Origin: Diploscapter coronatus
Lineage: Eukaryota; Nematoda; Chromadorea; Rhabditida; Rhabditidae
Assembly: GCA_964036155.1 (NCBI GenBank)
Contig: OZ038422.1
Span: 69,897,201-69,961,200 of the forward strand
DNA length: 64,000 nucleotides
Direction: 5' to 3'
Below the pieces are notes generated by a model. It was given only the letters and a program-made list of their open reading frames with translations, was not told the origin of the DNA and made no database searches. The position numbers and the translations under genes were made by a program. Of the stretch, positions 1-64,000 are shown in pieces. Position 1 is the stretch's first letter; every line of letters starts with the position of its first letter.

Positions 1-2378
1 TGCTCTGCTACAGTTTCATCATTATTTAGAGCAACTTTATTCTGTAATTGAGTATAAATAGTATGTTTAACACTCCTAATACACATCTGTTTTCTTCTAA
101 CTACACTTTTATTGAAGAGACATTCTTTATAATCTTCAACATTCAACTCATTCTTGACAACGTTCTTCTTTATTCCTTTGCTCTTTTTAACTTCTTTATC
201 ATCTAATACTTTATAAGCATATTGCTTAGGTTTTAGAGCTACTAATTCTGTCATAAATTTACCATTTAACTCATCTTTGAATTTTTCAACAACTTTTTTA
301 TTCTCGAGAGAATAAAGAGGATGATCTTTCAGATAATCACTGAAGTCAAACTGTCTTTTGAGTTCAGCTGATTCTTCAATGTCTTTATAGATATCTTCTG
401 TTTCAATTTCATAAATAAGACTATCTGTATCTTGATAACACAATTTCAAATTTTTGATATTGTATCTCTTTTGCATTACATTGTAATGAAAATCGTACAT
501 TAAGTACTTACTTAGATCGAGGATAGAAAAACCAACATAAACAGGTTTGTCAAGTACAATATTAGTCTTTTCCATCTCAACTGCTACTAGTTCTTTATTA
601 AACATTATACATCTTTTGAAATTAGGTTTAGAAGCCAATTTAACTATTTTATTCTCATCTGTAATAAGTCTAACATCAACTCTTTCTCTCACATTTTCCA
701 TAGTTTTACCAAATACTGAATTATTCATGAGTTTGAAGAAATCTTTCTCGAAATCATTTCTAGCTTTTTTTCTTAGATTAGTATTCAACTCAATATAAGG
801 AGCTAACCATGCACTCTCTTGAAAAGTAATAATTCTATGAACTTTCTTTAACTTTAAACCTAATTCTAATGCTTGTAAGAGATTTCTATAATGAATAACA
901 TATTTTTCCTTATCAAAGAGAGTGTTACACAACTTCTTCACGGATTGAGTGTCAATTTTAACATTTTCCGGACATAACGGGAAATCATTATGTTTTTGAT
1001 GTAATTCTTTAGGATATTCAAGATCTATTTCTAGAATACATCCTTTTCCTCTTTTATTGAGATTCTTAATATATTTCTTTAATTCTTCAGGTGATATATT
1101 TTCATTAAATTCTTCCTCAAATTCAAATCCACCAGTAGGCAACTTTTGGCACATAGCCCAACCATATAAATTATTTGCATCTAGATACATCAAAAATGTA
1201 CTTTCTTTTTCTGGATTATAATCTTCTAGATATTTATTATTTGCTTTGGAGTATCGTTTGACAGCGCTCACCATCCCACCCCTTATTCCTTTTTCAATCA
1301 TCAAATATTTTTCAACATCTTTAAGTACTTCTAATGACACTCCAGTTTTCTTCAACATAGCATCCCAAGCTAAACCTGGACTGGTGTAATACCAACATGG
1401 ATCAAGTTCATAGATATCCAAACTCAAATTCCTGAAATTTTCAAAAATATCTGCTAATAACAGGACATCATTAATCATATAAATCTTAGTATAGTCCTCC
1501 ATATTCTTGCAAGACATTTTATTCCAAACTAATGTAGCATAGAGATGCTCTGCAGTTGTACATTTCTTGCCATTTAGGATATCATCGAAATTTTCTTTAA
1601 TCGGTAGTTTTTCTTCTTGATATTTTGCGAAAGAATCCATGTGCTCATATGGATAAATGCCTTTTTTTCTCATCATTCCAAAAACATTATCGCTTCCATA
1701 GTATTTTTTACTTAGTGGGAGTTGTTCATCATCCAAATTTTTACTCAAAACATCCAGTGACGCTGACATGAAACTGAATGAATCTAAAAATCTCACTTCA
1801 TAGAACCGATTTTCATCTTCTTCGTATTGTTTGTGATAACTGAAACTAATAAACTTTTCAGTATTACTTGAAATATTATTAATCTCTATTCCTTTTTCTT
1901 TTAAGTATTTAGTACTGTCAGGATCTCCGATTATGAGGTGTGAGTCATATCCTTTAAGATTATGGAAGAATACCGGAATAAAAGTGTTCTTTCTTTTTAA
2001 TAAATTACAAGTTCCACACAACGGGCCTCTGTATTCTCCAGTCCAATGGTCATGATCTTTAACTTTAGTTGTCTTCATATCAATAGAATTGAAAACATTT
2101 TTACAATTAGGACACTTTTCACATTTATCATAGTTATTCCACTCTTCTTGAGTTAAATTTCTCATTTTGATATCAGGAAGGTTCATAATTTTCTGAGAGA
2201 TGTAAATAATGTATTTATTAAACTCTAATACAGCATGATATCCTACATAAGACGTAATATCATATATTGTTTTCAAATAAGAATCAACTACTATAATACA
2301 GAATCCTGAAGGGATGTGTTTTCCAATGTCAGCAGTCCATGACTTTTTAGGATTATCATGAACACCATTAATTTTTTT
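1..2378 (-). CDS. Polinton DNA polymerase B, C-terminal part (partial, runs off window)
   Basis: This is the polymerase part of a type B, protein-primed-type DNA polymerase that replicates the Polinton element. The minus frame stays open from about 2,378 to base 1, so the C-terminus lies outside the window. Visible motifs in order: a Cys-rich stretch (about 2,000-2,130), the SLYP-type motif A as DANNLYGW (about 1,150-1,190), motif B as NNSVFGKTM (about 690-735) and motif C as YQDTDS (about 415-435). These are the palm motifs with the catalytic aspartates of motifs A and C intact. The frame does not join directly to the N-terminal half at 2,291-3,673; a one-base frame change lies in an A-run (minus strand) near 2,372-2,380. 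Family assignment is secure; activity is not, because of the break. Confidence 0.9.
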
Positions 2379-3673
2379 ATAATGCTTTCAAAATCTGCAT
2401 ATATAACGTAGCGATGTTTTTGTGTTTTGTTAATGTTTTCGAATTCAGTGATATTTTTATGAGATAGTTTATGTTCTAAAGGTTTGTTTTTGCAACAATC
2501 CTCAATATGTCTATCATACTTTGATTTATCATAATAGGATGAATGACATCTTGGACAAAATTTCTTTCGATGTTCACCTTCTGTATTCAGTAGTTTATTT
2601 AAATTTTTAATAAGAGAATAATGAGAATTTCCTTGATTGTCCTCATGATAGAAGAGATTAATGACTTTACTATCATCTGCCGTAATTTTTCTAGAAGGAC
2701 GAATTCGAATTATCTTTTTATTTTCTTCTTTAGGACATTCAAAAACATTGACAACTAGATCATTCATCTTCTCAAATTTGTCAATATCTTTAATCTTCAT
2801 TGGAAAACTGAGGCCATCGAATTTTAGTTCATTCGCAAATGATGTGTATTTTGAGATTCGTTCTGCATCTCTTTCTGCAGGATGTAAGTGAGCTAGAATA
2901 CACCACATAAAACATTTTTCATCATTATTTTGAATATTGATAACAGCTTTTTTATTCTTAATCCAATCAGGTAGTGGAATATATGATGCTCCACTAGGAG
3001 ATCTACAGATAGTTTGATTCATATTGAGCGAAGTAATTCCTATTATAGACCAACCTGATCCTCGAGCTGCCAAATTTTCCATATTATTTATTAGTTCTTT
3101 ACAAGCACTTTGGTAAAATTCAATTCTATTTTCTCCAATACACAATTCTTTAGTACTCGTTCTTACTGCAAAAGTTTCTTCTTTTTTGTCTTTAACTTGT
3201 CTAAATTCTAAGCGAAAACTTATTTTAACATTCTCATCACTATGAATATCATTAATTACAAATTTTTCATTCTTTTCGAAGAAAGAATTTAGTTTGTTTG
3301 TAACGACTGTCATGTAATAATCAATACCTCTCTTTTCAAAAAGATCTGAATAATTCTCAAAATTAAGTTCTTTCGCCATATTTTTATAAGTTGTTGTTCT
3401 TACGACACCATTTTTAGTCTCTTTGTAATCACTAAAAATTAAATCATCAAAAGGGAAAACTTCTTTTATTTTATTTTCCTCATTATTACTTTCAGCATTT
3501 GCATTTTGCCCAATTCTCTCCTCTATAAAATTCAAAAGCTCTTGTTTCTTCATATCTCTTATTTGTCTAGAATTAAGGCTTCTACTTTTTGTTCTGCCAT
3601 TAGATAATATTTCAATAATTCTAATAACTTCTTTTCGGAGATCATCTCTTGACATCTTTTTGAAATGATCCAT
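2291..3673 (-). CDS. Polinton DNA polymerase B, N-terminal part (frame-broken)
   Basis: 460-aa ORF holding the N-terminal region and start of the exonuclease of the same polymerase. Residues 1-55 are basic and helical (SAP-like look). About residues 205-345 hold the Polinton polymerase pattern GSGW...YIPLPDW...INIQN.D.KCFMW. A C2HC-type zinc finger (FCPRCHSSYYDK...H...CC) follows near 385-405, then the exonuclease I motif YADFES near 430. After that motif the last ~25 residues are out of frame, and the true continuation is in the neighbouring frame at 1-2,378. A TATATAA box stands about 20 nt upstream of the start, and the divergent 312-aa gene begins only 80 bp away. The break could be decay, an assembly error in a homopolymer, or programmed slippage; the sequence alone cannot decide. 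Confidence 0.85.
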   Translation of the reverse strand: MDHFKKMSRDDLRKEVIRIIEILSNGRTKSRSLNSRQIRDMKKQELLNFIEERIGQNANAESNNEENKIKEVFPFDDLIFSDYKETKNGVVRTTTYKNMAKELNFENYSDLFEKRGIDYYMTVVTNKLNSFFEKNEKFVINDIHSDENVKISFRLEFRQVKDKKEETFAVRTSTKELCIGENRIEFYQSACKELINNMENLAARGSGWSIIGITSLNMNQTICRSPSGASYIPLPDWIKNKKAVINIQNNDEKCFMWCILAHLHPAERDAERISKYTSFANELKFDGLSFPMKIKDIDKFEKMNDLVVNVFECPKEENKKIIRIRPSRKITADDSKVINLFYHEDNQGNSHYSLIKNLNKLLNTEGEHRKKFCPRCHSSYYDKSKYDRHIEDCCKNKPLEHKLSHKNITEFENINKTQKHRYVIYADFESIIKKLMVFMIILKSHGLLTLENTSLQDSVL

Positions 3674-3753
3674 TCTGCTTCTTATTTATATAAGGATATT
3701 TTTTCACTTTTTAAAATTTCATTATTTTTTTTCATTATTTAAATAATTCGACC

Positions 3754-4692
3754 ATGAGCAAGTTCATCGAAATTTATGATCCTAAGAAAAGAAATGAAAT
3801 CATCAAAAATTATCTACAAAATAGAAAGGTACACAAAGTCAAGAATCTCCAAGAACGGAGTGACTTAGAAAACGTAGAAGAGCATCGAGTTGAAATTTTC
3901 AAACCAATTCTAGAATCAAATAAAAAGTTACAAGAAGAAATAATTGATGAGAAAAATAAAATAGTTGCAACATTGAATTCTTTCAAGGACTCAAGAAAGT
4001 TGAACCCTCAAACCCCCTCTCCGATGAAACAACTTCCAATATCCAATAAAACAACTGATAATTCTCCTAATTCCATCAAAGTAAGTAATCTGATTGCATC
4101 GTACCTTCAAGACCTTAGAGACAAAAGCAATGCTGGATACTCCATAAGATTTAATAATGAAACTAAGGGGTATACAATTGGAAATAAAGAAGTTGAATTC
4201 GACGACAACATAATCCAAATCAATGGCGTTGTTTATACAGCATCTGAAGGATTAATGGAATTACTAACTAAAAAATCTCCAAACCTAAACAAGATTAAAA
4301 AAGATGATACTCAAAATTATCGAGAGATTTTGTTGTGCTCGAATGCTCTGTACCAAGGTTTTGATGACACAACCAAAAGGTATAATGCTGATGCTAGTGA
4401 TAAATGGAAGTTCATTAAAGCTAATTTTATTACAAAGACTCCAAGTAATCCTTCTCAACAATCACATAAATCTATGGTTAACTCTCAGCAAACTTCGCAA
4501 GGAAGTTCAATTTCTTTTATTCCTTCAAATACTAATTCTCTTATTGATTCATTGAGGCTTTCAGTTGGTTCATATCAAGCTGGAAATAAATCAGAATTTA
4601 ACAAAATTCATGCTATTTTGGATGAACTAGTAAGACAAAAGAAGATAAAAAAGAAAGACCTTGGAGTTATTTATTTGAATATTGGTTTATAA
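3754..4692 (+). CDS. DUF8207-like Polinton protein
   Basis: 312-aa intronless ORF, divergent from polB and tail-to-tail (6-bp gap) with the next minus gene. The first ~95 residues are charged and coiled-coil-like. A segment near 125-215 has the pattern I associate with the DUF8207 family common in arthropod and cnidarian Polintons: GYTIGNKEVEFDDN, then an LMELLTKKSP-like core and a REILLCSNALYQGF-like strand. A Ser/Gln/Asn-rich linker and a basic C-terminus (RQKKIKKKDLG) follow. Function is not known to me; its constant presence in Polintons suggests a virion or morphogenesis role (inference). Confidence 0.7.
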   Translation: MSKFIEIYDPKKRNEIIKNYLQNRKVHKVKNLQERSDLENVEEHRVEIFKPILESNKKLQEEIIDEKNKIVATLNSFKDSRKLNPQTPSPMKQLPISNKTTDNSPNSIKVSNLIASYLQDLRDKSNAGYSIRFNNETKGYTIGNKEVEFDDNIIQINGVVYTASEGLMELLTKKSPNLNKIKKDDTQNYREILLCSNALYQGFDDTTKRYNADASDKWKFIKANFITKTPSNPSQQSHKSMVNSQQTSQGSSISFIPSNTNSLIDSLRLSVGSYQAGNKSEFNKIHAILDELVRQKKIKKKDLGVIYLNIGL

Positions 4693-4698
4693 TATCAA

Positions 4699-5319
4699 TC
4701 AAGTTTTCGTTTTTTGAATTATAACATTCTCTGAACCTTTACCTTTTTTAGCATAAGCTCTTGAAACATTCGGAAAATCGTTTGAGACACTAATTCGTTT
4801 GAAATTATCACTCAACTCCCTATTATCCAAATCTAAATCATCTAGAAATTTGAGACATTCTTGATTTGATAATGTCTTGGGATTTTTTAATGTAAGTGAT
4901 AAATCTATAGATGGTATTTCTACATGAACTTCTTTTTGTTTTTCATTATACCTCCTACATAACTCATTGTGGTCATCTCTTTCTTTTTGGAAATCAGAAT
5001 GCATTTGATCCAACATGATTTTGTACTTCTTACTTGATAATCCCAGTTTGTTGATTATGATACTCTTGCATTCACTCTCACATTTTGATATCATTAATTG
5101 AGTAAAACCATACTTATAAGCAAATTTATCTGAAGAAGACAAAATAGTTCCATCTATAGTAGTAATCATTTGCTCTAATGCATTTAAATATTTTTGAGCA
5201 ACTTCTTTTGTAGCATCATTTTTAGTATACACTACGATTTCTGAAAAATCTAAGTCTTCTTTTCCATTAATTTTTTGAACATCTTTTATGAATCTCGATA
5301 ATTTAAGTTGATCTTCCAT
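4699..5319 (-). CDS. Polinton coiled-coil protein of unknown function
   Basis: 206-aa ORF on the minus strand between the DUF8207-like gene and a tandem repeat array. It is mostly helical and charged, with a likely coiled coil near residues 105-135 and a basic tail ending KKGKGSENVIIQKTKT. I recognise no family. The start codon lies in TTATATAAATGG, the same context as several neighbouring element genes, which supports this start. Codon use (AT-rich, Lys/Asn/Ile-rich) matches the rest of the element. Confidence 0.6.
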   Translation of the reverse strand: MEDQLKLSRFIKDVQKINGKEDLDFSEIVVYTKNDATKEVAQKYLNALEQMITTIDGTILSSSDKFAYKYGFTQLMISKCESECKSIIINKLGLSSKKYKIMLDQMHSDFQKERDDHNELCRRYNEKQKEVHVEIPSIDLSLTLKNPKTLSNQECLKFLDDLDLDNRELSDNFKRISVSNDFPNVSRAYAKKGKGSENVIIQKTKT

Positions 5320-5362
5320 TTATATAATTAAAAAATGTACTATTATTTTCCATCCTTCCTAA

Positions 5363-5488
5363 AATCCAGAAATGTGGTATTGTAATCCAGAAATGTGGTA
5401 TTGTAATCCAGAAATGTGGTATTGTAATCCAGAAATGTGGTATTGTAATCCAGAAATGTGGTATTGTAATCCAGAAATGTGGTATTGT
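5363..5488. repeat. 21-bp tandem repeat, six copies
   Basis: Six head-to-tail, essentially identical 21-bp units beginning AATCCAGAAATGTGGTATTG, at 5363, 5384, 5405, 5426, 5447 and 5468, followed by a part copy (GTGGTATTTCAG). The array fills most of the 207-bp divergent spacer between the 206-aa gene (-) and the 126-aa gene (+), where a promoter or enhancer is expected. Confidence 0.97.
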
Positions 5489-5526
5489 GGTATTTCAGTA
5501 ATATGGAGTAAAAATATATTCTATAA

Positions 5527-5907
5527 ATGGAGGTTGATAAACTAATCGAAGAACTAAAAGCTTACGATTTCAAAAGGAATAGTATTTCTTCATTCAGCCT
5601 CAAGACAGGAATTTCTCAGAAAACTATTAAGAAGTACTTAGTACAAAATAATATAGCTTATAATTCAAAAGGAGTCAAGCACAATGGAATTAGAGATTCG
5701 TCTGGTAGATTTTGTATTACTAATAAGGAAGAAAAACAGGATATCAGGACTTCAATTCCTCCTACAGTTCCTTCGAAAAAGAACCCTACGGATCAATCAT
5801 TCAGACATAGAATACTAGATGGTCGTAGAACACTAGATATAACAAAAATTAGACGGTCACCTGAAGATCAAATAGACTTCATCAAGAAAAGTCTAGGTCA
5901 AAAGTAA
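5527..5907 (+). CDS. Small HTH-like Polinton protein
   Basis: 126-aa basic ORF. Residues 18-42 (SISSFSLKTGISQKTIKKYL) have the spacing of a helix-turn-helix, with Gly at the turn and hydrophobics on the recognition helix; the rest is basic and low in structure. A DNA-binding or regulatory role is inferred, not shown. The start lies in CTATAAATGG directly after the 21-bp array, and the stop overlaps the end of the ATPase gene by 10 bp on the opposite strand. Confidence 0.6.
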   Translation: MEVDKLIEELKAYDFKRNSISSFSLKTGISQKTIKKYLVQNNIAYNSKGVKHNGIRDSSGRFCITNKEEKQDIRTSIPPTVPSKKNPTDQSFRHRILDGRRTLDITKIRRSPEDQIDFIKKSLGQK

Positions 5908-6674
5908 ACGTAAAAATACTTCAATTGTTTCCTAAATTTACCACTATCTTTTTCACTAGTTTTATCAATTGTTAAAAAAGAATACCTCTGACTCCACACT
6001 TCTCTCGTCATTTCAAGAAATTCTGGTTTATCAATTTCTGAACAATGATCTCGATAAATGTAATCTATGTTGAGTTTGTCTTGAGGAAAAATTATAAAAA
6101 GATTAGCATTCTCTCTAATTGTATTTTTGGGAAGTTTTATGTAATTTTGTGAAATGTAAAAACAATCTATGTTATTATGTCTTCCTCGAGTATAATATTG
6201 TTCTATTTTATTTTGCTTCTCCAGCATTAGGTCATCAAAAATAATGAGAGTCTTTTTATCCGGATCAATTGAATTAGGATCTGGAATGTCTTCACAATTT
6301 TCAGAGCAATGGACTTCAATAATTGGTTTAGCATTTTCTTTTTCTTCAATAATGAAGTCTTGCTTTCGAAAACATTCTCTAATTTCTTTCTTACTCAAAC
6401 CATTTTCGAAGCCATTTATAAGTGCTTGATAACAAGGTTGGAAAAGAGTTGTAGAAAAAATGTAAAGGTTATTGTAATCAAGATAATCCTCTGAGTTTCC
6501 ATCCAGTAGTAAATTCATTAGTAAATTAGTCTTCCCACATCCTGATTTTCCAATGATACAACCTCTTATACTTTCAGGAAGTAAAGGATTGTTATTTCTC
6601 TTAGAATAATAATTTTTAACTGAATAATCTGAAAAATCTGTTCTGAATGATTTTTCGGCTCCTGAACTACTCAT
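5898..6674 (-). CDS. Polinton genome-packaging ATPase (FtsK/HerA type)
   Basis: 258-aa P-loop ATPase. Walker A is GKSGCGKTN near residues 41-50, Walker B is KTLIIFDDLM near 140-150. It is followed by the element-specific patterns YYTRGRHNNIDCFYISQNY and PKNTIRENANLFIIF, which include the arginine and sensor-like positions of Polinton, virophage and NCLDV A32-like ATPases. Length is normal for the family. Its role by family is pumping DNA into the procapsid. The start lies in TATTTAAATGAG and only 29 bp separate it from the divergent 129-aa gene, so both share one small promoter region with a TATAAATAG box at 6,691-6,699. Confidence 0.92.
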   Translation of the reverse strand: MSSSGAEKSFRTDFSDYSVKNYYSKRNNNPLLPESIRGCIIGKSGCGKTNLLMNLLLDGNSEDYLDYNNLYIFSTTLFQPCYQALINGFENGLSKKEIRECFRKQDFIIEEKENAKPIIEVHCSENCEDIPDPNSIDPDKKTLIIFDDLMLEKQNKIEQYYTRGRHNNIDCFYISQNYIKLPKNTIRENANLFIIFPQDKLNIDYIYRDHCSEIDKPEFLEMTREVWSQRYSFLTIDKTSEKDSGKFRKQLKYFYVYF

Positions 6675-6703
6675 TTAAATATTTAATAAACTATAAATAG
6701 AGA

Positions 6704-7093
6704 ATGACGACTCTTTTCCTAAATCTTTATCATACTAATGAAAAAACATTCCAATTCGATCAAAATTTTGTTATCAGTAGCATTGCTGTAGTAAAAATTA
6801 ATGGAATCTTGGAAAGGTATGGAAGTGAACATTCTGAAAGTTTCGTTTATCTATCATGTAATCTCGTTTGTGACTCCTATATTGATGAAAGGCAAAGTAA
6901 TATAATTTGTAAATTCAAATCTCATCAGAAAGATAAAATAAGTATAGACTTTGAGCCTATAAATTTGATTTATCACAAAACCATGAGTAACTGTAATAAC
7001 ACTTTAAATTTAACTTTAAAATTAGTTGATGACAAGAATAATCTCATTGATTTTGATAAATGTGATCTTCATTTCGAATTACACGTAAAATAA
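6704..7093 (+). CDS. Small beta-rich Polinton protein (virion-type)
   Basis: 129-aa ORF, nearly all predicted beta strand, with the pattern VYLSCNLVCDSYIDERQSN ... INLIYHKTMSNCNNTLNLTL ... DFDKCDLHFEL. Similar short proteins recur beside the ATPase and capsid genes in animal Polintons. A single-jelly-roll or other minor virion role is likely but inferred. It starts 10 nt after TATAAATAGAGA and abuts the minus-strand 71-aa ORF at its 3' end. Confidence 0.65.
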   Translation: MTTLFLNLYHTNEKTFQFDQNFVISSIAVVKINGILERYGSEHSESFVYLSCNLVCDSYIDERQSNIICKFKSHQKDKISIDFEPINLIYHKTMSNCNNTLNLTLKLVDDKNNLIDFDKCDLHFELHVK

Positions 7094-7309
7094 CTAGGAA
7101 ATCCTTTTAAAGCCTGATCCACTCTTCAATACCTTCAAAAAATCTATATTTTTCTTGGTTAATTTTTTATCTCCTCTCTTTGTGCTTTCATTGCTCTTTA
7201 ATTCTTCTATCTTCAAATTCTTTTCATTTTCAATTATGCATATTTTATCTTTCTCTTTCGGGCTTATAATAACATAACTAGAACTATGGCCAGAATCAAA
7301 GTATCTCAT
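7094..7309 (-). CDS. 71-aa basic Polinton protein with GSGF motif
   Basis: Short Lys-rich ORF between the 129-aa gene (+) and the glycoprotein gene (-, 38 bp upstream of that gene's stop). The C-terminus ends VLKSGSGFKRIS. The GSGF tetrapeptide also occurs in the N-terminal region of the integrase. In adenovirus-like systems small basic virion-core peptides carry Gly-rich protease sites; whether this is one is speculation. ATG is preceded by TTTATAAATT. Real coding status is supported by the compact gene packing and matching codon use. Confidence 0.5.
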   Translation of the reverse strand: MRYFDSGHSSSYVIISPKEKDKICIIENEKNLKIEELKSNESTKRGDKKLTKKNIDFLKVLKSGSGFKRIS

Positions 7310-7347
7310 AATTTATAAATTGGAAAAATATAAGAATAAATCTACAA

Positions 7348-9717
7348 CTAATCTACAACAAGAGATCTATGTGATGTATGATGATTGAGTTGTTGTAGTT
7401 CTAAACCGTCTTTGTTCCTTCTATAACTACTATTATTTCTTTTACGTTTCGAAATAAAAAGTTTTGGAGATAACACCATCCAAAACGATCGTATGATGAA
7501 AATGTAGAAAAGAGTAACACCGATAGTCACGTAAATCCTCCAGAACCTTAAGTAATACTTTGCGAAAAAGCTTTCAACATCATCTAAAATTTCATGTGGT
7601 ATCATAGAATTTTGCTCGTTAGCATGAAGTGTAAGTGCTACTTCAGATTTCTCTCGCATTTCATTTATAAGATCTTCTTCGATATTAGTTTTAGTATCAA
7701 ATAGGATGTGCTCATGAAAAATTATTTTATCATCTAAAAACTTGAGATTATATTCCTTAACATCTAAAACACCTATTGTTTTATTGTTCCAACTACTTGA
7801 GATTTTACTTGAAATTATATTATCTTTGAAATACCAAATTTTGTCTCCAAATCCTCTTATTTTAATAGGAACTTGGCCATGTGTTAGTGCTGAATCAAAT
7901 TCATATCCATCAAAGTCTTTCAAATCTAGGTTTTCGATATTTTCCACATCAATTTCTTTGCAGAAAGTCACTTCAACAATATTATCAGTATCAGGAATTA
8001 CATTTACTCTGATTGCTGAATGATTCAATTGTTTTTGCATATATCCTCTTGGATTTTCCTTTATCATCATCTCTAGCAGGTCATTATGATCATTGAATAT
8101 ACTACACATTATCTCTGTTGTATGACGTAGTTGATTATTCTCAATATTCTCAAGGTATTGAAACTCTCCCGCAGCTTGAAAATCTGAGTACGTGTCCCTT
8201 TTGGTCCTATTGATTACACTTCCCTTTGCCTTATAGGCAACGTTACTCTCTATACTTCTTATCAGCATACGCTGTCGATCCTGGCCGAGAGTACTTTCTG
8301 ATTGTCTTTTGTCAATTTCGTATTTAGCAATTCGGTTTATGAAATCCGTGTAACTTGTGAAGGTATTACAACTCTCTCTAATTTTCATAAACTCAGCATA
8401 AGTGGGTAGAAGATCACAATCATGCTTAATTTTTAAGTATTCATCGTAACTGGGTAATGGTAAAGGCTGCCAGGGTTGGTCGAGGTTGGTAATTTCTCTT
8501 TTTGTTCTATTGGTAGTATTATTTCTTTCTCTCTGTTGTCTTAATATTTTTTCTTGTTTCCTTTTTTCAAATTCCTGATATTTTTTCAGTTTTTCTTCTC
8601 GTCTTCTCTCGAATTCTTTCAATTCCATTTCATATTTTTCCTGTTGTGACTTCGTCCATCGGTCTCGTTGTTCCCTCTGTTCTTTTTGCAATTTTATTTG
8701 ATTGTCTTCTTCTTGCATCCTTTTATCAGTAGCTTCATTTCTCTTTTTTAGTTCTTCTTGATACTTTTTAATTTCTTCTTGTTGTTTTCTTTGTCTTTCA
8801 TAGTATTCTTGTTTTTCTTTTTCATACATCTTTGGATTTTTACTAATTTGTTCTAAATTTAATCCATTTTTCCTTTCAGTCATTTCGGAATTTAATTCAT
8901 CTTTCAAAGTACTTCTAGGTTTTTTGATAATTACTTTTTTCACTGCAAAACCTTCATCACTCAAAACAAGTGAATTACCACAATCATTTATTACACTGTC
9001 ACTTTTATTTGTAAAACTTAGAGCTATTTGATTCTCTTTATTTATCCAGAGGCCGTTATTGTAAAAACCATTGAGTTTGCCTATTGAGACATATTTGCAG
9101 TTTTGATCTCTGTTCACATCCCAGATCATGACTTCATTGTTTTTGACTTCACAAGAACCTGTGAGATAATCACATTTACTCATATCACTCATAACATTAG
9201 TTGGTCTTTTCTGGTTAAAGTGGGAGTAGACCTTCGTCTCGATAATGATACAATTTTCTTTGAGATAACGTTTAGGAGAGAACAAACTGGTGAATCTATT
9301 TGGATAATCTATAGTAATTTTATTATTTGTAAACCACTCTACATCACTATTTTTAATAAGTGTTCCGTAATCACATTTCTTATTATTTATCATTTCCTTA
9401 CACTCTGTAATGGTCAGAGGTCTATTATTTAATTCTTTCTCAATTAGGTGTTCATATCCAGAGAAATCGGTGTACATAGATACTTCTGAAACTAACTTTT
9501 TACATAAATGAGCATTTGAGATGTATTCAATTATGTTTGGTTTGAAAACTTCGTATTTCACTACTTCAGTTTTGTTTTTCAGTACGTAGTTGCATTTTGG
9601 TAATTTGGGAATTCTAAAGTACTGGGTTGGAGAACTTTCGGTACATATAATTGGTTTACTATTAGTAAATAATGCTAGAGTGCAAATCAAGATTGATTGA
9701 AATAATCTTACTCTCAT
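7348..9717 (-). CDS. Envelope-like transmembrane glycoprotein carried by the Polinton
   Basis: 789-aa ORF. Residues 1-20 are a signal peptide (RLFQSILICTLALF). About 25-270 is a Cys-containing, Asn-glycosylation-rich ectodomain with a CDYLTGSCEVKNNEVMIWD segment. About 280-400 is a Lys/Glu/Gln/Arg coiled coil. An RTKR dibasic (furin-type) site lies near 405 and a second RTKR near 507. Next comes a beta-rich domain, a transmembrane helix near 722-745 (IYVTIGVTLFYIFIIRSFW), and a basic cytoplasmic tail of ~45 residues. The layout is that of a viral surface or fusion glycoprotein, and I cannot assign it to a fusogen class. It lies between virion genes and starts in TATTAAATGAG like its neighbours, so it belongs to the element. 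Capture from another virus is inference. No truncation is seen. Confidence 0.75.
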   Translation of the reverse strand: MRVRLFQSILICTLALFTNSKPIICTESSPTQYFRIPKLPKCNYVLKNKTEVVKYEVFKPNIIEYISNAHLCKKLVSEVSMYTDFSGYEHLIEKELNNRPLTITECKEMINNKKCDYGTLIKNSDVEWFTNNKITIDYPNRFTSLFSPKRYLKENCIIIETKVYSHFNQKRPTNVMSDMSKCDYLTGSCEVKNNEVMIWDVNRDQNCKYVSIGKLNGFYNNGLWINKENQIALSFTNKSDSVINDCGNSLVLSDEGFAVKKVIIKKPRSTLKDELNSEMTERKNGLNLEQISKNPKMYEKEKQEYYERQRKQQEEIKKYQEELKKRNEATDKRMQEEDNQIKLQKEQREQRDRWTKSQQEKYEMELKEFERRREEKLKKYQEFEKRKQEKILRQQRERNNTTNRTKREITNLDQPWQPLPLPSYDEYLKIKHDCDLLPTYAEFMKIRESCNTFTSYTDFINRIAKYEIDKRQSESTLGQDRQRMLIRSIESNVAYKAKGSVINRTKRDTYSDFQAAGEFQYLENIENNQLRHTTEIMCSIFNDHNDLLEMMIKENPRGYMQKQLNHSAIRVNVIPDTDNIVEVTFCKEIDVENIENLDLKDFDGYEFDSALTHGQVPIKIRGFGDKIWYFKDNIISSKISSSWNNKTIGVLDVKEYNLKFLDDKIIFHEHILFDTKTNIEEDLINEMREKSEVALTLHANEQNSMIPHEILDDVESFFAKYYLRFWRIYVTIGVTLFYIFIIRSFWMVLSPKLFISKRKRNNSSYRRNKDGLELQQLNHHTSHRSLVVD

Positions 9718-9765
9718 TTAATATATTAAATTTCTGAATATATAAAATAAATTACTTTTTCACTT

Positions 9766-11019
9766 TTGATAATGGAAACAATTGATAGAATTTTGGCTGT
9801 CGGAGAAGGTATTATAAATGATACATCTATTCAAAAAGAAAATCTTATCAATATTTTCCCGTCTAGTGGATCAAATCTGAATCAACATGGTGAAATTAAC
9901 TTCATCATAGAGACTTGTGACCAATACCTACTTCTTCATAAATCTTACATTTACTTGGATGTAACATTGTGTAAGTTAGATGGTTCTGCACTTGCAGAAG
10001 GTGATGAAGTTTCTCTAACAAACAATGCACCAATGTATCTATTTGACAGGGCTACGTATTGTATGGATGGTATGCAAGTAGAATCAATAATTGATCCAGG
10101 AAGAGCAAGTTTGATGAAAGGACTTCTCACTTATAGTAGTACTATGAATAAACAAAACACTTTCGGGTGGATTTTAGAAACAAAAGACATTATGACATAT
10201 AAAATTAATAAATACACCAAAAATAGAAAAGGAAATATTACTTTTTGCATTCCGGTAAGTCACATCTTCGGTTTTGTAGAATGTTACAACAAAATTATTT
10301 ACGGTAGAAAACATCAATTATCACTCTACAGATCACCTGAAAATAAGAATAGTATTGTATCCACAGATCCTACGAAGTATACAGCAAAAATGATAATTAA
10401 TAAACTGCAATGGATTATCCCAAAGATTATGCCTAGTCTTGAGATGCAAAATAAACTATTGAACATTTTTGAAAGTAATAAACTTCTCCAGATGCCATTC
10501 ATTTCGAGACAATTTGAAAGTTATAACATTCCTAATGGAAATAGGGAGTTTACTTGGAAGTTAGGAACGAAGTATGATAAAATTAAGTACATTGTAATAT
10601 CTTTTCAGTGTGGAAGAGATAATAATTATCTAAATGCTAGTAAATTTGATAATTGTGGATTAGAAGAAATCTACGTTGAATTAAACTCTGAGAGATATCC
10701 ATATGAATGTCTTAAATTTGATTTTGACAAATTCAATGCAGTTCAGCAGTATAATTTTGCTAAAGAATTCCGAAATAGTTATTACGAATCAGTAAAAGAT
10801 TATATTTTCATTGAAGAAGATGTTTACTATTATTACTATCCGATCTTGGCATTTGATGTTTCTAAACAAAATGATCGAATAATTCAATCTAGACCGGATG
10901 TTACAATAAAAGCCTCATTTTCTAAAAATATTGCGCAGAGTACGAAGTGCTATTGTCTTATTTTGAGTGATAATATTGTTGAAGTTCAAAATAATAGGGT
11001 CAAAGTGGTAAGCATCTAA
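9766..11019 (+). CDS. Polinton major capsid protein (double jelly roll)
   Basis: 417-aa protein matching animal Polinton/adintovirus major capsid (hexon-like) proteins. The N-terminal jelly roll shows GEINFIIETCDQYLLLHKSY and then NNAPMYLFDRATYCMDGMQVESI. The conserved middle has IPVSHIFGFVECYNKIIYGR, and the second jelly roll shows QFESYNIPNGNREFTWKLG. Length is slightly under the usual 450-600 aa, with no internal break seen. It is divergent from the glycoprotein gene with a 48-bp AT-rich spacer. The ORF starts at 9,766 with a second Met two codons later at 9,772, and either could be the start. Its 3' end faces the integrase 31 bp away. Confidence 0.88.
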   Translation: MIMETIDRILAVGEGIINDTSIQKENLINIFPSSGSNLNQHGEINFIIETCDQYLLLHKSYIYLDVTLCKLDGSALAEGDEVSLTNNAPMYLFDRATYCMDGMQVESIIDPGRASLMKGLLTYSSTMNKQNTFGWILETKDIMTYKINKYTKNRKGNITFCIPVSHIFGFVECYNKIIYGRKHQLSLYRSPENKNSIVSTDPTKYTAKMIINKLQWIIPKIMPSLEMQNKLLNIFESNKLLQMPFISRQFESYNIPNGNREFTWKLGTKYDKIKYIVISFQCGRDNNYLNASKFDNCGLEEIYVELNSERYPYECLKFDFDKFNAVQQYNFAKEFRNSYYESVKDYIFIEEDVYYYYYPILAFDVSKQNDRIIQSRPDVTIKASFSKNIAQSTKCYCLILSDNIVEVQNNRVKVVSI

Positions 11020-11050
11020 AACTCTGATTTTTTTCAAAATCGGTGAGCGT

Positions 11051-12313
11051 TTAGTGTTGTAGATTGATTTCAGGAATCCAAGAATTAAATTTCTCTGGAT
11101 ATCCATACCACTTTACAAATATTTCACTTATTCCTTTCTTTTTTCTGCGTTTTATGATCTTTTCGATTTTATATTCTTCTTTAACATTGTTAAATAACGT
11201 TAATTCTTCTTCATAAAACTTACCTTTTATTTCTTCCCCTCCTAAGTCTACAATTTCATATGTAAGTGGAGAAGTATCAAAAACTTTTGCAATTTTGAAT
11301 TGTTCAGTACTCCAATTAGGTAAATAACCCTTATCAAAAATAGCTTTATATTTTGTTATTCTGACTGTATCACCAATCTTGAATTTAGAATTAGCTATTT
11401 CAATTTTTTGTTTATCTTCGAATTCACAACCCTTTTCTGAAGGAAAAAGATTTTTATGAACGATAGGTGTATTTTCTATCTTTGAAGCTTCGATTGGAGT
11501 CATTTTAATGGAGCGGTGATAATGATTATTGTAACCCATGACAAGATCAGGAAGAATTTCTATCCATCTATGGTTTCCATTGTAAGTAAAAATTTTCCAC
11601 ATTTTTTCTTTGAGAGTTCTATTAAACCTTTCAATTATTGAAGCCTTTTTATCTGAATAAGTTGAAAAATGATTAACTTCTAAACTTTTAAAGAGATTAT
11701 TCATTTCTTTATTGTAATACTCTTTACCATTATCACTTTGTATTTTCTTTGGTTTTCTTTCTTTAAAAATGGATTGTAAAGCAACAGAAGTTTCTTTCCC
11801 AGTCTTATTCTTTAGTGGAATAACCCATGCATACTTACTGAAACAGTCAATGACTGTGAGAAGATATTTAAAACCATCATTTTCTTCTGAATATGGGATC
11901 ATTTCTACAAGATCAGATTGCCACTGTTCATCAATCTTGTGAATGTAAACTCTTTCAGTTTTGAAATTCTTACGAGCTGGTTTGTGAAGAGTGTAAACAT
12001 CTTGCTCATTAAGGAATTCTTTGGCAACTTTCGAAGACTTATTAGTTTTCCTTGCAAGTTCATTTATGCCACAAAATCCTGTTTTGGGATTATAATAAGT
12101 TTTTTCAAGGATTATTTTATCTTTCTCAGTAATTTCCTTACCTGAGTCTTCAAATCCCGAACCGTTTGTCTGTTTTGGAATCAGTTTACATTTTGGTGTG
12201 TTACAAACATCACATATTCCTTTAATCATTTTTTTGTTATTTTTAGTAAACATTTCTAAAATATCAATAGTATTTGTTTGTGTTTTACATTTGAAACAAA
12301 ATATTAAATCCAT
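11051..12313 (-). CDS. Polinton retroviral-type integrase (zinc ribbon, rve, chromodomain)
   Basis: 420-aa DDE integrase that inserts the element. Residues 6-42 are a four-Cys zinc ribbon (CFKC ... CDVCNTPKC), followed by the linker TNGSGFED. The catalytic core has Asp in WQSDLVEMIPYS (~133), Asp in IQSDNGKEYYN (~195) and Glu in SIIERFNRTLKEK (~230), with the usual TVIDCFSKYAWVIPL strand. The C-terminal chromodomain reads YKIEKIIKRR...EIFVKWYGYPEKFNSW. All catalytic residues are present and the frame is intact. The start lies in GAATAAATGG and overlaps the upstream 76-aa ORF by 10 bp. Confidence 0.93.
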   Translation of the reverse strand: MDLIFCFKCKTQTNTIDILEMFTKNNKKMIKGICDVCNTPKCKLIPKQTNGSGFEDSGKEITEKDKIILEKTYYNPKTGFCGINELARKTNKSSKVAKEFLNEQDVYTLHKPARKNFKTERVYIHKIDEQWQSDLVEMIPYSEENDGFKYLLTVIDCFSKYAWVIPLKNKTGKETSVALQSIFKERKPKKIQSDNGKEYYNKEMNNLFKSLEVNHFSTYSDKKASIIERFNRTLKEKMWKIFTYNGNHRWIEILPDLVMGYNNHYHRSIKMTPIEASKIENTPIVHKNLFPSEKGCEFEDKQKIEIANSKFKIGDTVRITKYKAIFDKGYLPNWSTEQFKIAKVFDTSPLTYEIVDLGGEEIKGKFYEEELTLFNNVKEEYKIEKIIKRRKKKGISEIFVKWYGYPEKFNSWIPEINLQH

Positions 12314-12534
12314 TTATTCACACTGTAAACTTCCAATGTATTCAAAAGTTCAATTGTGAAAAAGCGAGAAAATTCTAGAGCCTTCCAATTCGATGTGTAA
12401 TGGTCACAAAGAGAGCAGACATTACTTAATAAGCGACGCTTTGCATACTCGGGTGAATGATGACACATCGAAAGACAAACATATGCAAAATAAGCACTGT
12501 AAACCTTCTCGATTATAATATCAATCACATTCAA
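12304..12534 (-). CDS. 76-aa ORF upstream of integrase
   Basis: Short ORF whose 3' end overlaps the integrase start by 10 bp. It has several Cys and His residues (YVCLSMCHHS, NVCSLCDHY) that could bind zinc, but no recognisable family. It is the last Polinton-like ORF before a sharp change in composition near 12,540. It could be real and translated with the integrase, or a chance ORF. No TAAATG context is seen at its start. Confidence 0.35.
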   Translation of the reverse strand: MNVIDIIIEKVYSAYFAYVCLSMCHHSPEYAKRRLLSNVCSLCDHYTSNWKALEFSRFFTIELLNTLEVYSVNKWI

Positions 12535-12613
12535 CGAGACGCGTTCACTGCTTTAATTTATCAGAGCGGATTCATCGTCGCTATTGCATTTCTGTTCTAT
12601 TTTGTCTATAATT

Positions 12614-13158
12614 ATGGCCTCGCCCGATTTTGAAGGCTTGAATACATTGCTTGAAAATGAATCTAATGAGTATGATCGCTTGATGGAGGAAAATTAAAAC
12701 TTGAAAGAGAGAATTCAACAGCTAGAATCAGGACTACATTCTTCTCTTAGTTCACCAATGAATGGATTAAATCTTCAATCACCATTCAGAAATAAAAGGT
12801 AAATTCATTAGAATTAATTAGAATTAGTTATATTTAGTTAGAATTAATTAGAAATAGTTAGAATTAGTTAGAATTAATTGTAACATGTTTCAGAGGATTT
12901 ATTGTTAGAACGGAGAAGAGGAAGCCGGTTATTATATATAACGACTATATTTTCTATTTCCGACGCAAATCTAATTCTTCCAATATTTATTCCTGGAGCT
13001 GTAAATTTTATTCAGTATCCAAATGTCGATGTAAAATAGACTTCGACCAATAACGTTGGAAGGGATATGGAAATTATTGAAGAAATCGGTGAGCACAACG
13101 ATCATCCGAATGCGCTCAAAGAAGTTGCTCGTTTATTAAAAAATTTTAAACACCGTTA
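12614..13158 (+). pseudogene. Decayed FLYWCH zinc-finger gene
   Basis: A start at 12,614 opens a frame (MASPDFEGLNTLL...) that meets TAA at 12,695 and continues in the same frame as a coiled-coil-like stretch to a donor-like AAAAGGTAAATT at 12,795-12,806. After a repeat-filled intron and a TGTTTCAG acceptor, 12,894-13,045 encodes a FLYWCH-like pattern: RGFIVRTEKRK, YNDYIFYF, then SWSCKFYSVSKC. The closing His pair (GEHNDHPNALKEV) is in a different frame, up to a stop at 13,156-13,158. The stop and frame change mark it as non-functional. The FLYWCH call rests on residue spacing (F, Y, W-x-C, C, H-x2-H). Confidence 0.5.
12799..12883. repeat. Degenerate ~10-bp repeat (TTAGAATTAG type)
   Basis: About seven imperfect head-to-tail copies of a ~10-bp unit such as TAGAATTAGT / TAGAATTAAT. 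They fill the putative intron of the FLYWCH pseudogene just before its TTTCAG acceptor. Confidence 0.8.
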
Positions 13159-13271
13159 GAAGTTACTAACAATCATATTGTATATAGAAGTATTTTAGTT
13201 GTTTTCTAAATCTTCCATAGTTCTTTTGAAGCCACATAATTTCACTGAACGTCCCCCATGTTACTAGCTGA

Positions 13272-13312
13272 TAAGGTGAAAGATCGGGGTTCGAATCCCT
13301 GCGACTCCAGTT
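13272..13312 (+). other. tRNA-like 3' half (B box), no intact tRNA
   Basis: GGGGTTCGAATCCC with a plausible T-stem and the ending GCGACTCCA look like the T arm and acceptor 3' strand of a tRNA. No matching 5' acceptor strand or D arm is visible within 75 nt upstream, so this is at most a tRNA pseudogene fragment or the tail of a tRNA-derived repeat. Confidence 0.4.
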
Positions 13313-13334
13313 TGAAAGAGGCTTTTGCTAGAAG

Positions 13335-13753
13335 ACGTTTTGCTCTCTTTTTTTAATATTAGCTAAGCTATTTTGTTTGGTAAAGTCAATTGAATATGCA
13401 TTCTTTATGATGTCAATAATAACTTTATTGTCTTCTAATTTCGCTTTGAAAAATCCTTTATCTTCTTTCAACAATCCATTAATTGACATGATTTAATTCA
13501 TCAAATGTATATTTACCATTTGGAATAGTTACAATATTCTCTTCTTTAATTGGGTTGTTGTTTATATCAACTACATTAGCTAGGTAATAGAACTTGTTAT
13601 TTGTATGATTTATATGTATTTTTTTTTGTTAATTTCTAGAATACCATCTAGCTTCACCAATCCAATTTCATAGTTCTTATCCAAAAACTCCTGTGGAAAT
13701 GAGTATTCAAAAGTTGATTCGTTGAACAATAGTTTCAATATGAAGTAGATCAT
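13335..13753 (-). pseudogene. Decayed Polinton minor-capsid/penton-like gene fragment
   Basis: The minus strand from ATG at 13,753 gives FEYSFPQEFLDKNYEIGLVK, and in a shifted frame NNKFYYLANVVD with a downstream VTIPNGKYTFDEL segment. This is the order seen in the Polinton minor-capsid-like family: a Y-x-IGL strand, then N-N-K-F-Y, then IP-x-G-x-Y. At least two frame changes and stops break it, and only the N-terminal ~120 residues remain. The start lies in TTATAAATGATC, the context shared by genes in the main element. It could be a displaced part of the same Polinton or the relic of another copy. Confidence 0.5.
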
Positions 13754-13765
13754 TTATAAATATAA

Positions 13766-14513
13766 AAATTTCTTTTGCTGCTAAACTATGAAATTTGATG
13801 ATGTTACGAAAAATTTTAATTTTATGGATCACCCCACAACGCTCTTATCAGTAAATTTATAAAGCTCAAGTGGCTTTAATCAAGAAGATAAGTCGAACAG
13901 TAGGCGCCAGGACAATGGCAAATAAGTCTTCTTAAGCAATTGAGAATTTTCAAGTCATCATTTTTTCCTGATATAAATAGCGTTTATCAGTTCCTTCTCC
14001 TTCAATCTTGATTCCAGCCCCACTTCTGCATTATTCGACTTTTTTTAAATTGCTACTGTTTCGCGCATTTGAAATGGAATAAGTTTTTTTTTATTGTATA
14101 TTAATAAAAGAAATTAATTCATATAAGAATGTTCTATACTTTTTACTTAATATTTATTTTAGTAACCTCCTAGACTATTTCGCCTATCTGATCACTTTCA
14201 GTCGATGAATCATTCAATTTCTTAGGTAAAATCGATGTAAGACAGTTGCTTCTTCATTCTTCTTCAATTTTTCGAAAGTATGCGAAATTCAATTCGAATT
14301 TCAGATTCACTGCAATGTTTATGATTCATTTCTAACCATTTCGTCTATGTTTTATCCTCAAATCGATTTTTCAACCTAAAAATTTGAATTTCAGAACCAT
14401 ATCTCAACTTAAATAATGTTCGATTAAATCTAACATTACTCAAAGTCTAAATCTTTGGATTCTAATGTATACATACTAATTTTCCAAAAATTAGTAAATA
14501 GACAAAACTAAAG
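13766..14513. other. AT-rich intergenic stretch
   Basis: No ORF or repeat that I can support. A TATAAATAG sequence lies at 13,972-13,980, but the following Inr-like ATCAGTT is too close for a standard TATA promoter. The stretch ends where composition jumps to C-rich at about 14,514. Confidence 0.6.
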
Positions 14514-14625
14514 TGGTGTCCCCGCCAACTCCAACGCTTCCAACAACGTTGCTGTTCGAACGTCCCCACTAGGAAGCGCACACACGCCACAAACCCCAGC
14601 TCACTCTCCGCATACATTTTAAAAA

Positions 14626-15243
14626 ATGTCGCAGACTGCTCCCGTTTCTACCGCCTCCACCACCACCGCCACCCGCTCTGTCTATCGCCGAAATATCGTC
14701 CGTGCTCCGGCTTCATCCCGTGCTTTTAGCAGGGGGAGGAGCAAGTCGTGCGGACGACCTCAGGAAAGGCCAGATCTGGTTTCGGCGATCTATGTCGCCA
14801 AACCGGATTTGGTCTTCGAGTCTCCGGCAACGGGGACAAAGGTCTCCATTAAGTTGGAGGCCTTGAAGGCATCAGGGCTGGTGACGAAAGTCACCGAGGA
14901 GCTCCTGAAAGGGAGCTTAGTAGAATTGGAGAAAGGAGGTCAAAAAATAACTTGCCTCCCGAAAGAACTGCCTCCCCCTCTCCTCGGGGAAGCGGTCAGG
15001 TGCGTCATGACGCACCTACACGCCGCAGTAGCGGCGTCCATGAACGGATGTCTGGCCCTCCAGACTTCCGATTATGGGAAAGGGGAGTACGGTGAAAACC
15101 GTATCGAAAAAATGGCGGACCTGGAGGAACAACTCAGGAATCTCAATCTGCGCTACGGCGTGGAGGAGAAGAAAACGTCATTTAAACCTATGAAAAAAGA
15201 GGCCTTCAAGAACACGTTTGGAGTGCCTATCTCGAAAGAGTAG
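14626..15243 (+). CDS. GC-rich orphan ORF, possible integrated viral or retroposed sequence
   Basis: 205-aa ORF of unknown family. Residues 1-50 are Ser/Thr/Ala then Arg-rich and disordered (SVYRRNIVRAPASSRAFSRG). About 50-150 is a mixed alpha/beta region, and 165-190 is a helix (LEEQLRNLNLRYGVEEKK). Its base composition (clearly GC-richer) contrasts with AT-rich DNA on both sides. The different-composition block spans about 14,514-15,357: a C-rich leader, the ORF, and a 3' stretch with two hairpins (GACCAC...GTGGTC, then TCCGC-TT-GCGGA) ending ATTAAAAAAAAT. That shape suggests a reverse-transcribed RNA, perhaps from an RNA virus. I found no motif that names a family. Confidence 0.45.
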   Translation: MSQTAPVSTASTTTATRSVYRRNIVRAPASSRAFSRGRSKSCGRPQERPDLVSAIYVAKPDLVFESPATGTKVSIKLEALKASGLVTKVTEELLKGSLVELEKGGQKITCLPKELPPPLLGEAVRCVMTHLHAAVAASMNGCLALQTSDYGKGEYGENRIEKMADLEEQLRNLNLRYGVEEKKTSFKPMKKEAFKNTFGVPISKE

Positions 15244-15403
15244 GTATTCTAGACTTTGAGAAGTCTTCTTAATAATAGGATCGGTACGATATATGTCCAT
15301 AACACACTGGACCACCTTTTTTAGTGGTCTGATCCGCTTGCGGAAATGATGACCATTAAAAAAAATATTTTTATTTACCCTTCATAAAATAAATATTCTA
15401 TAT

Positions 15404-15683
15404 AAAATATTTTTATTGTATAAATATTTTTATTGTATAAATATTTTTATTGTATAAATATTTTTATTGTATAAATATTTTTATTGTATAAATATTTTTA
15501 TTGTATAAATATTTTTATTGTATAAATATTTTTATTGTATAAATATTTTTATTGTATAAATATTTTTATTGTATAAATATTTTTATTGTATAAATATTTT
15601 TATTGTATAAATATTTTTATTGTATAAATATTTTATTGTATAAATATTTTATTGTATAAATATTTTTTATTGTATAAATATTT
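15404..15683. repeat. 17-bp tandem repeat (TAAATATTTTTATTGTA), about 16 copies
   Basis: Head-to-tail 17-bp units from about 15,404; the last few are 16-18 bp owing to T-run length changes. The array ends at the TTAA that borders the foldback element. Confidence 0.97.
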
Positions 15684-17655
15684 TTAAGAGAGTGTATTTG
15701 TAAGACTCGAACAGTTTTATGCATTTCAGAAAAAGTCGGACAAATCGTGATTTAATCATAGAGGTGGATACCCCTATGGGTCCTAATCACAAAATTGAGA
15801 AGATTAGGTTCCGCTCTCAAAAGTGGGCGGAGTTATGCTAATTTGAAAATTGCGATTTTGGCGCTAAAATTCTCGTTAGATGGTACAAAGAAAACTTTTT
15901 TGCTATAAAAGATTTCTGAAAAATTCCAAAAGGATGTTAGACTAGGCAATGGGCCACGTCTACTGATATATAGATTTAGGGATATCAACCACTTGCTAGT
16001 ACGGTAGGTTATCCTGATGTCAAAATAGGGGTAAAAATACCCCTCAAATTTGCAGAAAATGGCTCCCCCTGAACAAAAAATATATTACAACATTGAAATA
16101 AACGCTGTAGAATGATAGAGGAGTTCAAGCTGCACTAATATCAGCAATAAAAAGTGGGAAAACATGCGACCCTTTTTGAGAAAAAAGCGCCCAAAGAGGG
16201 TGCGGTCAGGGGGTCGAATTTTGAAATTTCATACAAACCTCCACAAATCATATACCATTCAACGCACAATGAAAAACTGAGCAACTTTTGTGAAGACACC
16301 TCATGGTTATCTATTATGGTATGCATGGTATGGAGATTTGAATGAGTCAGACCCACGAAAATGACAAAAATTTTCAAAAATTCATAACTTTGCAAAAATC
16401 AAACGAATTCGAAAAATCTTTTCGGCATATAGCAGATTAAGGGCGATACTTCATTTTTGCTTCCTAAAGTATCGTTCTACCATTTTATCATGTTATCATA
16501 TGGGTCCATGGTATACCACCCATATGGTACCCGAGTGGTATGCTATAAAAATGGGTATCAATCGACTCGAAATTGACTGGAGAGTAATATTCGAGTTCAT
16601 TTCTATCAATCTCAGCAAGTGGTTTCATTATACCATCATTGTAATTGGGTATAACCATCTGTCGAAAAAAGATCAAAAATGGAGTAACTTCAAATGACCA
16701 TAGAAGGCTATAGATTAATCCCTTTTTCAAGCGGTTTTCAACATATTACTCAGCTCGATAAGGGCTTTCATCTGATATATAACATGATGGGCCTTTGTTA
16801 AAAATGGTAACTTGACCCATATGGGTCGCTACCATTTGGTACAATACCATGTTTGGTATCGTTCGACTCCAAATTGGATGGGGATAGATAATAGATGTCT
16901 CTAGCTTCAATTTGAGCTCAAGTTTTGGTAGACTACCTATGGAAATATTCTCGTATCATTTTCTTGAAAATTGACATTAAATTTTGGTTTTTGAGGTACT
17001 ACTCCCATACCATAATAGATAACCATGAGGTGTCTTCACAAAAGTTGTTCAGTTTGATGAGTTCTATCAATTGGTATACAATTTGAAATATGTACCTCAC
17101 ATTTTCATTTTTCGACTTCCTAACTGCACCCTCTTTGGGCGCTTTTTTCTCAAAAAGAGTCGCATGTTTTCCCACTTTTTATTGCTGATATTAGTGCAGC
17201 TTGAACTCCTCTATCATTCTACAGCGTTTATTTCAATGTTGTAATATATTTTTTGTTCAGGGGGAGCCATTTTCTGCAAATTTGAGGGGTATTTTTACCC
17301 CTATTTTGACATCAGGATAACCTACCGTACTAGCAAGTGGCTGACACCCCTAAACTTATATATTAAAAAATGAGCAATTATATGGGCTATATGATCCTTT
17401 TTAAATTTTTCGAAAATCTTTTATAGCAAAAAAGTTTTCTTTGTACCATCTGATGGCCACTTTAGCGTCAAAATCGCAATTTTCAAATTAGCATAACTCC
17501 ACCCACTTTTGAGAGTGGGACCTAATCTTCTCGATTTTGTGATTAGGACCTATAGGGATATCTACCTCTATGATCGAATCACGATTTTTCAGACTTTTTC
17601 TGAAATGCGGATTTTTCTTAAGGACTGTTCGGGTCTTACAAATACACTCTCTTAA
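15684..17655. mobile_element. Foldback DNA transposon (non-autonomous) flanked by TTAA
   Basis: The element body 15,688-17,651 begins GAGAGTGTATTTGTAAGAC and ends with its reverse complement GTCTTACAAATACACTCTC. TTAA stands on both sides (15,684-15,687 and 17,652-17,655), the target duplication of piggyBac-type and some other TTAA-specific transposons. The arms are very long: left-arm sequence to about 16,330 is matched inverted from about 17,000 on. The centre holds two diverged direct copies of a ~60-bp block (near 16,545 and 16,845). No transposase ORF is present; ORFs inside fall in repeat arms and are not coding. Termini do not match the usual piggyBac CCC start, so superfamily is inferred from TTAA only. 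Confidence 0.88.
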
Positions 17656-17839
17656 TCTTCGATATCATACAACATAAGTACATCTATTATTTGTTTTAAA
17701 TAATATTCTATATGATCATTAATTTTATATCTCTTATTTACAAAAATATATAATCCTATACCTAAGATATATTCTACTGACATATTATGTATTTAAATTA
17801 TTTTTAAATATGTATAATTATTCTACTGACATATTATAT

Positions 17840-18484
17840 TTAAATTATTTTTAATACTATAATTCCTATAATAATTGCTATTATACCAAATATGATTAAT
17901 GTCCACATAGATATATCTGAAGATTCTTTTATTTTCATATTTGTTTCTGCATCTGCAGCTAGATCAGATAATACAGATATACCACAATTGAATTTATTAT
18001 CATCTGTAAAATTAAGTGTTATATCTCCCTCATAATTATTATAGATTAAAGTTATATTAATTACTTGTTGTGAGGAATCAAATATCTGACATACTTCTCT
18101 AGTATCATCTTCCATTCTAGAATTTAATTCAACATTTAAGTTTTTAGTATTCTGTCTAAATCCAATAATTAATCCATCAGCAGTATCAGTATCTAAACTA
18201 CTAGCTAAGTGATTAGCTAGATCTTGTTTAGTGTTAACTTCTACATATGCATTACTTGCTGTATATTGATTAATAGTAGTATTCCCAGATCCATGATTTC
18301 TTAATACAGTTACAAATGTAGCATCTTGTTTAATTAATTCTATTTTATTTTTAATATCTATTTTATTAATTTTACTAGGTAAAGTGTCTCTCATGAATAC
18401 TCCTCTAAAATTTGTTATATTTAATTCATTTACTATTTTTATAATTTCATAATTTGTCAGTGGTTTAAAATTTTTAATAAACAT
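17840..18484 (-). CDS. Polinton-protease-like N-terminus fused to a membrane protein
   Basis: 214-aa ORF. Residues ~8-40 match the N-terminal signature of Polinton/adenain-like cysteine proteases (LTNYEIIKIVNEL, then NFRGVFMRDTLPSK), but the catalytic His-Trp and Cys motifs that should follow are absent. From ~55 it is a different sequence: a helical/beta region with two Cys (about 133 and 168) and a C-terminal transmembrane helix (WTLIIFGIIAIIIGIIVLKII). The tail-anchored layout recalls small virion membrane proteins, but I cannot name one. The start lies in TTATAAATG as in the Polinton genes. It may be a recombined relic or a separate element's gene. Confidence 0.5.
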   Translation of the reverse strand: MFIKNFKPLTNYEIIKIVNELNITNFRGVFMRDTLPSKINKIDIKNKIELIKQDATFVTVLRNHGSGNTTINQYTASNAYVEVNTKQDLANHLASSLDTDTADGLIIGFRQNTKNLNVELNSRMEDDTREVCQIFDSSQQVINITLIYNNYEGDITLNFTDDNKFNCGISVLSDLAADAETNMKIKESSDISMWTLIIFGIIAIIIGIIVLKII

Positions 18485-18989
18485 TTATAAAATAAAAAAA
18501 AAACGTAGAAAATCGACGATGTTGAATACGCGAAAAATGTGGGGCGAAACTGCGTCAGAAAATGGCTCTTCTTTTTAATTCTGTGTTTTTGCCCCTCGAA
18601 TTCCTAGCGCACTTTTTTGCCCACTTTTCCCTAAGGGGCAAAATTGAAGATTTTCAAAAATGATGTGTTTTTTACTAATTAAGACATGTTATTACTTCGA
18701 TAATGCATGAAAATTGTTGAAAATGCATACAAATTGGAGTGGGCAAAAAAGTGCGCCAGCCCGTACCGAATATATACTACTTATCACTATCTAATCTGAA
18801 GAAATTGGAATGATGAATGTCGATGGAAATAATATAAAAAAAAATACCAGATCAGAACCGGTATTACCAAGTTTCTTCCGCTCGATATCGGTCTGATCCA
18901 GGGAAAAGGTGAACCGGAAAAAATTTGGAAATTTTCAGTGCAAGCTCGGACAAATCGGCTAACAAACAAACGAACAGAAGCAGGCAAAC
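18485..18989. other. Spacer with inverted-repeat element, upstream of orphan gene
   Basis: It holds one 150-bp inverted-repeat element (18,607-18,756) and the presumed promoter and leader of the 12-exon gene. I see no clear TATA box near the expected start. Confidence 0.5.
18607..18756. mobile_element. 150-bp MITE-like inverted repeat
   Basis: Perfect 19-bp terminal inverted repeats, GCGCACTTTTTTGCCCACT and its complement, enclose an AT-rich centre with no ORF. No clear target duplication is seen. Confidence 0.75.
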
Positions 18990-21900
18990 ATGGCAGCTCC
19001 CAATTTCGGTGACCTCGAATACATGAGAACTGTGGTCAAAGACCCCAACAAGTCCAGGTTGATGAGTGATGGTGAGTGCGTGGTATGTGGAGTGAGCAGA
19101 GAAGACATGAAGCCGAGCATGAGTACGAATGAGGAAATAGAGAGAATGTGACGTCATTTTTGTTCCAAAGAAAACTGACCTAATGACGATACTTTCAGCG
19201 GAAGTGGCCGAGATGGAGAAAGCAGGGCAGCTGCCATCGAGTGTGGGCAAGGACGGAGCCAAACCGCGCGTCTACGCTGTTAAGGTAATCACTGCCCCAA
19301 CCCACGAACACTATGTGATTTTCACAAACTGCCTGCAGGCAAGCTTATGCAAGATTCGTTCGTCCCCATCTCATCATTGATTCAAATAAATCGATCCCTT
19401 CTCGTCCATCCCCTCTTCCGAGTTTGAAAATTCCTACCCATTCCTGTCTAAAATTTGGACAGGTTCACTAGTCCCCCATTCCAGCAGAATTGAGTTTTGC
19501 ACAAAGCCTGCCTGTCGAAGTCAAACCTCAGAGTTACCTCGAACTGTCAAATCCCACATGCCGTTATACTATTTCCCACTGACTTTGCTTCCCCTCTATC
19601 CTACTCTATTTCATCTATCTCGTGTCATGCATGATGACGTCGTGCGGTTTCCAAATAGAGTTCTTCAAGTAGTTGACTCCGACTAGGGCAAGCTCAGCTC
19701 GTTGTTCGATTAGGGCGCGTTTATAGTTTGCTCGCGAAGGTTCACGAACAGGTAAGAGTGCGGTACGTGAAGAAAAACGAGACAAAAAATGTTCTGGTAG
19801 GCAAAAATAGCATGAGACGCAGACGACGAAACCAGCGGAGAAAAAAAAATAGAGAACGCATATCAGACAGCACAGGGATAGAAAATGTCCATGTACGTGC
19901 ATGAATAAAGTATAAACGCGCCCTTACGATGCGCTCGCGTATTCGGACAAATACTGATACAGAGAAATGGAATCCCTAGATGAAACTGCATTCTGCATTT
20001 ACCCAAAAAAAAAACTATGAAGACGAACTAATTTGCAGGATCCGGCTCTGAACCATGAATGCATCGTGATGCTAATGGAGAAGAAATGCGGCTGCACGAG
20101 GCTGCCGAATGGAAAGAGACAGAGATGCAAGAAGCACGAGCGCAAGCACAAGGCAAAGAAGGCTCGGCCTGGAATGGTGCAGGACGATAACTCCGACAGA
20201 ATGTGAGCAATGCCCCGTATTCATAAACGCACTGGAAGCCTCTCAGTCACTTTTTATCGCTGAAAAGAACGACTGAGAGATGACTGAAAGTGATTATAGT
20301 GGAAAGAAGAAAAACTAACCATCTAGCGATATTCCAAAGCGCGGAAGAATCCAAATTATTGTTCTTGAGCAGACTAAAAATCTATTCAAGTGGTGAAAGA
20401 TCAGAAAATAATGGATCTTGATTGCAGGGTTGTGAGTGGCCTGAAGAGAGTGGACGCGAGTGAGATGGAGGACGGTGACGACGATAAGATCGATGGGGCC
20501 TATACTCCCGTAAGGCTTACAGGTTGAACTCGATGAAGAAGCGATATTTCCTCGAAACGAGAATGCTCAAAATTATCCCTTTTTGCTCAATTTCAATCAA
20601 CGATTTCATTATTGAATTTCGATGCGCGGTGAACTACTGCTCTGTCTAATAACTTTGAAAAAATTTGTTCTAAAATTTCTAATCCGAGAAATTCTTTGAT
20701 CGAGTTCTATAAATTTGTGCGAGCTCTATAATGACAGAGATGAAATGCGTGGTAGGCAAATCGATATCATAGTTTCAGAATCCGTTTGTACATTTCGTGA
20801 ATATGGTCTAATTTTCGAAATAATGCGATCCCGATATCCAAAAAAATAGCGATTTTTGAGGGTTTCAAGAGAAGTGTCCGATTGTCAAGTTTGGGCGAAA
20901 AATCAACTGTGTATCAGACAAGAACAATTTCCCATGATTATCAATTAGGAGCCCTGCAAAATGTCAGGAAAAAAGTAGCGATAAGAACGCATAATTCAAA
21001 TGTTATGTTAATTTTGGTATTTTGATATTTTCTAGGTATCTAGCATTGAGAAACGACGAATCTCAACGCATTTCTAGGACACGATCTACACACTCGGTCC
21101 GACTGGAATGCCCGTGTACGCAAAAGTCAGCACCGACAACAATCCCAACGGTAGATTCGAAAGACAGCAGTCGGGAAAAATAGCTGCACAATAGTCGCAT
21201 CGTTGTATGTGAAATAATATGAGGAAATAATAATGCTTTTTTAACCAAATCCTATTCTCTTTCGCATATAAAGATGCTACGATGCAACTGCTTTTTCAAA
21301 TTGCCCTAAACGCTAATGATCTGACGATCTAACGAGCTTAGACTATATAAGCATATATCGTCTAACACGTTAAAAATTGTCTCCGAAATATACAACCGCT
21401 TGCAGCTGCGCTTCGAGCCCCCAAGGATATGCCCACCGCCGACGGAATTCTCGTCAGAGGCCCTATGGGTAAGACTATGAATGGTTACGATAACTATTAC
21501 GTACTTGAAAAAAACCAACACTGAAAATTTTAAAAGCCTATAATAATCCAGCAATCATGTTGTCAAAAATGTTGAATGATGAATTTCAGATTGCCCCCAG
21601 TTCATTCCGGCCGACAAGATTCCGAAGAGGAAAAACGGCAAAGATCGCTATGCCAATTTCACCAATGGAAAACTCGTCAAGAACAAGAACAGCGAGCATA
21701 TCTTCGTCTCTACCGATGGGCCGCAGGTATTTGAGATGGAAATTTGGAAGTTGAATGGTTATATGAATTAATGGTTCAAAACGAGACAGAAAAGAATAGT
21801 GAGAAATGAGTGAAAAGGAGATTTCATAAAATTCAATGTCTGGAATCTATAAAAGATTGAGCTTTCCTGCAATGAAAATCTTTAAAAATTTTATAAAAAG

Positions 21901-23824
21901 CTCACAATCGTTTTATAGATTTGGACAAAAAGGTCAGATATACATTCCAAAATGAATATATCTAACTACAATAGTAATCGATGATTTCTTAGCTAGATGC
22001 GCCAGTCCAGTTGAATGAGCTGCAGAAGCTGCTGGTCGAATCGAACGTGGCCTGCGCAGCCGAGATCGGACCGAAAGGGATGTGTGAGATGAGAGCCATT
22101 TCTGGCGCGCAGAAGAATGCAGACGCACCCATTGGCGTGATCGTCACTGAGAACGGAAAGGCCTACTTCTGCCAGGTTGGAGGTAAGAAGAGAGATAAAA
22201 TGAAGATTGGGGATAGTGAAACCTATTCGAATTCGCAAGAAATTAGTTGAGTTTACATGTGGAAGATGTCCGAGAGAATTCAAAATCTCGAAAAAAAAAA
22301 ATTCATAACACGTACTTGTATTTAAGGGGCGCCTCTCGGGGCCGGCGAAACCGCGCAGTACCTGGCCACATACGACAAGAATGCTCCGCCCGGCGCTGTG
22401 CTTGCGAAAGTGCTCATCAAGGACGGCAAGGCTCAAGCCTATACTCCTGCGCAAGTAATAATCAAGGGAAAGGAGGGAGATGTGAATTGAAGTAAACAAT
22501 TGTGCGATCTAGGCTTCTTTACATAGAGGAACATAAACATCCTTTTCACTACAGGCAGCGAACATGAAGAACGAGACATTCCGTGGAATCGTTGTGATGG
22601 GCAACAAAAGACAGCCTGTGTACGTGCCTGGGGCAAATCCGACTGAGGCTGAGATCAAAGCTGGTGTGTTGGAGCTACTGAATCTATGGATGGAACAGAT
22701 TCAGAATTCGATATCGAAACGATTTTTTCTAGCTCAAAAGTGTTCTATCTCTGATTTCTATATATTTTTCACCGACCTATAAAGCCCAATTTTAGTGCCG
22801 TAAAAATTTTCGCGTAATTGTTGCTTAAAAGTCGATGATATTTCAAGAAAGCATAAAGACGCAAAGAGGGTTTAATTTGAATGATTTCAGCGATCGCGAG
22901 GGCAGAGGCCTTGCAGTCCAAGTGGCCCGAGATCTTTGCGGGTACAGTATCGTTCTCTTCAAATTGCATGCAGCTCACTACATTTTCACATAATCAAACT
23001 ATTCTCTTCCAAATACATTTTTAAAATTCCCTCTTCCACAATGACCTAAAATGCAATCTATGAGGAGAACTGCAAAATATTTGGAGGAAAGGAAATTACA
23101 TGAGCCACTTTCTTCAGCTGACGCCGCTACCAAATCGAAACTCGCTGGGACGTCTGTGGACGAAGCAAAACTTGCAATCAAGGAATCCGAAAGCGACGCT
23201 GCTAGTGTGGCATTTATGAATGCGAATGAAGGATTCCGTCAAGGTTCGGTCTTCATGTACAAGAACAACGACGGTGCACCCGGAACAGGAACTGCAAGTG
23301 AGCAGCTTGGAGAATGCACGACTTGTAAATCTGGACAGAGCATAATCCAAAAGTCTCGAGTACATCGTACAATCATGCGCATAGAAAGAGGTCGATAGAT
23401 TGCGGGAACATGAATTGAAAAGATAATTAGTTGAAGAAGATAGCATATGTGCAAACATCTATGATATCATACAAGGAAAGAGGGTAATAAAAATTGATTA
23501 CTTAGGCCTATGAAATGATTGTCACTTTGAGGAGATAATTCTAGAAAATAAGATTCCAGTCTATTCCACCGCTCTCATAAAATTGCCTGTACAGGGTAGG
23601 ATTGTGTATTACCAGATGAAATAAGTCGTAGTTTTCGGACGGTGTGATTACGAGTCGTATGCCATTGGCTATCTAAATTAACTTTTGCAGGTGGAAGAGG
23701 CGCGGCAGTTGCCGGAGGGGCTGGAAGTTGTCCCCCTGGTGCAGGGCCTGGCGATGTGCGCAGTGCGGCTTTCGGTATGAATGGATATCAGTACGAACCG
23801 CAGAGCAAGTACCTGAATCGGTAG
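18990..23824 (+). CDS. 12-exon gene, 472-aa orphan protein
   Basis: Exons: 18990-19071, 19199-19284, 20039-20202, 20428-20522, 21406-21468, 21590-21726, 21993-22182, 22327-22454, 22555-22663, 22891-22941, 23118-23297, 23691-23824. All junctions use GT/AG, phases agree throughout, and the summed length is 473 codons. The exons are GC-rich while the introns are AT-rich. The protein starts MAAPNFGDLEYM. Near residue 65 it has a Cys/basic patch (KKCGCTRLPNGKRQRCKKHERKHK) that could be nuclear or DNA-binding. The middle has repeated short beta units of the type GVIVTENGKAYFCQVG / AVLAKVLIKDGKAQAY / GIVVMGNKRQPVYV, and the C-terminus is Gly/Pro/Ala-rich ending SKYLNR. I recognise no family. A polyadenylation signal follows 150 bp downstream. 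Confidence 0.78.
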
Positions 23825-23972
23825 CCCGTCTGCCCTGCTTCTGTCAAATCTCACCTTTCCTCTCTTCATCTCTATTTCCGCTCTCTATTCTTCACTCACA
23901 CATTCATTTACCAATCATCCATACACAACTCATCTCTCATCTCCTGCAAACTGACTTTTGACTTTGGAGAGT

Positions 23973-23978
23973 GAATAA
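23973..23978 (+). promoter_or_regulatory. AATAAA polyadenylation signal
   Basis: AATAAA in GTGAATAAAAGTCG, about 150 bp after the stop of the 12-exon gene, the only good signal in its 3' flank. Confidence 0.55.
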
Positions 23979-23979
23979 A

Positions 23980-26138
23980 AGTCGTCAAACACACTGTAAT
24001 GAGCTGATAGAACGGAAAATAGAAGAGGGCTATAGTGAAATTTTCATCATTTATTCGATTAGCAAAATGATAGTCACTTCATAGTTCAAAGGATCAATCG
24101 CGAAATACCTATAGACAGGCTCAGTATCTTTCCGCCGAGCTGCAAAATTTGAGCTTTTCCATTTTCGCTTAGTTTCGAAGAGTCACAATTTATTTTGAGT
24201 TCGCAAGTCCCGCCCGCTCTGTGAAGTCAAAGTCAAAGCGATTGTTCGTCAAAATTTCTAGAAATTTTGTGGATACCGATTTTAAAATGATGAAAGATTC
24301 AAATTGGCTGTGATTATGATGGATTTAAGTGTGATCCAGGGATCCTGATTGTGAGTGTTAACAAAGGAGCGATATATTTTCGGCTTAATTTGTGCAAATA
24401 AATGCGCGTTAATTTCGCAAAAATGAAGCCCTACATTATTACTTGCAGATCTTTTTCTGAATACAGTATAAAGCATGATCGAAATCAGTTAATTGTCAGA
24501 ATATACGCACATTAGTCTATTAAAACTAGCTTGTTTTTCGATGGAGTTTCTTCACTCAAATTAATACTTTGTAGGTAGTAGTATTATTTCAATTACAATT
24601 AGTCAGAATCTTCAGATATCCACAAGGTGATTTTAACAGGATAATTGGTGTACGCAGACTGTATTCTGACACCAGTAATGTATGGATTTTATCTTACAAG
24701 CTAAGATGCTACACTTTGATATCAGCTGTCTTCGAACGGAATGAATAAAAGCAATGTTTTTATTGAACATTCGACAAATTAAACAAACTTTCGAAATGCA
24801 TTTGAATTAACAAAATAAAATGAATAAATCAATTCAAGTAATAAACAAACTAAGCAGTCGTAAGCTGTATAAACTTTGCCTATACATATAGAACATCTTT
24901 CCACGTTTTACCACAATTTCAGACCAGTCTTTTGGCTCATAATGGTAAAATACTAGACGAGCGCAGTTGCTTCGAACCATGAGATATAACTTTGACTGAT
25001 TCTTTTTTAGTCGATGATATAATAGTGTTGCTCTTCTAAAATTATCCCTTTTCTTTTACATGCATATGTACATAAACTACCTTAACCAATCCTCTCACTA
25101 AGAAAAACAGCGGAATTATCTGGAGGCATGGTCCAGCTTGGTAAATAAAAGTAAAAATATTCTGAAAGTTTCTATTAATGCTTTCTTGGTAGAAAATTTA
25201 ACATTCTAGTGTGGATTCATTTCTTATGCTAAAAATATACTGCTCAAGGTTTATTCAGAAAACAACTCCTAATTTCACAGTTGCTCTTTCTAAGCACATG
25301 ACGCGAAAGGGGTATTTTGGTTCCTCCAAGCACGATTAGTCGAGTTCTATTCTCGAAAATTCAAAGTAACATTCATGTGTCTCCTATCCGACGCAAAAAA
25401 TCATTATTGTTTATGCAAATAATGGTAAGGTCGAAGGATTCATTATTTAGAACGTTCCTTTAGGATTTCTCAGCGCATATTTTCAGGGTATATGTTGGTA
25501 AAATAGGCCTTTCCATTTCTTTTGTTATTTAATATGAAAATTTGTTATTAATAATGCTTACGACTATATTATGTATCATATTCCTTAACGAAGGTGCATC
25601 ATCGATCAAACATTCATCTAAAATATTTAAGTAAGTTCTCTCAAACTTCTAACTTTGAAACTGGTTAATTTATGCTGTGACTTATACAAGGGAACAAAAT
25701 AGCTTAGGAATTACAAATTTCATTCAAATTGTTTTTGAATAAGTCATTTCGTATTTGCTGTAACGAATCTCGGCATTTTATTATAAATCAGAGATTGGTT
25801 ACAGATATAAACGAATGTGTGATTTGATGTATTAATCATGTTTGAGAAATCAATTATTTACACAGATTCGTTCTCTTAATAGACTCATTACATATGGAAA
25901 AATTATTACAACGAAAATAATTGATTTTGCACAGGGTGTGTTAAGATATTGAAATTAAAAGATTAAGAGAACACCCTACCTATATATGTATGTTTCTGAT
26001 TGTCCCGAACAAAGCAGAAATTGTATAGTCGAACAAAAATAAAATCATTTACTACCACTTCGCATAAAATCTAAACATTATACATATTCATTTTCAACAT
26101 AATGTGGTGCAACATTGACCGGGCTAACTTACATGCAC
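23980..26138. other. AT-rich intergenic region
   Basis: About 2.2 kb with many short interrupted frames on both strands. I see no supportable exon, repeat array or transposon end. Confidence 0.6.
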
Positions 26139-27430
26139 TGTTAGGTATCGATTTAAGCGTCGTTCAGAATTTCTTGCACTTTGGCTCAGATTGCCATACG
26201 AATTAAAACACCGCTTTAGATAAATAAACGCGGCAATGCTAATTATCGTCTGAGCATAACTTGCTATGATCGGAACTGTTAGTGAATAAAATTTCTAAAA
26301 ATTATCTACATAATTGACATTAATATTTTTTTATTTTGATAATAATATTCGTTTAACTTACAACCCATTGACCAAGAGCCGTTACATATCGTATATCAAC
26401 AATTTGATATTTGTTCAACCAAGTAATTGCAAAATCAATTAGTTCGGGGATACAGCCGAAAATAATATGAAATCCGACAAATATCCAAAATATAATGACA
26501 AATAGCTTAGTTATTTTTTCGTCGCGGCGACTAAATTGAATCATTTTGTATCAAAGCTGGCATATCCATGTGGGAGAATTTCTAACAGTGAAAATGTCCT
26601 AGCTCTATGTATCGCAACTTCAGTCGAAACGAATCTTATGGGCATCATTAACCATGTATCTTCAAGAATACCAAATAACTCACCTAATAATGCCTATAAT
26701 TCCATTTGTCAGATGTTAATGTAAAATTTCAACTATATTAGATTTAATTTAACTTTATGTGGTCAAATAAATTTAAAATAAAATAGTATTTAGTTATTTG
26801 GAAAGTTGCAACAGAAAAGTAGAGACATTATGGAGAAATAATGTATGGAAAACTACAATAATACAATCCATACTATTTCACAAAATGCTGACACTTTTCT
26901 GTAGCAACGTAGATGATGTTTTAAACGATTCACTTAAACTGTAGATAAATATTGATTGATATAAGTGGATAGAATTTAGAATTATGTTACCGTGTATGCG
27001 TTATCATCTTGGCAGCAGGAGTAAAAAATTTTACGATAGATAAACAACGAAAACTAAAGTATTATCCTGCTTCAATGCATATATTGAAAATTGCATAATA
27101 AAAATAATAGTATAAAACTTACACTTATCAATGAACTGATAAAACAGAATATATTTAGAATGAGTAAGATGACTATTAATTTTTCGAGTTGTGAAAAACG
27201 TTCACGTTTTCGAAATAACTGATACATCATAAATATGCCGATAAAAATCGGAATTAATACGATGCTATACAAAATGGCCGAGATTTGCAACCCTATAGAT
27301 GAATTTATTCTTTGAAGATAGCATCGATATAAAATTAATGAACTAACCTATCATATTAAATTTATCTCCATGAAGTATGATAGTTTTCCACGCAATGATG
27401 AAGTTGTAAAGTAACATATCTGATGTTAAA
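26139..27430 (-). CDS. Multipass receptor-like (GPCR-like) gene, incomplete
   Basis: Minus-strand hydrophobic exons with GT/AG borders. About 27,430-27,345 and 27,290-27,122 encode an outer segment followed by two helices (LYSIVLIPIFIGIFMMY, KLIVILLILNIFCFISSLIS) separated by the basic loop FRKRERF. About 26,526-26,363 encodes ITKLFVIIFWIFVGFHIIFG and a loop, and about 26,285-26,139 encodes PIIASYAQTIISIAAFIYLKRCF and a polar tail to a stop. This resembles helices 1-2 and 6-7 of a rhodopsin-like receptor, with a P-x-x-x-Y element in the last helix. I could not find exons for helices 3-5, so the gene may be degenerate or my exon set incomplete. Family is uncertain. Confidence 0.45.
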
Positions 27431-27848
27431 ATTTCTAAAATAGTAAATCGTTACCGAGATTTATAAAAAAAACAATACAGAATTAGTATGTAAGAATAAG
27501 TAAACTGAAAAATTAATCACCTTCACAAAAATCATAATCCTTTGCATCAGACGTAGGTTTATCGCACCCATACATTCGATTCTGCGAATTATTTTTCTAA
27601 TGACAATAATAAATCTGTAGAATAATAATTTAAGAAAAATGATTTCAATACAGTACGACTTAGAAAGGGTAGCGCTTTCGAAACAAAAATGGGGAAATCT
27701 GAAATGGATCAAGTGACAGTGCAAGACGTTGCTTAGGCAATCAGACTTATATTTATAAGACTCGCCTAACCTATAATTTAATGTAGTTTCAGTTTCAACA
27801 TTCCAATTATACTCGCTCTATGTCTTGCAAAGCTTTATTAAATTTGTA

Positions 27849-28027
27849 TATTATGGACTGTGAAGAAGTAGATATTGCACACTTTTTGCATCTCTCCTCT
27901 CCTAGGCTCAACCTTCTCGAAATAGCATTCGCCCTGAAGAGACGGAAGAGATAGCAAAGAAAAGGGAGAGGAAAGGGGAAGAAGAGGCGTGACTCGTGCA
28001 AAATCTATTTCCTCGCAGTGCATGATA
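27849..28027. mobile_element. MITE family A, copy 1 (diverged)
   Basis: About 179 bp, starting TATTATGGACTGTGAAGAAG and ending CTTCCTC-like CAGTGCATGATA, near-inverse ends. It is homologous over its whole length to 32,497-32,691 (shared inner block CCTGAAGAGACGGAAGAGAT). The TA at each end fits a Tc1/mariner-type target duplication. Confidence 0.8.
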
Positions 28028-29005
28028 TCAGAGTTGCAAAAGGTGCGATTAGAAAATTGACTTATCAGATAAGTAAAAATTGCACCTGCGTTAAGATTTG
28101 TTTGTCAGTTCAGAAAATTAATTAGTTTGAGAATTAGCATCATGTGCTTAAATCACGTCATAATTTATCATCAGGGCTGTTTGCGGTGCGCCATCTTACT
28201 GCACCGTCAACATTTCTGTCCATCATGTGAATTCTAAAACAGTAATTCCATGCAAAGTAGTTTTGTCATTGTCTATGAGATATGTATCAAGGTCTCTATG
28301 AGTTTCTTGCAACTATGAAGAATATCGTGATACGGTATGATATCAGTAATCTGTGGAACATCGAGGTCTGATCATTTTCTGACACTTTCATGGAATGATT
28401 GTCGCATTCATACTATCATCAAGAAGCGATTCTTCATAATTTGTAAAATTTTTATGCTCCATTTTATCAGAAATTTCGAAAATTCATTGATAATTTCCTC
28501 GCAGAATATTTCTTTGACTTTTCACTTCGATCTTTACCACCCAAATAAACTCATTTCTTTCATATTTTCGATATTCAACAGGCCTTTATGTATAGAACGA
28601 AATCATTCAAGGAAAGACAGAAACTTATTCGATACCCACACTTCAATTCTATTTGAGTTAATCAGATGACAGTCCTAATTTGCAAAGGGAGAAGCTGTTT
28701 TAATTGTCAATTTTTATGCAGATTCCCTAAAATTAATCAGGAATTTTTTTTATCATCGAGTCATTATAATTAACATCTGCCGCTCATTATTTTGCAAAAA
28801 AAAAGATTTTTAAAAATAAAATTAAATGAAAAAATCAAACTGGCATTTATTGATAAGATCTCATTAAAGAATTGCCCATTTTTGTAAATTTCCAAGCAGT
28901 TAGACTTTGGTTAAAATAGGTAATAAATTAATACCGATCTAAAGTCGAAAGAAATATTCAAGGGAAAGAACTCGCTTCGATAAATGAAGATAAGAACGAA
29001 CTTCT

Positions 29006-29085
29006 GGGCTGGGGTTCAAGTAAAATTTTACACCCCCTTGTAAATGGTTTTACAGGGGATGTAATTTTACTTGAATCCCAGCCCT
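29006..29085. repeat. 80-bp hairpin element
   Basis: Arms GGGCTGGGGTTCAAGTAAAA and TTTTACTTGAATCCCAGCCC are inverted with few mismatches around an 18-nt loop. It is probably a tiny foldback MITE. Confidence 0.8.
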
Positions 29086-29411
29086 GGTATTTATTGAAAA
29101 CGTAAAAAGAGAATAAATAGACAAATTGCATCAAGCTCTGGCGCAAAAATAAAATATTCAAGTGATAATTGATATCATAGAAATCTATCGACATTCTACA
29201 ATTTTGCATGATATCACAAATTATGTAAGATCTTCAAAAATACATAAAGGCACCATAAATTTCGAGGTTTAGAAGTTACTGTGGAATTTCAATAAAAAAT
29301 GAAAAGAGATAAAAAAAAAAAGTTTTCTAAAGAAAACTAAAAAATGACTCGAAGATAAAGAAATATCTAAGGCGTATGAACTTCAATTTTGAAAATTGAT
29401 AAATTAAAACT

Positions 29412-29703
29412 TCAAACATCCTTGATAAATAAATACCTGATAAAACCATAGGAAAAATTCTCGTTACTCATCCAAATCGAAGGGATACTGTTGGGTGTTT
29501 TACCTCTTCCTGTCGATTTTTGTCTGATTGGAGGAGAATCGGAATCGAATAGATTCGTGGACTTCATTGAAAATGTCCAAAATTGTAAATTCATCTCTAA
29601 CAGATGACCCATAAAATTTTGCATAACCTTCTATTATAAATAATGATACGATTAGAGTCAATAGCATCAACAAGTTGAGGAATGAATGATTTATTGTCAT
29701 CAC
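29412..29703 (-). CDS. Candidate small secreted protein, first exon
   Basis: ATG at 29,703 opens a frame with a signal-peptide-like start (FLNLLMLLTLIVSLFIIEGY) followed by a short polar segment to a donor-like AAGAGGTAAAAC near 29,506. The frame stays open just to 29,500. Downstream continuation to about 29,412 is in another frame and would need an intron. Only the signal peptide supports this; product unknown. Confidence 0.35.
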
Positions 29704-30029
29704 TAGATCTCAGTTAGATCATAGTTCTGATGGTCCATCACTGGTCACAGACTACTCACTACATACGAGTGACTACTTAACCCCGTCGAAAGTCTCTCGT
29801 CTTGTAACTGACGCGTATAATTTCGACTTCAATTCTGATTTGTAATTTCCAGAATCCTTCTGCTCCTACTTCAAATTGTCAAACGCTACATCGTAAAATA
29901 TTGAGGAATACTCAATTTTCTAGGGTTCCGCTATGACCTCATTCGAATTTTAGAAGTATTTCGAGAGTTGAATCATCAAGAAGCTTTATTTGATAAAAAA
30001 TTCATATCTCCAAAAATAATTAATTTTAA

Positions 30030-33000
30030 TTACTCCAAATTTGTGGGTACAGGACAAATATCATTCAAACTATCAGAGTCGGAGTCTTCATGAGCTTCGA
30101 GGTAGCCGTAATAATTCGTTATCATCAGGAGACATTTGGAAATCTCCGATTTTAGCTGAAAAATCAACTCTTTCAGTGAGTGAATAATACTCGCCTCATC
30201 AAATGATAATCGATCCTCAGGATTCATATTCCAGCATTTTTCCATCAGTTCATACCTAAAAATCAAATGTTATTCAGGAAAAGATCATGCCTCACATTTC
30301 ATCAGGACACAATTCTGGTTTCGGAAGTCGCTTTCCTTCTTTTAAATAAGTAATCAAATCTGACGATGCAATGTCTTGGTAGGGTCGTTGTCCTAGAGAG
30401 TAAAATTCATAGAGGGTCACACCAAATGACCAGCTAAATGATTATCTTATAAAAAAAAATCGTCCAATCTTTGATAATTACACATCGCTCTTCGATGAAA
30501 ACTCGGAATTAGAAAATGCTTTGGGAGCCGTCCACTTCAGAGGCAGCAATCCTCTCACCACTTTATCCGATTCATCGCTTTTGATGGCTAATCCAAAGTC
30601 AGCTATCTGCAACAAGATCACAAACTGATTACCAACTCTCGAAACTATTATACATACCTTTGCCTTGCAGCTTTTGGTCAAAAGAACATTTCTTGCTGCT
30701 AGATCGCGGTGCACAATATCTTTAGAGGCCACATAACTCTGAATTGATCAAGAATGATGAATGAGTGAGAACTGAGAATCTATTACCATTCCGTCGCAAA
30801 CTTGCCAAGCAAATGACGTGATTTCTCGAATACCGATAGCTCCACTCTGGACTCTAAATACTTGCAACCTGAGATATTAAAGTCATTTACCTTGAAATTT
30901 TCTTCATTATCGGTAAGGTATTTCAGAATGTCGCCTAGTTTACAGTACTCGAGTATCATCAAGGGAACGAATTTACTGGGTACATAGCCGTACATGCTGA
31001 ATGTCAAAACCATGATTTATGAAGACTTTGAAATTCAACTCTTACCTAACAATATGCAGATTATATTCGAGTCGTTTCATAATTTCAATTTCTCGACAAA
31101 AGTCATCATGATCTCGATCAGTTGCATGTCCTTGAAGACGTTTCACTGCCACCTGAAATAAATTCATAAAGCTGGCTTTACCATTTCAAAGGCTACTTCG
31201 ACTACGTCCTTTTTTGAATTCGAATGCAAATGAACTTCGATATTACGGCTAATCTCAAATAGGGGAATCCGACCTATTAATTTTCATTTCTTTATTCGGA
31301 ATGATAGATGGAAATTATTCGAACCAGACACAAATCCAACATAAACCTCGGAAAATGCTCCCTTTCCTAGTAGTCGATCCTCTTGAGTCTCCACTTTTGA
31401 TGGTTCGATCATCCAAGCGTCCCTATAATTCATTTTCTAATTAGATATTCGAGCATTCGTACAGACCTTTTTAACTTCGAACAATTAATGTATTCGTTAC
31501 GATGCTTAGAGCTGCTAAAATTAAAGAAAGCACATTTTGTTTAACAAATTGATTACCTTAAATGCTTTGAAACGAATATGTTGATGCGTTTCCGTCTATA
31601 GTAAATCGTACAAACGACGAATATGATAGATAAGACAAATACCATTGAAATAGAGACAATTAGGGCTACTGGTATTTATTACTTATCATGAAATATTGCC
31701 AAATGATCTCACCCATTTTTCCGTAATCGGTAGATGAAGTAGGAGTTGGCTGTAAATTCTTAGTATGAAAGTATCACAAAATCACTAAAGAAACGTATTT
31801 ATGGGGTAATCGAATATGTCTATCATAAATCTGAAGCTCTTTCCTGGTGTAATGACATTCTGAGCGACATACAAACGCTCAAAAATGAAGATTTTCTATA
31901 CACAAGATGGGCCATAATTGTAGTTAGAGGGCGCAAGTGCCGTCCACTCAGTAAAGACAAAATCAAAGTGATTTTTCGTCATTTAAAAAAAAAAAAATTA
32001 CGAAATTATGTTCTTTTTTCACTATTACATAAGCCTAAAGAAAATTTTTGCGCTCAAATTGCAAAGTAGGCCGGCTTATCATATTACCACGAAAAGGGAT
32101 TATCAAAAATTTAGAATGTTCCAGAAACAAGCAGAGAAATTCAAACAAACGTCCTTACAAAGCCGTTCTCCCTTTGAAATAGCCTTTGCTCTGTTGTGTG
32201 TAAAGACAGAGAACGCTTTTCTCCTTGCGAAAATCGCCAAGCAAAGAGATTTTCGAATACCATCTTCAAAAATTCATATCTTTGGTTAACACTGATCCGT
32301 TTTTCATGCGGTTTTTGCTATAATCCTGTCTAACCCTACAGATTCCTAGAAAAATACTCCCATGACTCGGTCTTCACATCGGGAATATTACTTGCGCCCT
32401 TTAATTTTACCTGGGCATCTTGATCTTCGGGCAAACGACCTAAAATCATTATAAATTAAGTTGATCATCGGGTCATCTGGAAGCTTCGTAAAATCGTATT
32501 ATGGACTGTGAGGAAGTAGATATTGTACACTTTGCATCTCTTTCTCCTTAGACTCAACCCCCTCGAAATAGCATGCGCCCTGAAGAGACGGAAGAGATAG
32601 CAAAGAGAAGGAGAAGGACACAGTGAGGGAAAGAAGAGGCGTAGCTCGTACAAAAAAGAGTGCAATATCCACTTCCTCACAGTCCATAATAACACAAGTT
32701 TAGCTAAATCCAACTAAATTATAAATAAAGATAGTAAATGTTATCGAAGTTCTAACAGCCAATCGAAGGCTGGCACTATAACGACGAACGAGCTCGCTCG
32801 CTCGCTCGCTCGTTATTCTACTTTATTTAATATGAATATTATCATTGATGGCTTGGTGAAATCACTCCAACATACCGAACGTGCTCCATCGGTTCAAGGA
32901 TGGATCGTATTCTTGAATGGACCACACATTTTTGCTTCGTCCCGCAGTTTCCCATCCACCGATAACATACATTTTGTCATTAGCGTCCGCCATCCAGGTA

Positions 33001-35965
33001 TATTGACTCTTTATGGGCATATCAGCGATCTTTTTAGAAAATACAGCTCTTCCGTTTTTAGTCCAGAACGCTTTACATGTTCTAAATAACCAACAACGTT
33101 TTTCGGCTTCCTCTAATTGGCGTTGTTTGATCACCGTCATCAATTGTGCTTATTACAGGATTTAGGAATTAGGAAAAAGGGAAAAATTGTCGATAAAATT
33201 CGGTGACCAAGCACATTCGACGACAATGATCAGGCGGTGACAGATACAGGTAGTCTTTTCCTTATTTCTGCCAAATAAAAATCCTTAAGATCGTTATCAC
33301 TTACTTCAAAACTTTTCCTTCAGTATTAGTACCTCCGCAGATGAACACCTTGTTCCTAACACAGACGTAGCCAGCATAGGTCCTGTTGCCGTCCATTCTG
33401 CCAATTTCTTCCCATTTACTTTCAGGCTTTCTATCATATTCGAATATTTTAAGATCGCACTCAATGGTAACATCGACAGCTGCAATTTTAAATATCTAAA
33501 AATATCACCATATATTGCCAATGACTGACAACTTGAGAAAAAATAAACGATGCGCAAATTCGAATCTGCAAAGTGTGCATTACGTAATATCAAATGATCG
33601 TCAAAGTCATTCCTAGATTCGATAAAATATTGTTTATTAGTTTACAAACAACATGCCAATTTCTATACATCAAATTTTCGTTCCTTTTATTTTGTCTCAA
33701 GTTATCGGTCATTGGCAATAATAACTGATGAATTATACAAATGGCTGAAAGCATATTATTCTAAATAATAAAATTTACCGAATATTCTATTCTGGCATTC
33801 AATAAAGTTAGCAAAACCCATTTTACAGTTCTCTGGGAAACTCGGACCAGATTTCCATTCGCCTGTACCATTTACCTAAATTTCTTAATCGATTTGAATG
33901 AATTGAACATGTGTTCTAAACGTGCCTGATAACTTGTGGTATTCGAATTAATATACCACAATTCATCTCCAAATCCCACTAATGTGTCCCTTGCGGACAT
34001 GACATTTTGAGGCAAATGATCTGAAATATAAAAATTTAGTAAAGGCTAAAAGTTGTGAATTTAATTTAATAATAACCAAGTGTTTTCTCCTTCTTCGTAA
34101 TTGCATCATACAATTGTATTTTAGCGACTTTTTGCCGATCGCTCGTTTTATACATCGCATAAAACTGAAATTATTTCGTAAAGAATATTGTATCAACTAT
34201 TTTAACACATGATCAGATTCTTACCTTGTTTTTTCTATTACTGACCACTTGATAATATCTCGAGTCGTCAAAAGAGCCAGCATCAGTAACTTCGTGATTT
34301 AAACCAACCATATCTAATGCACGCACATGACCTTCCTCATAATCTGAAAATAGATAATATTCTGCTTAAAAAGTTCGCAAATCAATAATCAGTAAGAATT
34401 TATGATATTATTCTTCACGCTGACCATAAAAATACGTTGTGCGTGTTGTAATAATCTGAAAATAGTTGTTAATTGTCATTAAAATGCTCATTTTGATACA
34501 AACCTTATCAACCTTGCTATGATCGGAAATGTACTTATGAGTCCGGTACCAAGAATCAACTACTTCTTGGGAATAGTTGCCAAATAGTTCCTTAAATTTG
34601 CTTATAATGACTGCTTGAACCGTCCCTTTCGCAGAGGCTTCGATTATCTGGTCTCGAATTTTATCATCCAATTCTTTCACCTGAAAACTTATTCATTTTC
34701 TTTGGGCATTATAATTGCATGGACTAATTCATAAAAGGTCTTTTGTATTCCACACCAGAGTTGGTCAAAGACTAAAATTTTAAAAACTCTAAGTCAAAGA
34801 CAACGGTAAGGCTTTGTCCAGTCCTATTCCAGAGGGAAGAAGGGGAAAAGAAAAAAAGTGTGGGTGTGGAATACGAGATCGTCATAAAATACAAAAAGTA
34901 AATTTCAAATAAAACTCGATTTTTATATTCGCGTAAAAGTTACCACACGCGATGCATTCTTTTCGATCGATTTTTCGACAAACTCATCGTTGTCCTCTAT
35001 AAATACCATATAACGATCCTTTTGTCCTTCCTAAATTCTCATGTTCAAGTACAGAATTGTAAAATTCGTAAACAAGTCATAGTCGATTCGTCATTTCAAA
35101 AATGCAATGAAAATATCATCAATCTGGAAGTTTGAATTCTAGTTATCATGCGAAACGAAAATTTAGGAATAATAGGGTAGAATACGGTATCGTTTCTTCA
35201 CAATATTTCGAACAGTCGTTAAATTTTCGGATCAAAAATCGTGAAAACTTCAAGTTGCTCATTATTATTGCGAGTTTTAAATTTAAATAGCCCAATACCC
35301 AAAGCTCATCGTCGGTAAGAATTATTTCTTCCCCCGAAGCCTCGGTCGACTCTTTTAATAATTGTAGCACTAATGGTTGAATTTTCTTGAGTCTATCTTC
35401 AGGTGTATCAGTATGTTTTCGTATCGTCTCCCAAATCTAAAATATAATATTTACATTTGAAGTATTTTATTATTATTTCATATATTTGAAAGAAAATTAT
35501 CCTGCATTTTTTTTTACAATAATCACACTTAAAACAGTACCACTTTTAAATCGAATATCTTTTGGAATTATTCTGCACTATCTCAATTTTCAATAGCACT
35601 TTTACCTTCTTTTCTATCTGAAATTGATCGCCAGAAAGCTTTACTTGATCTGACATTTTCAATAACAACTCTAAAATGGCATTCGAAATTATAAATTAAA
35701 TCGAAAAAGAAACTAACCATTAATAATATCATCGATGGATGAAACTTCTATCTCCTGTGGTTTAGTGACATTCGAATTGTCATAACGAGGAGTTGTGGAG
35801 AATGCCTTTGTGCCTTCAGTGTTATTAGGCAAGGCCGTTGATTGTGGCTCTTCCTCTGGTCTACACAAAATAACAATAAAAAGTCTTACGAAAAACTTAC
35901 TGGGTAAATGCTAGATTTAGTACTGTGAAAAGTAAGAATAATGAAGATCTCCAATGAAATACCAT
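30030..35965 (-). CDS. Kelch-ectodomain receptor tyrosine kinase, copy 1
   Basis: Multi-exon gene. The first exon (35,901-35,965) encodes a signal peptide (WRSSLFLLFTVLNLAFT). Next come an acidic/Asn-glycosylated stretch, a helical segment, and kelch blades in exons between about 34,350 and 32,860 (GEWKSGPSFP; NKVFICGG; DKMYVIGGW...EYDPSLNRW). A 29-nt exon (32,411-32,439) carries the frame to the stalk exon PTPTSSTDYGKM (31,713-31,749), the TM/RRKR exon (31,557-31,665) and a juxtamembrane exon. The kinase shows GKGAFSEVYVG, VAVK, HRDLAARN, ADFG and LPLKWTAPKAF, ending at a stop at 30,030. Phases agree from signal peptide to P-loop, except for one GC donor near 33,931. One kinase junction near 30,870-30,905 does not stay in frame, and the APE motif reads APK, so this copy may be impaired. 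Alternative: two adjacent genes, but the kinase has no other start. Confidence 0.72.
31928..32400. mobile_element. MITE family B inside receptor-kinase intron, copy 1
   Basis: 473 bp between AGGGCGCAAGT and its inverse ACTTGCGCCCT, lying in the intron between the 29-nt exon and the stalk exon. It is matched along its length by the inverted copy at 63,196-63,666. The 93-aa frame inside (32,008-32,289) is probably not coding: differences from the other copy are nearly all amino-acid changing, and a one-base difference moves its stop. Confidence 0.8.
32497..32691. mobile_element. MITE family A, copy 2
   Basis: 195 bp with near-perfect ~28-bp terminal inverted repeats: start TATTATGGACTGTGAGGAAG, end CTTCCTCACAGTCCATAATA. 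TA stands at both ends. It lies within an intron of the kelch receptor kinase, beside a CGCT/CTCG microsatellite (32,789-32,814). Confidence 0.88.
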
Positions 35966-37374
35966 ATCTGAATGGAATATATAGAAATGATTTATACTAA
36001 AATAGGTATGTAAGTTTCTAGATCTTTCAGAATTCGCTCATAACTTTAGAAAGAATTATGGAACTTAGATTGTGTCCTACTAAGCTTGACTAGATAATTC
36101 ACAAGCTTTGATTGAGATGATAAAAAAGGTTAGAAAATGATAAAATATCATTCTAACATCGAGATACCGACGTTAATGGATTTATATTTGAAAACTCTAT
36201 GAAAAACAGGGGTGTTAATGTAAGTATTAGCAAACACTAAACTAATGAATTCGAGTCGTTCCAGATCTAATCGATTTTCTAGATTAAATCAGTACGTTTT
36301 TCGTTGTCATTACACGTTGCGTATTAATAATCGGTCTTACAAGGGAACTTTTTTAGGGTCCCATGAAATTTCGGAACGAGAGTAGACTCGTTTGAAAGCA
36401 TCAAATTCTAAGTCGATTCAGTAACTTTCCAAAAAATGAATATTCGCAGCAGGTGGCTAATTTACAAAACCGATTTATTTGTATGGAAAAATGCACGGTT
36501 GCTAATTTCTACAATACCCTCTGTATTACAGAGCTTGTTAGAAAATAGGCACTTTTTCAATTTTTCATTTTTGTTGAAAAGTTACTGAATCGACTCAGAA
36601 TTTGATGCTCTTTCAGACGAACCTACTCTCGTTCTGAAATTCTACGGGACCCTAAAAAGGTCCTCTTGTTAGTATATTTATTGGAGAGAAAGTCGATACT
36701 CATGCAGCAATTAGAAATCGAATTTGGAGTGAAATAATGAATCGTGTAGAAGAGAAACGAGACGAATAGCGCAGTTTTTGGATATCGATTTTCTCTCCAA
36801 TCAATAGTATAAATATCAATTGTCCAGCTACTTTGGCGATGACAATTTTCTATCACGAAATTTTATATTTTGTTTTGTGTGACTAGAAAAGCATCATAAA
36901 TTGGACAGTATTGTTGTCGCACCCTGCAAACACGAAGAATGTCATAAAATTGAAACGAAAAGTGGATTTCGAGAATTTTACGTTTTAATTTTTGATTTTT
37001 TTTTGCAACTGAACATAAACTTGCAATGATGTTGCTCATCAAAATGTAAATTATCAATTTTGATTCAGATATTTTCAGATTGCATCTAAACGATAATGCT
37101 TGATGCAAAATAGATGTTTTTATGATCAAATTACATGGCCTTATTTTTATGATTATCTTTGAACATAAATAAATAGTAAACCAAATTTCAGCTTTTCAAA
37201 TTCGTAATTTACCGTTCTATGAAAATTAATCGACATTAAAAACCCTTATAGATCACTTTAACTATACAAGTGCTAATATGAAAAACTAAATTGTATTTTC
37301 ATTGGATATTTTTCCTGTGCTTGAATAATAAAAAAAAAAACTCAATACCGTAAAAATATTCTCTAATCAAAGCG
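35966..37374. other. Upstream region of receptor kinase copy 1
   Basis: It holds a 335-bp foldback element (36,337-36,671) and, near 36,990-37,030, a third short copy of the block found at 37,375-37,735. I see no other supportable gene. Confidence 0.5.
36337..36671. mobile_element. 335-bp foldback MITE
   Basis: Ends CTTACAAGGGAAC...TTTAGGGTCCC and GGGACCCTAAAAAGG...CTTGTTAG are inverted and pair for about 115 bp per arm (both contain GAACGAGAGTAG and AGTCGATTCAGTAACTTT). No ORF. Confidence 0.85.
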
Positions 37375-37735
37375 TATTTTTAAATATCGATTTTATTGAA
37401 AGTACAAAGATAACTTATCCACAGTAGTCATGAATAATGTAGTACTAATTAAAGTGAAATGTTGTTTTTTGTCATTTGGACGTTTTTAATGGCTGCACGA
37501 TTACGATCTTTCCATCGCCACTCAAAACGCCAGGTTACTTATCGGTGTAAGAATATCGCCATCAAACACAAAAAAAAAATATTTTATACGAAGATTCAAA
37601 GAATTCGATAACGTTTTCCTCTAATCGATTGATAAATATCATTGCAAGTTTATGTTCAGTTGCAAAAAAAAATAAAAAAATGACCGACGACAATATGTGT
37701 TGAAAGTCGTTATTTTCAAAAGTACACAACGCGCA
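37375..37735 (-). repeat. Conserved ~360-bp block upstream of receptor kinase 1
   Basis: About 85-90% identical by eye to 60,685-61,040 in inverted orientation, so it is upstream of both receptor-kinase copies in the same relative orientation. In both copies one frame reads TFENNDFQ, FFATEH-x-LAMIF and EENVIEFFESSY before a shared TGA, with conservative changes, which suggests an old coding piece. A shorter third copy (TTGCAACTGAACATAAACTT) lies at about 37,000-37,030 on the plus strand. Confidence 0.7.
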
Positions 37736-37841
37736 AGTTTTGATAGGAATATCAGTTTTGAAGAAAAGAAAAATTGAATAAAATATTTGAGATAATATAG
37801 AAATTTTCAAATCCAATATAAAATGTTTAAAATGACAGTTT

Positions 37842-38158
37842 ATTGTTAAAATTAACCGAGGGGCGGCGTAGCGCAGTGGTTGTGTGTTACTGCCTACAGC
37901 TAGGGCTCAAGTTCGCCCCCCGCTCCTCACCCAAACCAAGGGGGTTAAGAAATGTTGGTAGTGGATAAAACCACGAAAAATTCGCCTAAAATCCCTCGGC
38001 TGTTGCACACAACAACAGTCTGTCCTCGGGCCGGGCCACTAGTCCTGTGTGACTAGGATAGGCCGACCGTGTCCCATTACGGGCTGAGGGTAGCCGACCC
38101 CACCCAGTGGGAATAATAAGGCTAGGAAGAAAAAAAAAAAATTGTTAAAATTGACCGA
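37842..38158 (+). mobile_element. tRNA-derived SINE with target-site duplications
   Basis: The body 37,860-38,140 starts with a tRNA-like head: A box TAGCGCAGTGGT and B-box-like AAGTTCGCCCCCC. A non-tRNA body follows, then an A-rich tail (AAGAAAAAAAAAA). It is flanked by an 18-bp direct repeat differing at one base: ATTGTTAAAATTAACCGA (37,842-37,859) and ATTGTTAAAATTGACCGA (38,141-38,158). The near-perfect duplication indicates fairly recent L1-type insertion. Confidence 0.92.
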
Positions 38159-38167
38159 CTGATTGCA

Positions 38168-38792
38168 GAAGTCGATAGTCGAGGACATCGTGGGCTCGTC
38201 TGGAGTGTCTGTGGTAGGGAATGACAAAGAAGGGGCACAAGCCATGTCTCCGATTGTTACTGCAAGATCTCATGATCAGTGAGTCATGTGTTCTCATTTC
38301 AAACCAGTTCAAAGATTCTTCCTCCAAGCTTTCGATTATTCTATCAAAATGATGATGATTAAAGTGTTGATTATTGAAGATTGAACGAGATTCTTCAAGT
38401 ATTCATCTGATTGAGGAACCTATATTTTCTAGCTAGTTGATTTTAATATTGTTCATCTTCTTTAATCTGCATAAAGGACTTTGCAAAAAGGTTCAAGGCA
38501 GGACTCGCAAACGGGACTCAGAACACACGAAAACAAGGGCAACGAAAAAGCTATCTCCCGTTATAAAGCACCTCCAAATCTCGCTATCCCTCCTCGACTA
38601 ACCAGTCTACCCACTCCTTTGCCCCATTCCAGTCTCGATCCACAAATGACAACATGAAAACCTGCAGCAAGGCTAACGTTTCTTCCGATCGTTTGTGGGC
38701 CTTGCCAAACCGAACTCCTCAACAACAGGCTGGAAAGGATGGAAGAAAGGACGGCAAAGCAGGGAGACAACAAATAATAACCACATGAGAAA
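38168..38792 (+). CDS. Possible exons of an unrecognised gene
   Basis: After TTGCAG at 38,163-38,168, a frame KSIVEDIVGSSGVSVVGNDK runs to TGA near 38,283. Near 38,490-38,650 a Pro/Ser-rich frame (YKAPPNLAIPPRLTSLPTPL) and then another (NVSSDRLWALPNRTPQQQAG) to about 38,790 look coding by composition. I cannot join them in one frame, so they could be remnants or end exons of genes outside my model. The SINE sits directly upstream, in the presumed intron. Confidence 0.25.
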
Positions 38793-39757
38793 GTGGACGA
38801 AAACAAACTCAGAAACAAAGCCAAACCTCGTGGATAGATATTTGGACAAGCAAACACAATCTGATGCCATCTGATCGATCCCTCTACTCATTCCGATAAT
38901 ACATAAATAAATACAAAGATCAAGGCGTATCTACTTTTATTTTTCTTCATCTTATTATTTCTTCAGCTATTTGAAAGTTTATTAGAGACTTCGAGCCAGT
39001 TTTGACGTTTTTGAATTTCGAATATTTTTGCAGCTTGTTTTTCATGCGATGGGGGCATTCTTGCTTATCAGATGTGAAGTCTCTGAAGTACAACTTTTTT
39101 GTGTCTGGCAAGTTTCCGTTTTGTATTAGTTGATCGTGTAGATTTCTTGTGGTGCATTTTAACATTTCATCTTGCTGCTTATGCACATCCTTTTGTGTCT
39201 TCGGCCTTTCAGTCTTCATTTATTCCCTCAGGAGCATTTCCTTCTTCCCCTTTCTCTTCCATCGTTGTGCCGACTCTTCACGTTGCTCTTTCTTTCTTTC
39301 TCTTTCCATTCTCCATTCTCCATTCGCCATTCTTCTTTCCCCTTTCCCGTTTCGAGTATCTTTTGGTGAAAAGCCGAAATGGAAGCAGAAGCAGAAGCAG
39401 TATGCAGGGCAGCAACTCTGAAGCAGAGCTCTGTCCTCTGCATGCCTGCCCTGCGGCAGTATTCCAAGCCCCTCCCCCCTGCCCATTCGGCTCAATCCAT
39501 ATCTGCCAGTCCTCTGTCCTCTCTACCCGTTCTCTCCCTCCCTTCTTCCCGTCCCGTCCCGTCCCGTCCTCTCTCCCCTTCCCCTGGTCATCAATGTCTC
39601 CATTCATTTTCCCCCTGCCTTCATCACCCTACATGTCCATTGTCCATTTCTGCCTTTTCCTGTTGCAATGCAAAAATCGTCACGTTTAACGGATTAATGT
39701 GTTTTCACTCGAAATGCTCATTCATGAGATCTTTCGACTAATTCAATAGAATTTCAG
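38793..39757. other. Pyrimidine-rich low-complexity stretch
   Basis: Mostly C/T-rich DNA (about 39,170-39,680), with a CCCGT microsatellite at 39,548-39,570. Long overlapping frames on both strands arise from biased composition. This is presumably intron or promoter of the CXC gene. Confidence 0.5.
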
Positions 39758-39780
39758 GAAACCTGGAGAGAACAGAGAGA

Positions 39781-42700
39781 ATGGCCTCGGAAATGAGCAG
39801 GGCGAACAACTACTGCTGCGACTGCGTGGCGAGTCACAGCAGATGCTCTGCAGATTCATGTCCCTGTGTCGCGGCCAGGAAGACTTGCGACGAACACTGC
39901 GAGAGCACCAGGTCGGTGTGGCTTCATTTCATTCATTTCTGCCTTTGGTATTTATATTCATGGGGAGTTATGAGATCTTTATTTTGTCTATTCATTCTTT
40001 GACCAAATCCTGCTTTTCGAATCTTTACTTTATTATTCACGGCTGAAATGAAGCTATCTACCATTTCTAAAATAAGATGCGCCATAAATTTCAGTAGAAA
40101 CGATTTCGTACTAGACTAGTAGACTAGTAAACCAGTAATTATTTCAAATTTTCACTTTACTATTTCCTTGGCTGAAACTATTCAAATATAAAGCTCGCTT
40201 CATTTATTTATCCATAAATATGTCTTCTTCTACATGCTTGAGAAGAAATGAAAAAGAGACCCAGACTTTTGACACAATTTATTTTCTATCATCATGTCGT
40301 AAAGATTTGCATAGTATGTAGGTAGAATTTTTACACTTTTGACAACAATGCGCGTTATTTGACTTGTTTTGACAATGTTATCAGGCAAAGAAATATCTGA
40401 AATCAGTTATTTTTCCAATTTGCTGCAGAAATGTTATTTAGTAAATTCTACCTTCTATAACTCATAATCACCAGCGTTCTCTTCCCATTAGCGTTTCGCG
40501 TAATTAGCATGTGCCTGGCAACTGAGCACCTCTTCACCTCTCCGCGGCTCTTCAGTCTAATCAAAGCCCTGTTCCCTTTCTTTCCACTGCCTCCCCTGCC
40601 TTTCTCCTTCCATTCCCATTTCCTTCCTCCATTTACCTTATTTCACCTTCTCTTCCCTTCACGATTTCCCCCAGTTCATTGTGCTTCCCCGACTTGTTGC
40701 GCCCTTCTCTTTCTTTCTTTCAACTCCTCTGCCTTTGAGCCATTTAGCCCTTCTATTTCTTGCCTCTCCCAGTGGAGCCATAAGTTTTTGTTGGGTTCAT
40801 GCATCTCGACTTCGGCCTGCGGCCGCAAATAAGCAAGAAAACCATTCATTCGGAGAGTTATAAGCGGGTTGCTGGACAAGAATAGCATAGTTGAAAGCTA
40901 ATTTTGAGGTGGTACTTCACTCGTTTTCATTGTGATCATTGCTCGAGAACTACAGAACTTACTGCGTTCAAAACATAAGACATATACACAATTTAGATGT
41001 AGCCCTTCATTATACGCGAATTTTTGAAAGAAAGAAATGTGTTATTCTTTCAGATACAGTATTTTCTATTTTTCACAGAGCGCGATCACATTTCTGCGAG
41101 TTGCACTTTTCGAAAGGACGTTCTTGTGTTCTGCTAAATTATGGCATTGTGAATTGTGTGGATTGTGCTGCAGAGATTCCTTCCACGAATTTGCTGGTTA
41201 GTGACTGGCTTTGTTGACTGACCACAATTAGGGTTGTGCTCCATGCTCCATGCATGCTGTGTGAATGAATGATTAGGAAGGAAGAGGAGAGAGAGAGGAG
41301 AGAAGGAGAGTAGCAAAGTGAATGGAATGGCAATGCGCAAGTAGGTGACAGCTGGCTCCTCCACTCCTCCATTGCAGAACACTTCAAATGTCGAACTGCT
41401 TCGGCAGACCCGCAGCATTCCGAGTTGAATTCTAAATATGCACAACATATGCAAACATCGTTATGTGAACACATAAAGAAGAGTGAAGGTGATTTTCCCA
41501 CGATTCCCTGATGTAAGATGGAAAATCTTTCGATAAGAGTTCGGATTGATTGAGATAGAATATCAGGCGACTATGGGTACGTAGCGTTGCGCACCAAAAA
41601 TTTCGGTGCGCAACGCACGTCCCCCATTCAGATTGACCCATTTATTATGAACAAGCTTGATTAAAATTCGGTATACATCCATTAAATTTGACGCATTAAA
41701 AATCTGCTACATTTTAGAACAATTTTTCAATAAATTGCGCTATATACTTTATTTCAAAATTGTGCTCGGCTTAAAATCTTTACTTGCTATGCTTCTTTAT
41801 GAATAGATACAGAAACATCTTAAAGTAGGAACGTTTCTCTACTTTTTTCCTTGATTTACAACAATTGATCTACTACACGTGATCAATGAAGATCAGCTTT
41901 TTTGTTAACGTGTTAGCTTTTTCATAAAATTGAAAGATAACCGTTTATCACACGAATACTGTATCATTAAAATCAAACAATAGCGACAAAAGTATCTGGT
42001 CATTCCTATTTCATGGTCGATTTTCAGCTCAGCTCTTTATAGTGATTAGATTCAGAAATTATGCAACCATTTTGCCCGTATAATACATGAATGCATACCA
42101 AGTTGCAGTCCGATCCGACTTCTATATGTGGCTATATGATTTTTTTTTTTTTTTTTTAAATTTCATGAAATAAAACTGACACAACAATACTTTGTCCATC
42201 ATTGTAGATAAATTTTCTGTGTCTGATTATATTGCAAAACGTCACCTCCTACCGTGACCCTTCTTATGGCAATTCCATTGGCAGTTCATCGAGCATCTTC
42301 ATTCAGCTCAGTCCAGCATCCCACTTCATTCCAATTTCACTCGCTTCCCCTCTCCCACTTCCACTCCCATTTCTCATTTGATTTTTTTTCTCTCTTCTCC
42401 TCTTTAAGACCCTAAAATCATCTCGGATTCTAATGGAATTAGGCATGCATTTGCCCGAGAAAATAGAAACGAGAAACAGGGATTTCGAATGGCTGAAGGG
42501 GAGAGGAATGGGAAAGAGAATTGGATGGCGCAACAAAGAGGAAAATGAAGCGATGAGCAGGGGGACGAGTAAAGAGGGGATTGGTTGAGAAGATGCAATG
42601 ATAGAAGAAACACTGAAACTGAAATGAGGAATAGTAGTAATTCAGGTACCGAGGAGACTGCCTGAATCAGGCGATCTGCAAGTGCTCATGCGAGGTCGAC

Positions 42701-45700
42701 CCTGCCAAACCAGCCAAGAACGCCTGCTCCAAGAATGAACGATGCGACTGTCTCAGGATAAAGGAGGGGTGCAGCAAGCTCTGTGCTTGCAAACAAATCT
42801 GCAAGAATAAGGTATTTTGTGTTTTGTTTCTAAATCGTATAGATTATAAAACCATTTGTCATCACTTCGAAGAAGGTGTAACTTTTCGAAAGCAAAAAAG
42901 TGCAGCCTTGCTACTTGTGAACAAACAGTTTTGTGAAAAATCACGAAATTCATCATTTCCAGGAACCTCCGAAGAAATTGACAAAAGTAGCGAAACCATC
43001 TCAAGGGTGTCAATGTGCAAAGAGCAAGAAGCAATGCGTAAAGAAAGAATGTCCCTGCAGGACTGTTTACGAGTTCTGTTCACCCGGGTAGGCATTATTT
43101 CGATTTTAACAAATGCACTTAGGAATTGTGCTAGATGCTATATTTTTCTGTGAAATGCTCATTGACAAGACTAGTATCATGCTTTACTTGTCATTCGGCT
43201 CATTTCGATTCTCAATTTGCATTTTGTGCGTCTTCTTTCCGTCTCGTTATGAGGCAATCGGGCAATCGGATGCCTGAAAGTCGAGGCTGAAAGAAGAGAA
43301 AACGGAAGGATGTGGGTGAAGGGAAGAAGAAGAGAGGAGCAAGACCAGGAAAGATCTGCAAATTTGCGAGGATTCGAAAAAAAAAATCCTGAAACTCGAA
43401 ATGGATAAATTAAGGAACATTTGCATAAAATGAAGCAGAAATATAGTGTTATGGTGAATCGTTTTAAAATTCTTTCTCTACGATACGATGCGAAAAATTC
43501 GAAGATCTTACGATGCAATGCGTATTTTACTGACTTTGAACAACTGCAAAAAGTTAAAGTGACAAGCAGAAACTAGTTCATTCCAAATTGATAGAACCCG
43601 ATTATTCATTTTACACGTTTCAGTTGCAAATGCAGTGGCGACTGCACGAATGGAGCATCCAAATTCAGTGTTCCCAAACACGTGCAGAACTGTTTCCTCG
43701 AACACAAGCACGAATCAAGTGGTCTTATTGTTACGCTCATAGGTCGGTCATTCTTATAGGCGTCAAGTTAATACCTGAACAAATTAATTCAGGTGATGAT
43801 TATATTTTCCGCTGTGATTTTTATCACGAATCCAAAGGAGAGCCTCATGTAGAAGAGCAATTAGTTGCTGCTATTTATGATATGATTTCCAAATACAACG
43901 TGAGTTATTTTTTGTCATTACGGAATTTACAATTTGAAAGTTCGAAAAGAATTCCGATGTTATTATAATCGCGGTATTCTTCTAACAAAATTAGGGACCG
44001 AAAATTCCTACGCTCTGCAAAATGAGGCAGGATGTAAAAAGTGATTATAGGAAACCTAAAAATAAGAAGCAAGTATTATTCAAAGTACCTAGATATAAAA
44101 AGGCATAGTCTCATTCGATGAACCTATCAATGAAACGGTTACTTGCCAAAAATCAGACTGAAAACTCCGCTGTTGACAGACTTTAATGCCTTTTTTGTAT
44201 AACAAAATCGTGCTCACCCATGTTGATGTATACTCTTGGCGGGGTTTTTCAATCAGAAGCTGTGTTTTGCTTTATTTTTCCTCCATAAGCGTCTTAATTA
44301 CGCCGAAGTTGGTTAGTCTGAGTAGGAAGTTTTAGAAGGATAAAAATTTTGTAAAACCATTTGCTGCGGTCCCAAAACATACGCAGTAATTTGGTCTTTG
44401 CGAATAAATCCAAAATCTATTGCCGCAACTTAATGTATTTTTCCTGCATTTATCCTAAATGTTTTAGGTTGATCTATACGAGATTCTGATATTCGTCTCG
44501 AAATCGCCCTGTTTTCATCAGGATTGCGACCCGAAATGTGAAGTGGTCGATGAGTGCAAAAGCAACAAGGCCTGTGCCAAATTGCTTGGATTGCTGCTTA
44601 GCAAGGTTTATTAAAAATTCAAAATTTTTTCTGAAGTTGAATATTATCGCCTTTAGGTCCGGAAAGAGATCAAGAAAGTCGACGTGAAGATGACGGTTAA
44701 ATTTCTCTACCCTCATTTGAATCGAGGCGATCTGTACACGAAGCAGGGCATTCTGAGCATGTTGCAGGCAGGAATTAAGGTAATTTTGCAATTGCTCGCC
44801 AAATCTGCAGTACATTTCGTTCTCTGCCAACCCATTCCACTCTTTTTCGCTTTTCTTTTCCATTTCCATTCACATTTCCTCTCGAAATTCGAGCCCGGCT
44901 CTGCATTGCAACCCGCGAAATTGGTCTGTAAATTGGACAAACAAAGGCTATCCAAAGGCACAAAAAGGAATGAAGGAATGGAGAGGGAAAGGAAATTGCC
45001 GGAGATATGAAATGGAGGAGTACTGGAATGAAAAATACAATTGAAAGAATAACTAAACTGATTGCAGGTAGAACCTCTACTCATGAAGGACTGGTGTTCG
45101 ATTATGGACTGGTCACCCAACATTGATCATAAAGGGGACTATCTTCAGTCATGGACTAGCCACCATCTTGATAAGGTAGGACTTCATTTTGGCAATTATT
45201 GATAAAGTTCCCAGTTTGTAACTTTACAACAACTCAATGTGATCAACTCGCGACTAGCAATTTTTGCGCCATAACATGTTTTTTTTTGTAAATTTATCTT
45301 TGGTCGCTTTCAGGCAGTTGCCCAGTCCCAATTGTTCATCAATGAATGCCGTCGAGCCCTCGGTTTGTCAATGAAGTTCTGGGTGGCTGAGATCCACGAA
45401 ATCGTCAAAGACACCATTCTGCATTTCTCTGATTTACGAGTCAAATGTGGTGATTTGAATGATGCATTGAAGCAGGTTAGCATTATTCTATTTCTTTTAC
45501 AACGGAAACAATGCAAATTTCAAGTGGGAATACCTTGAATTCATCTGGAAAAATAGTTCGGTTTAATCTAAAATGCTAATTCTTCCAAGGTGAACATAAT
45601 TATAGCGGAATCAACTTAACACATTCAGAACTCTTTTGCACTCAATTTTGCGATATTTTCATTGCAATCGTGAAAATGTTAATCCCGATATCCATTTCCT

Positions 45701-46872
45701 TTAGAACTAGGAAAGAACTTGAATGAATTATCGAGTATTCATTTCAAATTCAAGTTTGCAGAATAAATAGATGCGACTATAGATTTGAGCTATCACCCTG
45801 CGAAGTTTACGCCATCAATTAGTTATTTATTTAATCGTATTTATAAAGGGAAATCGTGCAAAAATTGAATTTCCTAAAATCGTGTATAATTGCAGTTGGA
45901 CCTGACAGCAACACCTCACAAAATCCGCTCGACGCCCTCGAAGCGTCGCTCGTTCATCGATCTGCTCGAACTGAGGGACAAACTGCTGCGTGGCACGCAC
46001 GACAAGCGAAATGGCGGCTCCTCCACGTCAGTCGCCAGGTATTCGCTTCGCTGTCTCATTCCTCTATTCCTTTACACATTTGCATGAAATAACACACAGT
46101 TGGTTATGAAAAGAGATTAATTCTTTCAGAAATTTTTGTGAAAATTCGATTGACTCATTTCGTATTGTCAACATTTGAAAATACGAAAGACTAGGAATGT
46201 GCGAAAAGTAGTCATAGGATAAATCGAATGGGAATGTTAGAGCTTCTCCAAGCAAACAATTTGCAACCAGAAAGCTGATAGTCACATAGAATTTATTTGT
46301 AACCAACTGGAGAATACACACGAATAAGTTGAACACACGAACATGAATGATTTAGTTGATGCAAGATTATGCTCGGAATTCGTACTGTCATCAATAATTG
46401 TCAAAGAAAACTTATTCTATTTATATTCTGATTTTTTAAAATCATTTTTATGACAATACGATTAGAATCGCAGAAATATGAGAACACCACGATGATATGT
46501 TAATGCACAATACTACACACTTCACAAAGAGCATGCAGAGCTACTCCTCAAGCTTCAATTTCTCTATACCTTTGCTTGTGCACCCGCTCGTGACTTTGTT
46601 CTAAATCATAATGTTGCCATGAACAAATTAGAGATGTGAAACAGTCTCTTGAGTTATAATTAAAACGAATTTTCTAGCCAGGTTTTTAGAATAAAAGTCA
46701 TTTCAGCGAAGATGCACAAGCCCAAGCAATGGTTGCATCGTTTTGTGGACGGAGTTTCGATGACTGCGAGACGGACGAAATTGCGCAGAGAATTCGCAGA
46801 GCCACTGCCAACATCAACCTGGAAATCGAGACGCTGCTGGAATTCCTCACTCACAAAGGGGCCATTTCGTAG
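39781..46872 (+). CDS. CXC-type (tesmin/TSO1-like) cysteine-repeat protein
   Basis: Exons 39758-39911 (first Met 39,781), 42646-42811, 42963-43087, 43624-43721, 43793-43899, 44522-44605, 44657-44779, 45068-45175, 45314-45475, 45898-46037 and 46707-46872 join in phase to 470 codons with GT/AG borders. The N-terminal ~175 residues hold about three CXC-like modules with spacing C-x-C-x6-C-x4-C-x-C: CCDCVASHSRCSADSCPC; CDCLRIKEGCSKLCACKQIC; CQCAKSKKQCVKKECPC then CKCSGDC. This spacing is that of CXC/CRC zinc-binding DNA-binding domains (LIN-54/tesmin, MSL2), so a nuclear DNA-binding role is likely. The C-terminal half (helical, NECRRALGLSMKFWVAEIHE) is unknown to me. Exon 5 can also read into a short terminal exon at 43,997-44,109. 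The 2.7-kb first intron is low-complexity. Exons upstream of 39,758 are possible, since the frame is open to the acceptor. Confidence 0.72.
39912..42645 (+). other. First intron of the CXC gene
   Basis: 2.7 kb of AT-rich and pyrimidine/purine-biased DNA, with a hairpin at 41,579-41,620 and a T-run at 42,141-42,157. It contains no exon I can support. Confidence 0.5.
41579..41620. repeat. 42-bp perfect-arm hairpin
   Basis: GCGTTGCGCACC and GGTGCGCAACGC pair around AAAAATTTC, with ACGT on both flanks extending the symmetry. Confidence 0.8.
43997..44109 (+). CDS. Alternative terminal exon of the CXC gene
   Basis: After an AAAATTAG acceptor, a phase-0 frame GPKIPTLCKMRQDVKSDYRK runs to TAG with a basic C-terminus. 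Exon 5 (ending 43,899, phase 0) can splice either here or to 44,522, so two protein ends are possible. This is inference from phase and splice signals only. Confidence 0.4.
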
Positions 46873-47709
46873 TGCGATAGGAACAGTTTTAAGGACTATT
46901 TTTTAATTTGCAAGTTATTTGAAAAGGTAAATCTCAAAAATAACTTGTTTTTCTAATGGTTGTTCAAATTAGATTATTTTTAAATATTTGTAAAACACAT
47001 TTTCATTCCTGTGCCAGTGTTCTGTCATTCTGATCTCTTTATTCCTTTTCTTTCTATCCATTTATGTATGATCTCTGAATCAGCTATCGACCTCTTGCCT
47101 AGTCTGTATTATAGTCTCCTCTCAACTATTGCATCATCCCTAGTCATTCATTAACAATTTGTATGTAAAGTTGTGAATTCACCTCTTTGCTTATGGTCTC
47201 AACTATTTAGTCTTTGAAGACGATTATTTATTACTCTCGCTACTCCTACTGCCATAAGAACTTTTTAAAGTGAATATTTGTAATCTATGAAAAATTGATG
47301 ATAAAGAAATTTTCAAGGCTGGATTTTCCAAAGAAATATTCCAAATTTTTCTTGTGCAAACGCAATTTTCGTAGCACAAGTGAATTTCTAAATAGAAGAA
47401 CATTGAAGCATGCAAAATATCATTTATTTGAAAAAAAAATTCCGAGATTTAATATTTTTGTCAATTTTTTGTTATTTTCTTGACTTGTAAGATGCACAAA
47501 TTAAAAAAAAAAAAAACATGTTTAAAAATACAATTCTTTTATTTATGCTTTGATAATGATCATTTTTCAATCACTTATTCACATTTACACATAACTATTA
47601 GAATACAGTATCAAGGTTCAAAGACATGGGTTGATATGTTTGTGATAGCTTTGTATATTGGCTCGTACATGCAGGTATTGCAATTCTGCTCCATTCTTTG
47701 CTTCAATGC
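46873..47709. other. Convergent intergenic region
   Basis: AT-rich DNA between the ends of the CXC gene (+) and the F-box-type gene (-). I see no supported feature beyond possible 3' UTRs. Confidence 0.5.
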
Positions 47710-50700
47710 TCAGTTCCTCTTGATGAATGACCGAATGAATCTGCTGGCATAGATCTCGTCCTTGCTAGCCTTCCTCTTGGAGTGGCTGCTGCTGCTTTTG
47801 CACCCCACACTGCTCATACTGCTCGTGCTGTTATTCTTCACTCGAATCACGTCCTCTCGCTTGCACGTCAGGATTACCATGCTGAAATTGATTTATCGTA
47901 ATCATTCGAAGAAATTATTGTTTCAATCAGGTTGAGAGTGAAGTGTGGGTGAAAATGCGTAATAACACACAAACGAAATTACGCATAATGAAGTGAAGAT
48001 TAGTCATCGATTTTCAATGCAACTCTCCTTATTTCATTGTTTCCTCGACGACTAATCTGCACATCACTCTGCGTGCTTATTTTCAAGGACCATTCTTACG
48101 TATTTTCATCAACACTTTACTCCATTTGGCCAAGACAATGAGAAAACAATGAGTCAAAGGCTTGAAAAATCATGATTACAGATGGTCTAGCATACCAATC
48201 TATAGATGGCTGTATGAGAACTTTTGAATGAAAAATTATAGCTATTTCGAAAGTATCAGAAAACTCACTCATTAACGATTCGATACTCGATGTACGCATT
48301 GTGCTGCTTGAAATGCCGCAAGTGAAGGACCTTCTTCTTCTGTTCCAATTCGTAGAACGAGACGCCGTGACCGAGTGCTGGTTGTGGCGGAGTCAGCGGT
48401 CTCCAGTTTTCATCCTCCTAAAAGAATGAAAATATTTGCATGTCCAATGAATCTTCATTTCTTTTGATATATTTAGTTTTCTTTCACATCAGTTTCCATC
48501 CTCGCATATGTGAACCTGATAACTGCAGACTTGCAAGAAACCAACCTCAGCAGCATTGTAGTGGCCCTGTGGATTCTCGAGCTCCCGCACCAGATCCGCG
48601 ACTCGCATCGAGGAGCAGTCGATTTTTATCGACTTGAACATGCAGATTTCGGAGGTTTTGCGCCATTTCTGCAAATAATTCAACTAGTTTCAGGAAAAAA
48701 AACTCGAAGAATTGACTTACATAGACGAAATGCGCGAGTGACTGAGGAGTGATGTCCCTGCAGTTGTGCAGCTCCACTTGGATGGGCCTCCTCTGCTTCG
48801 CGTCCAGATTCAACCAATTCACAAACAGTTCGATGTTAACTCGAATTGCTGCTCGTTGAGACTGAAGAGATATTATTCAGAAATCATCTTTCATTTATGA
48901 ATTACTTCCAACAAGTACTACTCGTTCAGAATTTAATTTGTACAAAACATATAATAACTTACAGGCTGTTTGACAGTGAGTTTATCGATTCCTTCGAGGG
49001 AAAACAACCGACTGAGTGGAATTATCGACTCGCCTTGGATGCAGTCCAGGGTCAGGGAGCGAAGGGAAGATCGGAGCCTGCAAGTATAAAACATTGATTA
49101 TTGTGTTGATCTTATTCTCTTTGAGAGGATCAATTTTCTCTAGTTTCTTTGGAATAGGAAAAATCTCGTCGTCGAGGTTGCGCTAAAACTGAGTTGCTTT
49201 TACATTTGAATCTTAGTCTTGTGAAATAGAAGTTTTCAGATTTTCGAAAATATATTTAGCAGCCCAGATTTTTGGCACATCCTGTAAGCCCCTTTTCAAA
49301 AAGACGTACAGTTTGGTAAACCAGAAAAGAGTGATAGTGGGTCGATGCTGGTAGAAGGAATGGTCACGAAAGATGAGGTGCAGAGGCCGAATGTGATGCA
49401 GGGAGCGGGCAAGGCGCTCGATTCGAGTTGCTGACAGACGTTGCAGTTCGCTGATGCACTGAAAATTCACATTTGAATTTAGATAAGAAGACGAGCTTTT
49501 TAAAAATTGATCAAATTTTGCGTTTTTTTTTTTTTTCTTTTGCATATTATTGAATTTGAAAATGCTATAAATAGCGTTATATTGGAATTTGAAAAAAAAA
49601 AAAAAAAAAAGACTAGAATGATGTATGGAACAAAATAGCGACCTCTTCCTTGAGACAGTCGAGATGCCCATAGGAAGCGGACGGCTGGTTACTGGGTAGA
49701 CGGTGATAGGCTGTGGAATTGTGGCAACTCGACAGCGAGACTGTGGAGTCGTTGGAAGAGGGCGGAGTCAGCTGAAGGATCAAGGTAAGAATTCGAATGA
49801 CAATGAATTTGCAGAAGAACGCACCAAATTAGCCCGACTACTTCCACCGCTTTCGTTCGATTTGTCTGATTTGTGTCCAACCTCCATTTTGCCGTGTTCC
49901 CGCTCCAGAAACGAACAGAAATTCTGCATGCAGACCTGAAACGATATTTTTCATATGAAAATCACCTTTATGAGGTTCGATATTAGCTCTATCATCAATG
50001 GTATTTATAATCAAAAATCTCGATATTTTCAAGATTGAAGCAATATCATCTCCAAAAATTGTAAATTAAAACTCGAATACGCTAGAAATGCTAAGGGCCA
50101 ACCTCCGTGACTTCATAATTGCTGGTCCAGAAAGTGAAGTCGAACTTGTACGCCCAACAAGGCTCGGCTGTGTTCGCGTACTGATCCTCAATGAAGACCG
50201 ATGAAGGACCTTCGGAATACACGTCGCAGGAAGATACCTGAAAGAAAAGATAATTTGATGCAATACTATTTTTGCAGTTTCGAATTTACTCATTTTGTAA
50301 TGTAATGTAATTTTACATGATTTGTCGATCGCTTTCTTTTGATATCGAAAGATCAGTCCCGATTTTCATGAGTTTTAAATCGATGAAGATTAAATGCATT
50401 CCGAAATTGAGAAAAAATGAAATGCGACTCGTGCAAATTCGTGAATACGTGTACAAAAGAGGAATTGATTTTGCTGAAAGATATAAAATGTACCTTGGAT
50501 GGAGGGCTGTTGGTGCCAAGATGCGGTGATGCGGCAGAACGTGACAATTCAAAACGGTCGATTTTCGGTGTCGGCAGTTTCTCCAGAATAGCTCTGAGAA
50601 AAACAAATAAAACTTGAATTCTACCAACAATACAGGCTATTGCAAATAAGCTTTCAAATAGAATTTAGCCAATTCAAATGAATCAAGCAAATTAAACGAG

Positions 50701-51628
50701 TATAAAACTTTGACTTTTAACTTTGTAATTTATTTTGAGAATTTGTACGACATTTCAGTAAGTACACATCCTGGAGTTTGTAATGACAAAATTCATAAAA
50801 TTTCCGATTGAACATTTTCTCTTTTTAATGAAAATATAAATATTGGGTTGCTCCATAAGTTCGTTGCGGGCCTAATAACCTTCTTTGTATCTAAAAATCC
50901 ATGACTTCACTTACAATTAGTATGCGCGAAACGGCATATTTTTGTATAATTGTCCTCATTAAAGTGGTTTAGCCGTTTCAAATTGGATACTATTTGACTC
51001 GGCATTGAATTCTAAGCAGCTATCCAAAAATTTTCATTCCTAAAAATTCCGTATTCTATTTTCTAAACTCGCTATATTGGATGGAGTTTGAACTAACTTT
51101 ACGCGCAAATTGCGGATTAGTGCAATTGATTTAAAATTTGTATATTTTCATAGAATACTTATGCAATGCTTCAATATTATATAAAAATTTAACAGGAAAC
51201 TTTTATGCTATAACAAGAAATGGGCCCTTAAAAGTTAGATTCGTTTTGCATGGCGTTTGCGCGTAATATGTGTGGAAAGGACGGAGTCGAAACGTATATA
51301 TTTGAAAAGCCAATACACTAGTGGTGTTTTTTTTTTTTACAGAAAACCCCATTTGGATTCATTAAATGCAAAGCAAGTTATTCGGATGTGCTACGAACTT
51401 ATGGATCAACACGCAGTGAATATACCTCCGTCTGTCGCAAACGAAAATCCTGGCGCGTTGCCGACTTCGGAATATTCGGCCAGAATTCTCCTCCTCTTCG
51501 ATCACTTTCCGCCAGCTATGACATACAAGGGCACAGCGGGTCAGACTCACTGGGTCACAACTGAAAAATGACTCGACATCTTTTTTTGAAAAAGTAGAAT
51601 TATGTGACTTGATGAAAGATGGATGCAT
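47710..51628 (-). CDS. F-box-type protein with LRR/FTH-like C-terminal region
   Basis: Minus-strand exons with GT/AG borders. The N-terminal exon (51,628 to about 51,400) has an F-box-like core CDPVSLTRCALVCHSWRKVI. Further exons lie at about 50,596-50,494, 50,241-50,103, 49,937-49,815, 49,783-49,643, 49,461-49,213, 49,083-48,962, 48,861-48,720, 48,668-48,547, 48,420-48,270 and 47,881-47,710. Central segments are LRR-like (LRSSLRSLTLDCIQGE; PIQVELHNCRDITPQSLAHF), as in the long F-box proteins of nematodes that feed substrates to SCF ubiquitin ligases. The C-terminus is Ser-rich, then basic (ASRFIRSFIKRN). I did not verify all phases. The link between the F-box exon and the next, across 0.8 kb with a mariner-like end, is the weakest join. 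Confidence 0.55.
50841..51414. mobile_element. Mariner-like remnant with imperfect inverted ends
   Basis: TTGGGTTGCTCCATAAGTTC (50,843-50,862) is a typical mariner-type terminal repeat. A partial inverse (ACGAACTTATGGATCAAC) lies at 51,393-51,410, giving a ~570-bp internally deleted element with no transposase. The right end overlaps the end of the F-box exon, so it may be chance similarity; the left end is the firm part. Confidence 0.45.
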
Positions 51629-53030
51629 GTAGATTATCTAGCTCGACTTTCAATAGGGATGGAATGGAAGAAATGTGGGATAATTTTATACGCGAACCTT
51701 TTCGGGATAAAACCACACGCTCTCATATTCATATCGTGAGAGATAGTGAGTAAAAAAGAATAGTAAATTTTCTTAGTCTTTCAAAATCATATTTTTGTTT
51801 AGTTTATGAAATGGGCAACTTTTCGAAAACTCGGAATAAATATTTTTTTAAAAATAAATAAAACCTACTAAAGAAATATCCTTGAAAGAACTTCATCAGG
51901 AAAATCCAAAATGGTTAAAGGAAGAGCTCGGGAAGACGTAGAAGCGCTGACCAGATTCAGAAAACTCATCTTTTCAGTTGCAGAGCCTCGATTCGCATTA
52001 CAATCAACGAGACGACAATTGAGCTGAAACATTTCAATCATTTATACTGAACGAGTTAGGAAAAGTCGGAAGTTCGCATATACAAAAGTTCTATTCGATA
52101 AAGGACAATATCAATCTCTCTGTTCATACCAGAAAAAGTAACAAAATATATCGCTCAGACCAATAAGCCTTGCGATATGTGAAAATTCGCAGAATCTTCG
52201 AAATTTCAATTTAGTGAATTTACGAAAATTACGAGTAAAAACAAGAGAAATCATCGAATGCACGATGAAATAACTACGTGATTTCTTGGAGATATTCGAG
52301 GTTTCAAAGTGTTTTATGGAGAAAGAAGGACGGCAGAGAAAGTGAATAGAGAATAGGTAAAAGTAAAGTGAACAGCTGGAAAAGAGCAAAAGACTATGTT
52401 CTTCCCAAGGCCCAGAGCTGACGAAGATCTACTAGGACTAGAATACTGCAATTTCTATGCCTTACATTTCACATTCACCTTTTGCCGTTTTACAACAAGG
52501 CAAACTACGACCAGAGGCAGATTATAGCAACCGTATAATTATTGCCGAGCTGCAGGAAATTAAATGGCTCAGCATCAGAAATAGAGTATGTAGTTTCATA
52601 ATTTCAACTTCAATTCTATAATTTCGAAATTTGAGGCCCGGCGAGGTGTTTTGGATTTATGAGATGTAGCGAGTAAAATATGTGCATAGATAATTCGGGA
52701 TTGGGAATAAATGAAAGGGGAAATGAGAATGTGAAGGGGAAATATGAGGAAGTTGATGAGCAAAATGAAGATAATAAGGGTTTCTAAGAATGCCAAATTG
52801 AAGAAGAGTTGAGCTGTCCGTATTCGTCAGCTTTTTCATAGTGTTACTTATTACGACAAAAATGCGTCATTTATAGATTATCGACGTAACAGGTAGACAA
52901 TAAATAATGGATCATCCGAAAATTTTTGGGATTTTCAAAATTAGAATTCTCTCATTTCAATCCTATTTGAGCGTATCTAATCAGAAATAGCATTGGAAAA
53001 ACGCTCTAATTTGTAACTTCGATAAATTAT
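51629..53030. other. Region upstream of F-box-type gene, one possible exon
   Basis: Mostly AT-rich. A plus-strand frame at about 52,459-52,589 (QQGKLRPEADYSNRIIIAEL) has coding-like composition and ends near a donor-like AGAGTATGTAG, but no partner exon is found. Confidence 0.3.
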
Positions 53031-56000
53031 TGAATAACCGAATAGAAGAGATCGGAAAGCTGGCAAATGTAATGGAATGCGTGAAGAAGCAGATTGGAGG
53101 ATTGATTAGCTGTGTCGATGCATAGATGTGTCGTCAGCACGATAAACCAGAAACGGAACATGAGGAAGAAAAGAGGGGCGATGAGAAGATTGAAGCTGGA
53201 AGAGAGGAATGCAAGGAGAGAAAAAGAACGGACAAAGTGCCAGAATGGAAAGACAAAAGCAGCTGAATTGACTGACTGAATGGAAACGGAATGGGAGAAT
53301 GGCAAATCGGCAATTGAAATATCAAAAGAAGAAGGGGGCGAACATGGAAAGGCAAAATGAAATCAACACGAAATGAGGAGGGGGCAGCTGGACAAACTGA
53401 ATATGGCAATAGAAGGGAAAGGATGCAGAAACATACAGATTACATGCGTATCGAAATCGAGTGAAGCACATGACTGGATGACTGGAATGGTGTGTGATTA
53501 AAGGAAGCATGAGGGATTTCCCAATGCTGAGAGAGAGGGACCTCACGTGGCAAGCAAAGGGAAGAAAGTAGGACGATCAGCTGAGAAGGAAAAAAGAACG
53601 AATGCAGAAAGATACGCAATATTGCATCATATGGAAGAGAATTTCGAAATGAAAGAGAAAATGACAATTTGCAAGTGGAATAGAACTAAAGGAATGTTTG
53701 AAGAGGAAAGTGCAAAGATTGAGCTGAAACTACTCGAGACAGGAACAAGAAGGACAGAAGCAGAAGAGATGCAAATCAGAGCTGATAGAACGAACCTAAA
53801 GGAATCACTAAATAGGATGATAAATATAGAAAAGTAGTGGGTGAAGAAGAAATGCATGTGAATGGAGACGGGAGAAATGAGGAGACTGCCAAATGGGAAC
53901 AATAAACAGCGAGAAATAGATGAGAAGAGAGGAGAGAGACGAGAGGAGAGAGGAAAGGAGAGCTGAGATCCACCTGAACTTTGAACCCAAAATACAAAAA
54001 AGAATTAATCAGGAAATTACTATCCGCACGGTAAATAAACATAACATCATTTGGCGAAACTTAGAGGACAAAAGGACATTTCAACGAAAAAATGAAACAA
54101 ATAAAGAGGAGGCACTATTATTTTGCCGATTAAACGAAAAATAGCAATACTGAATAATCAAGAAAGTGCCAGATTGACAATGTTTCAATTAATAGGGTGC
54201 ATTATCGCATTATGAACTGTTAGAGTTCCAGCGATAACAAATTCACAAGCCTTGCCGAGTTATCGCTCCACATTCATACAGCCAGCCAACAGTTCAATTG
54301 CGACTTTTTCGCCCTCTCGGTCAAATGTTCTTTTGCCTATCACCCAGTCGACTCTCACAATCTCTAGCCACTGAATTTGAATGGCACCGAATCACCAATT
54401 TAAATGAGCTGATAAAATCTGACCAGACAAACAGACAGAAAAATACGCCCATCTATAAAAGTCAACTGTCCACAAAATGAAACAACGAATGACTAAATAT
54501 AGTGATAAGTAGGGTATTTTTGGGCGTCATGTGAAAGTGAAAAGCAACGGAAGCCGAAAAACAGAAAAGAAATAATGATGAAATGAAAAAGAGGGAGGGA
54601 AAGGGCCGATGGATTGAAATTGGAAGGAAAAGGGGAGAGAATAAGAGATTTAGTCCCCTGCTGACTGGCCGACTGGGCTCAGGCTTTGTATTATCACGTT
54701 GCACAGCTGTATAAAGGACTGCTGCTTATGGCTCATGTGATTGTACTAACTGCTAAATATAGAGACTAACACAGAAATTGGGATGGGAGTGATTACCAGA
54801 AAAGGCGGACAGAGTTGAGACTGAGACTGGGACTGGGACTGAGATGGGAATAGGGATTGGGAGATTTAGGGGCTTGACTTTTGGCTCGTTGTCAAGTGAC
54901 CCTAATTTTTGCCTATTCACTATCTCTGTCTGTCTGTCTGTCTATCTGCCTCTGCTGTCTCTGCGCCTCTCTCGTCCTTCACACTTCTCTCAAGCAGAAG
55001 AGGACTATCGTGGCCAGACGAACAATTTCGAACAACTAAAGACGAGGAAAATGCGGGAAAATTTGGCGCCAAATCAAAACGGAAGGAACATAAAAGTGCA
55101 ACAGACGGTTGAGAATTGGAGACGGCAGATTTGAGATGAGAAATGAAAGGGAATGGGAGAGGAGGCTGGCAGGGAGCCAACTCGATTATGCAATATTGAA
55201 AATTGAATAGAACAAGCGAAAATGAATTGATGAAAGCGTAGACCAAGCAAGATGGAAATAGCTTAGAATAATAATATTTTTCAACTTTTAATAGAATGGG
55301 TGATTTAGTATTTCGAATAAAAAGGAAGGAAAGAGTTCAAAAACTACTCAGAAAAGAATAAGGAACAAATGAAGAAGGAAATTGGATGGATGAATGAAGT
55401 GAGTGCGCTTTAAACGACCTAGAATAGAGACGGAAATTCAATTGAATCGCATTAAACTAGGCAGAAACGAATGGAAGACTGGGCAAGTTGCCCATTTCGT
55501 GTTCTTCTTCGGTCTGTCAGATTGGAGCCAAGTCCTGCCTGGCACCGAGAGCGCCCACAGCCACAGACAGCGAACACCTCCCTCCTTACCTCATTGCAGA
55601 CACACTCACACAGCCACAAGAAATGCAGTCGCAGTCCGAGGTCAAAAGGGAACGCAAAGAGAAAGAGGGGAGAAAGAGAACTGCAAAGACTATTCGATTG
55701 GCTGATGCAAAGCGGAGAAGGGAAGGAGCAAAACGTGAACGAAAAATAAACCAAACACGATGGAAAAAAGGAATGAATCGAAATGACCGAGTACAGGCGG
55801 ATAGCCGAAAAGTGCAAAGAGAGAAAAGAATAGAAGGAATGAAGAGAGGAGAAATGCGAAGGTGTTACTTCGCGTGAAAAGTCACTTTGAAACGGTATCT
55901 ACTATTCAACTAACCAACGAGTCGGAGTGGGAAAAGTCGAAAAGGTTAAACTTTCTGTGCATTCTTTACAAAAGCAAAGAATAACCCAAGGGCATAAAAA

Positions 56001-56870
56001 GTGTGAGAGAAGTACTTGGAATTAGAAAGGTAAAAACTGAAAAGGATAGAGAGAAGGGGAGGAGGAGCATGATGAAGCGGGAATGAATGCATTTGGAAGT
56101 GCGCCAAATTTGTAACCATCAACAAGGAGCAGGAGTGTGAGAACGTGTTTACGAGTTGAAGGTTAGAAAATACTAGATTGCAAGAAAAAGTTGAAGACCG
56201 ACATTTTTATGACAAATGATAGGAATTGGATCAATGATTCGATGGTGATTGTCCGAGTTTTAATCAAATGGACTCAAAGTGCAAATTTACAACAGAAAAA
56301 GGAAAATGGTAAATGGACAAAGAATCCACACGTGGGAAATGATGACATAATCAGGGACAAAAGGGGGGAAATGGGCGAATGCCAGGAGAAACGAAGAACA
56401 GCTGCTGGAGTGCACATTCACAGCGACATTCACATTTGCACGAAACACCCACAGGGAATGATTGAATGACTCACAACACACAAGAATGACGAACAAATGA
56501 GCGATAACTAAACAATATGAAATATGTAATACGAACACTAAATAAAAATCAGAAGCAATTGCACAAATCATCGAAACACTACTATGATTAATTGATTGGA
56601 AAATAGGCAAAACATACGCAAATTGTTTGCAAAAAAAATATGGGAAGACCTGCAAGTAATCAAAAAAAGGTCACAAATTCGTCATTTGGATGAGTCTACG
56701 GACTTACGAAATAGGACTTGTTTATTGGAAAGCAAGAGCTGAGAATGACGAAAGAGATGAAAATGAAAATGCGCAATGCATTGTGATTGTAATGCAGTGA
56801 CGAGGGAATACAGGCACAGTTGATAGAGGGAAGGAAAGATAATCCGCAACTGAAGTGAGACTGTCACTGT
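53030..56870. other. Purine-rich, strand-asymmetric low-complexity region
   Basis: Long stretches of the plus strand are dominated by A and G (GAGGAGAGAGACGAGAGG near 53,930, GACTGGGACTGGGACTGAG near 54,822), with short reversals to C/T (54,930-55,000, with a TCTG microsatellite). Purine bias removes stop codons and creates many long overlapping frames on both strands; none shows domains or splice structure. Confidence 0.6.
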
Positions 56871-59797
56871 CCCTAGACCCAGGTCTGGGCCAGGGCCCTA
56901 TCTATCGAAGGCTGCCCTTGTTCTCGTCTCCCTTTCTCTGCCTCCTCTCCCCTCCTTCCCCACACGCCCCTTCGCATTCCAATCAAATCCATTTAGCATC
57001 TTTGTATCGTATTTAGCCTGATTTACGATTACCCCCACCTACAAATTACCTATCACCGAAAATGATGCAATCTCTCGCACTTCTCGAATTATCGTTTTAG
57101 GAAAGTTCGAAACTAAAATCTAGAGTTTTAGATCATTTTCCGATCGAAATCAATTTAAAACTTCGAAGCAAAAGTCTATAAGCCAACTGCAAAAATATTA
57201 CAAAAAATGAAAGCAAATCGAATAGAAAGCGAGAAGTTTAACCTTTGTTCACTAAACTTTTAAAATGTTTTGAATATTTGAGTCAGTAATGGAGGTTTAA
57301 ACCAACTCTCATACAATGGCGCTCAAAATTTTGTTTATTATTTTCTATTTTTCTGCCGGTTCAGTTTATGAAACGCCTATAATCTAAATGAGAAATTATG
57401 CATGAACATTGTGAGGACCTAGTCATCGAAGATCTACCAAGTTTCAATCAGATCGGTACGTCAAAGTCATAAGTACTTGAAGCATCAACTCAAAAATTCG
57501 AAGGTGAGATGACACAAAACTTAGCACCGTTGTATTCATATTCGAGATTACAATAAGAGGAACTCACGGGTCAAATAGCAAATTGGGAGGTGACGGAGTT
57601 GTGACAGAAGTGTCCAGTTTGGTGGTGCTGCAGTGATAGAACAGATTGACTGCTCTCACTTTCCACTTCTTGCTGACAGACAGATCAGACAGATTGCTTG
57701 CTCGCAGGAAGGAAAGGCATTAAAGATGTGTAAAGGGAAATGTGCATCGCATAAATATGCGAAAAGATGTTTGGATGGAGAAACAAAATGAGAATCGAGA
57801 TGAAGAGAGGAAGGGGGAATCTGATGAAAGGACGAGGACAGAGGACAGACACGTGGCCATGGCGGCTGAGTGAAGGGAAACTATACGTGCAGAAACGAGG
57901 AGCTGAGGGACAACAGGACAGGCAAAACAGATAGATTATGAGGGAATGGTTGTTAAATGAAGTGTGGATAGAGACGAAAGAGAATGACACTGAACTGATC
58001 GAACTGCAAAACATGCAAATGACTAGGGACCGCAAATGGTTTTGCAAAACCTATTTTTTTGAAATTTCCTACTCAAAATAATCAAATACGATGTAGTAAA
58101 AAATTCGCTGAGAAAAAATAAAATAAAATTCACTTTTGACCGAGAAAACTAACCAAAACCGACCAACGAAACGAACAGAATTTTTGTTCCTCACTGGCAA
58201 TTATCTTGAGTATATGCGCACTTCCAGATGGGATTCTTTGAACAAAGTTCATTTTTATGGTGGTTCATCGATTCTGATAATGACTTTTCGCGACCCTCCG
58301 CTTTGAGGGATACTTGTTTTCTATTTTTGAAATTTTAAAATGGCCACTTTTTGAGCAAAAGCGAAAAGTGCAAGGAAGTGAAGTTTGCGATCTCTAGAAA
58401 TGACAAGGCTAATGAATGAATGAATGAACGGAATGAGATAAAAAACACAAGCAGCTGTGCAATGGGATGATCAGACCGAAAGATCGGATGCTAGAATTGC
58501 GCATGGAATGAGCGCACCGTGACAATCATGTGAAACCATTCGACAAGTTCATAAAACGTGGGGAAAGTCTAGACCAAATGTCTACCTCGGAAGAATGAAT
58601 TGTAAGAAGCTAGTATCAGAAGCAAAATCTAACTTATCTTGCTATTTCCGGCTAAAGATGATAAAAGATAAATGTCCCTTCTATAATTGACCAGTTGATC
58701 ACCGCCACCATTGTTAAAATTCATCACCCACTTTTCTTTTCCTTACACTTCCTAGCTTTTATAGTCTGGCGAATTTGAGTAATGATGGTGGTTGGTCAGC
58801 CAGTGAATTATGTCAAGAACCAAAAATAAATTATGAAAATTATAGAATGAATCAGTATCTAACCTAACTAGACTATTTTAGTCAGAATTTATAATACAGG
58901 AGTTAAAAAAGATCAAAATTTTAGTAAAGAACCAACCTTTGGAATTTCCGAATGGAAACCTTATTGAATCGCTCAGACTGTGTACCTTGAAACTGACACG
59001 GGTTCGTTGGGCTTGGAAGGCTTGGAATCAGGAAGCCAAGTCTGCCAACCAATATTTTGGTGCAAACCTGAAACACAAATAGAAAATCGATCGAATGCAT
59101 TGCAAACAGGGCTGCTCGGAATTTGAGTTTTAAAAATTTCGGAATTGGAACTCCGAACACCTCTAAACTGTAAAGTTGAAATTCGCATATCGGAATAAGA
59201 TTGGGAAAACGATGAGGAAGTACATGATTTTTCGAGTTATTATCGATTCGACAATGACGAAAGCAAACGAAGGATCCAAAGAGAAAAGCCGCTCGTCTAA
59301 AATATCCAGGCAAGCTGAATGTGAATGGCAAATCACGAACTTGGAAAGAAAAAAACGAGAATGAAAACTAGCACTCGTGATGTGCATCTCGGGTTCATGT
59401 GCAAGATTTCCAAGAAAAAATTTTGCAAGTGCGACTTTCCTTCTGCATCAAAACTATTTTGCTGCAGAAAACTGCACGAGCTATATAGACGAGCGATCGT
59501 CGAACTTAGCGAACTTTTCAAAAACAGTCTCATGTTTACTAGCAATCAGAATATGTTAAAGAGAAAAAATCGATAGCCGTAATTCTGAGCAGGAATTTTT
59601 TATTTTAACTTTTCTAAATTTATCATTCATTAGCATCAAATTATGGTATATTGATGTCATTTTAATTTCGTACAAATGGGAAGTGCACAGGCCAATACGT
59701 TGTTTTCGATTGTTAATGAACATGGTATTGTGAGGAGCCGTCCGAAACAAATTTCGTACATCATATTCTAAAAATCTAACCTAATCAGAAATTTCAG
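56871..59797. other. Intergenic/intron region with weak minus-strand exon candidates
   Basis: Minus-strand pieces at about 57,680-57,568 (KKWKVRAVNLFYHCSTTKLD, ending CCCGTGAGTT) and 59,071-58,987 (after TGTTTCAG, ending at GTACAC) look like exons but do not connect into a supported gene. The rest shows nothing clear. Confidence 0.35.
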
Positions 59798-60168
59798 TGC
59801 CAAATCGAACGAGGCGAAAGAAAGCGCGACTGGGACAGCGACAGAGGAGAGTGCGAAGGAGGAGAATGTGCCTGTCGATAAGGACAAGCCCATGGTGGGT
59901 CGGAAGCGAGGAAAACGAGGAAAATCCAAATTGACCACCAAAAAATCGGAAATGAGGGGGAGCAGACTGTAAATTCGCGAATTCGAGCAGTGTTTATCAT
60001 CGGAGCGCATTGCCAATTCGGTTTTTGCTCATTTCCGTCCGATTTCTCTACGGTTTTTTTTTCATGATTTTCATGATTCCGTTTCAGGTGGTCATATTCG
60101 TGGATCGCCGCGACTCGCAGACGCTGCCTCTCGAGAAGGTGGCAGAGCAGTCAGGACTCTTCAGACGG
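59798..60168 (+). CDS. Two exons of an unrecognised gene (partial)
   Basis: Exon 59,798-59,894 (after TTTCAG; AKSNEAKESATGTATEESAK..., ending CCCATG at a GTGGGT donor) and exon 60,088-60,168 (after TTTCAG; VVIFVDRRDSQTLPLEKVAE, ending CGG at GTATGA) join in phase 0. Composition is Glu/Lys/Ala-rich then globular. No start, stop or family is visible. No further exon is seen before the duplicated block at about 60,685, so the gene may be cut by that duplication. Confidence 0.4.
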
Positions 60169-60684
60169 GTATGATTGGGAACGAATGGGGAAAGAGGAGA
60201 AGGGCGACTGAATGAGAAGGTTTAGAGATATGCATAAATAGTGCTGTTGAACGAGCTGAAAGAGAATGGTAGACTGGTAGGCTAGCAGATTTGGGGATTT
60301 TCATCAATGATATCGGATGGGAAGTATAGAAGTTCGGGAGGTCAAAATGATCCTTTTTTCGATATATCGTATCTCAAAAGTCTATGAGATTCGATTTCAA
60401 GTTTGTGATTTTTTCGGAGTAGAACATGCATCTTGCCAAAATTTGGAAAAAGAACCCTAATCATTTTCTCATGCACAATATGACGATCAATTAGCATACA
60501 TTGTCGCACAAGCTTATTTGAGATCTAAATTTACACGAAACTGATGCTAGCGTAGAAAAACCAGCAAAAACACTTTACTTTCGTCGCCATTCTAATAACC
60601 TACATCATTGAATCGAGCTCGTTCTGGGAAGAATTAAACAATTTTTCTTTTCTCCCAAACTGATACTCCTATCACAAATTGTGC

Positions 60685-61040
60685 ATTGCGTACTTTTGAA
60701 AATAATGACTTTCAAACATGTTGTCTTCGGTCATTTTTTGATTTTTTTTTGCAACTGAACATGAACTTGCAATGATATTTGTCAATAGAGTGGAGGAAAA
60801 CGTTATCGAATTCTTTGAATCTTCGTATATTAAGAGTTTTTTTTCTGTGTTTGATGGTGATACTCTTATACCGATAAGTAACTTGGCGTTTTGAGTGGTG
60901 GTGGAAAGATCGTAATCGTGTAGTCATTGAAAACGTCGAAATCACAAAAAACTATTTCACTTCAGTTAGAACTACATTATTCATGATTATCGTGGATAAG
61001 TTATCTTTGCATTTTGAATAAAATCGATATCTTAAGACTC
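60685..61040 (+). repeat. Conserved ~360-bp block upstream of receptor kinase 2
   Basis: Inverted counterpart of 37,375-37,735, about 140 bp upstream of the start of the second receptor-kinase gene. The shared frame (FFATEHELAMIFVNRVEENV ... FESSY ... PISNLAF then TGA) is open in this copy for about 66 codons. Confidence 0.7.
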
Positions 61041-61044
61041 ATTC

Positions 61045-61143
61045 TTTGAATAACCCGAACCAAGGCCGGACAATTACAAAAGTATTTCGAATCCGGGACA
61101 CTTTTGCAATTGTCCGGACTCTTGTTAGTTATTCGTGGAATGA
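61045..61143. repeat. Hairpin element just before receptor kinase 2
   Basis: CCGGACAATTACAAAAGT and ACTTTTGCAATTGTCCGG are near-perfect inverse arms, with outer arms TCTTTGAATAACCCG / AGTTATTCGTGGAATGA pairing more loosely. It ends about 35 bp before the start codon at 61,177. Confidence 0.7.
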
Positions 61144-61176
61144 CTCTTAATAGATTTTTGCAGACAAAATAGCCTT

Positions 61177-64000
61177 ATGTTATTGAAGTTATTTCTATTA
61201 TTACTAGTAAACCAATCTCACTTAATCTCAGGAAATAAACAAGATAGTATTAAGGATTTAGCTGAAGGTAAGTCAAAATTTTTCGTTGTTCAAGCATTTA
61301 CAAGGTGTGCAAAAAGTCTGAATCGCTTTAGATTTGATTCCTAAAGAAAATGTTTGACTCTAAGCCCATTAGTACCTGTGAATTCTTTTAATTGTTCTTT
61401 TATTTTCCACCCGTTACATTATCGCTCAAATATATTGAGATGATCTTCGTTTATAAATATTAGTCTCTCTGCTATATTAGATTTTAGCTGGTTGAAAAAC
61501 AGTTAAAGCGACTTTACTTACGATAGCATCATATTGAAGCATTATTGATATAAGATACCCAAAATGCCTAAAATTTAGAGAAAACAAAGAACCTTTCTTT
61601 CTGACGTCACATAAAATGTGCACTACCTATTATGTATAATAAGATCATAGAGCCAATGTTAAATAACCTAGATGCTTCCGGCAAACGGATGGAGAATGAA
61701 GAAATCGAATTCAAAGAACCTCCAATTCAGGAAGCTGTGAAAAAGAGATCAACTTCTCAATTGGTAAGTTGTTATGTAAGGTTGATTACGTTTTACCTTA
61801 TGCTATATTATTTTCTGCCACTGGAAAGATAGTCACATGATTTTCCTTGTAAAATGGTATTTTGAAAATACATAGTTCATTGCTAAAATGGAAGTGATAA
61901 TTTCAGGAAGGAATTGAAATCCCATTGATTAACAATACAATGAATGAATTAGCCCAAAATGTCAATAATTTGCAAATTGATGAAGACAATTCATTCGATA
62001 ATTCACATAACATTTTATTCTATGGTAAGAAATTATGTTGAGAGCTAAGTAAGAGATTTTGAAACGATTCGTAATAATTTAGTTTATTATCGAAATAATG
62101 ATGAAAATGAAGGAAGAATAGGCTTGTTCAATTCATATACCTACTCAGTCGAAGAGATTGCAAAATTCCACAATTGGTATTGGCCATATGACGTAGCAAC
62201 TACACAGGATAAAGTAAATTTTTATGCTCGTTATTTTGGACAATTTTTATACTTCAGATTTTTGGAATTAATCCATCTGAAAAATCATTTGAAATATATG
62301 ACTTGAATACTCGACAAATTTCAGAAGGTCTTACCAACAAATCCATGAATGATCGATCCAAAGAATTTTACAGGTCCAGATCCTACTGAATGGCGTATTT
62401 CTGCATCTGTGGCTTATTTCAACGGAAAACTGTATTATTTGGGTGGAGGCACGGATCGAGTTGATGTAAGAAGATCGAATGAAAGTCCATGAAATAATTC
62501 ATTCAGGTTTTAATAGATGGAAAATGGGAAAAAGGACCTGCTTTTCCTCTTTCAATTGCTGCTGCTCAGACAATAATATGCGATGAGATTTTATACGGTC
62601 ACATTATAGCATATTCATTATCGTAATTGTGAATATTCAGTTATTGATGGATGGGATAGTAGAAAGATATATCGATTATCAGACGATGAGCGGGAATGGA
62701 TTGAAGTAGGGGAGATACCAGAAAAACAAAACTCCTTCGGAGTTGCATCGCTAAATGGAAAAATTTACATAACTGGAGGATACTAGTCGTCAATTTTGTC
62801 TGATAAATAACGTATCATTATATATTTAGTTGGGAAGTATCCAAATCCTGTCTGTGTTTCGACCCCTCAGCTTCAGTTGACAGTCGAATTTCTAAAATCG
62901 ATGATATGAATTATGCGAGATATCTTCACTCGCTCATTGTCGCTGACGGGAAATTGTATGCAATCGGAGGGTGAGCTGAGATTTTACATATCTTTATACA
63001 AAATATTCGTTAACTTAGATTTCAAAAATCTGAGAAAAGAAGTGATGATTACTGGCCGATAAACTCCTGTGATGCTATTGAGGAATACGATCCACAAACA
63101 GATAAATGGAAAATCGTTGAAAAAGTAAATTAATATAAGTATTATCGGTTAGAAATGATTAAACTTTCACCCATTTGAAATGATACTTCACTTAAAGGGT
63201 GCAAGTGATATTCCCGATATGAAGATAAAATCATGAAGTATTTTTCTAGGATTTTGTAGGGTTAGGCAGGATTATAGCAAAAACTGCATGAAAAACGGAT
63301 CAGTGTAACCAAAGATATGAATTTTTGAAGATGGTATTCGAAAATCTCTTTGCTTGGCGATTTTCGCAAGGAGAAAAGCGTTCTCTGCCTTTACACACAA
63401 CAGAGCAAAGGCTATTTCAAAGGGAGAACGGTCTTGTAAGGACGTTTGTTTGAAGTTCTCTGCTTGTTTCTGGAACATTCTAAATTTTTGATAATCCCTT
63501 TTCGTGGTAATATGATAAGCCAGCCTACTTTGCAATTTGAGCGCAAAAATTTTCTTTAGGCTTATGTAATAGTGAAAAAAGAACATAATTTCGTAATTTT
63601 TTTTTTTTTAAATGACGAAAAATCACTTTGATTTTGTCTTTACTGAGTGGACGGCACTTGCGCCCTCTAACTACAATTATGGCCCATCTTGTGTATAGAA
63701 AATCTTCATTTTTGAGCGTTTGTATGTCGCTCAGAATGTCATTACACCAGGAAAGAGCTTCAGATTTATGATAGACATATTCGATTACCCCATAAATACG
63801 TTTCTTTAGTGATTTTGTGATACTTTCATACTAAGAATGTTACAGCGAATGAATCAGGATCCAAGGGCTCCTACCTCATCAACTCCCACTTATTCATCGA
63901 CCGATTATGGAAAAATGGGTGAGATCATTTGGCAATATTTCATAATAAATATCATTAGCCCTAATCATCTCTATTCCAATAGCATCTATCTTATTAATCA
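61177..64000 (+). CDS. Kelch-ectodomain receptor tyrosine kinase, copy 2 (partial, runs off window)
   Basis: ATG at 61,177 opens a signal peptide (LLLKLFLLLLVNQSHLIS). Exons: 61177-61267, 61672-61763, from 61,907, from ~62,083, ~62,258, ~62,373, ~62,507, ~62,641-62,785, ~62,830-62,970, ~63,020-63,125, stalk 63,846-63,918, and the transmembrane exon from 63,959 to the window end. Phases agree at the junctions I checked. Kelch blades show WRISASVAYFNGKLYYLGGG, KWEKGPAFP, GKIYITGGY, GKLYAIGG and EEYDPQTDKWKIV. The stalk TSSTPTYSSTDYGKM and helix ALIISIPIASILLI match copy 1. The kinase must lie beyond 64,000. The TAG after GGGY at 62,784 is split by a weak donor (ACTA|GTCG), so it is not read. 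Ligand and pathway are unknown. Confidence 0.7.
63196..63666. mobile_element. MITE family B inside receptor-kinase intron, copy 2
   Basis: 471 bp bounded by AGGGTGCAAGT and ACTTGCGCCCT, inverted relative to 31,928-32,400 and in the same intron position of the paralogous gene. It therefore predates the duplication. Confidence 0.8.

Follow-up and report, generated by a model that had tools for sequence, protein, structure and literature searches.

The window, a stretch of 64,000 nucleotides of Diploscapter coronatus DNA, carries on its minus strand an open frame of 909 residues over 26 exons, which runs from a start ATG at 35,965 to a stop at 30,030, as in the initial annotation. Twenty-four of the 25 introns are GT-AG and one is GC-AG (intron 10, donor at 33,925); this GC donor is kept in L033, the allele of the gene on the other large contig. 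The exons were traced by hand, and our own spliced protein-to-DNA aligner, when given the model, returned the same exons, which is a self-consistency check only. The features of the gene are as follows.

35,965-35,901, minus strand: exon 1, with the start ATG and the predicted signal peptide MVFHWRSSLFLLFTVLNLAFTQ; its final codon is completed in exon 2
35,860-35,718, 35,670-35,606 and 35,436-35,299, minus strand: exons 2-4, N-terminal ectodomain region
35,030-34,944 and 34,680-34,504, minus strand: exons 5-6, N-terminal ectodomain region
34,455-34,425, 34,343-34,225 and 34,164-34,077, minus strand: exons 7-9, kelch domain
34,020-33,926 and 33,875-33,779, minus strand: exons 10-11, kelch domain; exon 10 with the GC donor
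33,479-33,305 and 33,081-32,876, minus strand: exons 12-13, kelch domain
32,439-32,411, minus strand: exon 14 (29 nt), GRLPEDQDAQ, phase 1 in and 0 out; read as the last kelch strand
32,404-31,924, minus strand: dispersed inverted-repeat element, MITE-like, 481 bp, with ends near TTAGAGGGCGCAAGTGA; most of intron 14
31,749-31,713, minus strand: exon 15 (37 nt), Thr/Ser/Pro stalk PTPTSSTDYGKM, phase 0 in and 1 out
31,668-31,557, minus strand: exon 16, transmembrane helix (residues 517-539) followed by YYRRKR as stop-transfer
31,514-31,467, minus strand: exon 17, juxtamembrane region
31,422-31,325, 31,273-31,197 and 31,152-31,046, minus strand: exons 18-20, kinase domain and C-tail part
30,996-30,891, 30,846-30,787 and 30,738-30,658, minus strand: exons 21-23, kinase domain and C-tail part
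30,606-30,482, 30,433-30,296 and 30,255-30,030, minus strand: exons 24-26, kinase domain and C-tail part
29,985-29,990, minus strand: AATAAA 3'-end signal, about 40 nt beyond the stop

The initial annotation had placed a signal peptide, kelch blades, a stalk, a transmembrane helix and a kinase in order on one strand. The order of kelch domain, stalk, helix and kinase stands, with some amendments. The N-terminal hydrophobic run was called a signal peptide by eye and is not flagged by the hydropathy scan (19-residue mean over 1.4), the stalk of the window copy has only about 12 residues, and an additional N-terminal part of about 200 residues (exons 2-6) precedes the kelch domain. This part contains four of the seven ectodomain sequons, and the Pfam scan returned no family over the cut-off for it; an SXP/RAL-2 domain was considered as its identity and rejected for want of Pfam support.

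Kelch repeats were detected in the ectodomain piece by Kelch_1 (29.4 bits), Kelch_6 (26.9 bits) and Kelch_3 (25.5 bits), each over the curated Pfam cut-off, and the ectodomain taken alone matches Kelch_1 at 5.7e-7. The kelch domain comprises about 280 residues, in which six blades were counted by eye. A profile built from five kelch domains like that of the window gene (type A) matches designed kelch propellers, KLHL3 and KLHL12 in the Protein Data Bank, these matches covering mainly the C-terminal 110-130 of the 280 kelch positions. Of the propeller proposed at the outset, the repeats are over the Pfam cut-off, and the predicted fold rests on the profile matches. Pfam, run over all 909 residues of the model, showed no CUB, EGF, PSI or lectin domains and no BTB or BACK domains. 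The window protein differs in this respect from attractin-type membrane proteins, which carry CUB, EGF, PSI or lectin domains beside kelch, and from the KLHL proteins, which are cytosolic and have a BTB-BACK-kelch organisation.

A single segment, with its core at residues 517-539 and followed by YYRRKR, is flagged by the hydropathy scan and lies between ectodomain and kinase. The kinase domain (residues 586-855) matches PF07714 of Pfam with an E-value of 7.3e-77 and contains the motifs VAVK, HRDLAARN and DFG; the APE motif reads APK in the window copy and APE in L033. Among solved structures its best matches include EGFR and FGFR kinases, together with a Src/Abl ancestor and a JAK-like chain. 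In its succession of an ectodomain (behind a predicted signal peptide), one transmembrane helix and a kinase with HRDLAARN and DFG, the protein resembles the FGFR, EGFR and MET receptors, from which it differs by its kelch ectodomain and by an activation loop that has no tyrosine. The last exon encodes NYYGYLE in the C-tail (exon 30,255-30,030); by eye, a YGYL[ED] motif is common to the window protein and its Diploscapter pachys relative P0002, and is a candidate docking site.

The passage from kelch domain to stalk is made by exon 14. Its phases (1 in, 0 out), and the exit of the stalk exon in phase 1 into the transmembrane exon, had been proposed in the initial annotation and are borne out. 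In the model without exon 14, exon 13 reads into 'GMLE*', so that the kelch part needs exon 14. Together with its flanks this exon was found three times in the genome, namely in the window, in L033 and at C1:32,664,539 in locus L042, and all three copies keep the 29 nt and the AG/GT borders. The copy in the allele shows a single, synonymous base change; that in L042 is a remnant, which stands away from the other exons of type A.

Intron 14 measures 661 nt. Because 481 of these belong to the dispersed element, the intron would once have had about 180 nt, which falls inside the range of the other introns of the gene (40-436 nt). For the first 145 nt of the element, at least 40 matches were counted across the genome, and in related kinase loci, too, the element precedes the stalk exon. 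Similarity to L037, L038, L040, L041 and L042 starts at 32,397-32,404, the left end of the element, and similarity to L039 starts further inside it; with the mismatch limit applied, only the window gene, L033, L038 and L042 showed both ends of the element. A second repeat is present in intron 13, around 32,700-32,500.

A hidden signal peptide for a separate kinase was sought between 32,410 and 31,750 by reading three frames by eye and by aligning eight loci. No ATG-led hydrophobic segment was seen there, in agreement with the earlier statement that the kinase has no signal peptide of its own, and the candidate is rejected also because most of this interval is the dispersed element. A '...KAEL*' tail after exon 14, common to several copies, was considered as an ER-retention-like end and rejected, as it lies inside the element.

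D. coronatus is described as a parthenogenetic nematode with a diploid genome of 170 Mb and 2n = 2 (PMC5483258). The sequence searched here consists of two large contigs, C1 (87.7 Mb) and C2 (82.0 Mb), and a small one of about 13 kb; the window is C1:69,897,201-69,961,200. Over 7.1 kb the allele L033 on C2 is 88.6% identical in DNA, and its 908 aligned codons contain no stop. The join is older than the divergence of the two chromosomes at this locus. A gap of about nine nt in L033 removes the exon-6 donor, and the aligner extends exon 6 in frame. The stalk exon differs between the alleles by 36 nt in total with the frame kept, which gives L033 a stalk of 24 residues if the same acceptor is used; our aligner chose a later acceptor. 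Point estimates of dN/dS between window copy and allele (Nei-Gojobori, own script, codons opposite gaps dropped) are 0.44 for the N-terminal part, 0.22 for kelch, 0.14 for stalk, transmembrane and juxtamembrane regions and 0.17 for the kinase.

Eight loci in the genome (the window gene, L033 and L037 to L042) reach 84% identity or more to the kinase query in their best stretch. All of them except L039 have same-strand kelch exons upstream, which makes seven. In five of them (L037, L038, L040, L041, L042) the closely similar kinase stands behind a second, divergent kelch (type B), the last exon of which ends in phase 0 and is followed by a phase-0 stalk exon according to the splice model of these five loci. 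In L039 there is a stop in the kinase, and no kelch was found in about 7 kb upstream. L043 is a partial copy of two pieces only. With the join kept on the homologous chromosome and its layout repeated at related loci, the linkage of kelch and kinase claimed initially is real at the sequence level.

One of the type-B loci, L038, begins within the window and runs past its end, where its kinase lies, to C1:69,962,791, on the strand opposite to the first gene. Its parts inside the window (coordinates converted) are these.

62,055-63,124, plus strand: type-B kelch exons of this second kelch-kinase locus, the last ending in phase 0
63,192-63,670, plus strand: another copy of the inverted-repeat element of intron 14, within the intron that precedes the stalk exon
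63,846-64,000, plus strand: stalk exon (63,846-63,918) and start of the transmembrane exon

By position, L037 and L038 are alleles of each other; the modelled part of both is free of stops (their N-termini are outside the model), and two allelic pairs look intact. The dN/dS between L037 and L038 is 0.63 for kelch, 1.05 for stalk, transmembrane and juxtamembrane regions and 0.18 for the kinase, the first two values indicating that constraint on these heads is weak, with none on the part from stalk to juxtamembrane region. In L040, L041 and L042 alike, the acceptor ahead of the VAVK exon has changed from AG to AT, and these three copies are probably dead, or may be pseudokinase versions; the stops found in the kelch part of the L040 and L042 models may be misread introns. 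The stalk-exon indels among the eight loci (33, 3 and 51 nt) are each divisible by three. Five paralogs carry an in-frame ATG 3 nt into the stalk exon. It is lost in the window copy, L033 and L037, where the kinases keep a low dN/dS, and in L033 there is no ATG anywhere in the stalk exon.

A pairing scan was run over 169 kinase and 211 kelch places among the matches listed, one or few per locus, so that the genome-wide counts are lower bounds. It gave at least seven kinase loci with a same-strand kelch within 12 kb upstream (the L035 kinase and the L040 kelch being outside the input), at C1:32.66, 38.92, 69.93 and 69.96 Mb, at C2:65.29 and 65.33 Mb and at C2:57,468,615. At the last of these, on the minus strand, the kinase is a different one, and a type-B kelch in the same orientation lies 6.1 kb upstream of it (C2:57,474,761). 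Among loci with kinases roughly 60% identical to that of the window gene, L029 shows a Ser/Thr-rich stalk and a transmembrane helix by eye, with no kelch in the 1.5 kb examined, whereas the kelch end seen at L031 is on the opposite strand.

Kelch heads of both types also occur apart from this kinase. Profile comparison aligned types A and B over 253 columns with 25% identity (probability 98.8). L034 on C1 and L036 on C2 have the window's kelch type without exon 4 and without a kinase, and their last exon, 'SKLPKSTMEI', is predicted to carry the stop. Owing to the lack of exon 4, dN/dS for the N-terminal part of these two copies is unreliable. In L035 (C1:69,752,500-69,762,000) the same kelch type stands in phase before a transmembrane exon and a MET/AXL-like kinase, whose closest chains in the Protein Data Bank, after a doubled EGFR chain, are RON, MET and MER; a relative of this kinase is found at C1:14.46 Mb. 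L035 is a possible second kelch-kinase chimera, found on C1 only among the matches listed.

The type-B heads match Kelch_1 at 1.6e-17 (L038) and 3.2e-18 (L041), and PF24981 below the cut-off. At least 278 matches to type-B kelch were counted in the genome, as units of about 1.1 kb that are dispersed and often in tandem (e.g. L040, L044-L053); some adjoin HSP70-like or Ser/Thr kinase exons, as judged by eye. In type-B kelch, a stop right after the putative donor (EKVN*) was seen, including in L045, a unit with no window-type kinase behind it within the 3 kb examined. The kinases beside the units L044-L046 were considered as further kelch receptor kinases and rejected, as they lie upstream of the kelch; the L045 kinase, moreover, reads by eye as Ser/Thr type.

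On these grounds the frame in the window likely represents one gene, which would encode a single-pass receptor tyrosine kinase with a kelch ectodomain, the latter likely a six-bladed propeller, and which has sister kelch-kinase loci in the same genome. The best reading of the set is a lineage-specific family of receptor tyrosine kinases with an exchangeable kelch head; we infer a joined transcript, surface display, ligand binding and signalling. Against a joined gene it may be held that exon 14 codes for ten residues only, that the signal peptide was not flagged, that APK replaces APE and that the activation loop lacks a tyrosine. The kelch-only loci L034 and L036, the state of L039-L043 (three of the seven kelch-bearing loci probably being dead), the weak constraint on the L037 and L038 heads and the limited span of the direct matches to solved propellers also count against it. 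The strongest points against the join are the EKVN* stop of the type-B kelch in L045 and the stalk ATG of the five paralogs.

Two adjacent genes are the best-surviving rival to this reading. The first would be a secreted kelch protein with its end in exon 14 or behind it, the second a kinase beginning at the stalk or transmembrane exon, perhaps by spliced-leader trans-splicing within an operon; operons and trans-splicing are common among rhabditid nematodes. This rival is a genuine one because kelch and kinase also occur apart, and the kelch-only loci L034 and L036 do end in a stop exon. If exon 14 of the window copy is left unspliced, it reads 24 residues further to a stop, but this read-through tail lies almost wholly in the dispersed element and differs between the alleles. 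Likewise, the stalk ATG of the five paralogs could start a kinase without kelch, yet neither the window copy nor its allele has an ATG where the stalk exon begins, and the frame is still kept. In the gap between 32,345 and 31,740 neither AATAAA nor ATTAAA is present, and of eight hexamers tried only CATAAA was found, once, while an AATAAA does stand at the 3' end behind the kinase. We consider two genes unlikely.

It is also conceivable, and to us improbable, that one locus gives two products, the joined receptor together with either a shorter kinase starting at the stalk or a secreted kelch decoy ending at exon 13 or 14, an explanation that overlaps the preferred one. Such alternative ends are found in relatives, as the stop exon of L034 and L036, the other kinase of L035 and the stalk ATG of the five paralogs; this ATG, however, is absent from the window copy and its allele. 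A decaying chimera, in which recombination would have set a kelch gene before a kinase gene with join and product of no importance, would suit the many broken or partial copies (L039-L043), the APK of the window copy and the repeat elements in introns 13 and 14, but is very improbable in view of a frame kept on both chromosomes over 908 aligned codons, of dN/dS between 0.14 and 0.44 in every part and of a join older than the divergence of the chromosomes.

Returning to the joined receptor, the head appears exchangeable because closely similar kinase halves follow two kelch types of about 25% identity, and because one of these types is also predicted to be secreted and is found before a MET/AXL-like kinase. 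The breakpoints between heads and kinases are in introns and the phases fit each time; exchange of heads through such intron breakpoints would be the simplest account. The arrangement could, more tentatively, represent a head-swapping recognition system, with type-A kelch secreted (L034, L036), placed on the window kinase or placed before the L035 kinase, and the window's kinase combined with type B as well (L037, L038). That these would be diversifying, immune-like receptors with soluble decoys is a proposal we regard as rather doubtful.

In the joined receptor, the predicted signal peptide would bring the kelch head to the outside of the cell, where it may bind a ligand, perhaps a protein or a glycan, by analogy with known kelch propellers. 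Clustering through the short stalk and the single helix would then activate the kinase in trans, and the signal would pass through tyrosines of the C-tail, such as those in NYYGYLE, and not through the activation loop.

Protein searches, which need shared five-residue words and list the best matches, and the literature on kelch and receptor kinases or on Diploscapter yielded no animal kelch-transmembrane-kinase receptor, and none of the 23 matches of an alignment search was a protein of this kind. The nearest nematode kinase among the matches listed is P0002 of D. pachys (37% identical, no kelch in Pfam). The view that the receptor is lineage-specific fits these matches, the nearest nematode proteins listed being this kelch-less kinase and HSP70-kelch proteins, with the addition that the gene is one of eight closely similar kinase loci. 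The D. pachys HSP70-kelch proteins P0144-P0148 are kin of the type-B kelch (41-59% identity) and, unlike the window protein, have an HSP70 domain and no tyrosine kinase; the deposited gene models may merge neighbours. P0147 was considered as a kelch tyrosine kinase and rejected, since Pkinase is the best match of its kinase, which reads as one of Ser/Thr type.

The initial annotation had further held that no known animal receptor family is built in this way. The matches listed agree with this, but two proteins, P0037 and P0039, read kelch repeats, a transmembrane helix (by eye) and a tyrosine-kinase-like domain in the order of the window protein, so that the combination is rare, but neither unique nor confined to nematodes. 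Their kinases are about 33% identical to that of the window, P0037 has an fn3 match below the cut-off, and the likeness is likely convergent.

The Eph-like kinases of choanoflagellates and filastereans, which are not nematode, are likened to the window protein through a Kelch motif named in the legend of Fig. 3, where the protein is unspecified (PMC6993872). The KIN-16 family, as described in PMC10523662, includes OLD-1 and the pseudokinase FLOR-1, C. elegans-specific receptor kinases in oomycete recognition; it is species-restricted like the present family, and kelch is not mentioned in the parts of that account consulted. A survey of holozoan tyrosine kinases stresses the shuffling of ectodomains, the word 'kelch' being absent from its main text as consulted (PMC8662651).

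Animal receptor tyrosine kinases draw on a limited set of ectodomains, to which a kelch head, if true, would add a new one. It would also show heads being exchanged within one genome, where soluble forms, receptors and broken copies coexist. Because C. elegans-specific receptor kinases act in pathogen recognition according to PMC10523662, the family is a candidate in which rapid evolution of receptors in the absence of sex could be tested.

Elsewhere in the window, a Maverick/Polinton-like element was observed at about 2,290-18,490. Some large frames in it gave no Pfam match over the cut-off; the frames that were assigned are the following.

5,898-6,674: Pox_A32-like packaging ATPase of the Maverick/Polinton-like element
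9,751-11,019: double-jelly-roll capsid-like frame (PF21738, 3e-44)
11,051-12,313: integrase with chromodomain of the Maverick/Polinton-like element
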